Positions 1 through 64,000 of a stretch of 64,000 nt of DNA are shown here, one piece after another. The stretch spans positions 1,988,501 through 2,052,500 of the forward strand of contig NZ_AP023243.1 of assembly GCF_016756495.1 (NCBI RefSeq), written 5' to 3'. This DNA comes from Mesorhizobium sp. 113-3-3. GTDB lineage: Bacteria; Pseudomonadota; Alphaproteobacteria; Rhizobiales; Rhizobiaceae. Each line of letters starts with the position of its first letter. Position 1 is the stretch's first letter. The notes under the pieces are model-generated. The model was not told the origin of the DNA. It ran no database searches and saw nothing but the letters and a program-made list of their open reading frames with translations. Made by a program: the position numbers and the translations under genes.

Positions 1-15
1 TCGCCGGAGATTGCG

Positions 16-735
16 GTGCTTGAATCCCTCTATCTGAACCTGGGCCAGCATGACTCGCTGTCGGACGCCGAGAAGGCGCTGCTGGCCGGGGCGATGACCT
101 TCGAGAGGCACTTCGCCACCGGCCAGGACATCGTCGCATCGGGGTCGCGGCCGACCTATTCGACGCTGATCCTCGACGGGCTGGCGGCGCGCTACAAGGT
201 GCTGGAGAATGGCGGCCGGCAGTTCACGTCGTTGCAGGTGCCCGGCGACTTCGTCGATCTCCACGCCTTCCTGCTGAAGACCATGGATCACGGCATCGTC
301 GCTCTGTCGCCTTGTCATGTCATGTTCGCGGACCATAGCCGGCTTCGCGCCATCACCGAGCAGGCGCCGCATCTGACACGGTTGTTGTGGCTGGATACGC
401 TGGTCGACGGTGCCATCCATCGCGAATGGATCGTCGCCATGGGTCGGCGCTCAAAGACCTCGCATCTGGCCCACCTCGTGTGCGAACTCTTCGTCCGGCT
501 CCAGGTGGTGCAGCGAACCAACGGCATGAGCTTTCACCTGCCGCTCTCGCAGGCTGAACTGGCCGATGTTCTCGGCCTGTCCGTGGTCCACATGAACCGG
601 GTCATCGGCGCCCTGCGCAAGGTCGGCGTCGTCAGCTGGGCAAACCACACGGTGACCATTCTGGACTGGCACCGCCTGCAGGAAATCGCCGAGTTCGACC
701 CGACCTATCTCAGCATGATGCGGGAGCCACGCTAA
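16..735 (+). CDS. Crp/Fnr-family transcriptional regulator
   Basis: One-component regulator of about 239 residues, typical of the Crp/Fnr family. The N-terminal half (about 20-130) reads as a cyclic-nucleotide-type beta-barrel sensor, with FVDLHAFLLKTMDH near the middle. The C-terminal part (about 150-225) is a winged helix, with PLSQAELADVLGLSVVHMNRV as the helix-turn-helix. No N-terminal cysteine cluster for an FNR-type iron-sulfur centre is visible. The first start in the window is a GTG only 15 bases from the edge, and the frame is open to the edge, so the true start may lie upstream. The target genes cannot be told from this sequence. The gene ends directly at a palindromic repeat. Confidence 0.85.
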   Translation: MLESLYLNLGQHDSLSDAEKALLAGAMTFERHFATGQDIVASGSRPTYSTLILDGLAARYKVLENGGRQFTSLQVPGDFVDLHAFLLKTMDHGIVALSPCHVMFADHSRLRAITEQAPHLTRLLWLDTLVDGAIHREWIVAMGRRSKTSHLAHLVCELFVRLQVVQRTNGMSFHLPLSQAELADVLGLSVVHMNRVIGALRKVGVVSWANHTVTILDWHRLQEIAEFDPTYLSMMREPR

Positions 736-788
736 AGGTGCGTTGATATTCAGGGGATGACGGCCTGACCTGAATCTCAACACACCTT
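735..788. repeat. Palindromic intergenic repeat, copy 1
   Basis: Two 20-nt arms (735-754 and 769-788) are complementary at 18 of 20 positions around a 14-nt loop. The left arm starts at the last base of the Crp-family stop codon. A closely related hairpin lies at 50537-50595, also directly after a stop codon. The shared core is GATATTCAGG on the left and CCTGAATCTCA on the right. The location suggests a mobile REP/RIME-like element that can act as an mRNA 3' end. Confidence 0.75.
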
Positions 789-813
789 AGGGCGGCTACC
801 GATCTCTACAGAT

Positions 814-1311
814 TTACGCCGCTTCGGCGGCGATGTTCACTGCCGACTCGGCGATCGTGGTCAGCGCCTCGTCCGTGGCCTTCTCTTCCTTCAGCGTCGC
901 TTCGAGAAGCGTCACGGCGTCGTTCAGGCCGAGTTCACCGGCCCAGGTCCTCAGCGTGCCATAGCGTGAGATCTCGTAGTGCTCAACCGCTTGCGCGGCG
1001 GCCAGCAGGCCGGCGTCGAGCGCGGGAGATCCCTTGTATTCCTCCATGATCTCGGCGCCTTCCTCGGTGATGCCCATGATGGCCGCGCAGGTCTTGCCGA
1101 CCGGCTTCTTGCCGATCACACCGAAGACTTTTTCCAGTCTCGCGACATGGCCCTCGGTCTCGGTGCGGTGCTTTTCGAAAGCAGCCTTCAGTTCGGCGCT
1201 TTGCGCGGCCTTTGCCATTTTCGGCAGCGTCGCCAGTATCTTTTTTTCGGCGAAATAGATGTCCTTCAGCGTGTCGTGAAACAGGTCGTCGAGCATTTTC
1301 TGCTTTGCCAT
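814..1311 (-). CDS. DUF892 (YciE-like) ferritin-like stress protein
   Basis: Protein of 165 residues in the DUF892/YciE family, a four-helix ferritin-like fold usually linked to general stress; its biochemical role is not settled. The start opens with MLDDLFHDTLKDIYFAEKKI, the characteristic first helix, which carries metal-ligand-type acidic residues. Later helices carry KHRTETEGHVARLEKVF and AVEHYEISRYGTL, giving the E-H pattern of a di-iron site. The longer open frame extends to 1656, but the ATG at 1311 was chosen because AAGGA lies about eight bases upstream and homology begins there. The gene is monocistronic and diverges from the kdp locus. Confidence 0.88.
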   Translation of the reverse strand: MAKQKMLDDLFHDTLKDIYFAEKKILATLPKMAKAAQSAELKAAFEKHRTETEGHVARLEKVFGVIGKKPVGKTCAAIMGITEEGAEIMEEYKGSPALDAGLLAAAQAVEHYEISRYGTLRTWAGELGLNDAVTLLEATLKEEKATDEALTTIAESAVNIAAEAA

Positions 1312-1645
1312 GGTCGTATCCTTTGATGCGTGAACCCTCAGGCCGACAATCTCCTGCAGGATGATTTGTTCCATTCGCGCCGCACAGCGCGGTCGAGCGG
1401 CCCAACCCAGCAAATCCTCAGGAGACGCCATCTCGCCCAACAGCGACGGCCTGGCAAAAACCTTTATAAAATTCCTATTTCTTTCCGCCCCGCGCCGTCT
1501 CGAACCTTTATGGCGATCGGGTCCATATTCCACCTGGGAAAAACGTCGGACGCCGCCAATCGCAATGCGGCGCGCGGTTTTCAGGTAATTGCCGACCTGC
1601 CTCCGGCAGGCGCGAATAGCAAAGTGAAAGCAAGGAACAAGCACA
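1312..1645. other. Divergent intergenic region, DUF892 / kdp
   Basis: This 334-base region separates two divergent transcription units and must hold both promoters. An AT-rich patch near 1460-1480 and a short inverted repeat CCTGCC/GGCAGG near 1596-1610 are visible. I found no convincing EcfG-type GGAAC...GTT promoter and could not assign a KdpE operator. No gene is supported here; the longer frames across it are extensions or shadows. Confidence 0.5.
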
Positions 1646-1726
1646 ATGGACATCATTGTTCTCGTGATAGGGGTTTTGTTTTTTGTCCTGTCCTTGGTTT
1701 ACGTCAAAGCCTGCGACAGAATTTGA
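1646..1726 (+). CDS. Small kdp-leader membrane ORF (26 aa)
   Basis: A 26-residue ORF starting MDIIVLVIGVLFFVLSLVYV and ending KACDRI, i.e. one transmembrane helix followed by a short polar tail. An AAGGA ribosome site lies about nine bases before the ATG. It lies 16 bases upstream of kdpF, in the same orientation. I recall similar short single-helix ORFs, ending in a Cys-Asp/Glu-Arg-Leu/Ile type tail, upstream of kdpF in other proteobacteria, but have no name or function for them. By position it could be a further small subunit or stabiliser of the Kdp complex. Confidence 0.6.
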   Translation: MDIIVLVIGVLFFVLSLVYVKACDRI

Positions 1727-1742
1727 ACTGAAGGATCGAACC

Positions 1743-1832
1743 ATGCTTTTCGATTACATCCTCGGTGGTGGCGTGACCTTGTTCCTGCTCGCCTACCTCA
1801 CATACGCCCTCGTTCGTCCAGAACGCTTCTGA
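1743..1832 (+). CDS. kdpF: KdpF, small stabilising subunit of Kdp K+-ATPase
   Basis: A 29-residue single-pass membrane peptide (MLFDYILGGGVTLFLLAYLT, then YALVRPERF). The length, single helix and LVRPERF end are the hallmarks of KdpF, which in E. coli stabilises the KdpABC complex. AAGGA lies about eight bases upstream of the ATG, and kdpA begins 21 bases after the stop. It is too short for routine gene callers and is easily missed. Confidence 0.88.
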   Translation: MLFDYILGGGVTLFLLAYLTYALVRPERF

Positions 1833-1853
1833 AGGCACGGGAAAGCCACAGCC

Positions 1854-3557
1854 ATGACACTGAACGGTTGGATACAGATCCTGGTCTTCTGCGGGATCAT
1901 CGTTTTGCTGACGAAGCCACTGGGCTTCTACATGCACCGCGTCTTCAACGGCGATCGCACGCTGCTTTCACCGATCTTCGGCCCGCTCGAGCGCGGGCTC
2001 TACCGCATTTGCGGCACCAGCGAGCGCGAGGAACAGCACTGGACCGCTTATGCGGTGGCTTTGCTTTTGTTCAACCTTGCAGGGTTCCTGGTGCTTTACG
2101 CCCTGCAGCGCCTGCAGGGCGGTCTGCCCTACAATCCCGCCGGCATGGGCGCGGTCGACCCGGCGCTCGCCTTCAACACCGCCGCCAGTTTCGTGACCAA
2201 CACCAACTGGCAGAACTATGGCGGCGAGAGCACGATGTCGTATCTCCTGCAGATGGCCGGGCTGACTGTCCAGAATTTCGTCTCGGCGGCCACCGGCATC
2301 GCCATCGCCGTCGCACTGATCCGCGGCTTCGCCCGCGCCTCGGGCAAATCGATCGGCAATTTCTGGGTCGATATGACCCGCTGCACGCTCTATGTGCTCC
2401 TGCCGCTCTGCATCGTGCTGACGCTGGTCTATGTCTGGCTCGGCATGCCGCAGACGCTCGGGCCTTACGTCGACGCCACCACGCTGGAGGGCGCCAAGCA
2501 GACCATCGCGCTCGGCCCTGTCGCCTCGCAGGTGGCCATCAAGATGCTCGGCACCAATGGCGGCGGCTTCTTCAATGCCAATGCCGCGCATCCCTTCGAA
2601 AATCCCGACGCCATCTCCAACCTGATCCAGATGGTGACGATCTTCGCGCTGGGTGCCGCGCTGACCAATGTCTTCGGCCGCATGGTCGGCAACCAGCGCC
2701 AGGGCTGGGCGATCCTGGCGTCGATGGGCGTCCTGTTCATCGCCGGCGTCGCCGTCTGCTACTGGGCGGAGGCCGCGGGCAATCCGCTGGTGCATGCGCT
2801 GGGCATCGACGGCGGCAACATGGAAGGCAAGGAAAGCCGCTTCGGCATCGCTTTGTCGGCGCTGTTCGCCGTCATCACGACGGCCGCTTCCTGCGGCGCC
2901 GTCAATGCCATGCATGACAGCTTCACCGCGCTCGGCGGCATGATCCCGCTGATCAACATGCAGCTTGGCGAGGTCATCGTCGGCGGCGTCGGCGCCGGCT
3001 TCTATGGCATCCTGATGTTCATCGTCGTCGCCGTCTTCGTCGCCGGCCTGATGGTTGGCCGCACGCCCGAATATCTCGGCAAGAAGATCGAGGCCAAGGA
3101 GGTCAAGATGGCGATGCTGGCCATCCTGTGCCTGCCGCTCGCCATGCTGATCTTCACGGCGATCGCCGTCGTCCTGCCGAGCGCCGTGGCCTCGATGGCC
3201 AATGGCGGTCCGCACGGCTTCTCCGAGGTGCTCTATGCCTACACGTCGGCGGCGGCGAACAACGGTTCGGCCTTTGGCGGCCTCAGCGGCAACACGCCCT
3301 GGTACAACATCACCATCGGCATCGGCATGCTGATGGGCCGCTTCCTGGTCATCATCCCGGCGCTCGCCATCGCCGGCTCGCTGGCGGCGAAGAAGACCGT
3401 GCCGGCGTCGGCCGGAACGTTCCCGACCGATGGGCCGCTGTTCGTCGGCCTGCTGATCGGCGTCATCGTCATCGTCGGCGGCCTCACCTTCTTCCCGGCG
3501 CTCGCCGTCGGCCCGATCATCGAGCACCTGGCGATGATCCACGGGCAAACCTTCTGA
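1854..3557 (+). CDS. kdpA: KdpA, K+-translocating subunit of Kdp ATPase
   Basis: Potassium channel-like subunit of the high-affinity KdpFABC pump in the inner membrane, 567 residues as usual for the family. It has about ten hydrophobic segments and the four pore-loop repeats of the SKT superfamily. The loops include [32 protein letters not shown], and a later [15 protein letters not shown] that contributes to the selectivity filter. It is the first large gene of kdpF-A-B-C. The ATG is supported by homology from the first residues and by its place just after kdpF. Confidence 0.97.
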
Positions 3558-3564
3558 GGCGGCC

Positions 3565-3770
3565 ATGCCCTTGTTCAGCCCGATGCGTCGCAAGGCCCGG
3601 CCGCCGGCCGGCAGCGAGGGGGAGGCAAAGCCTCCTCCCTTCCCGACCGTGTCCACATTCCTGGGCATCGCCGCAGTCATGATCGTGATCTGGCTGCTGG
3701 TCTACGGCCCACCCTTTTCGGCATCCAAACACCCGGTGCCGCCCGACAACACCGAAGCCGGAGCTCCAAA

Positions 3771-3774
<4 letters not shown>
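3565..3774 (+). CDS. Small membrane ORF between kdpA and kdpB (69 aa)
   Basis: A 69-residue ORF beginning seven bases after kdpA and overlapping the kdpB start by four bases (ATGA), an arrangement that implies translational coupling. The N-terminus is basic and proline-rich. One hydrophobic helix (roughly [20 protein letters not shown]) spans about residues 29-50, followed by a short hydrophilic tail. E. coli kdpFABC has no such gene. I do not recognise the family. The tight packing argues that it is translated. It may be an accessory subunit of the pump, or a spacer ORF that only couples kdpB translation. Confidence 0.6.
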
Positions 3775-5864
<2,090 letters not shown>

Positions 5865-5875
5865 GGATCCTTCCG

Positions 5876-6439
5876 ATGCTCAAGCAAATCAGACCCGCGA
5901 TCATCATGATCGTCTTCTTCACCGTACTGACCGGCCTGGTCTATCCGCTGGGCATGACCGGCCTGGCGCAGGCGCTGTTCCCGCGTCAGGCCAATGGCAG
6001 CCTGATCGAGAAGGACGGCAAGGTCATCGGCTCCGAACTGATCGGCCAGGCCTTCGCCAGCGACAGATATTTCCATGGCAGGCCTTCGGCCGCCGGCAAC
6101 GGCTATGACGCCGGCGCCTCCGGCGGCTCCAATCTCGGCCCGACCAACCCGAAGCTGATCGAGCGCATCAAGGGCGATGCCGAGAAACTGAAGGCGGAGA
6201 ATCCGAACCAGCCCGTGCCGATGGACCTGGTGACGACGTCGGGCAGCGGCCTCGATCCGCAGATCAGCCCGGAGGCCGCCTATTTCCAGGTTCCGCGTGT
6301 CGCCAAGGCCAGGGGCATCGACGAAGCCAAGGTCAAGGCGCTTGTCGACAGCCAGGTCGAGGGCCGGGAACTCGGCTTCATGGGAGAGCCTGTTGTCAAC
6401 GTGCTGGCGCTCAACCTGGCGCTGGACGCCGCTAAATAG
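5876..6439 (+). CDS. kdpC: KdpC, accessory subunit of Kdp ATPase
   Basis: Single-span subunit of 187 residues that assembles KdpA with KdpB and acts as a catalytic chaperone. The N-terminal helix (about residues 9-31) is followed by a periplasmic domain with the conserved segments [31 protein letters not shown] and [15 protein letters not shown], all diagnostic of KdpC. It is the last structural gene of the pump. A 33-base hairpin follows nine bases after the stop and separates it from kdpDE. Confidence 0.97.
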
Positions 6440-6447
6440 TTGACGGC

Positions 6448-6480
6448 GAGGTCCGGGGATCGACAGCATCCCCGGACCTC
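6448..6480 (+). terminator. Strong hairpin between kdpC and kdpD
   Basis: A perfect 13-bp stem (GAGGTCCGGGGAT at 6448-6460, ATCCCCGGACCTC at 6468-6480) closes a 7-nt loop. No T-run follows, so it is not a classical intrinsic terminator. It probably lowers read-through into kdpDE or stabilises the kdpFABC 3' end. It ends 16 bases before the kdpD start codon, so it could also limit ribosome access. Confidence 0.75.
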
Positions 6481-6496
6481 TCCATGATCGATCCCG

Positions 6497-9229
6497 ATGC
6501 CGGAAGACAGAAGCAACGAAAACAGGCCTTCCCCCGACGCGCTGCTCGAGCATGCCGAGCGGGAGGGACGCGGCCGTCTGCGGATATTCCTCGGCGCCGC
6601 TCCCGGTGTCGGCAAGACCTACGAAATGCTGATGTCGGGCCGTGCCAGGCTGGCCGACGGCATCGATGTGGTGATCGGCGTCGTCGAGACGCATGGCCGC
6701 CGGGAAACCCAGGCACTGGTCGAGGGTTATGAAGTCATCCCCCGCCGCAAGGTCGACTACAAGGGGCGCGTCCTCGACGAGATGGATATCGATGCTATCC
6801 TCGCGCGGCGCCCTGCACTGGTCCTGGTCGATGAGCTCGCCCACACCAACGCGCCCGGGAGCCGCCACCCCAAGCGCTATCTCGACGTCCAGGAGATCCT
6901 AGCGCGCGGCATCGATGTCTACACGACGCTCAACATCCAGCATGTCGAGAGCCTGAACGACGTGGTCGCGCAGATCACCCGGGTCAGGGTGCGCGAGACG
7001 GTTCCCGATTCCATCATCGACCAGGCCGACGACGTCGAGATCATCGACCTGACGCCCGACGACCTGATCAAGCGGCTGGAAGAGGGGAAGGTCTATTTCC
7101 CCAACACCGCGCAGCGCGCAATCGAGAACTATTTCTCGTCGGGCAACCTGACGGCGCTGCGCGAACTGGCGCTGCGCCGCACCGCCCAGCGCGTCGACGA
7201 GCAGTTGCTCAATCACATGCAATCGCATGCCATCCAGGGGCCGTGGGCCGCGGGCGAAAGAGTGCTCGTCTGCGTCGACGCGCGTCCGGGCGGCGCGGCC
7301 CGCATTCGCTACGCACGCAGGCTGGCCGACCGGCTTCGCGCGCCATGGACGGCGCTGCATGTCGATACGCCACGCTCTGCCGGCATGTCCGAGGAGGACA
7401 AGGACCGGCTCGCCACGCTGATGCGCCTTGCCGAGCAGCTCGGCGCGGAGGTGACGACCATTCCCGGCCAGAATGTCGCGCAGGACATTGTGCGCCATGC
7501 GACGGCGAACAATTTCACCCATATCGTGGTCGGCCGACCGACCCGGTCGCGCTGGCGCGAACTGATCGAGGGCTCGCTCACCTATGATCTGATCCGCAAT
7601 GCCGGCGACATCAGCGTCCACGTCATTTCGGGGACCGAGCGAAATACCGAGGCGGCGTCGAGGAACGTAAGGACCGCGAACGAGCAGACGCAATTCCAGA
7701 TCTGGCCGTATCTCCTGGCCACGGCCTATGTCGTCGGGTCGCTCGCCTTCGCCGTCCTGCTCGACCAATTTCTCGACGTTCGCAACCTCGCGATCATCTT
7801 CCTCATCGGGGTTCTGGCTTCGGCGGTGACCGGCGGTCTGTGGCCGGCTCTGTACGCCTGTCTCGCCAGCGCCCTTGCCTTCAACTATTTCTTCCTGGAG
7901 CCGCGCTACACGCTGACGATCCGGGATCCGGAGAGCATTGTCGCGCTCGGCGTGTTTCTGGTGGTCGCCGTGATTGCCAGCAATCTGACGGTGCGTGTGC
8001 AGCGACAGGCCATCGCCGCCCGCTCGCGGGCACGGGCCACCGAGGACATCTACCTCTTCTCCAAGAAGCTCGCCGGCGCCGGCACGCTCGACGATGTGCT
8101 GTGGGCCACCGCCTTTCAGATCGCCTCGATGCTGAAGCTGCGTGTGGTGCTGCTTCTGCCCGAAGACGGAACCATCACCGTCAAGGCAGGCTATCCGCCG
8201 GACGACACGCTGGCCGAGGCCGACATTGCCGCCGCCCGCTGGGCCTGGGAGCACAACCGCGCCGCCGGGCGCGGCGCCGACACACTGCCCGGCGCCAAGC
8301 GTCTCTATCTGCCTTTGCGGACGGGACGCACGGCGATCGGTGTCGTCGGGCTCGACAATGACAAGCAGGGCCCGCTGCTGACGCCGGAGCAGCAGCGCCT
8401 GCTCGACGCGCTGGCCGACCAGGCGGCGGTGGCGATTGAACGTATCCAGCTCGTCGCCGATGTCGACCGCGCCAAGCTCGCCGCCGAGGCCGACCGGCTG
8501 CGCTCTGCCCTGCTGACCTCGATTTCGCATGATCTGAAGACGCCGCTTTCGGCCATCATGGGAGCGGCCGGCACGCTCAAGGAATTCGCGCCGGATCTGC
8601 CCGAGCAGGACCGGGCGGAGCTTTTGTCGACGGTGATTGACGAATCGGAACGGCTGAACCGCTTCATCGCCAATCTGCTCGACATGACCAAGATCGAGTC
8701 CGGGGCAATGGAGCCGAACTATGCGCTGCATTATGTCGGCGATATCGTCGGCACGGCGCTCAACCGCGCCCGCAAGATCACCAGCGAGCACAAGATCGCG
8801 GTCGATATTCCGCCCGACCTGCCGATGCTGAAGCTCGATCCCGTGCTGTTCGAACAGGTTCTGTTCAACCTTCTCGACAATGCATCGAAATACTCGCCGG
8901 CCGGCTCGACGATCCGCGTGCAGGGATGGGCCGACAATGGGTCCGTCATCATGCAGATCATGGATGAGGGGCCGGGCATTCCGGCGCATGATCTGGAACG
9001 AGTGTTCGACACGTTCTACCGGGTGCGCAAGGGCGATCAGGTGCGCGCCGGCACCGGCCTTGGCCTGTCGATCTGCCGCGGCTTTGTCGAATCGATGGGC
9101 GGCGCCATCTCGGCCGCCAACCGGACCGACCGTCCAGGGGCGGTGTTCACCATCAGGATGCCGGTGCCGGCGGAAGCGCCCGATGTCGGCAATCGCGGCG
9201 AAGAGACCAGCGTGGATCGGCCTTCATGA
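6497..9229 (+). CDS. kdpD: KdpD, K+-responsive sensor histidine kinase
   Basis: Membrane sensor kinase of 910 residues that controls kdpFABC through KdpE. The N-terminal KdpD domain has a Walker A-like GAAPGVGKTYEM with Lys40, then the signature DELAHTNAPGSRHPKRY. A universal-stress-like domain follows (about 250-375). Four close transmembrane helices (DUF4118, about 400-505) come next, then a GAF-like region, the HisKA domain with the phospho-acceptor His678 in SISHDLKTPL, and the ATPase domain (NLLDNASKYSP, DEGPGIP, GTGLGLSI). No strong ribosome site precedes the ATG, so translation may be weak. It overlaps kdpE by four bases. Confidence 0.96.
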   Translation: MPEDRSNENRPSPDALLEHAEREGRGRLRIFLGAAPGVGKTYEMLMSGRARLADGIDVVIGVVETHGRRETQALVEGYEVIPRRKVDYKGRVLDEMDIDAILARRPALVLVDELAHTNAPGSRHPKRYLDVQEILARGIDVYTTLNIQHVESLNDVVAQITRVRVRETVPDSIIDQADDVEIIDLTPDDLIKRLEEGKVYFPNTAQRAIENYFSSGNLTALRELALRRTAQRVDEQLLNHMQSHAIQGPWAAGERVLVCVDARPGGAARIRYARRLADRLRAPWTALHVDTPRSAGMSEEDKDRLATLMRLAEQLGAEVTTIPGQNVAQDIVRHATANNFTHIVVGRPTRSRWRELIEGSLTYDLIRNAGDISVHVISGTERNTEAASRNVRTANEQTQFQIWPYLLATAYVVGSLAFAVLLDQFLDVRNLAIIFLIGVLASAVTGGLWPALYACLASALAFNYFFLEPRYTLTIRDPESIVALGVFLVVAVIASNLTVRVQRQAIAARSRARATEDIYLFSKKLAGAGTLDDVLWATAFQIASMLKLRVVLLLPEDGTITVKAGYPPDDTLAEADIAAARWAWEHNRAAGRGADTLPGAKRLYLPLRTGRTAIGVVGLDNDKQGPLLTPEQQRLLDALADQAAVAIERIQLVADVDRAKLAAEADRLRSALLTSISHDLKTPLSAIMGAAGTLKEFAPDLPEQDRAELLSTVIDESERLNRFIANLLDMTKIESGAMEPNYALHYVGDIVGTALNRARKITSEHKIAVDIPPDLPMLKLDPVLFEQVLFNLLDNASKYSPAGSTIRVQGWADNGSVIMQIMDEGPGIPAHDLERVFDTFYRVRKGDQVRAGTGLGLSICRGFVESMGGAISAANRTDRPGAVFTIRMPVPAEAPDVGNRGEETSVDRPS

Positions 9230-9915
9230 CAAATTCGAATGTCAGGATACTGGTTGTCGATGACGAGCCGCCGATCCGCAAGCTGCTTCGGGTCGGCCTC
9301 GGCAGCCAGGGCTATGCGATTAGCGAAGCGCCGAACGCCAAGGTGGCGATTGAGCAGATGGAACAGGAAAAGCCGGACCTGGTGCTCCTCGATCTCGGCC
9401 TGCCTGGCATGAGTGGCCATGAGTTGCTGCGCAAATGGCGTGGCGAGGGCCTCGACATCCCGGTCGTCATCCTTTCCAGCCGCACCGATGAGGCCGGCAT
9501 CGTCAGCGCGCTCGAGCTCGGCGCCGATGACTATGTCACCAAGCCGTTCGGCATGAACGAACTGGTGGCGCGCATCCGCGTGGCGTTGCGGCACAAGTTC
9601 CAGCAGCAGGGCGAGAAGCCGGTCTTCCAGAGCGGCGACCTCAGCGTCGATCTGGTCAAGCGTATCGTCAAGGTCGAAGGCAAGGAGATAAAACTCTCGC
9701 CGAAGGAATACGACATATTGCGCATCCTGGTGCAGCATGCCGGCAAGGTGCTGACCCACCATTTCATCCTGAAGCAGATCTGGGGCGATTCGACCGACGT
9801 GCAATATCTTCGGGTCTATGTCAGGCAGCTCCGGCAGAAGATCGAGAAGACCCCCGACCAGCCGCGCTACATCACCACCGAGACCGGTGTCGGCTACCGC
9901 CTGCGGGTCGACTGA
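9226..9915 (+). CDS. kdpE: KdpE, OmpR-type response regulator
   Basis: Response regulator of 229 residues partnered with KdpD; it activates kdpFABC transcription under low K+ or osmotic stress. The receiver domain has the acidic pair DDE, phospho-acceptor Asp56 in LLDLGLPG and the KPF motif. The C-terminal winged helix (about 130-228) shows LSPKEYDILRILVQHAGKVLTHH and ends TETGVGYRLRVD, as usual for OmpR/PhoB members. The ATG lies inside the end of kdpD (ATGA overlap). It converges with the MFS gene 19 bases downstream. Confidence 0.96.
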   Translation: MTNSNVRILVVDDEPPIRKLLRVGLGSQGYAISEAPNAKVAIEQMEQEKPDLVLLDLGLPGMSGHELLRKWRGEGLDIPVVILSSRTDEAGIVSALELGADDYVTKPFGMNELVARIRVALRHKFQQQGEKPVFQSGDLSVDLVKRIVKVEGKEIKLSPKEYDILRILVQHAGKVLTHHFILKQIWGDSTDVQYLRVYVRQLRQKIEKTPDQPRYITTETGVGYRLRVD

Positions 9916-9934
9916 AGCCCCGATTGAGCCTGCG

Positions 9935-11371
9935 TCAGCCGATGGCTTCCAGCGGCCGGTTTGGCGCAGCTGACGCCCGCAAGGCGGCGAGGCAGCCGAG
10001 GATGCCGAGGGGCACGAAGGCGAGGAACAGCCAGCTCGCGACATTGGCCGCCGCGTCATGGTTCAGCCCTTGCGAAAAGCCGCTGGCATTGGCGACGATG
10101 CCGGCGAGGGCGGCACCCACGGCATAGCCGATGCGCTGCATGGTCGGCACCGCAGCCGACGCGATGGTCTGCTCATCATCCGGGGCGGAGGCGACGATGA
10201 CGCGGGTCAGGAACGGCCAGGCAATGCCGAAGCCGCCGCCCTGCAGCAGGGCGCAGACCAGGATCAGCGGGATCGAGCCCAGGGGTATCGTATAGGCAAA
10301 GCCGGCGATGCCCGCCGCGATCATCAGCGCACCGACGACAATGATCAGCCGCTCGCGCTGCGGCGGTGCGTTGGCGACGAGGATCGAGAGGATCGACCAG
10401 GCGATCGATTCGGCGGCTATGATGTAGCCGGTGGTCAAAAGCGGAATGTCGTGCAGGCTGGTCAAAAGCAGCGGCCCGTAGACGCCGAAGGAGCAGGTCG
10501 CGACGGAAAAAGCGGCGACCATGGTCATGCCGGCGCCGACCGGCGTGCGCCAGGAGAACAGCCGCGCCGGAAACAGCCGCGAGCGCGGCTTCAGCGCGTC
10601 GATATAGAAGAACAGCGCGAGCCCGGCGAGGCCCAGCACGATCAGCAGCGAAGAGCGCAGCAAGGCGATGTCGACGCCGGCCGAGGCGATCAGCACCACG
10701 GCGACGGCAAGGCAGGCAAGGGCGGCGAAGGGGAAAGGCGGGGCCTTGCCTGCGCTTGTGATGGGTCTCTTCGCCGCCGGCGTGTTCAGGACAAGAAAGC
10801 TTGCCAGCGCCATGGTTGTGCCGCCCAGGGTGAAGACGCCGAAGGCCCAGCGCCAGGACAGGAGTTCGGTCATGATCGCGCCCAGCAACGGGCCGCTGAA
10901 GGCGGCGACGCCCCAGATCGCCGACATGATGCCGAAAAGCTGCGGCCAGATGGCGCGCGAAAACAAACGCTCGACCGAGACGAAGGCGAGCGACACCAGC
11001 GCGCCGCCGCCAAGCCCCTCGATCAGCCGGCCAGCCAGGAACAACTGCATGGAAGGCGAGGTGGCACAGATCAGCGCTCCTGCGGCGTAAAGCAGCGCCG
11101 CGACCACCATATTGGTGCGCAACGCCACATAGCTCACCAGCCGTCCGGCGGCAGCGCCGGCGACGATGGCGCCGAGCTCGTAGATCGCCAGCGACCAGCC
11201 GACGAGCTGCACGCCGGCCAATTCGCCGACCATGGCCGGCATGACGGTCGCCACCATCGTCTCGTTGGTGGCGTGCAGCAGAATGCCGAGGCTGATGAAG
11301 CAGAACCGCGCCAGGTCGCCGCTCGCCCACAATGCGCGCCAGTCGACCCTGTTTGTGCTGATTTCAATCAT
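9935..11371 (-). CDS. MFS drug/metabolite efflux transporter
   Basis: Major facilitator protein of 478 residues with roughly 12-14 membrane helices. The antiporter motif C region GPLLGAIMTE follows helix 4-5, and GRLIEGLGGGALVSL is typical of the DHA2-like drug:H+ antiporters. The ATG at 11371 was chosen because GGGACG lies just upstream and because the longer frame would begin inside the promoter described at 11504-11534. The presence of a SoxR/MerR-type promoter suggests induction by redox-active or toxic compounds. The substrate is unknown. Confidence 0.88.
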   Translation of the reverse strand: MIEISTNRVDWRALWASGDLARFCFISLGILLHATNETMVATVMPAMVGELAGVQLVGWSLAIYELGAIVAGAAAGRLVSYVALRTNMVVAALLYAAGALICATSPSMQLFLAGRLIEGLGGGALVSLAFVSVERLFSRAIWPQLFGIMSAIWGVAAFSGPLLGAIMTELLSWRWAFGVFTLGGTTMALASFLVLNTPAAKRPITSAGKAPPFPFAALACLAVAVVLIASAGVDIALLRSSLLIVLGLAGLALFFYIDALKPRSRLFPARLFSWRTPVGAGMTMVAAFSVATCSFGVYGPLLLTSLHDIPLLTTGYIIAAESIAWSILSILVANAPPQRERLIIVVGALMIAAGIAGFAYTIPLGSIPLILVCALLQGGGFGIAWPFLTRVIVASAPDDEQTIASAAVPTMQRIGYAVGAALAGIVANASGFSQGLNHDAAANVASWLFLAFVPLGILGCLAALRASAAPNRPLEAIG

Positions 11372-11503
11372 GTCCGTCCCATGCTTTTGCATATCTCGAT
11401 GCCGGCGCACGGCACCAGAAGCCAGCAAGGCTTTCCGGCAGGACCATGCGCGGCAATAGCGTCGGACAGCGTGCCCATCTGGGTGCGGTCCGGTCGGGAT
11501 GGG

Positions 11504-11534
11504 CTTGTAGGACCTCAACCGCGGTTGAGCTCAA
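11504..11534 (-). promoter_or_regulatory. SoxR/MerR-type promoter for the MFS gene
   Basis: On the minus strand, TTGAGC (-35) and TACAAG (-10) are separated by 19 bases instead of 17. The spacer is filled by the dyad CTCAACCGCGGTTGAG (11514-11529, a perfect 16-bp palindrome; 22 bp with one mismatch). An over-long spacer centred on a dyad is the hallmark of MerR-family activation. The CTCAA...TTGAG arms sit at the same positions as in the soxS promoter as I recall it. The leader would be about 125 nt. No MerR-family gene is in this window. Confidence 0.65.
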
Positions 11535-11551
11535 GCGGTTTTTTCAAGAGG

Positions 11552-12043
11552 TCAGTTCTCGGTGCTGCGCAGCTGGAATTGGCTGACGCCGATGGCGAGA
11601 TTGATGCCGGTCTGCGTCTGCAGGCTGAGCGGCTGGAGGGTGAAAGCCTGCGAGGAGCCGCCGACCAGCAGATTGGCGCCGGCGCCGACGGCCGCCGTCA
11701 CCTCGGCGCTTGCGCCGATATAGTCACCCGCCAGCGCGCCGGGCGCGTAGATGTTCTTCAGCGGCGTCAGCACCAGCCAGCGCATCACCGCCTGTTTTGT
11801 CGTGCCGATGTCGAGGCCGTATTTGTTGACGGCGCCGAAATAGGCTTCCGGCGCGAAGCTCTTGTCGGCCGGGGTGAAGGTGCAGCTCAGATCCTTGCTC
11901 GACCCGAAGATGAAGCCGGTGCCCCCGCCTATGGCACATTCAAGGGTGCCGAGCTCGATGCCCCTGTCCTGGGCCTGTGCCGGTGTCTGTAAAAAGCCAA
12001 GCACCATGGCAATCACGGCAGCGGCAATGGCTGTCTTCGGCAT
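11552..12043 (-). CDS. Secreted DUF992 protein, first of a tandem pair
   Basis: Exported protein of 163 residues in the DUF992 family, found mainly in Rhizobiales and of unknown function. A signal peptide runs from residue 1 to about 24 (ending PAQA). Two cysteines, Cys36 (GTLECAIGGG) and Cys54 (LSCTF), are 18 apart, as in the neighbouring paralogue, and could form a disulfide. The C-terminal half is glycine/alanine-rich with SAEVTAAVGAGANLLVGGS. The ATG at 12043 follows a GGGGGG run that serves as ribosome site. The second copy lies 87 bases upstream. Confidence 0.85.
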   Translation of the reverse strand: MPKTAIAAAVIAMVLGFLQTPAQAQDRGIELGTLECAIGGGTGFIFGSSKDLSCTFTPADKSFAPEAYFGAVNKYGLDIGTTKQAVMRWLVLTPLKNIYAPGALAGDYIGASAEVTAAVGAGANLLVGGSSQAFTLQPLSLQTQTGINLAIGVSQFQLRSTEN

Positions 12044-12130
12044 GGCGGTCCCCCCAAAACACAAACGGCGCGGAACCATCCTATATGGTTCCGCGCCGTA
12101 AGGTAGAGAGGAGCGCGTGGCTCCGTTCGA

Positions 12131-12607
12131 TCACTTCAGCGAATGGATCAGCTGAAGCGAGGTCACGGCCACGGCGAGATTGACGCCGGTCTGCGCCTGG
12201 ACGCTGAGCGGCTCCAGCATGAAGGCGCCGTCGAAGCCGCCGACCAGCAGGTTGGCGCCGCCGCCGGTGACGACGCTCGCCTCGGCGTTGACGCCATAAT
12301 AGCTGCCGGCAAGGTCGCCCGCGTCGCGGTCACGGGTCGCGGCAAGAACCGCCCAGACGAGCTGGCCCTGATGCGTCTGGCCGAGATCGACACCGATCTT
12401 GGAGATGACGCCGGTGTAAATCTCCGACGGTCCGTGATGGTAGGGACGGAAGACGCAGGACACGCCCTTGTTGGAGGCGACGATGTAGGCGGTGCCGCCA
12501 TCGATGGTGCAGTCGAGCGTGCCGAGCTGCAGCTTGCCGGCGCTGGCCGGGACGGCGGCGAATACGGTCGTTGCAAGAGCAGCGGCGCAGACGAGTTTCT
12601 TGATCAT
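12131..12607 (-). CDS. Secreted DUF992 protein, second of a tandem pair
   Basis: Exported protein of 158 residues, paralogous to its downstream neighbour. The signal peptide is MIKKLVCAAALATTVFAAV followed by PASA, cut after about residue 23. The mature part begins GKLQLGTLDCTIDGGTAYIV, with Cys33 and Cys51 at the same 18-residue spacing as in the other copy. The shared region NAEASVVTGGGANLLVGG marks the family core. The start at 12607 has AAGGACC upstream. The two genes look like an old tandem duplication, since sequence identity is moderate while the architecture is conserved. Confidence 0.85.
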   Translation of the reverse strand: MIKKLVCAAALATTVFAAVPASAGKLQLGTLDCTIDGGTAYIVASNKGVSCVFRPYHHGPSEIYTGVISKIGVDLGQTHQGQLVWAVLAATRDRDAGDLAGSYYGVNAEASVVTGGGANLLVGGFDGAFMLEPLSVQAQTGVNLAVAVTSLQLIHSLK

Positions 12608-12752
12608 GGGAGGGTCCTTTCGCAAATCGCCTGGAAATAACGGCTTGGGTGGCCAGACCGTTCCGCTGAAAACTTGGCGCGAACAAGGCAAGGGTTAACG
12701 GCTTGCAGCAGGGGTTAACGCGCGGTTGCCGGATTGGCGGCGATCTTCATCG

Positions 12753-12776
12753 CGGCGTGTCCTTTCGGACACGCCG
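12753..12776. terminator. Hairpin between TPR lipoprotein gene and DUF992 gene
   Basis: A perfect 10-bp stem CGGCGTGTCC / GGACACGCCG closes a TTTC tetraloop, about 40 bases past the stop of the TPR lipoprotein gene. No T-run follows on either strand, so efficiency as a terminator is uncertain. Confidence 0.5.
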
Positions 12777-12816
12777 ACGTCCCCATAAAGCTTAGCCGGA
12801 TCTACCGAAGCCTATA

Positions 12817-13671
12817 TCAGCTGGCGCTGCCACCGACGCGCGACAAGCCGTCCTTGGCCGGCTGGTAGGTGGGGTTGAGGCGCACGGCTTCCTTATAGGA
12901 TTTCGCTGCCTTTGCCTTGTCGCCGCGACGCTCGTAGATCAGCGCCTGATTGGCCCAGGCCTCGGCGTTCTTGCCGTCGAGCTTGATGGCCATGTTGAAG
13001 TCGGAGAAGGCGTTGTCCTCGTCGCCCGTCGCCAGATAGGAGAGGCCACGGCCGTTGTAGGGCTCGGCGGCATCCGGGGCCAGCGAGATTGCGGTCGAGA
13101 AATCCTCGATGGCGAATTTGTGCTGGCCCTGGCTCTGATAGATCAGGCCGCGATTATGGTAGGCGCGGGCGTCCGTGGTGTCGAGCTGGATCGCCTTCTG
13201 GAAATCGTTGAAGGCATCCTGGGTGCGGCCCGCCTTGCGGTAAAGGTTGCCGCGGCCGATGTAGGCGGCGTCATAATTGCCGTTGATCTGGATCGACTTG
13301 TTGTAGTCGTCGAGCGCGGCGGCCTGATTGCCGAGGAAGCGCTGGATAAGCGCGCGGTTCGAGTAGGCCTGGTAGAAATTCGGATTGAGCTGAATTGCCT
13401 GGTTGAAGTCCTTGAGTGCCGCCTGGTACTGGCCGCCACGCCCATAGGCCGAGCCGCGCACATTGTAGCCTTCGGGATCCTGCGGATTGCGCTGGATCAC
13501 CGCCGACAGCGAGGAGATGTTCTCGCTCGATCCCTGCGCCTTGTCGATGTTGTTGAACTCGCCGGTCGGGCCCGATGTCTGGCAGCCGGCCAGAACCAAT
13601 CCGGAAAGCAGGGCCGCCGTCAGGGCGAAACCACGCAATGCGGCCCCGCGCTCCACGCTTGTTGCGTTCAT
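12817..13671 (-). CDS. Tetratricopeptide-repeat lipoprotein
   Basis: Envelope lipoprotein of 284 residues. The signal peptide ends in the lipobox LVLAGC, with Cys30 as the lipid-bearing residue. About six TPR units follow from residue 55 to 275, each with the pattern N-RG--Y---G----A--DF--AI-L (for example AYSNRALIQRFLGNQAAALD). This NlpI-like layout points to a protein-protein scaffold at the inner face of the outer membrane or at the inner membrane. Its partners are unknown. The gene stands alone and lies downstream of rpsU and its terminator. Confidence 0.9.
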   Translation of the reverse strand: MNATSVERGAALRGFALTAALLSGLVLAGCQTSGPTGEFNNIDKAQGSSENISSLSAVIQRNPQDPEGYNVRGSAYGRGGQYQAALKDFNQAIQLNPNFYQAYSNRALIQRFLGNQAAALDDYNKSIQINGNYDAAYIGRGNLYRKAGRTQDAFNDFQKAIQLDTTDARAYHNRGLIYQSQGQHKFAIEDFSTAISLAPDAAEPYNGRGLSYLATGDEDNAFSDFNMAIKLDGKNAEAWANQALIYERRGDKAKAAKSYKEAVRLNPTYQPAKDGLSRVGGSAS

Positions 13672-13738
13672 GTCTGCCCTGTCCTCACTTCAAGCGCGTC
13701 GTTCAGGTCCGGATCCCCCCTCCGGGCCGGGTCATATC

Positions 13739-13778
13739 AAAAATAAAAAGGTGGCGGCGATTCCGCATCGCGCCACCT
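13739..13778 (-). terminator. Intrinsic terminator of rpsU
   Basis: On the minus strand AGGTGGCG pairs with CGCCACCT (8 bp), extended inside by CGAT/ATCG around a GCGGA loop. The stem is followed directly by TTTTTATTTTT. This is the clearest rho-independent terminator in the window and lies 37 bases past the rpsU stop. Confidence 0.9.
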
Positions 13779-13814
13779 CAGTATCCTTCGAAAAGGACGA
13801 AATATTGGCGATAA

Positions 13815-14087
13815 TCAGCGCGGCGGACGCGCTGCGCCAGCGGCACCGCCGGCAGCCACCGGACGCGGGGTCATCGGCAGCAGGCCTTCGCGCTGGGCGC
13901 GCTTGCGGGCCAGCTTGCGGGCGCGGCGGACAGCCTCGGCCTTTTCACGGGCGCGCTTCTCGGACGGCTTCTCGTAGTGACCGCGCATCTTCATTTCGCG
14001 GAAAATGCCTTCGCGCTGCATCTTCTTCTTGAGCGCGCGAAGCGCCTGATCAACGTTATTGTCGCGGACGAGTACCTGCACGGGCAA
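13815..14087 (-). CDS. rpsU: 30S ribosomal protein S21
   Basis: Small-subunit ribosomal protein of 90 residues that helps base-pairing with the Shine-Dalgarno sequence. The core [20 protein letters not shown], then [21 protein letters not shown], is diagnostic of S21. The C-terminal 20 residues form an Ala/Gly/Pro/Arg-rich tail, a common extension in Rhizobiales compared with the 71-residue E. coli protein. The gene is transcribed alone and ends at a strong terminator. Confidence 0.96.
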
Positions 14088-14257
14088 TCCTGTCTTTCGG
14101 GTTTGATATCAACAGGCAAGTGGCCATAGCCACTAGCCTCCGCGGCGGTCGACACCACGAATTGTGGCGGCTGATAGCAGAATCAGGCCGCGCTGTCCAC
14201 AGTCGAAATGAAGGACGTCTGCCAAATTGCCACGGTAGGGCCGAGATAGGGCGCCAG

Positions 14258-14644
14258 CTAGGCGGTGGCCAGGTGCAGCCGCTCGAAATCCTCGAAGAAT
14301 TCGCCGTAGTCGCAGGTGATCTCCTCTCCCGCGGCAATGTCGCGGGTCGCGGTGGCGCCGCCATATTGCGAAAAGTCGGTGTTCGGCGTCGCCGAATGGT
14401 TCATGAAGCGGCCATTGTCGACTTCATAGACCATGAAACCCGGCCGGTCCGGGCTGGGATAGGCATAACGGTCGAGCAATTCCTTCAGGGGCTGGGGTGC
14501 GGCCTCGTATTTGTCCATCGGGATCAGCCGGTCGAAATCCGGGTCGAGCCGCCAGATCGAGGCGCCCTTGCGGATCGGCTCGGCGGCGAACATGCCAACG
14601 CCCTCGATCGCGCTCGCGGCCACATAGGTGCGGATCAGCATCAT
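14258..14644 (-). CDS. SET domain-containing protein
   Basis: Protein of about 128 residues made of a single SET domain, the fold of lysine methyltransferases. The S-adenosylmethionine-binding motif is visible as RFMNHSATPNTDF. The catalytic-tyrosine motif appears as EEITCDYGEFF at the C-terminus. The N-terminal IEGVGMFAAEPIRKGA matches the first SET strand motif. No post-SET zinc cysteines are seen. The start is uncertain: ATGs at 14644 and 14641 are adjacent, and a longer frame reaches 14701. Stand-alone bacterial SET proteins are poorly characterised, and the substrate here is unknown. Confidence 0.8.
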   Translation of the reverse strand: MMLIRTYVAASAIEGVGMFAAEPIRKGASIWRLDPDFDRLIPMDKYEAAPQPLKELLDRYAYPSPDRPGFMVYEVDNGRFMNHSATPNTDFSQYGGATATRDIAAGEEITCDYGEFFEDFERLHLATA

Positions 14645-14755
14645 GGTTTGGGGACCCGTTTCGACAGGAAACGGAATCGCCAAATCGCGCGGAAAAAGCA
14701 AGACCGGCCGGCTGCGTCAAAGCGGCAAACCGACCTGTTGGTCGCGAAAAAACCT

Positions 14756-15514
14756 TCACGTCCGGTTGATCGAGACGCCGCCATCGGCAAACAGCGCGGT
14801 TCCCGTGGTGAAGCTCGATGCGTCGGAGGCGAGGTAAAGCGCCGAGCGGGCGATCTCCTCCGGCTGCGCCATGCGCTTCAGCGCATGGATGCCTTCGACG
14901 AAGGCGCGGGCCTCGGGTGTCGTTGTCGTCGCGCCCGGTGTGTCGGTGCCGCCTGGCAGCAGCGCGTTGACGCGCAGGCCCTTCGGCCCGTATTCGGCGG
15001 CCAGAACCTGCGTCAGGCCGATCAGTCCGGCCTTGGCGGCGGCGTAGGCGGCCATGCCCGGCATGCCGGCAGTGTAGCCGACAAAGCTCGACGTGAAGAT
15101 CAGCGAGCCGCCGCCGCGCTCCAGCATGGCCGGTATCTGGTACTTCGCGCCGAGAAAGGCGCTGGTCAGATTGATGTCCATCGTCTCGTGCCATGTCTCC
15201 GGCATCATGTCGGGCAGGGGCGCCATCAAGCCGACGGCGCCGGCATTGTTGAAGGCGATGTCGAGACCGCCGAAACTTTCGATCGCCAGATCGACTAGGG
15301 CCTTCGCATAGGCTTCGTCCCTGACGTCCCCGGCAAGCGCGGTGGCCGTACCTTCCGTGTCCGATATTTCGGCGACAAGCGTATCCAGTTCGGCCTGGCG
15401 GCGGGCGGAGACGACGATCCTGGCCCCTTCCTCGGCGAAGAGTTTTGCCGTGGCGCGGCCGATGCCGGAACTGGCGCCGGTGACGATGGCGATCTTGTTG
15501 GCGAGTGCGAGCAT
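14756..15514 (-). CDS. Short-chain dehydrogenase/reductase (classical SDR)
   Basis: NAD(P)-dependent oxidoreductase of 252 residues. The glycine motif TGASSGIGRATA is at about residues 11-22, NNAG near 86, the catalytic Ser region FTSSFVGYTAG and the YAAAKAGLIGL Tyr-Lys pair. The end FTTGTALFADGGVSI is the usual classical-SDR C-terminus. The ATG at 15514 has AAGG eight bases upstream; the ATG four codons earlier is too close to it. The substrate cannot be deduced, and the neighbours give no pathway context. Confidence 0.88.
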   Translation of the reverse strand: MLALANKIAIVTGASSGIGRATAKLFAEEGARIVVSARRQAELDTLVAEISDTEGTATALAGDVRDEAYAKALVDLAIESFGGLDIAFNNAGAVGLMAPLPDMMPETWHETMDINLTSAFLGAKYQIPAMLERGGGSLIFTSSFVGYTAGMPGMAAYAAAKAGLIGLTQVLAAEYGPKGLRVNALLPGGTDTPGATTTTPEARAFVEGIHALKRMAQPEEIARSALYLASDASSFTTGTALFADGGVSINRT

Positions 15515-15619
15515 TTTTGGCATCCTTTTTCGCGCCGGTCTCGCCGGCAACCGGATGCTTGGTCGCAGATGGGGCGGTGAGGAACCACCCGATACCTGCG
15601 AAGGCGTCGTCGATCCGAA

Positions 15620-15988
15620 TTATTGCTTCAGCAGCCAGCCCAGCCGGTCGAGCGAAAATGCGTAGCTGATCGCGATGAGCAGAGCGACGACGATGCCCGT
15701 GGTGATGTAGCCCGCGGCATAGAATCCGGCAGCCCCGCCGAACAGGATGATCAGTTCGAGCGCCAGCCGCACCGTACCCGGCACCGGTATCGGTGCGCGG
15801 CCTGACCGGCTTGGGTCGTTGAGCACCGCGAAAGTACCCCACAGCACGGCCGCAACGAGCGGCAAGGCCAAAGCGAGCATCCAGCGCCACCATCCGTCGG
15901 AGAAATGCCAGCCGGCGATGCCGAGCCCAAGCAGGGCGGCAAGCTCCAGCAGGAAGCGCAATGTCAGATTCCACCAGGCATTGCCCAT
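15620..15988 (-). CDS. YrdB-like (DUF2568) membrane protein
   Basis: Small integral membrane protein of 122 residues with four predicted helices and the motif WGTFAVLNDPSR between helices 2 and 3, typical of the YrdB/DUF2568 family of unknown function. The start at 15988 follows a strong GGAGG ribosome site. It is divergent from soxB, with about 215 bases between the starts that must contain both promoters. No functional link to the neighbours is evident. Confidence 0.8.
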   Translation of the reverse strand: MGNAWWNLTLRFLLELAALLGLGIAGWHFSDGWWRWMLALALPLVAAVLWGTFAVLNDPSRSGRAPIPVPGTVRLALELIILFGGAAGFYAAGYITTGIVVALLIAISYAFSLDRLGWLLKQ

Positions 15989-16203
15989 TTTCGTCCTCCC
16001 GAATCTCGCGACGAACAATGTGGCTGAACGCAACCACGGCAGCCAGCCCGCACGGGTCTTTTTCGTCGTGGCGCAAAACGGCAAGCGCCGTCGCAAACAG
16101 CGCAAGGGTGGAAGCGCTGTTTCGCTAGTGATACACCTCGCGCGCCGGACCGAACAAAAGCCCGGCTGCAATCCGCGAGATCCGTTGGCGCGAGGCTGGG
16201 ACG

Positions 16204-17457
16204 TTGAAAAAATATTCGGTATTCGCCATCGCCCGAGAGGCCATGCGCGGCCATAAGGGCTGGGAGGAGCAATGGTCCTCGCCGGAGCCCAAGAAGGAAT
16301 ACGACGTCATCATCGTCGGTGCCGGCGGCCATGGGCTGGCCACGGCCTATTATCTCGCCACGGTCCATGGCATCACCAATGTCGCGGTGCTGGAAAAGGG
16401 CTGGCTCGGCGGCGGCAACACTGGCCGCAACACCACCATCATCCGCTCCAACTATCTCTATGACGAGAGCGCCGGCATTTACGACCATGCGCTGAAGCTG
16501 TGGGACGGGCTCTCCCAGGAGCTCAACTACAACGTCATGTATTCGGCGCGCGGCGTCATGATGCTCGCCCACAACGTGCATGACATCCAGGTGCTGAAGC
16601 GCCATGTCCATGCCAACCGGTTGAACGGCATCGACAATGAATGGCTGTCGCCGGAGCAGGCCAAGGAATTCTGTCCGCCGCTCAACATCTCGCGGGATGC
16701 GCGCTATCCCGTTGTTGGCGCCGCGCTGCAGCGGCGCGGCGGCACGGCGCGCCATGATGCCGTCGCCTGGGGCTATGCGCGCGGCGCTTCGGCGCGCGGC
16801 GTCCACATCATCCAGAATTGCGAGGTCACCGGCGTCAAGCGGGCGGCCAACGGCGCGGTCATGGGCGTCGACACGACGCGGGGCTTCATCGGCGCCAAGA
16901 AGGTCGGCGTCGTTGCCGCCGGCCATTCCTCGGTCATCATGAACATGGCCGGCGTGCGCATGCCGCTGGAAAGCTATCCGCTGCAGGCGCTGGTGTCGGA
17001 GCCGGTCAAGCCGGTGGTGCCATGCGTGGTCATGTCCAACACGGTGCACGCCTATATCTCGCAGTCCGACAAGGGCGAGCTGGTGATCGGTGCCGGCACC
17101 GATCAGTATGTCTCCTATTCGCAGACCGGCGGCCTGCACATCTTGCAGCATACGCTGGACGCCATCTGCGAGATGTTCCCGATCTTCACGCGCATGAAGA
17201 TGCTTCGCTCCTGGGGCGGCATAGTCGACGTGACACCCGACCGCTCGCCGATCCTGGCCAAGACGCCGGTGCCCGGCCTCTACGTCAATTGCGGCTGGGG
17301 CACGGGCGGCTTCAAGGCGACGCCCGGTTCGGGCCATGTCTTTGCCCACACCATCACCAGGGACGATCCGCATCCCATCAACGCACCCTTCACCATCGAG
17401 CGCTTCCGCACCGGCCGGCTCATCGACGAGGCGGCGGCGGCGGCAGTGGCGCACTGA
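16204..17457 (+). CDS. soxB: Sarcosine oxidase subunit beta
   Basis: Flavoprotein subunit (417 residues) of heterotetrameric sarcosine oxidase, which converts sarcosine to glycine and passes the methyl group to tetrahydrofolate. The FAD-binding motif [17 protein letters not shown] lies at about 34-50, then [13 protein letters not shown]. The [13 protein letters not shown] segment includes His184, in the region that carries covalent FMN in the family. The start is a TTG. It is preferred because the family N-terminus [20 protein letters not shown] is conserved from there. It is the first gene of soxBDAG. Confidence 0.96.
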
Positions 17458-17521
17458 TGGCTGCCGAGAGGCTTTGCGAGCAACCGGCCTTCGGCCACGG
17501 CGAATTGTAGGAACGAACAGA

Positions 17522-17833
17522 ATGCTTCTCATCCGCTGCCCCTATTGCGAGGAAGAGCGCCCGGAACTCGAATTCCGCAACGCCGGCGAGGCGCATATTG
17601 CGCGCTCGGCCAACATTGCGGGGGAGAGCGACGACGACTTCGAAAAGTTCTTCTTCATCCGCTCTAACCCCAAGGGCATCATCTATGAGCGTTGGCGGCA
17701 CATGCATGGCTGCGCGCGCTTCTTCAACGCGGTGCGCGATACCGTCACCGACAAGTTCGTCATGACCTACAAGGCCGGCGAACCCCAACCCGCCAAGCTG
17801 CCCAAAAACTCCAACGAAGTGGTTGCCAAATGA
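17522..17833 (+). CDS. soxD: Sarcosine oxidase subunit delta
   Basis: Small zinc-binding subunit of 103 residues. Cys6 and Cys9 (CPYC), with His59 and Cys63 (RHMHGC), are the expected zinc ligands. The segment between includes DFEKFFFIRSNPKG, conserved in SoxD. A longer frame begins upstream, but the ATG at 17522 matches the family N-terminus LIRCPYCEE. The stop overlaps the soxA start by four bases (ATGA). Confidence 0.96.
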   Translation: MLLIRCPYCEEERPELEFRNAGEAHIARSANIAGESDDDFEKFFFIRSNPKGIIYERWRHMHGCARFFNAVRDTVTDKFVMTYKAGEPQPAKLPKNSNEVVAK

Positions 17834-20823
17834 GCGGCGCGTTCCGCATCCCGAGAGCCGGTCGCCTCAGCCAGGCCAGGACCGCGCGGTTCAGCTTCGA
17901 CGGCCAGTCCTATACCGGCATCGAGGGCGACACGCTGGCCTCCGCACTGCTTGCCAATGGCGTGCATCTGGTCGGCCGCTCGTTCAAGTACCACCGGCCA
18001 CGCGGCTTCCTGTCGGCCGGTGCGGAAGAGCCCAACGCGCTGGTGCAGATCGTGCGTGACGATGCGCGCAAAACGCCGAATGTGCGCGCCACCGTGCAGG
18101 AGCTCTATGATGGGCTCGCCGCCAATTCGCAGAACCGCTGGCCGTCTCTGTCCTTCGACGTCGGCGCGGTCAACGACATCGCATCGCCGATGTTCTCGGC
18201 CGGCTTCTACTACAAGACCTTCATGTGGCCGAAGGCGGCCTGGAAGAGCCTTTACGAGCCCAAGATCCGCGAAGCCGCCGGCCTTGGCGTTTCGCCCGAC
18301 AAGCCCGATCCCGACCACTATTCCTCGCGCTACGCGCATTGCGACGTGCTGGTGCTGGGCGGCGGCGCGGCCGGCCTCGCGGCGGCCCTGGCGGCGGCCG
18401 AGACCGGCGTGCGCGTCATCCTCGCCGACGAGCAGGCCGAATTCGGCGGCAGCCTGCGTTTCGAGACGGGTGCGAAGATCGATGGCCAGGACGGTTTCGT
18501 CTGGGCGCAAGCGGCAATCGCAAAGCTCGCCGCCATGGGCAATGTCCGTGTGCTGTCGCGCACAACTGCTTTTGGATATTACGCGCAGAATTTCGTCGGG
18601 CTGGTCGAGCGCGTCAGCGATCATTTGAAGGCTCCCGGGCATGATTTGCCGCGCGAGCGGCTGTGGCAGGTGCGCGCCAAGCGCGTGGTGCTGGCCTCCG
18701 GCGCCATCGAGCGCCATATGGTGTTCGCCAACAATGACCGGCCCGGCATCATGCTGGCGGGCGCGGCGCGCACCTTCCTCAATCATTATGGCGTGGCTGT
18801 CGGCAGGAATGTCGGTGTCTACACCGCCAATGATTCAGCCTATGCGGCTGCGATCGACCTGAAGAAGGCCGGCGTCAACATCGCGGCGATCGTCGATCTG
18901 CGCGACAACCCGACCGGGCCTGTGATCGATGAGGCACGGGCGCTCGGCATCGAGATCAATTTCGGCCGCGCGGTGATCCGCGCCGGCGGCAAATTGCGGG
19001 TATCGTCGATGACCGTGCAGCCGAAAAATGGTGGCGGCGAACGCACCATCGCGGTCGATGCGATCCTGATGTCGGCCGGCTGGACCCCTTCGGTGCATCT
19101 GTTCTCGCAGTCGCGCGGCAAGGTCGCCTTCAACGACGAGACCAAGCGCTTCGTGCCGGGCACCTATGCACAGGACTGCGTTTCGGTCGGCGCCTGCAAC
19201 GGCACGGACGGGCTGGCGGCGACGGTGGACGAAGCCTATGCGGCTGGCGCCAAGGCGGCCAAGGATGCCGGCGCCAAGACCGCCAAGGGTGTGAAGCCGA
19301 AGGTCGATGCATCGGAAAGCTGGTCGCGCGGCATGCTGGGTGCGGCGCCCGGCGCCGGGCCGGACACGACGGTCAAAGCGTTCGTCGATTTCCAGAACGA
19401 CGTCACCGCCAAGGACATCCGCCAGGCGGTGCATGAAGGCATGCGCTCGATCGAGCACGTCAAGCGCTTCACCACCAACGGCATGGCAACCGACCAGGGC
19501 AAGACCTCCAACATGCATGGCCTGGCGATTGCGGCGGAAACGCTGGGCAAGCCGATCCCCGAGGTCGGCCTGACCACCTTCCGCGCGCCCTACACGCCGG
19601 TCACCTTCGGGGCGATCGTCAGCCATGCGCGCGGGCCGCTGTTCGACCCAACGCGCAAGACGGCGACGCATCCCTGGGCCGAAGCGCAGGGTGCTGTGTT
19701 CGAGGATGTCGGGCAGTGGAAGCGCGCCTGGTATTTCCCGAAGGCCGGCGAGGACATGCATGCCGCGGTCGACCGCGAATGCGTCGCGGTCCGCACGACG
19801 GCCGGCCTGTTCGATGCCTCGACGCTCGGCAAGATCGAGGTGGTCGGGCCAGATGCGGCCAAGTTCATGGAGCTGCTCTACACCAATCCGTGGGAGAAGC
19901 TGGAGCCGGGCCGCTGCCGTTACGGCATCATGCTGCGCGAAGACGGCTTCATCTATGATGACGGCGTCGTCGGCAGGCTGGCGCCGGACCGTTTCCATGT
20001 GACGACGACGACGGGCGGCGCGCCGCGCGTCATGAACCACATGGAGGATTATCTCCAGACCGAGTTCCCGCATCTCAATGTCTGGCTGACCTCGATCACC
20101 GAACAGTGGGCTGTTATCGCGGTGCAAGGTCCCAAGTCGCGCGACATCATCGCGCCGCTGGTCGAAGGCATCGACATGTCGGATGAAGCGCTGCCGCATA
20201 TGTCGGTGCGCGAAGGCAAGATCTGCGGCGTGCCGACAAGGCTGTTCCGCATGTCGTTCACCGGCGAGCGCGGCTTTGAGGTCAACGTGCCGGCCGACTA
20301 TGGCCAGGCCGTCTGGGAAGCGCTGTGGGCCGAAGGCCAGAAGCATGGCGCCACCGCCTACGGCACGGAGTCCATGCACGTGCTGCGCGCCGAGAAGGGC
20401 TACATCATCGTCGGCCAGGACACGGACGGCACGGTGACGCCGAACGACGCCGGTCTCGACTGGGCGGTCGGCAAGAAGAAGACCGATTTCGTCGGCATCC
20501 GCGGCATGGCGCGACCGGACCTGGTGGCCAAGGGCCGCAAGCAACTGGTTGGCCTGAAAACCAAGGACCCGAAGGTGGTGCTGGAGGAGGGCGCGCAGAT
20601 CGTCGCGGATCCCAAGCAGGCGATCCCGATGAAGATGATCGGCCATGTCACCTCGAGCTACTGGTCGCAGAATTGCGGCCGTTCGATCGCACTGGCGCTG
20701 GTCGCCGGCGGCCGCGACCGGATGGGCGACACGCTCTACGTGCCGATGCCGGACGGGGTGATCGAAGTGGAGGTTACCGGCATGGTGTTCTTCGACGAGA
20801 CGGGAGGCCGCCTCAATGGCTAA
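17830..20823 (+). CDS. soxA: Sarcosine oxidase subunit alpha
   Basis: Large subunit of 997 residues. The N-terminus has a ferredoxin-like ligand-binding domain (RFSFDGQSYTGIEGDTL). Next comes an NAD-binding Rossmann domain with VLGGGAAGLAAALAAAETG near 175. The C-terminal third (about 610-990) is a folate-binding GcvT/DMGDH-type domain (HPWAEAQGAVFEDVGQWKR, GERGFEVNVP). The layout and length are as in known SoxA. The ATG at 17830 is coupled to soxD; the longer frame is only upstream read-through. It overlaps soxG by eight bases. Confidence 0.96.
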   Translation: MSGAFRIPRAGRLSQARTARFSFDGQSYTGIEGDTLASALLANGVHLVGRSFKYHRPRGFLSAGAEEPNALVQIVRDDARKTPNVRATVQELYDGLAANSQNRWPSLSFDVGAVNDIASPMFSAGFYYKTFMWPKAAWKSLYEPKIREAAGLGVSPDKPDPDHYSSRYAHCDVLVLGGGAAGLAAALAAAETGVRVILADEQAEFGGSLRFETGAKIDGQDGFVWAQAAIAKLAAMGNVRVLSRTTAFGYYAQNFVGLVERVSDHLKAPGHDLPRERLWQVRAKRVVLASGAIERHMVFANNDRPGIMLAGAARTFLNHYGVAVGRNVGVYTANDSAYAAAIDLKKAGVNIAAIVDLRDNPTGPVIDEARALGIEINFGRAVIRAGGKLRVSSMTVQPKNGGGERTIAVDAILMSAGWTPSVHLFSQSRGKVAFNDETKRFVPGTYAQDCVSVGACNGTDGLAATVDEAYAAGAKAAKDAGAKTAKGVKPKVDASESWSRGMLGAAPGAGPDTTVKAFVDFQNDVTAKDIRQAVHEGMRSIEHVKRFTTNGMATDQGKTSNMHGLAIAAETLGKPIPEVGLTTFRAPYTPVTFGAIVSHARGPLFDPTRKTATHPWAEAQGAVFEDVGQWKRAWYFPKAGEDMHAAVDRECVAVRTTAGLFDASTLGKIEVVGPDAAKFMELLYTNPWEKLEPGRCRYGIMLREDGFIYDDGVVGRLAPDRFHVTTTTGGAPRVMNHMEDYLQTEFPHLNVWLTSITEQWAVIAVQGPKSRDIIAPLVEGIDMSDEALPHMSVREGKICGVPTRLFRMSFTGERGFEVNVPADYGQAVWEALWAEGQKHGATAYGTESMHVLRAEKGYIIVGQDTDGTVTPNDAGLDWAVGKKKTDFVGIRGMARPDLVAKGRKQLVGLKTKDPKVVLEEGAQIVADPKQAIPMKMIGHVTSSYWSQNCGRSIALALVAGGRDRMGDTLYVPMPDGVIEVEVTGMVFFDETGGRLNG

Positions 20824-21400
20824 GGCTGCTGCAAAGAAGACGGCTGCGGCCGCATCGCCCTCGGTCGACCGCCGCCCGGCGCTGGCCGGCCGCGCCACAT
20901 CGGCGACCGGCGTGAAGGTTGAAGTGCTGCCGCCGGCCGAGCGCATCTCGCTGCGCGCCCCGGAAGCCTCGGTCGCGGCGCTGTCGAAAGCGCTTGGCCT
21001 GACCTTGCCGAAGAAGCCGAAGACGTCCGCGTCGAAGGGCGGGCGCACCGCTCTGTGGCTCGGCCCCGACGAGTGGCTTGTCATCGACGAGGTAGGCAAC
21101 GATCCGCTTGCCGATAGCGCAGGGGTCACCGCGCTGCATTCGGCGGTCGGCATTTCACACCGTAACATCGCGATCTCCGTCGCCGGTCCGGCGGCCGAAG
21201 CCACGGTCAATTCGGGCTGCCCGCAGGACCTGTCACTCGATGCCTTCCCGGTGGGCGCCGCTTCGCGCACCATCCTCGGCAAGGCCGAGATCGTGCTGTT
21301 GCGCACGGCCGCCGACACGTTCCGGGTCGAATGCTGGCGTTCCTTCTCGGACTATGTCTTTACTTTCCTGTCCGAGGGAGCCCGCGACGCGGCCGGCTGA
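20816..21400 (+). CDS. soxG: Sarcosine oxidase subunit gamma
   Basis: Gamma subunit of 194 residues, related to the GcvT fold, which closes the folate site of the complex. Recognisable segments are ALWLGPDEWLVID, DVSHRN-like VGISHRNIAISVAGP and the C-terminal FRVECWRSFSDYVFTFL. It overlaps soxA by eight bases. Unlike many loci, no glyA, folD or purU follows; the one-carbon genes must lie elsewhere. Confidence 0.94.
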   Translation: MAKAAAKKTAAAASPSVDRRPALAGRATSATGVKVEVLPPAERISLRAPEASVAALSKALGLTLPKKPKTSASKGGRTALWLGPDEWLVIDEVGNDPLADSAGVTALHSAVGISHRNIAISVAGPAAEATVNSGCPQDLSLDAFPVGAASRTILGKAEIVLLRTAADTFRVECWRSFSDYVFTFLSEGARDAAG

Positions 21401-21688
<288 letters not shown>

Positions 21689-21766
21689 TTTCCCGCAATT
21701 TTGGTCGAAAGGCATCTTTCCAAGGCATCGCCAGTTGAGATATTCAAAGCGCTTTGGAGAGGAAAA

Positions 21767-22552
21767 ATGCCGATAAAAGCTGTTGTCTGGGGCGAGAACG
21801 TCCATGAACAGACCAATGCCGCCGTGCGCGACCTCTATCCCTTGACCATGCATGGCACGATCGCGGCCGCGCTCAACCAGGACAAGGGCATCGAGGCGAC
21901 CACCACCACCTTGCAGGAGCCCGAGCACGGCCTGAGCGAGAAGCGCCTGGCCGCCACCGACGTGCTTTTGTGGTGGGGTCACGCCGCGCATGGCGAGGTC
22001 AAGGACGAGATCGTCGAGCGGGTGCAGAAGCGGGTCTGGGAAGGAATGGGGCTGATCGTGCTGCATTCCGGCCACTACTCGAAGATCTTCAAGCGGCTGA
22101 TGGGCACGCCCTGTTCGCTGAAATGGCGCGAGGCGGGCGAGCGCGAGCGCGTCTGGGCGATCAACCGTGGCCACCCGATCGCGCAAGGCATCGGCGAATG
22201 CCTGGAGATCGGCGAGACGGAGATGTATGGCGAGCCGTTCGCGGTGCCGGAGCCGATGGAGACGGTGTTTGTCTCCTGGTATGAGGGCGGCGAGGTGTTC
22301 CGCTCGGGGCTGACCTACCAGCGCGGCGCGGGCCGCATCTTCTATTTCTCGCCCGGCCACGAAACCTATCCGATCTATCACAATGAAGGCGTGCAGCAGG
22401 TGCTGCGCAATGCCGTGCACTGGGCGCACAACCCGGCGCCCGCATGGTCGGGCATCACCAATGCGCCGAACGTGCCGACGGACAAGGCCAAGGAGAAGAT
22501 CGTGCAGAAGGGCCTGCGGCTGCATGCCGACGGCGACAAGGGGTTGAGTTGA
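21767..22552 (+). CDS. ThuA-like domain protein
   Basis: Protein of 261 residues with the ThuA (trehalose utilisation-type) fold, related to class I glutamine amidotransferases but without the catalytic cysteine triad. Segments [41 protein letters not shown] and the late [14 protein letters not shown] are typical. GGAGAGG precedes the ATG. It is followed 16 bases on by a Gfo/Idh/MocA dehydrogenase, the same pair as thuA-thuB. Here there is no linked sugar transporter, so trehalose or another disaccharide is only one possible substrate. Confidence 0.88.
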
Positions 22553-22568
22553 TGGGGGACCTGATCTG

Positions 22569-23618
22569 ATGCATCGCCTGCTCCTGCTCGGCACCGGCTG
22601 GATCGCCGGACATCATATCGAAGAGTTCGCAAAGGTCCCCGGCTGCAGTATCGTCGCCTGTGTCGATCAACTGCCCGGCCGCGCGGCGGCGTTTGCTGCT
22701 GCCAACGAAATCGGTGCTTCTTTCGAGAGCCTTGAAGCGGCGATCGCCTGGGGCGATTTCGACGCCGCCATCAATGCGACCCCGGACGGCGTGCACAAGG
22801 CGACGACGCTGGCGCTGCTTGCCGCAGGAAAACATGTCTTTTGCGAAAAGCCGCTGGCGCCGAACCATGCCGATGCGCTTGCCATGACCGAAGCGGCCGA
22901 GGCCGCCGGCCTCGTCAACATGGTCAATCTCACCTACCGCAATTCACCGGCGATCCAGGAGGCACGGCGTCTGGTGCTGGCGGGCGCGATCGGCGAATTG
23001 CGCCATGTCGAGGCGAGCTACAAGCAGAGCTGGCTGGTCAGCAAGTCCTGGGGTGACTGGCGCGTCGAGGACAAATGGCTGTGGCGCCTGTCGAGCCGGC
23101 ACGGGTCGACCGGCGTGCTGGGCGATGTCGGCATCCACATCCTGGATTTCGCCACCTATGGCGCGGCCCAGGACATTGTCAGCCTGCATGCCGATCTGGT
23201 GACGTTTCCGAAGGCCGAGGGCGACCGGATCGGCGACTATGTGCTCGACGCCAATGACAGTGTGGCAATGACGGCGCGGCTTGCTTCTGGCGCGCTGGGG
23301 ACGATCATGGCGAGCCGCTACACGACCGGCCATGGCAATGACCTGTCGCTGACGCTGCATGGCACCAAGGGAGCGCTCAAGGTCGAGACCGACGGCAAGG
23401 CGGCGCGGCTGTCGGCGTGCCTGGGCGAAGACGTGGATGTCCAGCTCTGGCGAGAGCTGGGCCTGCCGGACGTCAAGCGCAATGCCCGGCGTTTTGTCGA
23501 CGCGCTGGATGCCGGGCAGAACGGCGATCCGTCCTTCCGGCGCGCCGCCGACATGCAGAAGCTGATCGACGCCGCCTTCGAGAGTTCGGCGGCCAGGCTG
23601 CCGGTTACGCTCGGCTGA
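22569..23618 (+). CDS. Gfo/Idh/MocA-family sugar dehydrogenase
   Basis: NAD(P)-dependent oxidoreductase of 349 residues. The Rossmann motif LLGTGWIAGHHIEEF is at the N-terminus. HVFCEKPLAPNHADAL near residue 90 carries the EKP signature lysine. The C-terminal alpha/beta domain begins NMVNLTYRNSPAIQEA. It pairs with the ThuA-like gene just upstream, and the two probably act on the same sugar or cyclitol. The gene ends 9 bases before a hairpin. Confidence 0.9.
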   Translation: MHRLLLLGTGWIAGHHIEEFAKVPGCSIVACVDQLPGRAAAFAAANEIGASFESLEAAIAWGDFDAAINATPDGVHKATTLALLAAGKHVFCEKPLAPNHADALAMTEAAEAAGLVNMVNLTYRNSPAIQEARRLVLAGAIGELRHVEASYKQSWLVSKSWGDWRVEDKWLWRLSSRHGSTGVLGDVGIHILDFATYGAAQDIVSLHADLVTFPKAEGDRIGDYVLDANDSVAMTARLASGALGTIMASRYTTGHGNDLSLTLHGTKGALKVETDGKAARLSACLGEDVDVQLWRELGLPDVKRNARRFVDALDAGQNGDPSFRRAADMQKLIDAAFESSAARLPVTLG

Positions 23619-23626
23619 CATACGCG

Positions 23627-23648
23627 CCTGGCCGGCTTGTGCCGGCCA
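23627..23648. terminator. Hairpin between convergent genes
   Basis: A perfect 9-bp stem, CTGGCCGGC and GCCGGCCAG, closes a TTGT loop just after the Gfo/Idh/MocA stop and before the end of the convergent secreted-protein gene. No T-run follows on either strand. It may serve as a shared 3' end for both genes. Confidence 0.55.
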
Positions 23649-23668
23649 GAAGAACTTCCAAGTCGATA

Positions 23669-23917
23669 TTAGAACGCGCTCGGCACGATCCAGGGATTGA
23701 TGCTGATGCCGAGGCGCGGGCCCTTGCCTTCAGCGGTGTTTTCCGTGGCGCTCTTCTTCTCGACCGAGCCGGTCGAGGCGCAATCCAGCTTCACATTGGT
23801 CTTGGTGTCGACGCAGGTCGCGGCCGGCAGGTGCTTGACCGGGTGGGTGGTGTTGGCGGCGAAGGCCGAGCCGGAAAGGGCCAGAACGGCGGCGAGGGTG
23901 AGGAGGGTCTTTTTCAT
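23669..23917 (-). CDS. Small secreted hypothetical protein (82 aa)
   Basis: Exported protein of 82 residues. The signal peptide is MKKTLLTLAAVLALSGSAFA (cut after residue 20). The mature part has two cysteines (AATCVDTKTNVKLDCASTG), probably a disulfide hairpin, then a charged KKSATENTAEGKGPRLG and a hydrophobic end. I do not recognise the family. Its promoter region carries three CGTAC-type palindromes that may be bound by the TetR protein encoded upstream, so its expression is probably tightly repressed. Confidence 0.75.
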   Translation of the reverse strand: MKKTLLTLAAVLALSGSAFAANTTHPVKHLPAATCVDTKTNVKLDCASTGSVEKKSATENTAEGKGPRLGISINPWIVPSAF

Positions 23918-23951
23918 TGTGAGTCTCCGCTTTCGACGGTTGAATTTCTTC

Positions 23952-24023
23952 CGTACATGTACGGTGCCGCGTACAGATACGTCCGCCAATCGCGAAGTTC
24001 AAGTCAAGATCGTACGCGTACGA
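23952..24023 (-). promoter_or_regulatory. Promoter with three 12-bp palindromes
   Basis: Three related 12-mers occur: CGTACATGTACG (23952-23963, perfect palindrome), CGTACAGATACG (23970-23981) and CGTACGCGTACG (24012-24023, perfect palindrome), spaced 18 and 42 bases. On the minus strand TTGAAC and TATCTG, 17 bases apart, form a candidate promoter, and the middle 12-mer covers that -10. This is the expected layout of a repressor-controlled promoter for the secreted protein. Confidence 0.6.
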
Positions 24024-24105
24024 TAAATTTTCTGTTAACCAAGAATTTGCCCTCGGGCTGGTTCGGAAGGGCGGCGAGGAAGCGTGGAAACGAAGGAGAT
24101 GTCGT

Positions 24106-24750
24106 TCAGCAGTTGACCGGTGTGTCGGTCAATGGCGGCACATTCTGCGTGCTGAGTGCGGCCAGTTGGAAATCGCACATGCGTTTCACGAAAGCATGCG
24201 GGTCGCCGAAGGGGTAGAAGGGAAAGGTGATCAGCAGCGAGATCGTGCCGTGGCCGACCGCCCACAGCATCGTGGCGATGGCGCGCGGATCGCCTTGCAG
24301 TTTTCCGGCGGCGACGCAGGCTTCGACCCGCGTGATCAGTGCCTTCATCGCCGGGTTGGCCTCGTGCATTTCTTGAAAACTGCGACCTTCCGGCGGCCGC
24401 GTCTTTTCGGTCATGAAAACGGTGCGGTACTCATTGGGATTGCCGAGGCCGAAGGCGGCATATTCGGTCATCACGGCCTGCAAGGCCTCGATCGGATCGT
24501 CGGACGGATGCTCCTCGATGCGGCGGGCAAGCGTTTCGAAGGCGTCTTCGGCCAGCGCGAAAAGGATGTCCTGTTTGTCGGCGAAGTAGGAATAGACCGA
24601 CATCGGCGCATAGCCGACCCGCTTGGCCAGTTTGCGGATGGTCAGGCCCTCATAGCCTTCTTCCTGGACGAGCTTGTGCGCGGCCGCGACCAGCTCGGAA
24701 CGCAGTTCGGCCTTCTGTTTTTCGCGGCGTTTCTGGACGCTCAGCGGCAA
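24106..24750 (-). CDS. TetR/AcrR-family transcriptional repressor
   Basis: Regulator of about 214 residues. The N-terminal helix-turn-helix is clear: AAHKLVQEEGYEGLTIRKLA, then KRVGYAPMSVYSYFADKQDI. The C-terminal ligand domain ends with an all-helical segment (HGTISLLITFPFYPFG). The open frame reaches 24849, but that part would lie upstream of the apparent promoter at 24797-24824. The TTG at 24750 with GAAAGG upstream is therefore the likely start. It follows the acyl-CoA cluster on the same strand but seems to have its own promoter. Confidence 0.85.
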   Translation of the reverse strand: MPLSVQKRREKQKAELRSELVAAAHKLVQEEGYEGLTIRKLAKRVGYAPMSVYSYFADKQDILFALAEDAFETLARRIEEHPSDDPIEALQAVMTEYAAFGLGNPNEYRTVFMTEKTRPPEGRSFQEMHEANPAMKALITRVEACVAAGKLQGDPRAIATMLWAVGHGTISLLITFPFYPFGDPHAFVKRMCDFQLAALSTQNVPPLTDTPVNC

Positions 24751-24796
24751 GCCCGGTGCCTTTCGGTGGTGTCTGGGGCAGTTGTATCTGGCTAAA

Positions 24797-24824
24797 CTAT
24801 ATACACTGTACGGAAACGGACAAG
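24797..24824 (-). promoter_or_regulatory. tetR promoter with operator-like dyad
   Basis: On the minus strand TTGTCC and TATAGT, 16 bases apart, form a candidate promoter. The spacer contains CCGTACAGTGTATA, whose core TACAGTGTA is a dyad sharing the CGTACA half-site with the sites at 23952-24023. This suggests autoregulation by the TetR protein. Confidence 0.5.
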
Positions 24825-24864
24825 GCCACGGGAAGTTCCCAAACGGCATGGTAGGATCGCGGTG

Positions 24865-25641
24865 TCAGATCGCTCCGACGCCGCCGTCTATGGCCAGCGC
24901 ATGACCGGTCATGAAGGAGTTGGCCGGGTCGGCGGCAAACAGGACGGCGGCGATGATTTCGTCGACTTCCGCCACGCGTTTCATAGGCACGCCGCGTGTC
25001 AGTTCGGTCAACGCCTCCGCCTCCGGCGCACCGGAGGCGCGCACGAAGCTGTCCACCATTGCCGTCCTGGTGTGGGCCGGGCAGACGGCGTTGATGCGCA
25101 CACCCTTGGTTGCATATTCGGCGGCCGCCGATTTGGTCAGCCCGACGACGCCATGCTTGGCGGCGGCATAGACCGAAAGTTTCGGCGCCCCGACCAGTCC
25201 GGCAACCGAGGCGATGTTGACGATGGCGCCGCCCCTGGCCGCAGCCTTGAACTGCCGCTCCATCTGCGGGATCTGGTGCTTCATGGCGTAGAAGACGCCA
25301 AGCAGGTCGATCTCCAGCACGCGGCGGGCCTCATCCGACGGAACCTGCGGCAGGCGCACGAAACTCTGGACGATGCCGGCATTGTTGACGGCGACATCCA
25401 GCCGGCCGAATCTTTCGACCGCCAGCCTGACCAGATCCTCGGACAGTTGCTCGTCCGCCACGTTGCCGGCGAGGATCGCCGTTTCGGCGGGCAAGGTTTC
25501 AGCAAGATCGGCGAGCGCCTTTTCGTCGATGTCCGATAGGACCAGCCGCGCGCCCTCGGCGGCAAAGCCTTTCGCGGCGCCACGGCCGAGGCCGCCGGCG
25601 GCACCCGTGATCAGCACCGTTGCTCCGTCAAAGCGGCCCAT
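24865..25641 (-). CDS. SDR-family dehydrogenase of the acyl-CoA cluster
   Basis: Classical short-chain dehydrogenase of 258 residues: TGAAGGLGRGAAKGFA at the N-terminus, NNAGIV near 89, the Ser in NIASVAGLVGA and the YAAAKHGVVG catalytic Tyr/Lys. It ends SFMTGHALAIDGGVGAI. The start has GGGAG upstream. It lies 12 bases after the APH-fold kinase gene on the same strand, so it is probably cotranscribed. A role in oxidising a hydroxyacyl-CoA intermediate fits the context but is an inference. Confidence 0.88.
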   Translation of the reverse strand: MGRFDGATVLITGAAGGLGRGAAKGFAAEGARLVLSDIDEKALADLAETLPAETAILAGNVADEQLSEDLVRLAVERFGRLDVAVNNAGIVQSFVRLPQVPSDEARRVLEIDLLGVFYAMKHQIPQMERQFKAAARGGAIVNIASVAGLVGAPKLSVYAAAKHGVVGLTKSAAAEYATKGVRINAVCPAHTRTAMVDSFVRASGAPEAEALTELTRGVPMKRVAEVDEIIAAVLFAADPANSFMTGHALAIDGGVGAI

Positions 25642-25653
25642 CCCGTCTCCCCA

Positions 25654-26688
25654 TCAATTCTGCTTTTCGATCAGTCTGGCGGCGAGATGCGAAAGCAGCT
25701 TCACCGCCTCGCCATAGGTCCTGGCCTTCTCGGGATTGGAGGCATTGCCGTCCAGCGCGCGCTTGTAGACACCCTGACAGATCGCCGCCAGGCGGAAGAA
25801 GGAGAAGGCAAGGAAGAAGGTCCAGTTGCCGATGCCGGTGAGTCCGCGCCGCCGGCAATAGGCGGCGACATAGTCTTCTTCCGAGGGCAGGCCGAGCGCG
25901 GCGCGGTCGATGCCGCCCAGGCCGCGAAAGCCCGAGGCATGCGGCAGGCGCCATTGCATGCATTGGTAGGCGATGTCGGCAAAGGGGTGGCCTGATGTCG
26001 ACAACTCCCAGTCGAGCACCGCGATGACCCTTGGCTGGTCCGGCGCGAAGATCAGATTGTCCAGCCGGTAGTCGCCATGCACCAGCGATATCAGGCCGTC
26101 ATCGGCCGGCATGTGCGTTTCCAGCCAGGCGATCAGTTGATCCATGTCGGCAATGGTGCCGGTTTCCGAGGCGCGGTACTGGCTGGTCCAGCGCGCCAGC
26201 TGCCGTTCGAAATAACTGCCCGGCCGACCGAAATCGCCGAGACCCACGGCGTCGACATCGACATCGTGCAGCGCCGCGAGCGTGCCGTTCATGGCGTCAT
26301 AGATGGCGGCGCGCTCGGCATTGTCGCGTGCCTCGGGCAGAACCGGATCCCAGAAGATGCGGCCGTCGAGGAAATCCATTACGTAGAACATGCGGCCGAT
26401 CGGCGAGTCCTCCGCCGACAGATGCAGCATTTTGGGGACCGGCACGGCGGTGCCGGCAAGCGCCTTCATCACGCGGAATTCGCGATCGACCTGATGCGCC
26501 GATTTCAGCAATTGCCCCGGCGGCTTGGCGCGCAGCACGTAACGGCCGCTGGCCGCGGTGATGAGATAGGTCGGGTTGGACTGGCCGGATTTGAATTTTT
26601 CTATCGAAACAAGCCCGGAAAAGCCGGGGATTTCCGCCTCGAGGTAAGGCGCGAGCGCTGCCTGGTCGAGCGCGTTGGGGTCGTTCAT
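25654..26688 (-). CDS. APH-fold kinase, ACAD10/11 N-domain type
   Basis: Aminoglycoside-phosphotransferase-fold protein of 344 residues. It closely resembles the kinase half of animal ACAD10/11 and the bacterial LvaA type, which phosphorylate the 4-hydroxyl of hydroxyacyl-CoA. Seen: GQSNPTYLI loop (35-43), YVLRAKPPG (50-58), KSAHQVDREFRVMKAL (62-77), catalytic HGDYRLDN (204-211, Asp206 and Asn211) and the metal ligand Asp226 in VLDWELS. All kinase residues look intact. It overlaps the MaoC gene by four bases (ATGA). The substrate is inferred, not shown. Confidence 0.88.
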   Translation of the reverse strand: MNDPNALDQAALAPYLEAEIPGFSGLVSIEKFKSGQSNPTYLITAASGRYVLRAKPPGQLLKSAHQVDREFRVMKALAGTAVPVPKMLHLSAEDSPIGRMFYVMDFLDGRIFWDPVLPEARDNAERAAIYDAMNGTLAALHDVDVDAVGLGDFGRPGSYFERQLARWTSQYRASETGTIADMDQLIAWLETHMPADDGLISLVHGDYRLDNLIFAPDQPRVIAVLDWELSTSGHPFADIAYQCMQWRLPHASGFRGLGGIDRAALGLPSEEDYVAAYCRRRGLTGIGNWTFFLAFSFFRLAAICQGVYKRALDGNASNPEKARTYGEAVKLLSHLAARLIEKQN

Positions 26689-27170
26689 GCGGTCTCGGGC
26701 TGGCGTTCGATCAGCGTCAGCGTCAGCCAGCGGGCGGTCAGCGCCGGTTTCTTCGAGCCCTCGATCTCGATCGTCACGTCGTGCGCCGTCTGCACCCAGC
26801 CCGATGGTCTCACCTTGACGTCGGCCAGCACGAAACGAGTGCGGATGCGCGCGCCGGTCTTCACCGGCGCCAGGAAACGCAGCGAATCGAAGCCGTGGTT
26901 GACGCCCATCTTGCCGTTTTCCAGCGGCGGCATGGTCTCGAACGTCATTGCCGAGAGCAGCGACAGCGACAGGAAGCCATGCGCGATGGTGCCGCCGAAC
27001 GGCGTCTCGCGCTTGGCCCGCTCGGGGTCGCAGTGGATGAACTGGTGGTCGTCGGTGGCGTCGGCGAACTGGTCGATCATGCGCTGCGTCACCACCCGCC
27101 ACGGCGACACGCCAACTTCCTTGCCGACACTGGCCAGAAGCACATCGAGACTGATCGGTTCCACGCTCAT
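26685..27170 (-). CDS. MaoC-like enoyl-CoA hydratase
   Basis: Hot-dog-fold hydratase of 161 residues. The (R)-specific hydratase motif is present: the DATDDHQFIH Asp/His dyad, then PFGGTIAHGFLSLSLL. It probably hydrates or dehydrates an enoyl/3-hydroxyacyl-CoA. It lies between an SDR (39 bases upstream) and the kinase (4-base overlap), so the three proteins probably act on the same acyl-CoA chain. Confidence 0.9.
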   Translation of the reverse strand: MSVEPISLDVLLASVGKEVGVSPWRVVTQRMIDQFADATDDHQFIHCDPERAKRETPFGGTIAHGFLSLSLLSAMTFETMPPLENGKMGVNHGFDSLRFLAPVKTGARIRTRFVLADVKVRPSGWVQTAHDVTIEIEGSKKPALTARWLTLTLIERQPETA

Positions 27171-27209
27171 GTCCTCCAGTTCACCTCCGGCTTCTACGGC
27201 CGGAAAATG

Positions 27210-28025
27210 TCATTCCTTGAATAAGGTCAATCCATGCTGCACCGACTGCCCGCCGTCGATCGGCAGGATGGCGCCGGTGACATAGCTGCCCGCACGGCTG
27301 CACAAATAGAGCGTTGCGCCGGCAATGTCATCCGGTGCGCCGATACGGCCGATCGGAACATGGCCGCCGACATGCCTGGCCTGCTCATCCGTACCGGTGG
27401 CAAAGGCCGTCATGCGGCTCTGGAAAGGGCCGGGGGCAAAGGCGTTGACGGTGATGCGGCGGGCCGCGAATTCGAGCGCGAGCGTGCGGGTCAGATGGTG
27501 AACCGCGGCCTTGGACGCGGTGTAGGAATAGGCGTCGTCGGCCAGCGGCTGCGTGCCCATCACCGAACCCAGATTGATCACCCGGGCCGGATCGGCGTCG
27601 CTGGCGGCGGCTTCGAGCAGCGGCAGCAATTCGCGGGTCAGGTGGAAGACGGCGGTGACATTGACGCCAAGCACCTTGGCCCATGCCGAATAGGGAAAAC
27701 TCTCGAGCGGCGCGCCCCAGGAAACGCCGGCATTGTTGATCAGGATATCGAGTTTGCCGGTCCGCGCCTTGACCTCGGCGACGAGTGCGGCGATGCCAGC
27801 CTCGCTGGAGACGTCGCCGGCGAAGCCCTCGGCGCGGCCCGGGGCGCCGAACGCGTTCAATTCATTGGCGACCTTGACGCAGTCCTCGCCCTTGCGCGAC
27901 GCGATCATGACGCTGGCGCCGGCCTTGACCAGCGCTGTCGCCGCCATGCGGCCGATGCCGGTCGCCGCGCCCGTCACCAGCGCGGTCTTGCCGGCCACCG
28001 AAAACAGCTCGTCCAGATAGGCCAT
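27210..28025 (-). CDS. SDR-family oxidoreductase, first gene of minus-strand acyl-CoA operon
   Basis: Classical SDR of 271 residues: TGAATGIGRMAATALV near the N-terminus, NNAGVSWGAP, the Ser in NLGSVMGTQPLADDAYSY and the YTASKAAVHHL catalytic Tyr/Lys, ending YVTGAILPIDGG. A strong GGAGG precedes the ATG. It is the promoter-proximal gene of the minus-strand set SDR-MaoC-kinase-SDR and diverges from the acyl-CoA dehydrogenase. A 3-hydroxyacyl-CoA dehydrogenase-like role is plausible. Confidence 0.88.
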   Translation of the reverse strand: MAYLDELFSVAGKTALVTGAATGIGRMAATALVKAGASVMIASRKGEDCVKVANELNAFGAPGRAEGFAGDVSSEAGIAALVAEVKARTGKLDILINNAGVSWGAPLESFPYSAWAKVLGVNVTAVFHLTRELLPLLEAAASDADPARVINLGSVMGTQPLADDAYSYTASKAAVHHLTRTLALEFAARRITVNAFAPGPFQSRMTAFATGTDEQARHVGGHVPIGRIGAPDDIAGATLYLCSRAGSYVTGAILPIDGGQSVQHGLTLFKE

Positions 28026-28039
28026 TCCGATCCTCCGCG

Positions 28040-28056
28040 CTTTGCCCTGGGCAAAG
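28040..28056. promoter_or_regulatory. Dyad in the divergent acyl-CoA promoter region
   Basis: CTTTGCCC-T-GGGCAAAG is a perfect 8+8 dyad around one base, in the 114-base gap between the divergent SDR and acyl-CoA dehydrogenase genes. A TTGACA hexamer lies nine bases further on (28065-28070), though its -10 partner is weak. A repressor bound at the dyad could control both directions. Confidence 0.5.
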
Positions 28057-28139
28057 AGTTCGCGTTGACAAGGCTATCCGAAGTACGGTCATCCTTGCCA
28101 CGGGTAAATTGCCGGGCCTCTATGAAGGGTTAGCGACCG

Positions 28140-29381
28140 ATGACGGAGATGAATCTCGGCATGACCGAGCGGCTGAAGCCGATCCACGCGCGCGTCGCGG
28201 CCATGGTGCGCGACGAGATCATGCCGCTCGACAAGGAATTCTTGGGCGAGGTGGGCAAGGCGGGCGACCGCTGGATCTACACGGCGCGGCAAACCGAGAT
28301 CCTCGAAGGGTTGAAGAAGACGGCACGAGAGCGCGGCCTGTGGAACTTCTGGCTGACCGGCTCGGAACGCGGCTATGGCCTCTCCACCGTCGAATATGCC
28401 TATCTCGCCGAAGAGATGGGCAAGGCGCATCTCGGCGCCGAAACCTTCAATTGCTCGGCGCCCGACACCGGCAATATGGAGGTGCTGGAGCGCTACGGCT
28501 CGGCCGACCACAAGAAGGCGTGGCTGGAGCCGCTTCTAGATGGAAAAATCCGCTCGGCCTATCTGATGACCGAGCCTGATGTCGCCTCGTCCGACGCCAC
28601 CAACATTGCGATGCGCTGCGAGCGGCAGGGCGACGACTATGTGCTCAACGGCGAGAAATGGTGGGCCTCTGGCGCTGGCGACCCGCGCTGCGCCATCTAC
28701 ATCGTCATGGTGCGGACCGGCGGCGACGACGAGCCGCAGCACCGCCGCCATTCGATGATCCTGGTGCCCGCGGACACCAAGGGCGCGACCAAGGTCCGCG
28801 CCATGCAGGTCTATGGCGACGATGACGCGCCGCATGGCCATATGCACCTGCGCTTCGACAATGTCAGGGTCCCGGCAACAAACCTGATCCTCGGCGAGGG
28901 CAGGGGCTTCGAGATCGCGCAAGGGCGGCTCGGCCCCGGCCGCATCCATCACTGCATGCGCGCCATCGGCCAGGCCGAGATGGCGCTGGAGATGCTGTGC
29001 CAGCGTTCGGTGCGCCGCGAGGCCTTCGGCCAGAAGCTGGCGAAACTCGGCGCCAATTTCGACATCATCGCCGAATGCCGCATGGAGATCGAGATGGCGC
29101 GGCTGCTCTGCCTCAAGGCGGCCTGGATGATCGACCAGGGCGATGCGCGCGCCGCTGCCCCCTGGATCAGCCAGATCAAGGTCATCGCGCCGCGTGTCGC
29201 GCTGAGGATCACCGACGAGGCGGTGCAGATGTTCGGCGCGCAAGGCATCAGCCAGGACACGCCGCTGGCGCGGTCGTGGACGCATCTGAGGACATTGCGC
29301 CTCGCCGATGGGCCCGACGCCGTGCATCGCCGGCAGGTGGCGCGGACGGAGCTGAAGAAGTACACGCAGGAGAAGCTCTGA
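28140..29381 (+). CDS. Acyl-CoA dehydrogenase, ACAD10/11 (LvaC) type
   Basis: FAD-dependent acyl-CoA dehydrogenase of 413 residues. The motifs YLMTEPDVASSDATN (141-155), NGEKWWASGAGDPRC (170-184) and GRGFEIAQGRLGPGRIHHCM are those of the ACAD10/11 branch, rather than of ordinary short- or medium-chain enzymes. In that branch the enzyme removes phosphate from a 4-phosphoacyl-CoA made by the APH-fold partner. The partner is encoded 1.5 kb away on the other strand. The divergent arrangement suggests shared control. Confidence 0.9.
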   Translation: MTEMNLGMTERLKPIHARVAAMVRDEIMPLDKEFLGEVGKAGDRWIYTARQTEILEGLKKTARERGLWNFWLTGSERGYGLSTVEYAYLAEEMGKAHLGAETFNCSAPDTGNMEVLERYGSADHKKAWLEPLLDGKIRSAYLMTEPDVASSDATNIAMRCERQGDDYVLNGEKWWASGAGDPRCAIYIVMVRTGGDDEPQHRRHSMILVPADTKGATKVRAMQVYGDDDAPHGHMHLRFDNVRVPATNLILGEGRGFEIAQGRLGPGRIHHCMRAIGQAEMALEMLCQRSVRREAFGQKLAKLGANFDIIAECRMEIEMARLLCLKAAWMIDQGDARAAAPWISQIKVIAPRVALRITDEAVQMFGAQGISQDTPLARSWTHLRTLRLADGPDAVHRRQVARTELKKYTQEKL

Positions 29382-29433
29382 GCGGCGGCCGCTGCACCAC
29401 GGGCCTTCTGTCAACAACCAAGGAGTGTCACCG

Positions 29434-30471
29434 ATGACCATTCCCTCCGAAATGAAGGCGTTGCTCCTGGTCGGCGACGGCTACACCAAGACGCCGAGCG
29501 GCAGTGCGCTAGAGGCGATGGAGCCGTATCTCGTGCCGGGCATCATCGCGGTGCCGGCGCCCGGACCGAGCCAGGTGCTGATCAAGGTCAGCCTGGCTTC
29601 GATCAACCCCTCCGATGTCGCCTTCATCAAGGGCCAGTACGGCCAGCCGCGCGTCAAGGGCCGGCCGGCCGGCTTCGAGGGCGTCGGCACGATTGTCGCC
29701 GGCGGCGACGAGCCCTATGCCAAAAGCCTTGTCGGCAAGCGCGTCGCCTTCGCCACCGGGCTCAGCAACTGGGGCTCGTGGGCTGAATATGCCGTTGCCG
29801 AAGCGGCGGCCTGCATTCCGCTGCTCGACACGGTGCGCGACGAAGACGGCGCGGCGATGATCGTCAATCCGATCACCGCGATCGCCATGTTCGACATCGT
29901 CAAGCAGGAGGGCGAAAAGGCCTTCATCATGACCGCCGGCGCCAGCCAGCTCGGCAAGCTGATCATCGGCTTGGCCAAGGAGGAAGGGTTCCGGCCTATC
30001 GTCACCGTGCGCCGCGATGAGCAGATCGCGCCGCTGAAGGAGATCGGCGCTGCCCATGTGCTCAACGAGAAGGCGCCGGATTTCGAGGCCACGCTGCGCG
30101 AGGTCATGAAGGCGGAACAGCCGCGCATCTTCCTCGATGCGGTCACCGGGCCGCTGGCTTCGGCCATCTTCAGCGCGATGCCGAAACGGGCGCGCTGGAT
30201 CATCTACGGCAAGCTCGACCCGGACGCCACCATCATCCGCGAGCCTGGCCAGCTGATCTTCCAGCACAAGCACATAGAGGGTTTCTGGCTGAGCGAATGG
30301 ATGCGGCAATTCAAGGATCGCCGGGGTCCGGCTATCCTGGAAGCGCAGAGGCGTTTTTCCGACGGGCGCTGGTCGACCGATGTGACGGCCGTCGTGCCGC
30401 TTGCCGAGGCCATCGCGCGGGTGCCGGCCGAACTCGCCAAGCCCAACGGCAAGGTTTTCATCCGGCCTTGA
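29434..30471 (+). CDS. Zinc-binding-type (MDR) alcohol dehydrogenase / quinone reductase
   Basis: Medium-chain dehydrogenase/reductase of 345 residues. The N-terminal GroES-like domain has the VLIKVSLASINPSDVAFIKG segment and GRPAGFEGVGTIVAGG. The Rossmann part shows MTAGASQLGKLIIGLAKEEG. Catalytic zinc cysteines are not evident, so it probably acts as a quinone oxidoreductase or enoyl reductase type. The ATG at 29434 has AAGGAG eight bases before it; an in-frame GTG nine bases earlier would overlap that site. It follows the acyl-CoA dehydrogenase by 52 bases. Confidence 0.85.
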   Translation: MTIPSEMKALLLVGDGYTKTPSGSALEAMEPYLVPGIIAVPAPGPSQVLIKVSLASINPSDVAFIKGQYGQPRVKGRPAGFEGVGTIVAGGDEPYAKSLVGKRVAFATGLSNWGSWAEYAVAEAAACIPLLDTVRDEDGAAMIVNPITAIAMFDIVKQEGEKAFIMTAGASQLGKLIIGLAKEEGFRPIVTVRRDEQIAPLKEIGAAHVLNEKAPDFEATLREVMKAEQPRIFLDAVTGPLASAIFSAMPKRARWIIYGKLDPDATIIREPGQLIFQHKHIEGFWLSEWMRQFKDRRGPAILEAQRRFSDGRWSTDVTAVVPLAEAIARVPAELAKPNGKVFIRP

Positions 30472-30687
30472 TGCTGTTCCAAGCGGTGCCGGAAGGCCGA
30501 GTACGAGGCTTTCGGGGCCATTTCCGGTTAGGACGCCCGGGCGTCTAGTCATCTGCAGCGGCCCGCCGAGATCATAACCGCGTCCTTCACCCCCTATGCC
30601 TCGCCGCTTTGTCCGTGATATGCCGCCGCCATCGAATGCCGGGACAGTGCTGGACTGAGCCTGTTCCGGGTGTCGCGGGGTGTCTTG

Positions 30688-31869
30688 ATGACGATGTCCA
30701 AGCCGGTTTTCGACCGTTTGGGGTTTGGCCTGTGGATCGGGGCGTTCCTGATCGTTCTTGTCCTGGTCCTGTGGTCTCCCCACACGCGGACGGTCTGGCA
30801 AGCCTATATCGATGGCAGCGAGGCGCTACTGGCCCGCCAGCCGCTCTACAACACCCAGTCCGAGATGGGGTATCTCTACGCGCCGGCCTTTGCCGCGCTC
30901 TATGTTCCGATGGTGAAGCTCGGTCCGCATCTGGGCGGCTTGGTGTGGCATAGTATCGGCTTCGGGGTGCTGACCTTTGCCGCGATGCGGCAGGTGCGCA
31001 AGCTCGGCGGCGGTGAATTGCCTTGGCTGCTTTCCTTCGGGCTGTTCCTGGCCCTGCCGATGGCGCTGGGGGCGATCCGCAATGGCCAGGCGACGATCCT
31101 GTTGACCGGCGCCTGCTGGCTGCTCACCTTGTCGGCGCTCGAAGGGCGGCGTGCCGAAACCTTCTTCTGGGCCTCCGTCGCTATCATCGCCAAGCCGACC
31201 GCGATCATCATGCTTTTGCTGGTCGGCGCCCTGCGCCTGCGGCTGATACCGGTGCTGGTGCTGGCGGTGCTGTTCGTGCTCGCCTTGCCCTATGCGTTTG
31301 TTCCCGCAAGCTATCTCAACGAGCAATATCGTGTTTTTGGCGGGATGTTGACCTCGATGGCTGTCGACAACACCAGCCACTTTGTTCCCACCGACTTCAC
31401 GGCGCCCTTCACCAGGATCGGACTGCCCATCCCGGAATTCGGCGCCACGATCATTCGCATCGTCATGGCCCTGTTCACGCTTTCATTCGTCATCTGGTTC
31501 GACCGCAGGCTCGAACGCGGAAGAGCTGATCTCGCCATCTTCCTGACGGCGACGTTCTACATGTGCGTCTTCAACCCGCGCGTCGAGCCCAACACCTATG
31601 CCATGATCGCCGTGCCTGCCGGTCTCGCTATCGCCTTGTTGTGGCGCGAGGAACGCGGCGGTGTCCTGGCTTCGGTGCTGTCGTTGGCGCTGTTCCTGAC
31701 GGGGCTGACCGGGGTCGAGCGTCATATCCAGGAGTTCACGTACCCGTGGTTCCGGCCGATCGCGGTCACCCTCGTTGCCGGTTCCCTGATCTGGTGGTTC
31801 TGGGCCAAGGCGCAAGGCAAGGTGACGCGAGACAAGGTGATGAATGAAAGGCCTGTCGCACATGGCTGA
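30688..31869 (+). CDS. GT87-type (DUF2029) integral membrane glycosyltransferase
   Basis: Polytopic membrane protein of about 393 residues with some ten or more helices and the GT-C-like layout of the GT87/DUF2029 family. These enzymes use polyprenyl-phosphate sugars on the periplasmic side. The stretch AYIDGSEALLARQPLYN after helix 1 matches the family acidic loop. The start is uncertain between ATGs at 30688 and 30694 and a GTG at 30670. It is the first gene of a tight four-gene operon with GT2, a deacetylase and GtrA, overlapping the next gene. Confidence 0.8.
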   Translation: MTMSKPVFDRLGFGLWIGAFLIVLVLVLWSPHTRTVWQAYIDGSEALLARQPLYNTQSEMGYLYAPAFAALYVPMVKLGPHLGGLVWHSIGFGVLTFAAMRQVRKLGGGELPWLLSFGLFLALPMALGAIRNGQATILLTGACWLLTLSALEGRRAETFFWASVAIIAKPTAIIMLLLVGALRLRLIPVLVLAVLFVLALPYAFVPASYLNEQYRVFGGMLTSMAVDNTSHFVPTDFTAPFTRIGLPIPEFGATIIRIVMALFTLSFVIWFDRRLERGRADLAIFLTATFYMCVFNPRVEPNTYAMIAVPAGLAIALLWREERGGVLASVLSLALFLTGLTGVERHIQEFTYPWFRPIAVTLVAGSLIWWFWAKAQGKVTRDKVMNERPVAHG

Positions 31870-32845
31870 GTCGCGGCCCGTCCTCGATATCGTCGCGCCG
31901 TTCTTGAACGAGGCGCAATCGGCATCGGCCTTTGCCGCATTGCTCGACAAGCTCGAAGTCGAGGTGTCGCAGCGCTTCGGCATGAAAGTCCACAAGATCC
32001 TGGTCGATGACGGCAGCAGCGACGATGGCGCCGAGCGGTTTTCGCGGGCACTGTCGGGTTCCTGGGAGATCGTGCGGCTCAGCCGCAATTTCGGCAAGGA
32101 GGTCGCGGTGCTCGCCGGCCTCGATCAGTCGCGCGGCGACATGGCGCTGGTCATGGACGCCGACCTCCAGCATTCCATGGACACCAGCCTGAGGATGATC
32201 GCCGAGTTGGTGGAAAATCCCGATATTGACGTCGTCTTCGCGCAGAACGACCGCCGCGAGGCCAGCTGGCGGCGCAGCCAACTGGCGAAGCTGTTCTACA
32301 GCCTGATCAACAGCAGCCAGCGTTTCGACATTCCGGAGAATGCCGGTGACTTCCGCGTCATGCGTGGCGCGGTGGTGCGCGCGCTGACCAGCCTGCGCGA
32401 CAAACGGCGCTTCAACAAGGGCCTGTTCGCCTGGGCCGGCTTCCGCCAGAAAGCCATGCCCTATTCGCCGGAGAACCGTGTCACCGGCACGTCGAAATGG
32501 AGCCGGCTCAACCTGATCGCCTTCTCGCTGGAGGGGTTTACGTCCTTTTCCGTCATCCCGCTGCGCATCATCAGCCTGAGCGGGATGCTGGCGGCGTTGG
32601 CGGGCATCGTCTATGGAGCCAAGGTGTTCTTCGAGGTGCTGTTCTACGGCATCGCCGTCCCCGGCTATCCCAGCCTCATGGTCGCCGTCGTCCTGCTCGG
32701 CGGCCTCAACCTCACCTTGCTCGGCCTGATCGGCGAATATGTCTGGGTCACGCTTTCGGAAAGCAAGGATCGGCCGGTCTATATCGTGCGCGATGTCGTG
32801 CGCGGCGGCGTTCCGGAAGGTCCGCCAGGCGCGTCCGGCGCATGA
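31862..32845 (+). CDS. GT2-family polyprenyl-phosphate glycosyltransferase
   Basis: Glycosyltransferase of about 327 residues, DPM1/ArnC/GtrB-like. The GT-A domain shows VDDGSSDDGAE and VMDADLQHSMD, the nucleotide- and metal-binding acidic motifs, and NAGDFRVMRG near the acceptor site. Two C-terminal membrane helices (about 230-305) anchor it. It probably moves a sugar to undecaprenyl phosphate on the cytoplasmic face. An upstream ATG at 31844 is possible. It overlaps the GT87 gene and is coupled to the deacetylase by ATGA. Confidence 0.9.
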   Translation: MAESRPVLDIVAPFLNEAQSASAFAALLDKLEVEVSQRFGMKVHKILVDDGSSDDGAERFSRALSGSWEIVRLSRNFGKEVAVLAGLDQSRGDMALVMDADLQHSMDTSLRMIAELVENPDIDVVFAQNDRREASWRRSQLAKLFYSLINSSQRFDIPENAGDFRVMRGAVVRALTSLRDKRRFNKGLFAWAGFRQKAMPYSPENRVTGTSKWSRLNLIAFSLEGFTSFSVIPLRIISLSGMLAALAGIVYGAKVFFEVLFYGIAVPGYPSLMVAVVLLGGLNLTLLGLIGEYVWVTLSESKDRPVYIVRDVVRGGVPEGPPGASGA

Positions 32846-33660
32846 CGCGGCGCATCCGCCTGATCGCCGACGACTACGGCCTGGCGCCCGGCGTCTCGGC
32901 CGGGATTCTCGACCTGCTCGATCGCGGCCGCCTGACCGGTACCAGCTGCATGACCGGCTTTCCGGAATGGCCTGATGCGGCAGCGGGGATCAAGCCGCTG
33001 TGCGGCCGCGCGGCGGTCGGATTGCACCTGACCCTGACGGACCAGCCAGCCATCACCGGCCGATCGAGCCTGGCGCCGGAAGGCCGGCTGCCGCCGATGC
33101 GTTCGCTTGCATTGCCGATCCTGCGCGGCAAAATCGACGAGCGGGATGTCCATGCGGAGCTCGACGCGCAGTACAGCCGCTTCGTCGAGGCGCTTGGCCG
33201 CCGACCCGACTTCATCGACGGGCACCAGCACGTGCATTTCCTGCCTGTCGTGCGTACATGGCTGCGGACGCGTTTCCCCGAAGCGGGCGACGTGCCGGCG
33301 CTGCGCGGCGCGCCGGCGCTGGGCAATGCCGCCGTGGCGCCGAAAGTCGCGGCAATCGCTGCCGTGGCCGCCGGCTTCAACCGCTCCATGACGCGCGCCG
33401 GCTTCACCCTTTTCGAGCCGCTCGCCGGCATCTATGACTGGCGGCAGCCCGAGAGATTTGCTCCGGTTTTGCAGGCCGCAGTCGAGGCGTTGCCGGAGCG
33501 AGGCCTGTTCATGTGCCACCCCGGCCATGTCGATGAGACGCTGCGGGCGCGCGACCCGATGCAAGGCGTGCGCGAGGTGGAATTCGCGGTGCTGGCCTCG
33601 GACGATTTCGGCGCGAGCCTCGCCCGCGCCGGCGTCGAGATCATGGGCGGCAAGGGATGA
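32842..33660 (+). CDS. ChbG/HpnK-family carbohydrate deacetylase
   Basis: YdjC-fold deacetylase of 272 residues. The metal site motif IADDYGLAPGVS is at the N-terminus. DGHQHVHFLPVV carries the two histidines, and FMCHPGHVDE is the late conserved motif. Family members remove acetyl groups from chito-oligosaccharides or hopanoid glycolipid (HpnK). Placed between a polyprenyl-phosphate GT2 and GtrA, it may deacetylate a lipid-linked amino sugar, by analogy with ArnD in a different family. Four-base overlaps link it on both sides. Confidence 0.88.
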   Translation: MTRRIRLIADDYGLAPGVSAGILDLLDRGRLTGTSCMTGFPEWPDAAAGIKPLCGRAAVGLHLTLTDQPAITGRSSLAPEGRLPPMRSLALPILRGKIDERDVHAELDAQYSRFVEALGRRPDFIDGHQHVHFLPVVRTWLRTRFPEAGDVPALRGAPALGNAAVAPKVAAIAAVAAGFNRSMTRAGFTLFEPLAGIYDWRQPERFAPVLQAAVEALPERGLFMCHPGHVDETLRARDPMQGVREVEFAVLASDDFGASLARAGVEIMGGKG

Positions 33661-34067
33661 GCGGCGCCGACCAGCCCCGGCGTTCGACCGGCAGCAAGAT
33701 CGTGCGCTTTGCGATTGTCGGGCTGGCGAACACGGCTATCGACCTTGCCGGCTTTTTCCTGCTGCTGAAGCTGCATGTCCCGCCGCTGCCGGCCAATGTC
33801 ATCTCGTGGTCGATCGCCGTCGTCTTCTCTTTCGTGGCCAATGGCTTCTGGTCGTTCGAGCGCAACCAGGCCATCCGGCTGCATGACGCCTTCCTGCGTT
33901 TCGTCTCGCTTGGGGCGCTGATTTCGCTCGGCGTCTCCAGCCTGTCGATCGCGCTGTTCGCCGGCATCGCCGGTGTGTGGCCGGCGAAGATCGGCGGTGT
34001 CATCGTGGCGGCGGTGCTGAATTTCCTTGCCGCGCGCTGGTCGATCGAAGGCCGGCTGCTGAAATAG
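33657..34067 (+). CDS. GtrA-like flippase family protein
   Basis: Membrane protein of 136 residues with four helices, of the GtrA/DPMS3 family. It opens with KIVRFAIVGLANTAIDLAGF and contains NVISWSIAVVFSFVANGFWSF, both family-typical. GtrA proteins are thought to flip polyprenyl-phosphate sugars to the periplasm. It is the last gene of the cassette and starts within the deacetylase stop. It converges with the RND gene three bases later, with no room for a terminator. Confidence 0.9.
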   Translation: MSGADQPRRSTGSKIVRFAIVGLANTAIDLAGFFLLLKLHVPPLPANVISWSIAVVFSFVANGFWSFERNQAIRLHDAFLRFVSLGALISLGVSSLSIALFAGIAGVWPAKIGGVIVAAVLNFLAARWSIEGRLLK

Positions 34068-34070
34068 CGG

Positions 34071-37000
34071 CTACTGCGCCGGCTCCACACCGACATAGGC
34101 GGCTTCCTCGAGCTCGCGCTTCAGGCGTGTTTCCTCTTGGGTCTTCGGCGTGACGAAACGGCCAAGCAGGAGATAGGCGACCGGCGTCAGGAACAGCGTC
34201 GAGATAGTGGCCAGGCCTAGCCCGCCGACGATCACCCAGCCGAGCGCCACGCGGGCCTCGGCACCCGCGCCGGCGGCCAGCACCAGCGGCACACCGCCAA
34301 GTATGGTGCAGATCATCGTCATCATCACCGGCCGCAGGCGGATGATCGAGGCCTGCTCGATCGCCTCACGCACGCCCAGCCCGCGATCTCGCAGCTGGTT
34401 GGCGAATTCGACGATCAGGATGCCGTTCTTGGCCATGACACCGACCAGAAGCACCAGGCCGATCTGGCTGTAGGCGTTGAGGCTGGTGCCGGACAAGAGC
34501 AAGGCGAAGATGGCACAGGCGAGCCCAAGCGGCACCGTGGCCATGATGATGACGGCGCTGACGAAGCTTTCGAACTGCGCGGCCAGCACCAGGAGGATGA
34601 TGACCAGCGCGAAGCCGAAGATGGTGATCATGGCGCTGTTGGTTTCGCCCAGGGTTGCTGCTTCGGCCAGCGGCAGGATGCGGCTGCCCGGTGGCAGGAA
34701 CGGCGTCGCGATCTCCTCGGCGCGGCTCAGCGCGTCGCCAAGCGCGAAATTGCCCGAGAGGTTGGAAGTGATGGCCACCGATGGCTGCTGCTGTTCGCGC
34801 GACAGCGATGGCGGCACGGCGCGCTCGGTCAGCGTGGCGATGGTCGACATCGGCACGAAGCGGCCATCTCCCGTCTTCAGGAAGACATTTTCCAGATCGG
34901 TCGGATCGTTGATCGGATTGGTCGTCGAGACCAGCTTCACGCCATAGCTGCGGTCGGCGATGTAGACGTCGACGACATCATTGCCGTCGAGCATGGCCTG
35001 CATGGTGTTGGCCAGGCCCGTGATGTCGATGCCGAGGTCGGAGGCGCGCTCGCGGTCGATGGCGACGGCCAGCTGCGGCTGCGTCGGGTCGATCGACAGG
35101 CGCGGCGTCTGGAAGCGCGGGTCCTTCTGCATTTCGGCGATGATCTTCACCGCCGCGTCGCCGAGCGCCTTGCGGTCGTTGCCGACCAGCGCGAATTGCA
35201 GGCCGTTGCCGGCGCCGCGGATGCCGAGGCTGTTGGGCTGCACGGGGAAGATGCGCACGCTCGGCACCTGTTTGGTCAGCTGGCTGATCTCGGCCATGAT
35301 CTCCTGCTGGCTGCGGCTGCGCTCGTTCCAGGGCGCCAGCGTCATCACCATGAAGCCGGAATTGTAGGAGCCGTTCTGGCCGGCATTCTCGAAGGTCGAG
35401 CGGATCTCGCCGGAATCGCGCATCGGCTGGATCAGCTTCTCGATCTTCTGCATCTGCTGCGTCGTGTAATCGAGGCTGACGCCTTGCGGGGCATTGATGC
35501 GCAACAGCACGGCCGCGCGGTCCTCGGTCGGCGTCAGTTCCTGGCGAATGGTGCCGAACAGGGCGAAGGCGGTGCCGGCAAACAGCACCGCGACCAGAAC
35601 CACGATCCAGGGCGCCTCGAGGCAAGCGTGCAGGGTCCGCTTGTAGGCGGTATTCAAGGCGCCGCCGATACGGGCGCCGATGCCGCGGCCGCTCTCGTGA
35701 TGGAGCGAGGCCCCGGTCAGCATGCGCGAGGCGAGCATCGGGCAAAGCGTCAGCGCGACCACGCAGGACAAAAGCACCGACATGGCGAGCACGAAGCCAA
35801 ATTCGCGGAACAGGCCACCGGTCTGGCCGGGCAGGAAGGAGATCGGCACGAAGACGGCAACCAGCGTCAGCGTCGTGGCGACGACGGCGAAGAACACTTC
35901 CTGCGCGCCGAGCACGGCGGCGGCGCGGGGTCCCATGCCTTCGTTGCGCCGTCGCACGATGTTTTCAAGCACCACGATGGCGTCGTCGACGACAAGGCCC
36001 GTCGCGAGCACCATGGCGAGCAGCGTCAGGATGTTGACCGAGAAGCCGGCGAGATAGATGGCGGCGATGGTGCCGATCATGGCGACCGGCATCGACAGGC
36101 CCGGGATCAGCGTGGCGCGCCAGTCGAGCAGGAAGATGTAGATGACGATCAGCACCATGGTCACCGAAAGGCCGAGCGCGATCTCGACCTCGTGCACGGC
36201 GCCCTTGACGAAGACGGCGTCGTCGCTGGTGATCTTGATCGCCATGCCCTTGGGCAGGTTCTCCTGCAGCTTGGCGACGGCGGCCTGAACGCCGGTCGAA
36301 ATGTCCAGTGTGTTGGATTCCGCCTGACGGATGATGCCGATGCCGATGCCGGTCTTGCCGTCCGAGCGCAGCGTGGTCTGGCCGACATCGGGGCCGAGCG
36401 TTACGGTTGCGACATCGCGGATGCGCGTCGTGCCGCCGATGACGATGTTCTCAAATTCCCCGGGCGTGGTCACGTCGGCGGTCGTGCGGACGATCAGGTC
36501 CTGGTTGGTCGTGGTGATCGACCCGGCAGGCGAATCGAAAGCGACGGATGCCAGGGCTTTCCTGAGGTCGGCCACCGTGAAGCCGAGGCTGGCGAGCTTG
36601 TTCTGGTCGACGTCGATGCGGAAGATCTTATCACGGTCGCCATAGACCTGGACGTCGGCAACGCCGGGCACGGCGGCCAGTTCGTCCTCGATCTGGTCCT
36701 GCACCACGACGGTCATGTCCTGGATCGACATGTTGTCCGAGGTCACCGCCAACCGCATCACCGCGTCGGAATTGGCATCGGCCTTGACGATGCGCGGCGG
36801 ATCGGCGGTGTCCGGCATCTGGTTGGCGACGCGGCCGACGGCATCGCGCACGTCGGAGGCGGCGACATTGAGGTCGACGCCGTCGTTGAATTCGATGGTG
36901 ACGCGACTCTGGCCGAAGGAGGAGGAAGACGAGATCGACTTGACGCCGGAGACACGGGCCACCGCGCCCTCGATCGTGTCGGTCAGTTCGCGGTCGACGG

Positions 37001-37202
37001 TCTCGGCGGCTGCCCCCGCGAAGGTGGTCGAGACCGTGACGACGGCGCGGTCGACGTCGGGCAGTTCGCGGATCTCGACGCCATAGAAGGCGGCAAGGCC
37101 GGCAACCGCGATGAGGACGTTGAGCACGAAGGCCATGACCGGCCTGCGGATGAAGAGCGCGGTGAAGCCGGTATCGCTGGCGGCGTTGACAGATCCGGTC
37201 AT
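34071..37202 (-). CDS. RND efflux pump inner-membrane permease (HAE1/AcrB type)
   Basis: Transporter of 1043 residues, 12 membrane helices and two large periplasmic loops. Seen: FIRRPVMAFVLNVLIAVAGL at helix 1, GLVVDDAIVVLENIVRR (helix 4 with the Asp-Asp proton relay), a matching DDAVFVKGAVHEVEIALG before helix 2, and the C-terminal repeat GILIVEFANQLRDRG and LRPVMMTMICTILGG. It exports drugs or metabolites by proton antiport together with the adaptor encoded just upstream. The start at 37202 overlaps the adaptor stop (ATGA). No outer-membrane channel gene is adjacent. Confidence 0.94.
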   Translation of the reverse strand: MTGSVNAASDTGFTALFIRRPVMAFVLNVLIAVAGLAAFYGVEIRELPDVDRAVVTVSTTFAGAAAETVDRELTDTIEGAVARVSGVKSISSSSSFGQSRVTIEFNDGVDLNVAASDVRDAVGRVANQMPDTADPPRIVKADANSDAVMRLAVTSDNMSIQDMTVVVQDQIEDELAAVPGVADVQVYGDRDKIFRIDVDQNKLASLGFTVADLRKALASVAFDSPAGSITTTNQDLIVRTTADVTTPGEFENIVIGGTTRIRDVATVTLGPDVGQTTLRSDGKTGIGIGIIRQAESNTLDISTGVQAAVAKLQENLPKGMAIKITSDDAVFVKGAVHEVEIALGLSVTMVLIVIYIFLLDWRATLIPGLSMPVAMIGTIAAIYLAGFSVNILTLLAMVLATGLVVDDAIVVLENIVRRRNEGMGPRAAAVLGAQEVFFAVVATTLTLVAVFVPISFLPGQTGGLFREFGFVLAMSVLLSCVVALTLCPMLASRMLTGASLHHESGRGIGARIGGALNTAYKRTLHACLEAPWIVVLVAVLFAGTAFALFGTIRQELTPTEDRAAVLLRINAPQGVSLDYTTQQMQKIEKLIQPMRDSGEIRSTFENAGQNGSYNSGFMVMTLAPWNERSRSQQEIMAEISQLTKQVPSVRIFPVQPNSLGIRGAGNGLQFALVGNDRKALGDAAVKIIAEMQKDPRFQTPRLSIDPTQPQLAVAIDRERASDLGIDITGLANTMQAMLDGNDVVDVYIADRSYGVKLVSTTNPINDPTDLENVFLKTGDGRFVPMSTIATLTERAVPPSLSREQQQPSVAITSNLSGNFALGDALSRAEEIATPFLPPGSRILPLAEAATLGETNSAMITIFGFALVIILLVLAAQFESFVSAVIIMATVPLGLACAIFALLLSGTSLNAYSQIGLVLLVGVMAKNGILIVEFANQLRDRGLGVREAIEQASIIRLRPVMMTMICTILGGVPLVLAAGAGAEARVALGWVIVGGLGLATISTLFLTPVAYLLLGRFVTPKTQEETRLKRELEEAAYVGVEPAQ

Positions 37203-38359
37203 GAGCCTTCGGCGGCGTTGGCGGGGCGCGGTTCCTGGCCGGCGATGCGGACCTCGCCGCCCTCGCTGACGCTCTGCGTGCCTTCGGTTACCACCATGTC
37301 GCCGCTGTCGATCGCGGCGTCGATCAGCACGGTCTCGGTGTTGCGCTGGATGATGCGCACCGGCACGCGTTTGGCCTTGCCGTCCTCGATCTGCCAGACA
37401 TAGGCGCCGTCCGAGCCCCACAGGATCGCCAGCGGGCTGACGGCCGGGTAGGTCTCACCGGGGAATTTCATGGTGATGGAGAAGGACATGCCGGCACGCA
37501 GCGAATCGGCGGGATTGGCGATCTTGGCCTTGACCAGCAGCGTGCGGCTCTTCTCGTCGATGTGGTTGTCGATGGCCGAGACCGTGCCGGTATAGGCGTT
37601 GCTCGGATTGGCAATCGGCGTCGCGGTCAGTTGCGCGCCGACCTTGACGGCGGCGGCGAAGCGTTCGGGCACCTGGAAGTCCACCAGGATCGAGGAGCGG
37701 TCGTCGAGCGTGGCGATCGCCGACTGGTTTGTCACGTAGTTGCCGGCGGAGATCGGCAGGATGCCGACAGTGCCCGATATCGGCGCCAGGATAGACCGGC
37801 GCTGCAATGCAAGTTCCGCATCCTGAAGCGCGAGCTTGGCGCCTGCCAGAACCACCTCGGCGTCGGCAACGGCGACCGGCGTCGCCGCATTGGAAGCGCG
37901 CAGCGATTTGACACGATCAAGCTTGGATTGCGCATCCTGCAAAGCGAGCTTGGCGCGATCCTGCGAGATGATCTCGGTTTCGGAATCGAGCGTCGCGATA
38001 ATCTGCCCCTTGTCGACATGGCTGCCGGATTCGACCAGCAGCTCGGCAAGGCGGCCCGAACTGTAGGGATTGACGGTCACCGAAGCATTGGCACGGCCGG
38101 TGCCGATCGCCTGCAGCCGGTCGTTGATGACAGCCGAGGCGGCCGGGGATGCAACGATGGTGGCAATCCGGGCGCCGTTGCGTTTTGCCTGCCCGGAACC
38201 GGCCGTGGCCGTGTCTTTCGCGGGAGGTGTTGCGCCATAGGCCCAGTCGATACCCCAGCGCGCCAGCACTTGCGGAGCGCCGGGGTAGAAGCGCGCCCAC
38301 GCGGCCGCGGCGGCGACCACGATCACAAACGCAAGGACAATCTGTTTCCAGCTCGGCAT
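37199..38359 (-). CDS. RND efflux periplasmic adaptor (membrane fusion protein)
   Basis: Adaptor of 386 residues with one N-terminal anchor helix (MPSWKQIVLAFVIVVAAAAA), no lipobox, and the usual barrel-sandwich halves: VTVNPYSSGRLAELLVESGSH and RRSILAPISGTVGILPISAGN. The hairpin between them contains ALQDAQSKLDRVKSLRASNA, a coiled coil. The ATG at 38359 precedes the hydrophobic helix, and the longer frame lacks support. It is the first gene of the pump operon; its promoter lies within 38360-38561. Confidence 0.92.
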   Translation of the reverse strand: MPSWKQIVLAFVIVVAAAAAWARFYPGAPQVLARWGIDWAYGATPPAKDTATAGSGQAKRNGARIATIVASPAASAVINDRLQAIGTGRANASVTVNPYSSGRLAELLVESGSHVDKGQIIATLDSETEIISQDRAKLALQDAQSKLDRVKSLRASNAATPVAVADAEVVLAGAKLALQDAELALQRRSILAPISGTVGILPISAGNYVTNQSAIATLDDRSSILVDFQVPERFAAAVKVGAQLTATPIANPSNAYTGTVSAIDNHIDEKSRTLLVKAKIANPADSLRAGMSFSITMKFPGETYPAVSPLAILWGSDGAYVWQIEDGKAKRVPVRIIQRNTETVLIDAAIDSGDMVVTEGTQSVSEGGEVRIAGQEPRPANAAEGS

Positions 38360-38561
38360 CGACACTCCAGCGGCAAGAATCGCCTGCCGGTTCCAGGTGG
38401 AAGCGGATGCAGCGACGATACGGGCTGGCGGCGAAAACCGGCCACGCCACATCCCGGTATCACCGGTTTATGGCAATTATCACGCAATCGTGCACATTAA
38501 ATCTCGGTAACGTGAACTCCGCCCGCTCGGTTTGGGCCGGATGCGATTGCTGGAGGGCTGC

Positions 38562-39389
38562 TTAACGCAGGCCTTCCATCTCGCGGATGCGCCGGGCGCC
38601 GTCGGCCTCGAGTTGTGTTGTGACGGCGCCGATCAGTGTTTCGGCGACGACGAAGAGCGCGGCCGAGGAATCCCACGCGGAAGGCACCGCGGTCCGTCCG
38701 GCAATGACGTGGCGGGCAAACCGGGCGATCGGCGACAGCCACTGATCGGTGAACAGCACGATCTGGACGCCGCGCTGATGCGCCTTCTCGGCGAAGCGCA
38801 CGAGACTGTCCTGGTAGCGCCTGATGTCGAAGATCACCAGCACGTCGCGCTTGCCCATGTCGATCAGCCGGTCGCGCCACATGCTCTCCTGGCCGGCGAG
38901 GTGAAAGACATCGGGCTGGATGACGGCGAGGTGGGCGGCCATGTAGCGCGCCAGCGGATCGGTGAAGCGGCCACCGATGAGGAATGTCTTGCCGCGCCGG
39001 TCGGCAAGCCGTGCGGCAATGTCCTCCAGCTGCTTGTCGGAGAGGTGGCGGAAGGTTTCGCGCATGTTGTCGAGCGTCGCTTCCAGGATCGGCGACACGG
39101 TGCCGCCGCCGGGTGAGGGCGGGTTGAGCGTACGTATCGCCGGCGACTGCAGCTGCGCGGCCAATTCGTCCTGCAGGCTCGACTGGAACTCCGGATAGTT
39201 CTGGAAGCCGAGCCGGGCCACGAAACGCAGGATCGTCGGCGAGGAGACGCCGGCGGCGGTCGAGAATTCGGCGACCGTCTTCAGGCCGATCATAGGATAG
39301 CTGGCGATCAGCGTCTGGGCCGCGCGCCGTTCGCCGGCCGGCATCGTGCCGATGCGGTCGGCGATCAGTTCGGCAATGCTGGAAATCAT
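38562..39389 (-). CDS. RpiR-family transcriptional regulator
   Basis: Regulator of 275 residues. The N-terminal HTH_6 domain (about 1-77) includes TVAEFSTAAGVSSPTILRFV. The C-terminal SIS domain (about 120-255) has KTFLIGGRFTDPLARYMAAH and DVLVIFDIRRYQ. SIS domains bind phosphosugars or similar ligands. It is divergent from the formylglutamate-amidohydrolase-like operon and is its likely regulator. The start at 39389 follows GGGGAAAAG. Confidence 0.9.
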   Translation of the reverse strand: MISSIAELIADRIGTMPAGERRAAQTLIASYPMIGLKTVAEFSTAAGVSSPTILRFVARLGFQNYPEFQSSLQDELAAQLQSPAIRTLNPPSPGGGTVSPILEATLDNMRETFRHLSDKQLEDIAARLADRRGKTFLIGGRFTDPLARYMAAHLAVIQPDVFHLAGQESMWRDRLIDMGKRDVLVIFDIRRYQDSLVRFAEKAHQRGVQIVLFTDQWLSPIARFARHVIAGRTAVPSAWDSSAALFVVAETLIGAVTTQLEADGARRIREMEGLR

Positions 39390-39427
39390 CTTTTCCCCAC
39401 CCCTTGGCCTGGCCCATGAGATCGCAT

Positions 39428-39500
39428 TTGACAAAGCCGGGTAAACTGTATGAAATCATCCATAGGGACGCAATGAGGTAAAATACGTAACATACGATAC
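39428..39500. promoter_or_regulatory. Divergent promoter/operator region, RpiR / amidohydrolase operon
   Basis: An AT-rich stretch lies between the divergent starts. On the plus strand TTGACA (39428-39433) and TGAAAT, 17 bases apart, form a candidate promoter, with ATGAAATCAT overlapping its -10. A second short dyad, CGTAACATACG (39486-39496), lies 36 bases further on. Either could be the RpiR binding site; the match to any known operator is not established. Confidence 0.45.
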
Positions 39501-39524
39501 AGCGCTCCCCGGGGACCGCAGACT

Positions 39525-40343
39525 ATGGAGAAAGCACGGCCCGCCAGCCTTGCATCGTCCGATACCGTAGGGGTGATCAACCCGGGCGGATCGAGCCCTT
39601 TCGTGCTGACCTGCGACCACGCCTCCAATTTCCTGCCCGCCGAATTCGGCACGCTCGGTCTTGCCGCCGAAGACCTGTCCCGGCACATCGCCTGGGATCC
39701 CGGCGCTCTGCCGGTGGCAACGCGCATGGCGCAAGCACTCGATGCGACGCTGATCGAAACCCGCATTTCGCGTCTGGTCATCGATTGCAACCGGCCGCTC
39801 GACGCGCCGGACCTCGTGCCGCCGGTCAGCGAGACGACAGCCATACCGGGCAATGCCGGCCTGTCGGAAAAACAGCGCGCGGCGCGGGTCGCCCTGTCAT
39901 GGCAGCCGTTCCACAACACCATCGAACGCATCGTCGAGGAACGGCTGGCGCGCGGCCAGGAGACCCGGCTGGTGTCGGTGCATTCCTTCACGCCCGTCTA
40001 CAAGGGCCACGACCGGCCTTGGCATATCGGCATCATCCATGACGACGATCGCCGGCTGGCGTCGCCGCTGATATCGGCGCTCAAGCGGCTCGCCGGCATC
40101 ACCGTCGGCGTCAACGAACCCTATTCGCCTGCCGATCGCGTCTATTTTACGCTGGAACGGCATGCGCGCTCGCGCGGGCTGCCCTGCGCGATGATCGAAA
40201 TCCGCAACGATGAAATCTCCGGTGACACCGGGCAGCGGAAATGGGCGGATCTGCTCACAGGCATTTTTTCGGATCTGGAACCAGAGGAGGCCACGCGGCC
40301 CAGATCGCATTCAGTCAGAAAGTCAGTCCAATCGGCCAGCTGA
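39525..40343 (+). CDS. N-formylglutamate amidohydrolase-family protein
   Basis: Zinc hydrolase-fold protein of 272 residues. The family motif FVLTCDHASNFLP lies near residue 30, then DPGALPVATRMAQ, RLVIDCNRPLD, and later LVSVHSFTPVYKG and the EIRNDEIS segment. HutG-type members cleave N-formylglutamate, but there are no other histidine-degradation genes here. In this operon, hydrolysis of a gamma-glutamyl or similar N-acyl glutamate product is an alternative. It is the first gene of the operon, 21 bases before the permease. Confidence 0.85.
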   Translation: MEKARPASLASSDTVGVINPGGSSPFVLTCDHASNFLPAEFGTLGLAAEDLSRHIAWDPGALPVATRMAQALDATLIETRISRLVIDCNRPLDAPDLVPPVSETTAIPGNAGLSEKQRAARVALSWQPFHNTIERIVEERLARGQETRLVSVHSFTPVYKGHDRPWHIGIIHDDDRRLASPLISALKRLAGITVGVNEPYSPADRVYFTLERHARSRGLPCAMIEIRNDEISGDTGQRKWADLLTGIFSDLEPEEATRPRSHSVRKSVQSAS

Positions 40344-40364
40344 GAAACAAACAGGGGACTTCCA

Positions 40365-41921
40365 ATGGCAGCACCGGGTTATACAGACGTTGACAAGGCG
40401 GAGGACGTAAAGCACCTCCACAGCATGGGCTACGCCCAGGAACTGGAGCGGCGTCTCAGCCGCTTTTCGAATTTCGCGGTTTCCTTCTCCATCATCTGCA
40501 TCCTGTCGGGCGGCATCAATTCGCTGGCGCAAGGCACATCCGGAGCCGGTGGCATCGGCATCGGCGTCGGCTGGCTGGTCGGCTGCTTCGTCTCGCTGAC
40601 CTTCGCGGTCGCCATGTCGCAGATCAGCTCGGCCTATCCGACGGCCGGCGGCCTCTATCACTGGGGGTCGATCCTCGGCAATCGCGGCACCGGCTGGGTC
40701 ACGGCCTGGCTCAACCTGCTCGGCCTGATCACCGTTCTCGGCGCCATCAATGTCGGCACCTGGACGTTCTTCATCGGCGCGTTCGGGCCGGCGCTCGGCA
40801 TCGAGGGCACGCTGACCAACCAGATGATCTTCCTGGTCGTCATCACCGGTCTTCAGGCGCTGATCAACCATCTCGGCATCAAGCTGACTGCGAAGCTGAC
40901 CGATTTCTCGGGTTATCTGATCTTCTTCGGGGCTATCCTCATCGCGGTGGTCTGCCTGATTTTCGCCGAGCATTGGGACGTCAGCCGTCTCTTCACCTTC
41001 CACAATTATTCCGGTGACGCCGGCGGCGGTGTCTGGCCGTCGGTTTCGAATGCCTGGGTGTTCGCGCTCGGCCTGTTGCTGCCGATCTATACGATCACCG
41101 GCTACGACGCTTCCGCGCACACCTCGGAAGAAACCATCAAGGCGGCCTCTTCCGTGCCGCGCGCCATGGTGATGTCGGTCGTCTGGTCGGCTCTCTTCGG
41201 CTATCTGTTCCTCGCGGCTTTCGTGCTGATGATCCCGAACATGGACGACGCCGCCAAGCAGGGTTGGAACGTGTTCTTCTGGGCCTTCGACCAGCGCGTT
41301 CCCTCCGGCCTCAAGGAGTTCGTCTACCTCGTCGTGTTCGTCTCGCAGTTGCTGTGCGGCCTGGCCACGGTGACCTCCGCCTCGCGCATGATCTTTGCCT
41401 TCTCGCGTGATGGCGGCCTGCCCGGCTCGGCGGCACTCGCCAAGGTCAGCCCGACCTACCGCACGCCGGTGGCGGCGATCTGGACGGCATCGATCCTGTC
41501 GGTGCTGTTCGTCTGGGGTTCGACGCTGGTTTCGGTCGCCGGTACTTCGGCCTACACCATCGTGGTGTCCTGCACCGTCATCTTCCTGTTCCTGTCCTTC
41601 ACCGTGCCGATCGTGCTCGGCATGCTGGCCTGGGGCACGCCGAAGTGGGACAAGATGGGTCCGTGGAACATGGGGCGCGGCGTGTTCATGCTGTTTGCCT
41701 TCCTGTCGATCGTGTCGATGATCCTGATCTTCATCATCGGCATCCAGCCGCCGAACGACTGGGCCCTCTACATCACCGTCGGCTTCTTCATCCTGACGGC
41801 GATCGTGTGGTTCGCCTTCGAGCGCAACCGCTTCCAGGGCCCGCCGCTCGGCGACATCATCGCGGCGCGTCAGGCCGCGATCAAGGCAGCGGAACAGGCG
41901 GTCGGCGAAACCGGCCACTGA
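40365..41921 (+). CDS. APC-superfamily amino acid/amine permease
   Basis: Permease of 518 residues with about 12 helices. The N-terminus LERRLSRFSNFAVSFSIICI and SSAYPTAGGLYHWGSIL match the amino acid/choline transporter (ACT, eukaryotic GABA-permease-like) subfamily that carries choline, ethanolamine-like amines, GABA or amino acids. Position between an amidohydrolase and a glutamine-synthetase-like ligase points to uptake of the amine that the operon degrades. Confidence 0.9.
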   Translation: MAAPGYTDVDKAEDVKHLHSMGYAQELERRLSRFSNFAVSFSIICILSGGINSLAQGTSGAGGIGIGVGWLVGCFVSLTFAVAMSQISSAYPTAGGLYHWGSILGNRGTGWVTAWLNLLGLITVLGAINVGTWTFFIGAFGPALGIEGTLTNQMIFLVVITGLQALINHLGIKLTAKLTDFSGYLIFFGAILIAVVCLIFAEHWDVSRLFTFHNYSGDAGGGVWPSVSNAWVFALGLLLPIYTITGYDASAHTSEETIKAASSVPRAMVMSVVWSALFGYLFLAAFVLMIPNMDDAAKQGWNVFFWAFDQRVPSGLKEFVYLVVFVSQLLCGLATVTSASRMIFAFSRDGGLPGSAALAKVSPTYRTPVAAIWTASILSVLFVWGSTLVSVAGTSAYTIVVSCTVIFLFLSFTVPIVLGMLAWGTPKWDKMGPWNMGRGVFMLFAFLSIVSMILIFIIGIQPPNDWALYITVGFFILTAIVWFAFERNRFQGPPLGDIIAARQAAIKAAEQAVGETGH

Positions 41922-41936
41922 CATCTCCCATCAAGG

Positions 41937-41963
41937 CCATGGCCGGGATCGTGCCGGCCATGG
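41937..41963 (+). terminator. Hairpin between permease and GS-like gene
   Basis: A perfect 10-bp stem CCATGGCCGG / CCGGCCATGG closes a 7-nt loop, followed by TTTCGTC. It lies 16 bases after the permease stop and 46 before the ligase start. It may act as an attenuator or RNase-protecting element that sets different levels of permease and enzymes. Confidence 0.6.
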
Positions 41964-42008
41964 TTTCGTCTATCCCTTTCAAACGCCAAGCGCTGGAGTG
42001 CCACAGGA

Positions 42009-43379
42009 ATGGCCGGAAATTTCTCGTTCGATCAGTTGAAGAAAGCGGTCTCCAGCGGTGAGATCGACACGGTGCTGGCCTGCATCGTCGACATGCAGGG
42101 GCGGCTGGCGGGAAAGCGTTTCCTGGCACAGTACTTCGTCGATTCCGCGCATGACGAAACGCATGGCTGCAACTATCTGCTGGCCGCCGACATCGATATG
42201 GAGCCGGTGCCCGGCTACAAGGCGGCAAGCTGGTCGAAGGGCTATGGCGATTTCGTCATGAAGCCGGACTTGGCCACGCTGCGGCGCATTCCATGGCTGG
42301 AAAAGACAGCGCTCGTGATCTGCGACGTGCTCGACCATCACACCCATGACGACCTGCCGCATTCGCCGCGTGCCATCCTGAAGAAACAGGTCAAGCGGCT
42401 CTCCGAGCGCGGCTATATCGGCTATTTTGCCTCCGAACTCGAATTCTATCTGTTCAACGAGACCTATGATTCCGCCCGCAAGAAGCATTGGCAGGGCCTC
42501 GATACCGCTTCGCCCTATATCGGCGACTACCAGATCGGCATCACCACCAAGGAAGAAGGCGTCATGCGCCGGCTTCGCAACGAGATGGAAGCGGCCGGCA
42601 TCCCGATCGAGAATTCCAAGGGTGAGTGGGGCCCGGGCCAGGAAGAAATCAATGTGCGTTACGCCGAGGCGCTCGACATGGCCGACCGCCACGTCATCCT
42701 GAAGAACGGCGCCAAGGAGATCGCCGAGTCCGAGGGCAAGGCAATCTCCTTCATGTCCAAGTACAATTACGGCCTCGCGGGCAATTCCAGCCACATCCAC
42801 AATTCGCTGTGGAGCGCCGACGGCAAGACTCCTCTGTTCTACGACAAGAAAGCCGACTGGACGCTGTCGACGCTCGGCCAGCAATGGGCCGCGGGGCAGT
42901 TGAAATATGCCAAGGAATTCACCTGGTTCCTGGCGCCCTACATCAATTCCTACAAGCGCTTCCAGGCCGGCACCTTCGCGCCGACCAAGATCATGTGGAG
43001 CGAGGACAACCGCACCGCCGGCTTCCGCCTGTGCGGTGAGGGCACCAAGGGCATCCGCATGGAATGCCGCATCGGCGGCGCCGACCTCAACCCCTATCTC
43101 GCCTTCGCGGCGCTGATCGCGGCCGGCCTCGCCGGCATAGACGAGAAGCTCGAACTGCAGAAACCCTTCGTTGGCGATGCCTACCAGGCGTCGCGCCTGC
43201 CGGAGATCCCTAAGACGCTGCGCGACGCCACCGAGACGCTGGCCAAGTCGAAGATGCTGAAGCAGGCGCTCGGCGAGGACGTGCTCGAACATTATGTCCA
43301 CACCGCTAAGTGGGAACAGTTCGAATACGACCGCCGCATTACGGATTGGGAACTGCACAGGGGGTTCGAGCGGTATTGA
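42009..43379 (+). CDS. Glutamine-synthetase-family ligase (gamma-glutamyl-amine type)
   Basis: GS-fold protein of 456 residues with all main motifs: ASELEFYLF (metal), GPGQEEINVRY (glutamate), GNSSHIHNSLW (ATP/metal) and DNRTAGFR. The adenylylation-site segment of GlnA-I is not apparent, and the N-terminal KRFLAQYFVDSA differs from GlnA. This fits the GlnT/PuuA/IpuC-like group that joins glutamate to an amine rather than to ammonia. The ALDH and ADH neighbours support a catabolic role. The amine itself is inferred; ethanolamine or another amino alcohol is my best guess. Confidence 0.88.
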   Translation: MAGNFSFDQLKKAVSSGEIDTVLACIVDMQGRLAGKRFLAQYFVDSAHDETHGCNYLLAADIDMEPVPGYKAASWSKGYGDFVMKPDLATLRRIPWLEKTALVICDVLDHHTHDDLPHSPRAILKKQVKRLSERGYIGYFASELEFYLFNETYDSARKKHWQGLDTASPYIGDYQIGITTKEEGVMRRLRNEMEAAGIPIENSKGEWGPGQEEINVRYAEALDMADRHVILKNGAKEIAESEGKAISFMSKYNYGLAGNSSHIHNSLWSADGKTPLFYDKKADWTLSTLGQQWAAGQLKYAKEFTWFLAPYINSYKRFQAGTFAPTKIMWSEDNRTAGFRLCGEGTKGIRMECRIGGADLNPYLAFAALIAAGLAGIDEKLELQKPFVGDAYQASRLPEIPKTLRDATETLAKSKMLKQALGEDVLEHYVHTAKWEQFEYDRRITDWELHRGFERY

Positions 43380-43381
43380 AT

Positions 43382-43744
43382 ATGGACTGGAACAAGCGCC
43401 ATCGCGGCTACGACATGTCGGCGGCGGAATGGGTTGCGCGTGTTCCAAACGAACTGGATGTCGATGCGGTCGGTCTGTGGCAGATTATTCCTGTCGGGCG
43501 GCATGAATTCGGTCTCGACGGCCAGGACTTGGAAACGTTCACCAGGGCGGTTCTGAAGGGCCTCCTGGCAAAGGGAGCGATCCCGATTACCGGTCGGGGC
43601 GAGACCTGGGTCGCGGAACACAAGTATGGGTCAGGACCGGAAGAGATAATCGAGACTGTCGTGAAAGTTTGGCTGTCGAAAAATATGCGCGAACCAGACG
43701 TTGAAGACGTCTGGTTCGGCACGTCAACCGTGTTGGAAGAATGA
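43382..43744 (+). CDS. Hypothetical protein (120 aa) inside the amine operon
   Basis: Soluble protein of 120 residues starting two bases after the ligase stop (MDWNKRHRGYDMSAAEWVAR). It has no membrane helix and no known motif. The C-terminal half, ETVVKVWLSKNMREPDVEDVW, is probably helical. Base composition is visibly more AT-rich than in the flanking genes, and no good ribosome site of its own is seen beyond the ligase end. I do not recognise the family. It may be an inserted cargo gene; the next gene starts 17 bases later with a TTG. Confidence 0.65.
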   Translation: MDWNKRHRGYDMSAAEWVARVPNELDVDAVGLWQIIPVGRHEFGLDGQDLETFTRAVLKGLLAKGAIPITGRGETWVAEHKYGSGPEEIIETVVKVWLSKNMREPDVEDVWFGTSTVLEE

Positions 43745-43761
43745 AGTTCAGGAGCGTTTAA

Positions 43762-45147
43762 TTGGAAACCGTAAAACTCAAATCCCCCATCGATGGCTCG
43801 ATCTATGCCGAGCGGCCGGTGGCAACGGACCAGGCGATCAACGCCGCTGTCGAGCGCGCCAAGGCGGCGCAGGAGAAGTGGGCTGAGACGCCGATCGTCG
43901 AGCGCGGCAAGTACATGCTGGCGATGCTCGAAGCGCTGGTGGCGATGACCGACGAGATCGTGCCGGAGATCGCCTGGCAGATGGGGCGTCCGGTGCGCTA
44001 TGGCGGCGAGTTCGGCGGCGTCAAGGAACGCACCAACTACATGGTCGAGATCGCAGAAGCCGCGCTCAGATCCGTACCGGCTTCCAATCCCAAGGACGGC
44101 TTCCGCCGTTACGTGAAAAAAGATCCGCTGGGCGTGGTCATGGTGATCGCGCCGTGGAACTATCCGTATCTGACCGCCGTCAACACCATCGTGCCGGCGC
44201 TGATGGCCGGCAACGCCGTCATCCTCAAGCACGCGGCACAGACGCTGCTGGTCGGCGAGCGGTTTCAACAGGCTTTCGACAAGGCCGGCCTGCCCAAGGG
44301 CATGTTCCAGAACATCGTGCTCAACCATGCGCAGACCGAGAAGCTGCTCGGCTCCGGCAAGATCGATCATGTCAATTTCACCGGTTCGGTCGGTGGCGGC
44401 CGTGCCATCGAAAAGGCGGCGGCCGGCACCTTCATGACACTTGGCCTGGAGCTTGGCGGCAAGGATCCGGCCTATGTGCTGCCCGACGCCAAGATGGACC
44501 ATGCGGTCGCCAATCTGGTCGACGGCGCCTTCTACAATTCCGGCCAGTGCTGCTGCGGCATCGAGCGCGTCTATGTGCATGAGAAGGTCTATGACGAATT
44601 CGTCGAGGGCTTCATCGCCGAGACGAAAAACTATGTCGTCGGCAATCCGCTGGAACAGGCGACGACGATGGGGCCGATGGCGCAGGCGCGTTTCGCCGAC
44701 CTGATCCGCGAGCAGAAAGCCGAAGCGCTGCGCAAGGGCGCCAAGGCGCACATCAACATGAAGGTGGCTGACGACAAGGCCGGCTCGCCCTATCTGGCGC
44801 CGGAAGTGCTGACCGAGGTCGACCATCAGATGAGCGTCATGCGCGAGGAAAGCTTTGGCCCGATCGTCGGCATCATGAAGGTGCGCAACGACGAAGAGGC
44901 GATCGCGCTGATGAACGACAGCGCCTACGGGCTGACGGCCTCGATCTGGACCCGCGACACCGAGCATGCGGTGGCGATCGGCAATCGCATCGAAACCGGC
45001 ACGGTGTTCATGAACCGCTGCGACTATCTCGATCCGGCGCTGGTCTGGACCGGCGTCAAGGACACCGGCAAGGGCGCGGGACTGTCGGCCATCGGCTACG
45101 ACAATCTGACCCGCCCGAAATCCTTCCACCTGCGCGAAGCCATCTGA
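43762..45147 (+). CDS. Aldehyde dehydrogenase (NAD(P)+)
   Basis: Aldehyde dehydrogenase of 461 residues. VMVIAPWNYPYLTAVNTIVPA lies near 130, the GSVGGGRAIEKAAA nucleotide region follows, the general-base Glu in LGLELGGKDP near 235 and the catalytic cysteine in NSGQCCCGIERV. The start is a TTG with AGGAG nine bases upstream. In the operon it would oxidise the aldehyde made by the adjacent alcohol dehydrogenase to an acid, for example gamma-glutamyl-aminoacetaldehyde to gamma-glutamylglycine if the substrate is ethanolamine. Confidence 0.93.
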   Translation: METVKLKSPIDGSIYAERPVATDQAINAAVERAKAAQEKWAETPIVERGKYMLAMLEALVAMTDEIVPEIAWQMGRPVRYGGEFGGVKERTNYMVEIAEAALRSVPASNPKDGFRRYVKKDPLGVVMVIAPWNYPYLTAVNTIVPALMAGNAVILKHAAQTLLVGERFQQAFDKAGLPKGMFQNIVLNHAQTEKLLGSGKIDHVNFTGSVGGGRAIEKAAAGTFMTLGLELGGKDPAYVLPDAKMDHAVANLVDGAFYNSGQCCCGIERVYVHEKVYDEFVEGFIAETKNYVVGNPLEQATTMGPMAQARFADLIREQKAEALRKGAKAHINMKVADDKAGSPYLAPEVLTEVDHQMSVMREESFGPIVGIMKVRNDEEAIALMNDSAYGLTASIWTRDTEHAVAIGNRIETGTVFMNRCDYLDPALVWTGVKDTGKGAGLSAIGYDNLTRPKSFHLREAI

Positions 45148-45165
45148 TTTTTCGAAAGACAAAAA

Positions 45166-46338
45166 ATGTCCAAGCTGATCTCCAAATGGAACTACCCCAC
45201 CACCGTCCGCTTCGGCGCCGGGCGCATCAAGGAACTGCCTGAGGTGCTTGAAGCCACCGGCATCAAGCGGCCGCTCTTCGTCACCGATCCGGGCCTGGCC
45301 AAACTGCCGGTCGTCGCTTCGACGCTGAAGATCCTCGACGACGCCAAGGTGCCTTACGGCGTGTTTTCCGAGGTGAAGCCGAACCCTGTCGATTCCAACC
45401 TCACCGCTGGCATTGCCGTGTTCAAGAAGGGCAAGCATGACGGCGTCATCGCCTTCGGCGGCGGCTCGGCGCTCGATCTCGGCAAGCTGATCGCCTTCCA
45501 GGCCGGTCAGACGCGGCCGGTGTGGGATTTCGAGGATGTCGGAGACTGGTGGACGCGCGCCAATTCGGACGCCATCGCCCCGATCATCGCCGTGCCGACC
45601 ACCGCCGGCACCGGCTCGGAAGTCGGCCGCGCCGGTGTCATCACCAATGAAGAAACGCACACCAAGAAGGTCATCTTCCATCCGAAGCTTTTGCCGGCAA
45701 TCGTCATTGCCGATCCGGAGCTTTCGGTCGGCATGCCGGCTTTCATCACCGCCGGCACCGGCATGGATGCGCTCGCCCACTGCCTCGAAGCCTATTGCGC
45801 ACCGGGCTATCACCCGATGGCCGACGGTATTGCGGTGGAAGGTATCCGGCTGGTGTTCGAGAACCTGCCGAAGGCCTATGCCAACGGCAAGGACCTCGTC
45901 GCGCGCGCCCATATGATGAGTGCGGCGGCCATGGGCGCTGCCGCCTTCCAGAAGGGACTGGGCGCCATCCATTCGCTGTCGCACCCGGTCGGCGCGCTCT
46001 ACGACACCCATCACGGCATGACCAACGCGGTGTTCATGCCCTATGTGCTCGCCTTCAACCGTGACTCCATCGAGGAGCGTATCGCCCGGCTTGGGGCCTA
46101 TTGCGGCATCAAGGGCGGCTTCGACGGCTTCGCCAAGGCGATCATCAAGCTGCGCAAGGAGCTGAAGGTGCCGCACGCGCTGCCTGGCCTGATCAAGGGG
46201 CTCGATATGGACAAGAAGCGCAAGGCGCTGATCGCCGACATGGCGGTGGTCGATCCTACCGCCGGCGGCAACCCGGTCAAGCTAACCAAGAAGGCGGCGC
46301 TGACGCTGCTGGAAAACGCCATTGCCGGTACGATCTGA
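45166..46338 (+). CDS. Iron-containing alcohol dehydrogenase
   Basis: Group III (iron-dependent) alcohol dehydrogenase of 390 residues. GGGSALDLGKLIAF near 105 binds NAD(P). TTAGTGSEVGRAGVI is the family signature. Metal ligands appear in GMDALAHCLEAYCAPGYHPMADG and in LSHPVGALYDTHHGMTN. It ends the operon, 18 bases after the aldehyde dehydrogenase. Its presence implies that the substrate, or its glutamyl derivative, carries a hydroxyl group, which would not be needed for putrescine. Confidence 0.93.
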   Translation: MSKLISKWNYPTTVRFGAGRIKELPEVLEATGIKRPLFVTDPGLAKLPVVASTLKILDDAKVPYGVFSEVKPNPVDSNLTAGIAVFKKGKHDGVIAFGGGSALDLGKLIAFQAGQTRPVWDFEDVGDWWTRANSDAIAPIIAVPTTAGTGSEVGRAGVITNEETHTKKVIFHPKLLPAIVIADPELSVGMPAFITAGTGMDALAHCLEAYCAPGYHPMADGIAVEGIRLVFENLPKAYANGKDLVARAHMMSAAAMGAAAFQKGLGAIHSLSHPVGALYDTHHGMTNAVFMPYVLAFNRDSIEERIARLGAYCGIKGGFDGFAKAIIKLRKELKVPHALPGLIKGLDMDKKRKALIADMAVVDPTAGGNPVKLTKKAALTLLENAIAGTI

Positions 46339-46494
46339 GACGTTTTCGGCATAGGAAATTGATCTGAAAAAGGGGTACAAAAACAAGGGGAGGGGATGAA
46401 GGGCAAGGCACAAACTAATTAGCCGGAAAAAGAATTGCGAGGCGATTGCTACAACCGGTTAAAAAGAGTTTACTTTTCGCACTGCGAGCAGCCG

Positions 46495-46523
46495 GTTTCA
46501 TAAAGCTTTCATCTGGCTGTCAC
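46495..46523 (+). promoter_or_regulatory. PHO-box-like triple direct repeat
   Basis: Three heptamers recur every 11 bases: GTTTCAT (46495-46501), CTTTCAT (46506-46512) and CTGTCAC (46517-46523). The last two, with a 4-base spacer, match the PhoB box pattern CTGTCAT-N4-CTGTCAT at 12 of 14 positions. The element lies about 60 bases before the ABC binding-protein start; a weak GATACC about ten bases beyond could be the -10. PhoB boxes usually replace the -35. Confidence 0.65.
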
Positions 46524-46580
46524 ATGAAAACGATACCGCATCGCAGGCGTCCAACGGCGTCAGTTCAACGGAGAGAACAC

Positions 46581-47687
46581 ATGTTCAAATTCACGGGGAA
46601 GGTGCTTTCCCTTTCGGCCGCGACCCTTATGGTGTCGTCGGTGATTTCGTCCGCGGCTTCGCTGGACGATCTCGTCAAGGCCGCGAAGGCCGAGGGCCAG
46701 CTCACCACCATCGCCCTGCCGCACGACTGGTGCGGTTACGGCGACGTCATCGCCGGCTTCAAGGCGAAGTATCCCGAAATCACCATCAACGAACTCAACC
46801 CCGATGCCGGTTCCGGCGACGAGGTCGAGGCGATCAAGGCCAACAAGGACAACAAGGGCCCGCAGGCGCCCGACGTTATCGACGTCGGCCTGTCCTTCGG
46901 TCCGTCCGCCAAGAAGGACGGTCTGATCCAGGCCTACAAGGTATCGACCTGGGACTCGATCCCCGACAGCGCCAAGGATGCAGACGGCTTCTGGACGGGC
47001 GACTACTACGGCGTGCTTTCCTTCCAGGTGAACAAGGACCTGGTGAAGACGTCGCCGACGGACTGGGCAGATCTCCTGAAGCCGGAATTCGCCAACTCGG
47101 TTGCTCTTGCCGGTGATCCGCGCGCCTCGAACCAGGCCATCCAGGCGGTGTATGCCGCTGGCTTGTCGACGGGTGCGGCTGCTGGTGAAGCCGCCGGCAC
47201 CGCTGGCCTCGACTTCTTCAAGAAGCTCAACGCCGCCGGCAATTTCGTGCCGGTCATCGGTAAGGCCGCGACGCTGGCCCAGGGCCAGACCCCGATCCTG
47301 GTCACCTGGGACTACAACGCGCTCGCCGGCCGCGACACGCTGAAGGGCAACCCGCCCGTCGACGTCGTCGTGCCGAAGACCGGTGTCGTCGCCGGTGTCT
47401 ACGTGCAGGCGATCAGTGCCTACGCACCGCATCCCAATGCGGCCAAGCTCTGGCTGGAATACCTTTATTCCGACGAAGGCCAGATCGCCTGGCTGAAGGG
47501 CTATTGCCACCCGATCCGTTTCAACGATCTCGCCAAGAACGGCAAGATCCCTGCGGACGTGCTGGCCAAGCTGCCGCCGGCTGAGTCCTATGCGGCCGCG
47601 GTGTTCCCGACGCTTGACGAGCAGGGCAAGGCCAAGGAAGCCATCACCAAGAACTGGGACGCCGTTGTCGGCGCCAACGTCAAGTAA
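46581..47687 (+). CDS. ABC importer periplasmic binding protein (AfuA/PotD-like)
   Basis: Solute-binding protein of 368 residues with a signal peptide (residues 1 to about 24, ending SSAAS). The mature part begins LDDLVKAAKAEGQLTTIALP. The domain resembles SBP_bac_6-type proteins for iron, polyamines, 2-aminoethylphosphonate or hexose phosphates: APDVIDVGLSFGPSAKKDG, FWTGDYYGVLSFQVNKDLV, and PHPNAAKLWLEYLYSDEGQ. The start at 46581 has GGAGAG upstream; the longer frame adds an unsupported leader. The PHO-box-like repeat suggests a phosphorus-containing substrate, but this is inference. Confidence 0.9.
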   Translation: MFKFTGKVLSLSAATLMVSSVISSAASLDDLVKAAKAEGQLTTIALPHDWCGYGDVIAGFKAKYPEITINELNPDAGSGDEVEAIKANKDNKGPQAPDVIDVGLSFGPSAKKDGLIQAYKVSTWDSIPDSAKDADGFWTGDYYGVLSFQVNKDLVKTSPTDWADLLKPEFANSVALAGDPRASNQAIQAVYAAGLSTGAAAGEAAGTAGLDFFKKLNAAGNFVPVIGKAATLAQGQTPILVTWDYNALAGRDTLKGNPPVDVVVPKTGVVAGVYVQAISAYAPHPNAAKLWLEYLYSDEGQIAWLKGYCHPIRFNDLAKNGKIPADVLAKLPPAESYAAAVFPTLDEQGKAKEAITKNWDAVVGANVK

Positions 47688-47700
47688 CAGTTGAGATCCA

Positions 47701-47730
47701 CCGGGCGGCTTCACGGCCGCCCGGTTCTTT
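47701..47730 (+). terminator. Attenuator-like hairpin after the binding-protein gene
   Basis: A perfect 9-bp GC stem CCGGGCGGC / GCCGCCCGG closes a 6-nt loop and is followed by TTCTTT. It lies 13 bases past the binding-protein stop and before the permease gene. Partial termination here would give much more binding protein than permease, as in many ABC operons. Confidence 0.75.
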
Positions 47731-47753
47731 CTCTCGAAGACGGTAGCCGGCGC

Positions 47754-48668
47754 ATGACCGATATCTCAATGTCCGACCACGCTGTTTCCGGGAAGACCGC
47801 GCCTCCCGCCGAGGCGCGCAGCATGAGGCTGCCGACCCAGTGGCTCGGTGTCGCGCCCTTCTTCATCTTCGCCATAATGTTCCTGATCCTGCCCACGCTC
47901 TATCTGATGCTGGGCGCATTCCAGAACGATGCTGGTGAATTCACACTCGAAAACATAGTTGCATTGGCGCAGCCGTCGATCGTTGCCGCCTACTTGATTT
48001 CGATCAAGGTCAGCCTTGCTTCATCGCTGATTGGCGCCTTTGCGGGTCTGGCGATTGCCATTGCCATCGTGCGTGGCGGCCTGCCAGACTGGATACGCTC
48101 GGCGACCCTGACGTTTTCCGGCGTCGCCTCGAATTTTGCCGGCGTGCCGCTGGCCTTCGCCTTCCTTGCCACACTCGGCCGGCTCGGCCTTGCGACAGTG
48201 ATTCTGAACACGCTGTTCGGTCTCAACATCTACGCGCATGGCTTCAACATCCTGTCGTTCTGGGGACTGACGCTGACCTATGTCTACTTCCAGATTCCGC
48301 TGATGGTGGTCATCATCGTGCCGGCCATCGACGGGCTGAAGAAGGAGTGGGGCGAGGCCGCCGCAACGCTGGGTGCGACCATGTCCCAGTATTGGCGCAT
48401 GGTGGTCATCCCGGTGATTTGGCCGAGCTTCCTCGGCACCGTGATCCTGTTGTTCGCCAATGCCTTCGGCGCCATCGCCACCGCCTATGCGCTGACCGGC
48501 TCGTCGCTCAACATCGTGCCGATCCTGCTCTATGCCCAGATCCGTGGCGACGTGCTGCACAATGCCCATCTCGGCTATGCCATAGCCTTCGGCATGATCG
48601 TCATCACCGGTCTTGCCAATGTCTTCTACATCTGGTTCCGCACCCGTTCTGAGAGGTGGCTCAAATGA
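47754..48668 (+). CDS. ABC importer permease, first subunit
   Basis: Inner-membrane permease of 304 residues with about six helices after a cytoplasmic N-terminus (QWLGVAPFFIFAIMFLILPT is the first helix). The EAA loop that contacts the ATPase is visible as EWGEAAATLGATMSQYWRMV. The ATG at 47754 follows the hairpin; a weak upstream start at 47691 would lie before it. It is coupled to the second permease by an ATGA overlap. Confidence 0.92.
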   Translation: MTDISMSDHAVSGKTAPPAEARSMRLPTQWLGVAPFFIFAIMFLILPTLYLMLGAFQNDAGEFTLENIVALAQPSIVAAYLISIKVSLASSLIGAFAGLAIAIAIVRGGLPDWIRSATLTFSGVASNFAGVPLAFAFLATLGRLGLATVILNTLFGLNIYAHGFNILSFWGLTLTYVYFQIPLMVVIIVPAIDGLKKEWGEAAATLGATMSQYWRMVVIPVIWPSFLGTVILLFANAFGAIATAYALTGSSLNIVPILLYAQIRGDVLHNAHLGYAIAFGMIVITGLANVFYIWFRTRSERWLK

Positions 48669-49456
48669 AGGCTGGCAGGTTCTGGGCCTGGGTCGTCTTC
48701 GCGCTGGGCGCGGCCTATTTCTTCATTCCGCTGATCGCGACGGTGGAGTTCTCCATGCGCATGCGGCGCGGTGTCTACTCCTTTGACGCCTATAAGGTCG
48801 TGCTGGGCGACGCACGCTTCCAGGCGACCTTCGGCTATTCGGTGCTTGCCGCCGTTTTCACCATCATTCTCGGCGTGCTGATCGTGGTGCCCGCAGCCTA
48901 CTGGATCCGGCTGCGGCTGCCGCAGCTGCGCCCCATCGTCGAGTTCATCACCTTGCTGCCGCTGGTCATCCCGGCCATCGTCATCGTCTTCGGATACATC
49001 AGAATGTATGGCTCGAATTCGCCGTTGCCGTTCCTGGCGACCGACACGGGCACCAATGCCTTGTTGGTTATCGGCTATGCCACACTGTCGTTGCCCTATA
49101 TGTACCGCGCGGTGGATACAGGACTTCGCACCATCGACGTGCGCACGCTGACGGAAGCGGCGCAGATTCTCGGCGCCGGCTGGGGGACGATCGTCACCCG
49201 TGTTATCCTGCCCAACGTGTTGATCGCGGTGTTGTCGGGTGCGTTCCTGACCTTCGCGATTGTCATCGGTGAATTCACTATGGCAAGCCTGCTCAACCGG
49301 CCGGCCTTCGGCCCGTATCTGCAGAACATCGGCGCCAACCGCGCCTATGAACCGGCAGCGCTTGCAATCATTGCCTTCGCCATAACCTGGGGTTGCATGT
49401 CGCTGATCCAGATCCTGTCTCGCTTCGCGCCGAAATCGGCGAACCGCCCGAACTGA
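48665..49456 (+). CDS. ABC importer permease, second subunit
   Basis: Permease of 263 residues with about six helices. The EAA motif is LTEAAQILGAGWGTIVTRVILP near residue 165. The ATG at 48665 has GAGAGG eight bases upstream and overlaps the stop of the first permease; an in-frame GTG nine bases earlier is less likely. Two separate permeases with a PotA-like ATPase are typical of Fe3+/polyamine/phosphonate-type importers. Confidence 0.92.
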   Translation: MKAGRFWAWVVFALGAAYFFIPLIATVEFSMRMRRGVYSFDAYKVVLGDARFQATFGYSVLAAVFTIILGVLIVVPAAYWIRLRLPQLRPIVEFITLLPLVIPAIVIVFGYIRMYGSNSPLPFLATDTGTNALLVIGYATLSLPYMYRAVDTGLRTIDVRTLTEAAQILGAGWGTIVTRVILPNVLIAVLSGAFLTFAIVIGEFTMASLLNRPAFGPYLQNIGANRAYEPAALAIIAFAITWGCMSLIQILSRFAPKSANRPN

Positions 49457-49472
49457 TCGAAAGAACAACACC

Positions 49473-50537
49473 ATGGCCGACCCGTTCCTCTCCATCCAGC
49501 ACGTTCGAAAATCCTTCGGCGCCACCACGGTGGTGGAGGATTTCAACCTCGACGTTGAACGTGGTGAATTCGTCTCTTTCCTCGGACCGTCCGGCTGCGG
49601 CAAGACAACGGTGCTGCGCATGGTCGCGGGCTTCGAGGAGCCGAGCGCCGGCAAGATCGTCGTTGGCGGCAAGGACATTACGAGGCTGAAGCCCAATCAG
49701 CGCAATGTCGGGATGGTGTTCCAGGCGTATGCGCTGTTTCCGAACCTGACCGTGGCGCAGAACATCGGTTTCGGCCTGAAGGTCGCCGGCATGCCCCGGG
49801 CGGATATCGATGCCCGTGTCGCCGAGATGCTGGGCATCATCAAGCTGCCGCAGATGGCGGATCGCTATCCCTACCAGCTTTCCGGCGGCCAGCAGCAGCG
49901 TATCGCGCTGGCGCGCGCCATCGCGCCGAAGCCGAAGCTGCTTCTGCTCGACGAGCCGCTCTCGGCGCTGGATGCCAAGGTGCGTGTCTCGCTGCGTGAA
50001 GAAATCCGGTCCATTCAGAAGAAGCTCGGCATCACCACCATCTTCGTCACCCACGACCAGGAAGAGGCGCTGTCGATCTCCGACCGTATCGCCGTCATGT
50101 ATGGCGGCAAGGCCGAGCAGGTCGGCACGCCGTTCGAGATCTACAACCGGCCGGCGACCAAATTCGTCGCCAACTTCGTCGGCACATTGAATGTGCTGGA
50201 AGGCACCGTCACCGACGCGGCGGCTGGCACGGTGCGGGTCAATTCCGAACAGGTCTCGCTGAAGGGCAAGCTCAACGGATCCAAGTCCGGCGACACGCTG
50301 TCGCTGGCGCTGCGGCCGGAAGCCATTTCGCTCGGCCGTCAGCCCGGTCGCGATTCCAGCCTGTCCGGGGAGATCTCCGAAGTGCATTTCCTCGGCTCGG
50401 TGATCCGCGTTCGCGTCGGCATCGGCGGCAACACGGTGTCGCTCGACACGTTCAACAGCCCGGCCACGCCGCCGCCCGCCGTCGGCGAGAAGGCCGAGAT
50501 TTCGTTCTCATCGGACGATATGCTGGTCCTGCACTAG
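49473..50537 (+). CDS. ABC importer ATP-binding protein (PotA/FbpC-like)
   Basis: ATPase of 354 residues. Walker A is FLGPSGCGKTT (about 37-47), the Q-loop VFQAYALFPN, signature LSGGQQQRIALARAI, Walker B LLLLDEPLSALDA and the H-loop FVTHDQEEAL. A C-terminal TOBE domain (about 240-350) follows, as in spermidine, iron and phosphonate importers. It ends the operon and runs straight into a palindromic repeat at its stop codon. Confidence 0.94.
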   Translation: MADPFLSIQHVRKSFGATTVVEDFNLDVERGEFVSFLGPSGCGKTTVLRMVAGFEEPSAGKIVVGGKDITRLKPNQRNVGMVFQAYALFPNLTVAQNIGFGLKVAGMPRADIDARVAEMLGIIKLPQMADRYPYQLSGGQQQRIALARAIAPKPKLLLLDEPLSALDAKVRVSLREEIRSIQKKLGITTIFVTHDQEEALSISDRIAVMYGGKAEQVGTPFEIYNRPATKFVANFVGTLNVLEGTVTDAAAGTVRVNSEQVSLKGKLNGSKSGDTLSLALRPEAISLGRQPGRDSSLSGEISEVHFLGSVIRVRVGIGGNTVSLDTFNSPATPPPAVGEKAEISFSSDDMLVLH

Positions 50538-50595
50538 GCTGTGCCGATATTCAGGTGATACCGGCCTGCGGCCCGACCTGAATCTCAGCACACCC
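50537..50595. repeat. Palindromic intergenic repeat, copy 2
   Basis: Arms 50537-50556 and 50576-50595 pair at 17 of 20 positions. The core bases are shared with copy 1 at 735-788. It starts at the last base of the ABC ATPase stop codon, the same relation to a gene end as copy 1, and so lies between convergent genes. Confidence 0.75.
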
Positions 50596-50623
50596 CGGAG
50601 CTTGTCCCAAAAAAGTGGGTACC

Positions 50624-51250
50624 TCAAGCCGGTGCGATGAACGGCTGTGAAATCTCCTGGAAGACCGCCAGGGCCTCCATTCGCTCGGCGTGCGAGCCGA
50701 GCGCCGGGAAGTCAGCCAGCGAAACGAGGCCAGGATGCGCCTCGCCAATGAAACGCAGCACGGCGGCAACCGCGATGTCGGCATGACCGATGCGCTCGCC
50801 GAACCAGTAAGGTGTCGACCGGCCGGCCCGTTCGGTTTCCAGCGCGGCGAGCACGGTCTCGATCTGCGTGCGGCAGCGGCTGGCCCAGGCATCGGAGACC
50901 TTCTCATGCAGCCGTTTCTCGTAAAACAGGCTGACCGCCTTGTCGCCGAGCCCGGTGGCCAAGGCCGACACTTTCAGCGCCTGATGGCGGGCCGGTTCGC
51001 TCACCGGGAACATCCTGTGATCAGCCGGAACAAGACCGTCCAGATAATCGAGCATCAAATGGCTTTCGATAAGCACCTCGCCGTTGTCCAGCACCAATGT
51101 CGGCACCCGCGTCAGCGGATTGTAGGGCCGAATCTCATCGGCATCGCCGAAGGCGGACCACGGACGGTGCTCGAAGGATATGCCATATAAGGTCAGTGCG
51201 ATGCCGACGCGGCGCACGAAAGGCGAGTCGTATTGGCCAATGAGGATCAT
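50624..51250 (-). CDS. Glutathione S-transferase family protein
   Basis: GST-fold protein of 208 residues. The thioredoxin-like N-terminal domain has YDSPFVRRVGIALTLYGISF with a likely catalytic serine (Ser in DSPF), then NPLTRVPTLVLDNGE with the cis-proline, and LIESHLMLDYLD that binds the gamma-glutamyl group. The C-terminal helical domain includes the conserved GHADIAVAAVLRF. The ATG at 51250 fits homology; the longer start adds six residues. The substrate is unknown. Confidence 0.9.
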   Translation of the reverse strand: MILIGQYDSPFVRRVGIALTLYGISFEHRPWSAFGDADEIRPYNPLTRVPTLVLDNGEVLIESHLMLDYLDGLVPADHRMFPVSEPARHQALKVSALATGLGDKAVSLFYEKRLHEKVSDAWASRCRTQIETVLAALETERAGRSTPYWFGERIGHADIAVAAVLRFIGEAHPGLVSLADFPALGSHAERMEALAVFQEISQPFIAPA

Positions 51251-51363
51251 GCCGGTCTTGTACGGCAAGAGACTGTTGGTCGCCTACGGCCAGAGGGCTT
51301 GAGTTTGATGGCCAATCCACCGCATCCTGCATGCATATCCCCGCCTTACTGAAGTAACCGCCC

Positions 51364-52917
51364 ATGGCCCTTTTTGAACTCACCCTTGTCCTGCTTTTGA
51401 CGGCTGTCGCGCTGACCGCGCTGTCGCGGCGGCTGGAGATACCCTATCCGTCCCTGCTGGCCCTGGCCGGGGTCGGCATCGCCTTCGTGCCTGGCGCGCC
51501 GATGATCGAGATCGATCCGGAACTGGCGCTTGCGCTGTTCATCGCGCCGGTGCTTCTCGATGCCGCCTATGACACGTCGCTGCGCGACCTGAAACGCTAC
51601 CGGCTGTCGCTGTTGCTGCTGGCACTTGGCGCCGTTGTCTTCACCACTGTCGTCGTCGCCTTCGTCGGCTGGAAGATGGCCGGCCTGCCCATCGCAGCGG
51701 CAATCGCGCTCGGCGCCATCGTCGCGCCGCCGGATGCGGTGGCGGCGTCCGCCGTTCTGGGGCAGTTCAAGGTACCGCACCGCATCACCGCCATCCTGCA
51801 GGGCGAAAGCCTGCTCAACGATGCCACCGCGCTGTTGATCTACCGGCTGGCGGTCTCGGCGGCAGTCGGCTCGATCATGCTGAGCAACGCCATTCCGACG
51901 ATCCTGCTGTCGACGATCGGCAGCCTGATCGCCGGCTATGTGCTTGGCCGCTTCTCGCTCTTGACGCTCACCCGTATCGAGGATGCGGCAAGCAGCACCG
52001 TGGTGCAGTTCGCCGGCACGTTCGGCGTGTGGATCCTGGCCGACAAGCTCGGCCTTTCCGCCATCATCACCATCGTCGTCTACGCCATCACCATTGCGCG
52101 CAGGGCGCCGCGCCGGATGTCGGCCAGACGCCGCGTCAGCACCTATTCGGTCTGGGAATCGGCGGTGTTCGTTCTCAACGTGCTCGCCTTCGTGCTGATG
52201 GGCCTGCAGGCACGGTCGATCGTCGGCCGGCTTTCCGGCGAAGGGCAGGGCGAAGCCTTTCTCTTTGCCGCAACGGTGCTGGTTGTCGTCATCGTGGCAC
52301 GCCTTGTCTGGGTGGCGAGCTATGTCGCGATCATCCGGTGGTTTGCCCGTTTCGGCAGCAAAGACAGAAAGCGGGACTTGCCGACATTTGGCGGCGCCGT
52401 GCTGGTCGGCTGGTGCGGCATGCGCGGGCTGGTGACGCTGGTGGTGGCCATTGCCCTGCCGGCCGGCTTTCCCGGGCGTGACCCGATCGTGCTTGCCGCC
52501 TTCGCGGTGGTTCTGGGCACGCTGGTGCTGCAGGGAATGACGCTGAAGCCTCTGCTGCGGATACTCGACTTCGATCCGGACAGAACGGTCGACAATGAGG
52601 TGGCCCAGGCGCGCGTCGCCGTCATGCAGGCGGCACTCGACGTGCTGAGCCGCAAGACCTCGGCCGCGGCGGCTGTCGTGCGCGAGCAGTACGAGGCGCA
52701 GCGCGTGATTGCGGAAAATCCGGAGGACGCACAGGCGGCAACCGAATACGACCGGCTGCGCCTCTACGCCATCAACCGCCAACGCGATACGCTGGAGGAA
52801 TTGCGCAGCAACGGCACGATCGGCGATGAAGCCTATCACCGGCTGGAGGAAGAGATCGACTGGGCGGAACTGGCGGCGTCGCCGGCGGGCCGGTTCCAGC
52901 CATTGACGACGGATTAG
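51364..52917 (+). CDS. CPA1-type Na+/H+ antiporter
   Basis: Cation:proton antiporter of 517 residues with about 12-13 helices, NhaP/NHE-like. Conserved segments include IVAPPDAVAASAVLGQFKVPHR, the LQGESLLNDATALLIYR ion-binding motif with the Asn-Asp pair, and GWCGMRGLVTLVVAIALP. The cytoplasmic tail (about 400-517) is charged and helical. It exchanges Na+ or K+ for protons at the inner membrane. It is divergent from the GST gene and probably monocistronic. Confidence 0.92.
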   Translation: MALFELTLVLLLTAVALTALSRRLEIPYPSLLALAGVGIAFVPGAPMIEIDPELALALFIAPVLLDAAYDTSLRDLKRYRLSLLLLALGAVVFTTVVVAFVGWKMAGLPIAAAIALGAIVAPPDAVAASAVLGQFKVPHRITAILQGESLLNDATALLIYRLAVSAAVGSIMLSNAIPTILLSTIGSLIAGYVLGRFSLLTLTRIEDAASSTVVQFAGTFGVWILADKLGLSAIITIVVYAITIARRAPRRMSARRRVSTYSVWESAVFVLNVLAFVLMGLQARSIVGRLSGEGQGEAFLFAATVLVVVIVARLVWVASYVAIIRWFARFGSKDRKRDLPTFGGAVLVGWCGMRGLVTLVVAIALPAGFPGRDPIVLAAFAVVLGTLVLQGMTLKPLLRILDFDPDRTVDNEVAQARVAVMQAALDVLSRKTSAAAAVVREQYEAQRVIAENPEDAQAATEYDRLRLYAINRQRDTLEELRSNGTIGDEAYHRLEEEIDWAELAASPAGRFQPLTTD

Positions 52918-53026
52918 AAGGTCGTGCAGGGGGAGGCTTCTGGCACAAGCCGCTGCCGTTCCCCTGCACATTGCACTCAATCACTCGAGCCGCTACTGCC
53001 ATCACCGAAGGTGAGCCGGATAAGCA

Positions 53027-53923
53027 ATGAAGCTGGTCAGCTACAACATCCAGTACGGGTTCGGCAGCGACGGCCGTTACGATCTTTCGCGCGTGGTGCG
53101 CATCGTTGACGGCGCCGACATCATTGCCTTGCAGGAGGTGGAGCGGCACTGGCAGCGCAGCCATTTCGACGACCAGCCGGAACTGCTGTCGCGCCTGCTG
53201 CCCGGGTATCACTGGGTCTACGGCCCGGCCTTCGACATGGATGCCAGCGAGCTGCGGGACGGCCGCCTGATCAGCCGGCGCCGGCAGTTCGGTACCATGG
53301 TTCTGTCGAAGCTGCCGATCGTTTGGTCGCGGCTCCATGCACTGCCGATGCGCCGCACGCTCAGGCCGCTCAACACGCGCAACGCCGCCCTCGAATGCAT
53401 GATCCGCACGCAGGCCGGCCCGGTGCGGGTGCTGTCGCTGCATCTTGCCCATATCGCCGCCGAGGAGCGGCTGGAGCAGATCGACTATCTGCTGGCCGAA
53501 CACCGCCGGGCGCCGTCCGAAGGCGGGCCATGGAGCGGCATCGACGACGAGCCCTCGCGCAACTGGACCAGCGGCGAGACCGAGCCGGAAAACCCGCTTG
53601 CGGCGATCTGGATGGGCGATTTCAACATGGAGCCGGGCAGCGCCGAATACCGCCGCATCGTCGGCAGCACACCCTATCATCGGGGTGCCGCCTATCTCGA
53701 CGGCTTCGTCGATGCCGCCGCCGTGGCGATCGAACCGGCCGACGACTTCCACACGCATGAGAAGATCATCGACGGCAGGCTGGCAAAGCGCCGGCTCGAC
53801 CACTGTTTCGTCGGCGGGATGTTCGCGGGGCGGGTGCGCTCGGTCGCATCAGATATAGGCGAAGTGGCGTCCGACCATTTCCCGGTCCGGATCGACATCG
53901 ATCTCGAGACGCCGCTCGGCTAG
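53027..53923 (+). CDS. Endonuclease/exonuclease/phosphatase (EEP) family hydrolase
   Basis: Metal-dependent hydrolase of 298 residues. Motifs in order: MKLVSYNIQYGFG (metal/phosphate), ALQEVE (Glu ligand), SLHLAH, WMGDFNMEPGS (Asp/Asn) and KRRLDHCFV with the C-terminal SDHFPV. The family includes nucleases, sphingomyelinases and phosphodiesterases. With no signal peptide it should be cytoplasmic. Its place four kilobases after a PHO-box-linked importer is suggestive for phosphodiesters, but not proof. The EamA gene follows 19 bases later. Confidence 0.88.
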   Translation: MKLVSYNIQYGFGSDGRYDLSRVVRIVDGADIIALQEVERHWQRSHFDDQPELLSRLLPGYHWVYGPAFDMDASELRDGRLISRRRQFGTMVLSKLPIVWSRLHALPMRRTLRPLNTRNAALECMIRTQAGPVRVLSLHLAHIAAEERLEQIDYLLAEHRRAPSEGGPWSGIDDEPSRNWTSGETEPENPLAAIWMGDFNMEPGSAEYRRIVGSTPYHRGAAYLDGFVDAAAVAIEPADDFHTHEKIIDGRLAKRRLDHCFVGGMFAGRVRSVASDIGEVASDHFPVRIDIDLETPLG

Positions 53924-53942
53924 GGAGGTCGATAGACCCGCA

Positions 53943-54788
53943 ATGACGCTTTTCGTCTTCTTCGCGGTGCTTGCCGCGGCCGCCATGCACGCGATCTGGA
54001 ACGCGTTGGTCAAAATCCATCTCGACCGCTTCCTGTCGATCACGCTGATGACATTGGGCATGGGCGCCGCCGCGCTCGTGGTGCTGCCTTTCGTCGAGGT
54101 CCCGAAGGCCGAGGTCTGGCCCTACATCATCGCCTCCGTCATTTTCCATATGGGCTACCGCACCTTCCTGATCGGCGCCTACCAGGCCGGCGATTTTGCC
54201 CAGACCTATCCGCTGGCGCGCGGCACCGCACCCTTGCTGGCGGCGATTGGCGGCATGTTCGTCGTCGCCGAAGTGCCGGCGCCGCTTGCCATAGTCGGCA
54301 TCCTGCTTTTGTCGGCCGGCACGCTGGTGATGTCGTTTCGCGGCGGCGCGCATCTGGAGAAGCTCAACCTGCGCGCCGTTGGCTTTGCCTTCGGCACATC
54401 TGTCTTCATCGCCAGCTATACGCTGTCCGACGGCAGCGGCGCACGGCTGGCGGCAACGGCGCAGAGCTATGCCGCATGGCTGTTCATCTGCGATGCCTTT
54501 GGCGCGCTGGTGCTGTGCCTCGCCGTCCGCGGGCCCAAGGCGCTTCCCGTGCTGGCGCGCGACTGGAAGACCGGGCTGTTCACCGGCGTGCTCAGCGGGG
54601 CGGCCTACTGGATCGTGATGTGGGCGATGACCAAGGCGCCGATCGCCTCGGTGGCGTCGCTGCGCGAGACCTCGATCCTGTTCGCCATGCTGATCTCGGT
54701 CTACGCGCTCGGCGAGAAGATGACGGGCTGGCGCGGCGCCGCCGCGCTCAGCATCGTCGCCGGGGTCATCGCGCTCCGGCTGGGTTAG
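53943..54788 (+). CDS. EamA-family (DMT) transporter
   Basis: Membrane protein of 281 residues with ten predicted helices in two EamA halves, of the drug/metabolite transporter superfamily. It starts MTLFVFFAVLAAAAMHAIWN and has AQTYPLARGTAPLLAAIGG, the usual end of helix 3-4, and a second-half equivalent ASVASLRETSILFAMLIS. It probably exports a metabolite; the substrate is unknown. It converges with the MFS gene seven bases downstream. Confidence 0.9.
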   Translation: MTLFVFFAVLAAAAMHAIWNALVKIHLDRFLSITLMTLGMGAAALVVLPFVEVPKAEVWPYIIASVIFHMGYRTFLIGAYQAGDFAQTYPLARGTAPLLAAIGGMFVVAEVPAPLAIVGILLLSAGTLVMSFRGGAHLEKLNLRAVGFAFGTSVFIASYTLSDGSGARLAATAQSYAAWLFICDAFGALVLCLAVRGPKALPVLARDWKTGLFTGVLSGAAYWIVMWAMTKAPIASVASLRETSILFAMLISVYALGEKMTGWRGAAALSIVAGVIALRLG

Positions 54789-54795
54789 GCTGCGC

Positions 54796-56013
54796 TCAGC
54801 CCAGAACGGTCATCACCTGGCCGCGCCGTTCCGGACTGAAGCGGATGACGACGATGATGCAGACGGCGACCACGCCGGCGAAGAGCGCCAGCGCGTAGCC
54901 GTAGCTGCCTCCGGCGCTTTCGGCGATTCCGGCCTGATACGGACCGCCATAGGACGCCGCGAGATTGCCGGCCTGATAGATGAAGCCGGGTAAGGTTGCC
55001 CGCACCGAGCCGGGCGAGAGTTCATTCAGGTGCACAGGGATGACGCCCCAGGCGCCCTGGACCGCGACCTGCATGACGAAGGCGCCGATGGCCAGCATGA
55101 AGGGCGTGGTCGAGTAGGCCCAGAGCGGGATCGACGGCAACGCGATCAGGCAGGCGAGGGTGATGGCGTTGACGCGGCCGATCTTCTCCGACAGCGCGCC
55201 GAAGGCCAGGCCGCCGACGATGGCGCCGAGATTGGCGACGATGGTGATCCAGCTCACCGTGTGTGGATCGAAGCCGTGCTGCTTCTTCAGGAAGGTCGGG
55301 TAGAGATCCTGCGTGCCGTGGCTGAAGAAGTTGAAGAACATCATCAGCACGACGGCATAGAGCGCCACGCCCCAGTGCTTCTGCAGCGTTTCCAGGAGCC
55401 CCGGCTTGACGGACTTCTGCGCCTCGACGAAGGCCGGCGATTCCGGCACATGCGAGCGGATGAACAGCACGATCAGCGCCGGCACGAAGGAGAGCAGGAA
55501 CATGGCGCGCCAGCCGATCGTGTAGCCGCCGATCGTCTGCTGGTAGAGCAGGCCATAGACCACCGCCGCCAAGAGGTAACCGGCCGGATAACCGCATTGC
55601 AGGATGCCGGAGACGAAGCCGCGGGCGCTCGGTGGAACGGATTCCATGGCGAGCGAACTGCCAAGGCCCCATTCGCCGCCCATGGCGATGCCGAACAGCG
55701 CGCGCAAGGCGAGGAAAATGCCGAGATTGGGCGAGAAGGCGGCGAGCGCGCCGATCACCGAATAGCTGACGATGTTGAGCATCAGAATGGGCTTGCGCCC
55801 ATATTTGTCGGCGAGCATGCCAAAGAAAAACGCGCCGATGAAGCGCGTCGCCAAGGTCAGGAACAGTGCCTTCGAGACCGCCGGGACATCAGTGTGGAAT
55901 TCACTCGCAATATCGGTGAGCAGGAACGTCAGAAGGAAGAAATCAAAAGCATCGAGCGTCCAGCCCAGGAATGAGGCCAGAACGGTTTTCTTCTGCTCGG
56001 CAGTGAGATTCAA
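54796..56013 (-). CDS. MFS carboxylate/sialate:H+ symporter (SHS type)
   Basis: MFS protein of 405 residues with 12 helices. FLGWTLDAFDFFLLTFLLTDI, ADKYGRKPILMLNIVSYSV and GGEWGLGSSLAMESVPPSARG are typical of the sialate:H+ symporter (NanT/JEN1-like) branch that takes up organic acids. The start is a TTG at 56013 with AAAGGAGG five bases upstream, one of the best ribosome sites in the region; no ATG is near. It ends the minus-strand sugar/GMC gene set and may import or export an oxidised sugar acid. Confidence 0.88.
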   Translation of the reverse strand: MNLTAEQKKTVLASFLGWTLDAFDFFLLTFLLTDIASEFHTDVPAVSKALFLTLATRFIGAFFFGMLADKYGRKPILMLNIVSYSVIGALAAFSPNLGIFLALRALFGIAMGGEWGLGSSLAMESVPPSARGFVSGILQCGYPAGYLLAAVVYGLLYQQTIGGYTIGWRAMFLLSFVPALIVLFIRSHVPESPAFVEAQKSVKPGLLETLQKHWGVALYAVVLMMFFNFFSHGTQDLYPTFLKKQHGFDPHTVSWITIVANLGAIVGGLAFGALSEKIGRVNAITLACLIALPSIPLWAYSTTPFMLAIGAFVMQVAVQGAWGVIPVHLNELSPGSVRATLPGFIYQAGNLAASYGGPYQAGIAESAGGSYGYALALFAGVVAVCIIVVIRFSPERRGQVMTVLG

Positions 56014-56103
56014 GGCGTCCTCCTTTGGTGCCCCCAAAGGAACGATATGTCGCCCTGCTCGCAAAAGAGAACAGCGATCAGCCGGCTTTCGAAGAACCGC
56101 CGG

Positions 56104-56421
56104 TCACTTTTTCGTAAGGTCGAGATCGAAGACTATCAGTCCATCCGTGCCGCCTTCGAGCGCGGCGACCAGGCGGGCGCCGGCTCGCTGATGGGCTTCA
56201 TGGACCAGATAGGCGTCGCGCGCGGCGGCATCGCGGAAATCGATGGTGAAGCCATGGCCAAAGCCGCGCGCGAAGGGTTCCGGGCTGACATTGGCGCTGA
56301 AGTGGACGGCATCCATGCCGTCGATCACCTGCCGCAGCGCTTCGAGGTCGGCATGGATCGCCGCGCGCTCGCTGTCGGGGGCGTCGCTACGAAACCTGAC
56401 GAAGACACAGTGCCTGATCAT
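56104..56421 (-). CDS. Dabb (stress-responsive alpha/beta barrel) protein
   Basis: Small protein of 105 residues of the Dabb family. It begins MIRHCVFVRFRSDA and has GHGFTIDFRDAAARDAYLVH, the typical dimeric barrel motif. These proteins are cytoplasmic dimers of uncertain function, sometimes fused or linked to sugar-oxidation genes. The ATG at 56421 follows AAGGGA. It begins 11 bases after the GMC oxidoreductase on the same strand, which suggests cotranscription. Confidence 0.85.
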   Translation of the reverse strand: MIRHCVFVRFRSDAPDSERAAIHADLEALRQVIDGMDAVHFSANVSPEPFARGFGHGFTIDFRDAAARDAYLVHEAHQRAGARLVAALEGGTDGLIVFDLDLTKK

Positions 56422-56432
56422 TTTCTTTCCCT

Positions 56433-58061
56433 TCAAGCGGCTCGGTTGCCGGAAAACACCGCCGGCGGCAGCGGCTCGCGGCCGAGGATCAGGTCGGCAC
56501 CCTTTTCGCCGACCATGATGGTCGGTGCATTGGTGTTGGAGGAGGGCACGCGCGGCATTACCGAGGCGTCGCAGACGCGCAGGCCTTCGATGCCGCGCAA
56601 CCGCAAATCCGGCGTCACCACGGCCATGTCGTCATGGCCCATGCGACAGGTGCCGACAGGATGATGGTCGGTCTTTGAGCTGCGGCAGGCGTAGTCGAAC
56701 AACTCGTCATCGCTGGCGAGGGTCGGGCCGGGCAGCACCTCGCGCAGCACGTAGGGGGCAAGCGCCTTCTGCCGCATGATCTCACGCGCCAGCCGCAATC
56801 CCTTGATCGACATGGCGCGGTCATAGGGATCGGACCAGTAGTTGGGATCGATCAGCGGGTGGTCGGCCGGGTCGGCGCTCTTCAGCCGCACCGTGCCGCG
56901 CGAGCGCGGCCGCAGGAAGGCCGAATTCAAGGTGACGCCGGGGTTTTTCAGCTTCTCGACGCCGGCCTCGATGCCGGATCCCAGGCCAAGATGGAACTGG
57001 ATGTCGGGCGAGGCGGCGGTCGGGTCGGCGTACCAGAAGCCGCCGGTCTCGAACAGGCTGGAGGCCACCGGCCCTTTCTTCAGCAGCAGGTATTGCAGGC
57101 CGGCCCAGGCCGTGCGGTGCAGCTTGGCATAATTGTCGTAGGTGTGGTCGCCGGTGCATTCGGCGATGACGAACAGGTCGAGATGGTCCTGCATGTTGGA
57201 GCCGACGCCGGGCAGGTCGTGAATGGGTGTGACCCCCACCGACTTCAGATGATCGGCCGGGCCGATGCCCGACTGCATCAACAGCTTCGGCGAGCCGATG
57301 GCGCCGGACGAGACGATCACCTCGCGCTCGGCACGCAGGATTTTCTTTTCGCCGCCCGGCCGGTCGACGATTTCAACGCCGACAGCGCGGCCCTTCTCGA
57401 CGACGATGCGGGTCACCAGCACGTCGGTCTTGACCGTCAGGTTCTTGCGGGCGCGGATCGGCTTGAGATAGGCAACCGAGGCGGAGGAGCGCCGGGCGTC
57501 CTTCTGCGTCAGCTGGTAGTAGCCGACACCTTCCTGGGCAGCGCCGTTGAAGTCCGGATTGAAGGGAATGCCCATCTCCTGTCCGGCGCGGAAATAGGCC
57601 TCGCAGATCGGCAGCGGCGAGATCGGGTTCGACACGCCGAGCGGACCCTGGTCGCCGTGAAAATCGTTGGCGTAGCGCTGGTTGTTCTCGGCGCGTTTGA
57701 AATAGGGCAGCACGTCGCGGTAGCCCCAGCCGGTCAGCCCCTCTTCCTTCTCCCAGGCGTCGTAGTCGCGCGCATTGCCGCGCGTGTAGATCTGGGCGTT
57801 GATGGAGGAGCCGCCGCCGACGACCTTGGCCTGCGTGTACCAGAAGACGCGGTCCTTCATGTTTTTCTGCGGGACGGTCGACCAGCCCCAGGACGCAATA
57901 CCCCTAGTCATCTTGGCGAAGCCCGCCGGCATATGGATGTAGGGGTGCCAGTCCTTGCCGCCGGCTTCGAGCAGTAGCACGGAATTCGAGGGATCCTCGC
58001 TCAGCCGGTTGGCCAGAACGCAGCCGGCCGGACCGGCGCCCACGATGATGTAGTCGGTCAT
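56433..58061 (-). CDS. GMC-family FAD oxidoreductase (choline dehydrogenase-like)
   Basis: FAD-dependent alcohol dehydrogenase of 542 residues. The dinucleotide motif IIVGAGPAGCVLANRL is at the N-terminus. KVVGGGSSINAQIYTRG is GMC signature 1, and SSGAIGSPKLLMQSGIG is signature 2. The catalytic His lies in HHPVGTCRMG near 470, with SSNTNAPTIMVGEKGA at the end. The ATG at 58061 has GGATGAG upstream; a GTG four codons earlier is possible. It lies 12 bases after an SDR gene and is intact, in contrast to the second GMC gene nearby. Confidence 0.92.
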   Translation of the reverse strand: MTDYIIVGAGPAGCVLANRLSEDPSNSVLLLEAGGKDWHPYIHMPAGFAKMTRGIASWGWSTVPQKNMKDRVFWYTQAKVVGGGSSINAQIYTRGNARDYDAWEKEEGLTGWGYRDVLPYFKRAENNQRYANDFHGDQGPLGVSNPISPLPICEAYFRAGQEMGIPFNPDFNGAAQEGVGYYQLTQKDARRSSASVAYLKPIRARKNLTVKTDVLVTRIVVEKGRAVGVEIVDRPGGEKKILRAEREVIVSSGAIGSPKLLMQSGIGPADHLKSVGVTPIHDLPGVGSNMQDHLDLFVIAECTGDHTYDNYAKLHRTAWAGLQYLLLKKGPVASSLFETGGFWYADPTAASPDIQFHLGLGSGIEAGVEKLKNPGVTLNSAFLRPRSRGTVRLKSADPADHPLIDPNYWSDPYDRAMSIKGLRLAREIMRQKALAPYVLREVLPGPTLASDDELFDYACRSSKTDHHPVGTCRMGHDDMAVVTPDLRLRGIEGLRVCDASVMPRVPSSNTNAPTIMVGEKGADLILGREPLPPAVFSGNRAA

Positions 58062-58073
58062 TGTCTCATCCAC

Positions 58074-58835
58074 TTACAGCCGCGGCACGGAAAGCGCGCC
58101 GTCGACATTGATGATAGAGCCGGTCGAAAAGCCGAGCTTGCCGGCGGCAAGCGTCGCCACGACCGCACCGATGTCCGAGGCTTCGCCCCAGCGTTTGGCC
58201 GGCACCAGGCCGCCATCGATCAAGGCATCGTATTTGGCGGTCACGCCTGCCGTCATGTCGGTGCGGATGATGCCCGGCCGGACCTCGAAGACGCCGATGT
58301 TTTCGGAGGCGAGCCTGAGCGCCAGGTTCTTCACCCACATGGAAAGCCCGGCCTTGGAGATGCAGTAGTCGGAGCGTTCCGGTGAGGCCATCTCGGCGCT
58401 GATCGAGGTAATGGTGATGATCGATCTTGCGTGGCCGCCGGGTGTGGCCAGCATTGCCTTGGCGACGGCCTGGCTGAGGAACACGGTGCCGCGCAGGTTG
58501 ATATCAAGCGTGCGGTCGAAATTCTCCGGCTTCAGCTCCAGAAGATCACCACGCACCACCGCGCCGACGCCGGCATTGTTGACGAGGCAGTCGATGCGGC
58601 CGAAGGCGCGCATGGCGGCATCGACAAGTGGGGCGTGGTTGGCGAGATCGGCGATGTCGCATCGGGCGTAGGCAAACTTCGCGCCGCGTGCGGCAATATT
58701 GGAGGCGACGCTATCGTCGTGCTTCTCCGCGAGGTCGGCGACCAGAATGTCGAAGCCGGCATCGGCCAGCGCCTCGGCGCAGGCCAGCCCGATGCCGCGC
58801 GCGGCGCCGGTGACGATGGCCGCGGGGCGGGTCAT
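58074..58835 (-). CDS. SDR-family oxidoreductase in the sugar/GMC cluster
   Basis: Classical SDR of 253 residues: VTGAARGIGLACAEALADAG (about 8-27), CDIADL, CLVNNAGVG, the Ser in ITSISAEMASPERS and the YCISKAGLSMW Tyr/Lys, ending STGSIINVDGALSVPRL. It starts within the stop of the broken GMC gene (ATGA overlap). The reading frame is intact. It probably oxidises or reduces a sugar or polyol handled by the neighbouring importer and GMC enzymes. Confidence 0.9.
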   Translation of the reverse strand: MTRPAAIVTGAARGIGLACAEALADAGFDILVADLAEKHDDSVASNIAARGAKFAYARCDIADLANHAPLVDAAMRAFGRIDCLVNNAGVGAVVRGDLLELKPENFDRTLDINLRGTVFLSQAVAKAMLATPGGHARSIITITSISAEMASPERSDYCISKAGLSMWVKNLALRLASENIGVFEVRPGIIRTDMTAGVTAKYDALIDGGLVPAKRWGEASDIGAVVATLAAGKLGFSTGSIINVDGALSVPRL

Positions 58836-60245
58836 GCGGCAAGCTCCACCTTGCGGATGTGGTCCGCCACCCGCAACGCCTGAGCGGCGATAGACAGGGC
58901 CGGGTTGACCGCAGCCGAGTTCGGCAAAAAACTGGCATCGACGACGAACAGGTTCTGGTGGTCGAAGGCGCGGCAGAAGGGATCGAGCGGGGAGGTTGCC
59001 GGATCGTCGCCCATTTTCACCGTGCCGCACTGGTGCGAGGGCGTGCGCTTGTCGAAGGGACGAGACAGCACGATGGGATAACCGCAGGCGCGGAAGTTTT
59101 CGCGCATCACCTTGGTCAGCCCGTCCAGCGATTGCATGTTGGAGCGCCGCCACTGCATGACGATGTCCTTGCCGTCGACCATGATGCGGCTTTCGGGATC
59201 GGGCAGGTCCTCGCACATCAGGTACCAGTCGACGGCATGTCCGGCCATGTAATCCAGCGCGAATTTCGGCATCGTCTTCACATTGGCCTTGAGCATGTTG
59301 CCGTCGATCTTGCCGAGCAGCTGGACATTGCCGAGCGGCTTGCCGCCCTTGCCGTCCGTGAGATAATAGTCGTTCAACATCAGCGTCTTCTGGTAGACGG
59401 CATCGTTCCTGCGGCGCGGGTCGATGGCCAGCATGGCGCTGGAATTGTGGTTCATGAAATTGCGCCCGACCTGGTCGGAGCGGTTGGCGAGGCCCTTGCC
59501 ATCGGACGAAGGCGAGCGCAGCAGGATGACGGCGGAATTGACCGCGCCGGCGGACAGGATGACCAGTTTTGGCGACACTTTCTTCGCCTCGCCATTCTGC
59601 CGGTAGTGGATCGCGGCGATGTTTTTGCCGTCGGGCGCCGCCTCGAGATACTCGACGTGGCAGCCGGTCTCGAGGCGGATGTTGCCATCCTTGAGCGCCG
59701 CCGCCAGCGGCGCTGTCTGGGCGTCCATCTTGCCCTGGCCGGTGTTGGGAAAGGCGTCCCAGCCGGTCCGGCCTTCCCTGAGCCAGGTGTCGATGTCGAC
59801 GCCGAGCGGCAGCGAGGCCGGGTGCAGGCCGAGGCCTTTGAGCTCAGCGCGGGCGCGGGCGATCGGCGCTTCGTCGGGTACAGGCTTGAAGGCGTAAGGG
59901 ATCGAGTGGAACGGTTCGGTCGGGTCCTCGCCCAGCGCGCCGCGCACGCGAAACAGCTGCTCGGCTTGGGAATACCAGGGCTCGAACTCTTCATAGGAAA
60001 ACGGCCAGGCCGGCGAGACGCCGCCAAAGTGCTCCATCGCGGAGAAATCTTCCTTGCGGTAGCGGATCAGCACCGCGCCGTAGAATTTGGAATTGCCACC
60101 GTCGTGTGTCGCGGGCATGCGGGGTTGCCGGCAAAGGCTCGCCGCGCTCCAGCATCAGGATCGAGGCGCCGCTGCCGGCCAGACCGGAGGCGATCGTGGC
60201 GCCGCCAATGCCGGAGCCGATGATGACGATGTCCGGATTTGTCAT
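58832..60245 (-). pseudogene. Broken GMC-family oxidoreductase (frameshift/deletion)
   Basis: Two out-of-frame pieces of one GMC oxidoreductase. The N-terminal piece (60245 down to about 60108) has MTNPDIVIIGSGIGGATIAS and ERGEPLPATPHARD. The rest, in a frame shifted by one, runs from about 60103 (DGGNSKFYGAVLIRYR) to the stop at 58832 and includes SHQCGTVKMG and SAAVNPALSIAAQALR. As I recall the family, about 30 residues are expected between the pieces, so some 100 bases seem to be missing, not just one base. The cause could be a true deletion or an assembly or consensus error. The FAD domain would be broken either way. Confidence 0.8.
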
Positions 60246-60332
60246 GGCCTAAATCGCGTCCTGACGCGCTTCAGGTTTTTGTTTTGATGCATGTCGTTGC
60301 CCCAAAACCGAGTCCACTTTTGGGCGACATAC
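60246..60332. repeat. Rhizobial-type intergenic palindromic repeat
   Basis: The segment contains CGCTTCAGGTTTTTGTTTTG followed by the inverted pair ATGTCGTTGCCCCAAAA (60291-60307) and TTTTGGGCGACAT (60318-60330); they pair over 13 bases with a short bulge. I recognise this text from many Mesorhizobium-type intergenic regions. It sits four bases past the stop of the ABC ATPase and just before the broken GMC gene, so it could protect the 3' end of the transporter mRNA. Confidence 0.65.
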
Positions 60333-60333
60333 A

Positions 60334-61449
60334 TCAGCGGATGCGGTTTTCGGTCGCCGGATCGAAGAACACCGCCTTGGTCAGGTTGAAGGCGAGCGGC
60401 GTGCTGGTGCCCGGCTGGATGTTGGCGTCGGCGCGCAGCCGCGCCACCACGCCCTTGCCGCCGAGATTGGTCACCGCAAAGGTGTCCGAGCCCGCCGGCT
60501 CGACGACTTCGATGTGCAGGTCGGCGGTGGCGATGTTGGAGGCATTGCGCTCGGCGCCCTCCGGATCGGTCAGCGCTTCCGGCCGCACGCCGAAGATGAT
60601 CTGTTTGCCCTGGAATGCCGAGAGACCCGCCGGCGCATTGGCCATCGGCAGCGTGATCGGTTCGCGCGCCTCGCGTTGCAGCACGACGGACAGCGCATTG
60701 CCCGAGGTGGCGATGGTCGCCGGGATCAGGTTCATGGCCGGCGAGCCCATGAAGTCGGCGACGAACAAATTGGTGGGGTTGTTGTAGATCTCGGCCGGGG
60801 TACCGAACTGCTGCACCTCGCCGTCGCGCATGACCGCGATCTTGGTCGCCAGCGTCATCGCCTCGATCTGGTCGTGGGTGACGTAGACAATGGTGGTGCC
60901 TGTGGTGGCGTGCAGGCGCTTGATCTCGATGCGCATGTCGACGCGCAGCTTGGCGTCGAGGTTGGAGAGCGGCTCGTCGAACAGGAACAGCTTGGGGTCG
61001 CGCACCAGCGCCCGGCCCATGGCGACGCGCTGGCGTTGGCCGCCGGAGAGCTGGCTCGGCTTGCGTTGCAGGAGATGACCGATCTGGAGGACCTTCGCCA
61101 CCTTGTCGATCGCCTTCTGGCGCTCGTCGGCCGGGACGCCGCGCATCTCCATGCCAAACGAGATGTTCCCGGCCACCGTCATGTTCGGATAGAGCGCATA
61201 GCTCTGGAACACCATGGCGATGTCGCGCTTGGACGGATGCAGATCGTTGATGGCGCGGCCGTCGACGCGGATCTCGCCCTCGGTGATCTGCTCCAGGCCG
61301 GCGATGGTGTTGAGCAGTGTGGACTTGCCGCAGCCGGACGGGCCGACCAGCACCAGGAAGCCGCCTTTTTCGAGCTCGACATCGATGCCCTTCAGGATCT
61401 CAACATTCCCGAAGCGCTTCTTCAGCCCATCAATTTCCAGAAAAGCCAT
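60334..61449 (-). CDS. Sugar ABC importer ATP-binding protein (UgpC/MalK type)
   Basis: ATPase of 371 residues. Walker A VGPSGCGKSTLL (about 36-47), VFQSYALYPNMTV, signature LSGGQRQRVAMGRALV, Walker B LFLFDEPLSNLDA and YVTHDQIEAM, then the MalK-type C-terminal regulatory/TOBE domains (about 235-371). The ATG at 61449 fits homology. It follows two permease genes on the same strand and energises the sugar importer. Confidence 0.94.
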   Translation of the reverse strand: MAFLEIDGLKKRFGNVEILKGIDVELEKGGFLVLVGPSGCGKSTLLNTIAGLEQITEGEIRVDGRAINDLHPSKRDIAMVFQSYALYPNMTVAGNISFGMEMRGVPADERQKAIDKVAKVLQIGHLLQRKPSQLSGGQRQRVAMGRALVRDPKLFLFDEPLSNLDAKLRVDMRIEIKRLHATTGTTIVYVTHDQIEAMTLATKIAVMRDGEVQQFGTPAEIYNNPTNLFVADFMGSPAMNLIPATIATSGNALSVVLQREAREPITLPMANAPAGLSAFQGKQIIFGVRPEALTDPEGAERNASNIATADLHIEVVEPAGSDTFAVTNLGGKGVVARLRADANIQPGTSTPLAFNLTKAVFFDPATENRIR

Positions 61450-61469
61450 GGTCGTTCCTTCTGAATTGG

Positions 61470-62414
61470 TCAGCCTTTGACCGCGCCCGCCATCAGCCCG
61501 CGCACGAAATAGCGGCCGGCGACGACATAGACGATCAGGGTGGGCAGAGCCGCGATCATCGCGGCCGCCATGTTGACGTTGTATTCGACGACGCCGGTCG
61601 AGGTGTTGACGACGTTGTTGAGCGCCACCGTCATCGGCATGGCGTCGCCGGTGCCGGCATAGGCGGACGCGAACAGGAAGTCGTTCCAGATGTTGGTGAA
61701 CTGGTAGATCACGGTGACGACGAAGATCGGCATCGAGTTCGGCAGCATGATGCGGCGGAAGATCTGGAAGAAGGAGGCGCCATCGACCTGCGCGGCCTTG
61801 ATCAGCTCGTTCGGGAACGCCTCGTAATAGTTGCGGAAGAACAAGGTGGTGAAGCCGATGCCGTAGACGACGTGGACGAAGACCAGATTGACCGTCGGGT
61901 TGCCGAGACCGAAGCTGGTGCCGACCGAGTTCTGCAGCGACACGCCGAAACGTCCGAGACTGCCGAGAATCGTCGCCATCGGCAAAAGCACCGACTGGAA
62001 CGGAATGAAGCAAGCAAACAGCATCAGGCCGAAGACCAGCGTCGCGCCGCGGAAACGCCATTTGGTCAGCACGTAGCCGTTGAGCGCGCCGAGCATTGTC
62101 GAGATCAGCACGGCGGGAACCACCATCTTGATCGAGTTCCAGAAATAGCCCTTGATGCCGGCGCAGGTGAGGCCGACGCAGGTCTCGCCCCAGGCCTTCA
62201 GCCACGGGTCGAAGGTCGGCGCCTTGGGCAGCGCCAGCATGTTGCCGTTCTGGATCTCGTCCATGGTCTTGAACGAGGTGACCAGCATGACGAAGAGCGG
62301 CATCAGGTAGAACAGCGCGAACAGCGCCAGGAGCCCATAGATGACGATGCGGTTGACGATCTTGGTGTTGATGCCGCCTGTGGCCTGGCGGGCAGGGGTG
62401 GCGACGGCGCTCAT
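61470..62414 (-). CDS. Sugar ABC importer permease (MalG/GtsC type)
   Basis: Permease of 314 residues with six helices. The long first loop after helix 1 includes ALPKAPTFDPWLKAWGE and a GLTCAGIKGYF segment, as in glucose/mannose-type importers. The EAA loop is EAFPNELIKAAQVDGASFFQ. It overlaps the first permease by four bases and precedes the ATPase by 20. It belongs to the CUT1 class of sugar importers. Confidence 0.93.
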   Translation of the reverse strand: MSAVATPARQATGGINTKIVNRIVIYGLLALFALFYLMPLFVMLVTSFKTMDEIQNGNMLALPKAPTFDPWLKAWGETCVGLTCAGIKGYFWNSIKMVVPAVLISTMLGALNGYVLTKWRFRGATLVFGLMLFACFIPFQSVLLPMATILGSLGRFGVSLQNSVGTSFGLGNPTVNLVFVHVVYGIGFTTLFFRNYYEAFPNELIKAAQVDGASFFQIFRRIMLPNSMPIFVVTVIYQFTNIWNDFLFASAYAGTGDAMPMTVALNNVVNTSTGVVEYNVNMAAAMIAALPTLIVYVVAGRYFVRGLMAGAVKG

Positions 62415-63361
62415 CGCGGCTTCTCCCTGAGTTCCGAATAGAGATAGGGCACGATGATGGCGACGATGGTCATCAGCATGATCACCGCACTGGCCGAACC
62501 GACGGCCATCTCGTTGCGCTTGAAGGTGTATTCGTACATGAAGTTGGACGGCAGCCAGGCCGAGCCGCCGGGGCCGCCTGAGGTCAGCGCCACAACCAGA
62601 TCGTACGACTTGATGGCGAGGTGCGCGAGCACAATGAAGGCCGACAGGAAGATTGGCCGCAGCAGCGGGATGACGATGCGGCGGTAGAGCTGGAAGGTGG
62701 TGGCGCCGTCGATCTGCGCCGCCTTCATGATCTCGCCGTCAATGCCGCGCAGGCCGGCCAGGAACATCGCCATGATGAAGCCGGAGGCCTGCCAGACGCC
62801 GGCGATGACCACCGTGTAGATGACGAAATCCTTGTTCTTGATCCAGTCGAAATGGAAGCTCGTCCAGCCCCATTGATGCAGCGTCTGCTCGAGGCCGAGA
62901 CCGGGATCGAGGAACCATTTCCAGGCGACGCCGGTGACGATGAAGGACAGCGCCATCGGGTAGAGATAGATCGGCCTCAGCACGCCTTCGCCGCGGATCT
63001 TCTGGTCGAGCAGGATGGCCAGGAACAGGCCGAGCGCCAGGCAGATCAGGATGTAGAGAAAGCCGAAAATGCCCATATTGGTGATCGACGTGTACCAGCT
63101 CGATGGCGGGTCGGTGTCGAAGGTCCAGCCCCACAGCCGCTGATAGGCGCGCGAACCGGTGATGACATAGGACGGGAAGGTCTTGGAATTAGTGAAGGAC
63201 AGATAGATGGTCCACAGGATGAAGCCGTAGACGAAGACGATGGTGATGGCGAAGCTCGGCGCCAGCACGATCTTCGGCAAGGCGTCCTGCAGGCGCGAGC
63301 GCACAGAGGGGCGCGACCGCTCCGGCGTCAGCTTGATCTGGCTTGTTGCTACCGTGCTCAT
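62411..63361 (-). CDS. Sugar ABC importer permease (MalF/GtsB type)
   Basis: Permease of 316 residues with six helices. It contains WTIYLSFTNSKTFPSYVITG and YPMALSFIVTGVAWKWFLDP, typical of the glucose/mannose (GtsB-like) branch of CUT1 importers, and the EAA loop GEIMKAAQIDGATTFQLYRR. A strong GGAGG precedes the ATG. It lies 153 bases after the binding-protein gene. Confidence 0.93.
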   Translation of the reverse strand: MSTVATSQIKLTPERSRPSVRSRLQDALPKIVLAPSFAITIVFVYGFILWTIYLSFTNSKTFPSYVITGSRAYQRLWGWTFDTDPPSSWYTSITNMGIFGFLYILICLALGLFLAILLDQKIRGEGVLRPIYLYPMALSFIVTGVAWKWFLDPGLGLEQTLHQWGWTSFHFDWIKNKDFVIYTVVIAGVWQASGFIMAMFLAGLRGIDGEIMKAAQIDGATTFQLYRRIVIPLLRPIFLSAFIVLAHLAIKSYDLVVALTSGGPGGSAWLPSNFMYEYTFKRNEMAVGSASAVIMLMTIVAIIVPYLYSELREKPR

Positions 63362-63514
63362 GAGCTCCTCCCGTTTCGGGTCGTCCGTGCTCTGCCGTCA
63401 GGCGGCAAGGCGGCCCGTGCATACGGGTCTTCGGTCGGCATGGTGTCGAGCCGGCCAATCGTTGAGATGAAACCTTCCCCGCCGAAGCGGGGAAGGCGTC
63501 TTCAGGTGTTGCGC

Positions 63515-64000
63515 TTACTTGGCGTCGTCGATCGCCTTGACCAGTTCGGTCACGGCCTCGTCCGAGGTCTTGATCTGACCATGGACGAACTTCGAGACGA
63601 CGTCCTTGTAGGCATTGGCGACCGCCGGAGGCGCGCCATAGCCCTGGGCCAGCGAGCCGAACAGCGTGCCGCCTTCATTGGCCGCCTTCAGGTCGGCGAT
63701 GCCCTTCTTGCCGCAAGCGTCGAAGTCGGTGTCCGGAACGTCGGTACGGGCCGGAACCGAGCCCTTGACGACGTTGAAGGCCGACTGGAAGCTCTTCGAC
63801 AGAGTGGCGGTGGCCAGCGCGACCTGGGCGGCCTTGCGGTCGTCCGGAACGTTGAACATGCCGAACATGTCGGAGTTGTAGATCACGGAGCCGTCGGTGC
63901 CCGGGAAGCGATAGCACAGGAAGTCCGTGCCCGGGGTCTTCTTGGCGGCGTGGAACTCGCCCTTGGCCCAGTCGCCCATGACCTGCACCAGGGCGTCGCC
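63515..64000 (-). CDS. Sugar ABC importer binding protein (C-terminal part, runs off window)
   Basis: Carboxy-terminal 161 residues of a solute-binding protein; the frame stays open to the window edge, so the gene is partial. Segments [31 protein letters not shown] and [20 protein letters not shown] are typical of glucose/mannose-type (GtsA-like) binding proteins. It is the promoter-proximal gene of the importer set, and the sugar specificity is inferred from these family resemblances only. Confidence 0.88.

Follow-up and report, generated by a model that had tools for sequence, protein, structure and literature searches.

In mammals, ACAD10 and ACAD11, which serve to break down 4-hydroxy fatty acids, are fusions of a kinase with a dehydrogenase, and the residues with which ACAD11 handles phosphoacyl-CoA are given as R626, H634, R637, and D753 in PMC12440821. 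The Lva system of P. putida has a separate kinase, an LvaC-type dehydrogenase, and an SDR (excerpts of PMC6692424 and PMC11342911), and LvaB is required in that organism (excerpt of PMC6692424). According to sections of PMC11342911, a split bacterial pair turned 4-hydroxyhexanoyl-CoA into hexenoyl-CoA, and a split Burkholderia kinase/dehydrogenase pair replaced the ACAD10 domains in vitro. The pathway type and the split bacterial pair are thus already published, and it is well supported that the Mesorhizobium cluster described here fits them. In our literature search, no paper dealt with ACAD11, levulinate, or 4-hydroxyacyl-CoA in Mesorhizobium or in rhizobia more broadly.

The window is the whole stretch of DNA that we analyzed, 64,000 nt of Mesorhizobium sp. 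113-3-3, a soil bacterium akin to legume symbionts, and all coordinates are positions within it (Table 1). An earlier note on this DNA had named six genes, namely, a kinase and an acyl-CoA dehydrogenase surrounded by a MaoC hydratase, two SDRs, and an MDR enzyme. All six are open reading frames of the window's ORF list at the positions it gave, family searches agree with the assignments (the SDRs match PF00106/PF13561 and the MDR PF08240/PF00107), and the motifs quoted for the pair (KSAHQVDREFRV, HGDYRLDN, TEPDVASSDATN, and GRLGPGRIHHCM) occur in the translations. The kinase ATG sits within a longer ORF (25654-27102), and the intergenic gaps in the cluster are 39, 12, 15, 114, and 43 bp. Unlike in ACAD10/11, kinase and dehydrogenase do not share one chain here; they are two divergently transcribed genes, they lack the HAD domain of ACAD10, and they are linked to MaoC, SDR, and MDR genes. 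A TetR gene, absent from the earlier note, is the last gene of the minus-strand operon, directly downstream of SDR1. Sarcosine oxidase-like, ThuA-like, and glycosyltransferase-like genes (named by eye) lie in the neighborhood.

Table 1. Features of the cluster, with positions in the window
Feature	Position	Strand	Evidence
TetR-family regulator	24106-24849	-	PF00440 2.2e-12, PF13305 1.6e-14; 24/24 relatives
SDR1 short-chain dehydrogenase	24865-25641	-	PF13561 1.9e-55; 21/24 relatives
APH-fold kinase, predicted 4-hydroxyacyl-CoA 4-kinase	25654-26688	-	PF01636 8.7e-53; ACAD11 2.7e-82; 3dxp 4e-113
MaoC-like hydratase	26685-27170	-	PF01575 1.3e-23; Rv0130 2c2i 6.7e-33; 24/24 relatives
SDR2, RhlG-like short-chain reductase	27210-28025	-	RhlG 2b4q 1.4e-67; 24/24 relatives
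Divergent promoter region between two transcription units	28026-28139	.	Sequence; block conserved in relatives
Palindromic operator-like site	28070-28096	.	AAGG-n4-CCG-n5-CGG-n4-CCTT; perfect in 19/24 relatives
ACAD10/11/LvaC-type flavoenzyme, predicted 4-phosphoacyl-CoA phosphate eliminator	28140-29381	+	ACAD11 7.1e-121; residues; tree
MDR-family enoyl/enone reductase-like protein	29425-30471	+	3pi7 7.6e-221; 24/24 relatives

The dehydrogenase (domains PF00441/PF02770/PF02771) belongs to the ACAD10/11 family, as supported by several comparisons. Among solved structures, the best ordinary acyl-CoA dehydrogenase reached an E value of only 5e-41, versus the ACAD11 match given in Table 1, and the protein is 49.5% identical to mouse ACAD11, with near whole-length homology. 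More specifically, its Arg263, His271, Arg274, and Asp390 align with mouse R626, H634, R637, and D753, so that the HCMR motif, the upstream Arg, and the catalytic Asp are kept (GRLGPGRIHHCMR and ADGPD). The HCMR motif and the aspartate were missing in all seven ordinary dehydrogenases aligned (an eighth distant match in the genome, L008, was left out), which have Glu, Gly, or Ala at the position of D753. Phylogeny had been proposed earlier as a test that could refute the assignment; in a tree of 63 rows built with a quick method, the window dehydrogenase and mouse ACAD11 fell in a 36-row group (SH-aLRT 99), with the ordinary enzymes outside. On tree, motif, and structure matches together, an ordinary acyl-CoA dehydrogenase was rejected. 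From these sequence comparisons, we predict an enzyme that releases phosphate from 4-phosphoacyl-CoA and needs no electron acceptor to do so.

Likewise, the kinase matched the ACAD11 kinase domain and 3dxp among solved structures (Table 1), the likeness of both proteins to ACAD11 being well above chance level. It is 44.2% identical to mouse ACAD11, with near whole-length homology, whereas LvaA is reportedly 29% identical to ACAD10/11 (excerpt of PMC11342911). Its D206, N211, and R162 correspond to mouse D220, N225, and R176 (the catalytic Asp and Asn and the CoA-contact Arg), which were kept in all 41 kinase rows, mouse and window among them, of an alignment that left out the short frame in L036. 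The Arg beside the alpha-C Glu is R69 in the window and position 84 in mouse by our count (published as R86). Together with its co-occurrence with the dehydrogenase (see below), the structure match and the published active-site residues bear out the earlier note's view of the kinase as ACAD10/11-like; an aminoglycoside kinase was rejected, since the APH(3') model, which has a cut-off of 205 bits, scored only 40. The Mesorhizobium pair therefore has the catalytic and phosphate-binding residues of mammalian ACAD11/ACAD10 in common, and the kinase is predicted to phosphorylate 4-hydroxyacyl-CoA rather than the free acid. We estimate a probability of roughly 0.87 that the two core steps, phosphorylation and then phosphate elimination, would follow ACAD10/11-Lva chemistry.

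The window kinase is of the HGD type, and its substrate range may therefore differ from levulinate; five of the 41 kinases are of the HND type and, from their identity to ACAD11 (30-33%), are taken to be LvaA-like. An ACAD10/11-type pair might serve a substrate other than a simple 4-hydroxy fatty acid, e.g., a gamma-lactone-derived, branched, aromatic-side-chain, or terpenoid 4-hydroxyacyl-CoA, which MDR and SDR2 would shape first. This has a substantial chance of being correct, if somewhat short of even: the dehydrogenase lies in a distinct sub-branch of 16 rows (SH-aLRT 100), its identity to the mouse ACAD11 dehydrogenase half is lower than that of other bacterial members (up to 58%), and MDR and SDR2 accompany the pair in every relative inspected. 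Against it, the active-site motif is unaltered, and no recognized neighbor gene (named by eye) points to another substrate.

The remaining enzymes were assigned with graded confidence. The MaoC protein is predicted, by its likeness to Rv0130, to be an (R)-specific 2-enoyl-CoA hydratase. Matches of SDR1 to solved structures were unspecific; one was a (3R)-hydroxyacyl-CoA dehydrogenase (2et6, 4.8e-41), and in an SDR tree SDR1 clustered with SDRs that are encoded close to kinases of this kind in other families. We infer that SDR1 is a (3R)-hydroxyacyl-CoA dehydrogenase or a 4-hydroxyacyl dehydrogenase, and since it is missing in 3 of 24 relatives, its step would be dispensable or performed elsewhere. 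SDR2, closest to RhlG, could be a 4-oxoacyl-CoA reductase (the LvaD step) or a 3-oxoacyl reductase. In the SDR tree, in which LvaD itself is not included, SDR2 stood outside the group holding SDRs near HND-type kinases, so that an LvaD-like role is a guess to which the tree lends no support. Besides 3pi7, the MDR protein matched 3iup (2.9e-28) and a mitochondrial 2-enoyl thioester reductase (4.6e-23), and its role is uncertain.

Compared by published description, with the sequences of LvaA, LvaC, and LvaD outside our alignments, the P. putida Lva system shares its predicted chemistry with the Mesorhizobium cluster, which has a MaoC, an MDR, and a TetR gene in addition and lacks the LvaB-like gene and the ligase of the Lva operon (excerpts of PMC6692424 and PMC11342911). 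The Burkholderia pair, likened by description only, resembles the Mesorhizobium one in its separate genes and closer ACAD10-like kinase (excerpt of PMC11342911). None of the gaps between the cluster genes could hold an LvaB-like gene (LvaB is 12 kDa). A search of the genome gave no match to PF19802, which we take to be the LvaB-like family.

The 114-bp divergent promoter contains a conserved palindrome that is absent from the earlier note. A conserved block in this region was found in 20 of the 24 relatives, i.e., the 20 with an intergenic region of <260 bp, the other 4 being left out of the promoter alignment. A pattern search of the whole 7.7-Mb genome gave no second perfect copy of the palindrome; with ≤1 mismatch, there are seven places (the perfect one, one within the MDR gene of the window, and five in other parts of the genome), whereas a reversed control pattern has one. 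The cluster is probably under the control of TetR, its likely repressor, whose true start is probably ~30 codons further in.

Taken as a pathway, the cluster would feed 4-hydroxy, and probably also 4-oxo, acids into beta-oxidation. SDR2 would reduce 4-oxoacyl-CoA to 4-hydroxyacyl-CoA, as LvaD does; the kinase would phosphorylate the 4-hydroxyl; the flavoenzyme would eliminate phosphate to give 2-enoyl-CoA, using FAD transiently with no outside electron acceptor; MaoC would hydrate the product to (R)-3-hydroxyacyl-CoA; and SDR1 would oxidize this to 3-oxoacyl-CoA. We consider the odds on this whole route to be about even. The earlier note had spoken of a complete route, of which the reading of the core pair is supported; "complete" is too strong, because ligase and thiolase lie outside the window and the SDR and MDR roles are putative, so that the linked genes span at most 4-oxo-/4-hydroxyacyl-CoA to 3-oxoacyl-CoA. 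Its remark that no acyl-CoA ligase is linked was correct: none of the 18 AMP-binding places in the genome, and none of the 8 thiolase-type places, is inside the 64-kb window. The missing ligase is no serious gap, since loss of lvaE does not abolish growth of P. putida on levulinate (excerpt of PMC6692424), and a co-regulated ligase may lie beside one of the five distant one-mismatch palindromes.

Mammalian peroxisomes pair ACAD11 with MFE-2, and the cluster might be a self-contained, gene-by-gene bacterial counterpart that burns peroxidized plant or membrane lipids, which we regard as unlikely. MDR would then reduce the C=C of a 4-oxo-2-enoyl (oxidized-lipid) substrate and SDR2 its 4-oxo group, kinase and dehydrogenase would eliminate the 4-hydroxyl in the form of phosphate, leaving MaoC and SDR1 to run an (R)-3-hydroxy branch of beta-oxidation. 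Induction by the substrate would be mediated by TetR acting at a single dedicated operator, and the function would have been kept across most of the genus, a distant pair having taken over in one or two Mesorhizobium lineages.

A biosynthetic role, in which the cluster would run in reverse to build or reduce acyl chains and the kinase pair would be a side branch, is improbable. SDR2 is closest to RhlG, and enoyl thioester reductases rank next behind 3pi7 and 3iup among the MDR matches, both of which would fit such a role; however, the seven cluster genes include no acyl carrier protein, ketosynthase, or acyltransferase, phosphorylation followed by elimination is a removal reaction, and FadB-like and dehydrogenase genes are linked in one relative. 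This relative, G343, belongs to another family and shares the ACAD//SDR2-MaoC-kinase-SDR1 order; next in line come a FadB-like gene, two acyl-CoA dehydrogenase genes, and an enoyl-CoA hydratase gene, an arrangement that also favors the beta-oxidation reading.

The co-occurrence survey proposed earlier covered 299 genomes of the phylum and scored the best 6 or 7 candidates per genome, so that copy numbers are lower bounds. The dehydrogenase accompanied the kinase in 87 of 87 kinase-bearing genomes (Fisher 1e-72, an overstated value as it ignores relatedness). That the dehydrogenase is an ordinary one lying by chance close to an unrelated kinase for small molecules or antibiotics, as generic database names ("acyl-CoA dehydrogenase," "phosphotransferase") and the weak APH(3') match might suggest, is contradicted by this survey, the tree, the residue tables, and the structure matches, and can practically be dismissed. 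The kinase, MaoC, SDR2, dehydrogenase, MDR, and TetR genes were present in all 24 relatives inspected, and SDR1 in 21. On plasmids, the dehydrogenase type was found on 155 records, all at <60% identity.

On the ACAD10/11-type reading of the pair, the Mesorhizobium records named "phosphotransferase" and "acyl-CoA dehydrogenase" could be renamed 4-hydroxyacyl-CoA kinase and phosphate-eliminating flavoenzyme, which predicts growth phenotypes. Since the two proteins are separate, each half of the ACAD10/11 reaction could readily be isolated on its own, and the MaoC, SDR, and MDR genes with their single operator-like site offer a handle on natural 4-hydroxy acids of soil and root.

Within Mesorhizobium, 92 of 119 genomes carry the window-type pair, 16 carry a much-diverged pair instead, none has both intact, and 11 have neither. 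The Fisher value for exclusion between main and diverged pairs (4.8e-13) is overstated, because the diverged pair requires just two changes on a housekeeping DNA tree, built from one ClpX-like gene (named by eye) in 30 of the 119 genomes; on this tree, the diverged pair may have a single origin. We rejected mutual exclusion given so few independent changes and one genome, G029, that holds the main type plus a diverged-type copy whose dehydrogenase is broken by a stop (L032). Genomes with neither pair are not necessarily devoid of related sequences: other ACAD10/11-type copies (51-54%) occur in G013, part of a kinase (92%) in G014, and pieces of the kinase in G044.

The genes under study form two transcription units pointing apart, flanked by sarcosine-oxidase-like and glycosyltransferase-like genes (flank names assigned by eye), in a 7.7-Mb genome (window position G000:C1:1988501-2052500). 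The earlier note had proposed a split ACAD10/11-like cluster here, and its coordinates and motifs for the cluster genes proved correct; a TetR gene lies just beyond the range it gave. For both core genes, the nearest organism-named protein relatives were from Mesorhizobium with few exceptions (best 120 of 7999 matches for each gene). Ahead of the cluster, at 17692-23618, are genes resembling sarcosine oxidase alpha and gamma subunits and, after them, genes of ThuA-like and Gfo/Idh-like type (all names assigned by eye from translations); the latter two were found in 14 of 24 inspected relatives.

Genes of the divergent cluster, with spacing to the neighboring gene
Gene	Position	Strand	Spacing or placement
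SDR2	27210-28025	minus	39 bp gap to MaoC
MaoC	26685-27170	minus	-4 bp gap (overlap) to kinase
Kinase	25654-26688	minus	12 bp gap to SDR1
SDR1	24865-25641	minus	15 bp gap to TetR
TetR	24106-24849	minus	end gene of minus-strand unit
Dehydrogenase	28140-29381	plus	43 bp before MDR
MDR	29425-30471	plus	second gene of plus-strand unit

Among solved structures, the dehydrogenase matched 4hr3 best (named "putative acyl-CoA dehydrogenase"; 4.1e-122), then the ACAD11 structures 8v3u (7.1e-121) and 8v3v (3.5e-120), which we take to be mouse ACAD11, and 2wbi (6.4e-119); the next match was a medium-chain acyl-CoA dehydrogenase (5e-41). PMC12440821 reports that mouse ACAD11 relies on R626, H634, and R637 (HCMR helix) and on the catalytic D753, and that the first three residues are absent from conventional dehydrogenases. 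In our alignment, GRLGPGRIHHCMR and ADGPD of the window dehydrogenase supply Arg263, His271, Arg274, and Asp390 as their counterparts, matches that rest on aligned motif strings, with column numbers offset by one. Both the HCMR motif and the aspartate were missing from all seven ordinary dehydrogenases (i.e., those outside the ACAD10/11-LvaC type) aligned with it, namely, one from locus L029 and six from the same genome, which has seven other matches (locus L008 being left out). A tree of 63 rows, built by a quick method with SH-aLRT as its sole support measure, with several long branches flagged and with 4hr3, LvaC, and ACAD10 left out, placed the window dehydrogenase and mouse ACAD11 in one 36-row group (SH-aLRT 99); a diverged Mesorhizobium type was next to join (SH-aLRT 100 for the resulting 44 rows), with the sampled ordinary enzymes lying outside.

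The kinase gave a parallel picture, its best solved matches being 3dxp (4e-113) and then ACAD11 (2.7e-82). Equivalents of mouse ACAD11 D220, N225, and R176 were conserved in 41 of 41 aligned kinase rows (mouse and window counted), and the window kinase retains the arginine adjoining the alpha-C glutamate. It shares 44% identity with the mouse ACAD11 kinase and is closer to the animal domain than are five of the 41 kinases, which carry HND in place of HGD and are 30-33% identical to ACAD11. Judging by sequence, we take these five to be a set like LvaA, the kinase of the Pseudomonas putida levulinate (Lva) system, with LvaA itself outside the comparison; 29% is the value reported for LvaA versus ACAD10/11 (PMC11342911).

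As described in PMC11342911 and PMC12440821, 4-hydroxyacyl-CoA and ATP yield 4-phosphoacyl-CoA, from which a flavoenzyme strips phosphate to give 2-enoyl-CoA with zero net redox; a split bacterial pair performs both steps on 4-hydroxyhexanoyl-CoA (PMC11342911). We strongly predict that the window kinase and dehydrogenase carry out these phosphorylation and phosphate-removal steps: the kinase would form 4-phosphoacyl-CoA from 4-hydroxyacyl-CoA and ATP, and the dehydrogenase, as the flavoenzyme, would remove phosphate to leave 2-enoyl-CoA. Hydration by MaoC, oxidation by SDR1, and 4-oxo reduction by SDR2 may accompany them, and any role of the MDR enzyme in the pathway is likewise conjectural.

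With regard to these partners, the nearest solved structure to SDR2 was RhlG (1.4e-67) and that to MaoC was Rv0130 (2c2i; 6.7e-33), an (R)-hydratase-type enzyme. The top matches of SDR1 were unspecific; in an SDR tree, it belonged to a group of ten rows (97), alongside SDRs located ≤2.6 kb from kinases or dehydrogenases of this kind in four further families. MDR matched 3pi7 best ("NADH oxidoreductase"; 7.6e-221), with 3iup and mitochondrial 2-enoyl thioester reductase next. No AMP-binding or thiolase-type place was found in the window; the genome totals 18 and 8, respectively.

Across 299 genomes sampled from the phylum, the kinase occurred in 87 (E ≤ 1e-20) and the dehydrogenase in 90 (E ≤ 1e-60), with both in 87, the kinase alone in none, and the dehydrogenase alone in 3; a dehydrogenase lay ≤15 kb away for 68 of 113 kinase places. 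Within Mesorhizobium, the dehydrogenase was present at ≥89% identity in 92 of 119 genomes and the kinase at ≥79% in exactly those 92, the dehydrogenase match being ended by a contig end in one (G007) and in two pieces in another (G081). Gene content was inspected in 24 of the 91 other genomes with this main pair, picked to span the identity range (67 fell outside the sample). TetR, kinase, MaoC, SDR2, dehydrogenase, and MDR were found in all 24, and SDR1 in 21 (matches >50% identity). Locus L025 (genome G005) has an additional TetR gene (8001-8768) that separates SDR2 from the dehydrogenase and an additional MDR-type gene behind the dehydrogenase (10080-11078); L026 (G054) has an additional gene of similar size in the latter place, the family scan having covered the L025 proteins only.

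The divergent promoter region of the window spans 114 bp. A palindrome, AAGG-n4-CCG-n5-CGG-n4-CCTT, lies at 28070-28096 in a block strongly conserved in an alignment of the window with 20 of the 24 relatives (region <260 bp), and is the sole perfect match in the genome. Allowing one mismatch gave six further genome places versus one for the reversed control, a one-mismatch copy lying within the MDR gene (30313-30339); allowing two gave three matches versus 0.44 expected in the window. The palindrome was perfect in 32 of 96 loci (several of which represent a second copy within a genome) and in 19 of the 24 relatives, L025, L026, L082, L088, and L091 having no perfect match. A dyad before both arms, with a TetR gene closing one of them, is consistent with autoregulated repression, and we infer that the cluster TetR binds this operator-like site.

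In 16 of the 119 Mesorhizobium genomes, the main pair was absent and a diverged pair was present (dehydrogenase 35-39% identical to that of the window, kinase beside it on the same contig). All six fetched loci (L020, L021, L022, L023, L024, and L037, from G088, G077, G016, G098, G091, and G094, respectively) retain THCMR and the catalytic aspartate in the dehydrogenase and carry HGDFRLGN in the kinase. Their surroundings vary: L022 has a beta-keto acid cleavage enzyme (BKACE) and a 3-hydroxyacyl-CoA dehydrogenase, and L021 a transporter, an aldo-keto reductase, and a 2-oxoglutarate oxygenase. A one-gene tree suggests that the diverged pair is confined to one or two lineages, and it may therefore represent one replacement event. 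A diverged-type pair also occurs in a main-type genome (L032, G029:C2), its dehydrogenase frame broken by a stop.

The pathway and the split gene form are already known, and many Alpha-, Beta-, and Gammaproteobacteria are reported to carry homologues of lvaABCD (PMC6692424). Our literature search, which was not exhaustive, found no publication linking rhizobia with ACAD11 or 4-hydroxyacyl-CoA; a similarly non-exhaustive search for Mesorhizobium and levulinate returned other subjects only, judged by title and abstract, and broader searches gave no such paper among the matches listed. Around this known core, the gene set and the operator-like site form a new arrangement.

Beyond the genus, a genome of another family in the same class (G343) has the gene order of the window, ACAD // SDR2-MaoC-kinase-SDR1, followed by a FadB-like protein with enoyl-CoA hydratase and 3-hydroxyacyl-CoA dehydrogenase domains and by two acyl-CoA dehydrogenases and one enoyl-CoA hydratase. 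Other fetched relatives have the pair on its own or with other partners, with AMP-ligase-like genes (by motif only) near some. Outside Mesorhizobium, the sub-branch of the window dehydrogenase is represented by 12 genomes, and in five of them (G230, G183, G249, G175, and G122; dehydrogenase 67-76% identical) no kinase lay ≤15 kb from that dehydrogenase. In L058, L060, L063, L064, and L068, genes near the kinase resemble those for histidine phosphatases, thioesterases, or regulators, as judged by eye from the beginnings of their sequences. An ACAD10/11-type dehydrogenase <60% identical to that of the window is also carried on 155 plasmid records, including those of Rhodococcus, Sulfitobacter, Sphingobium, and Deinococcus.
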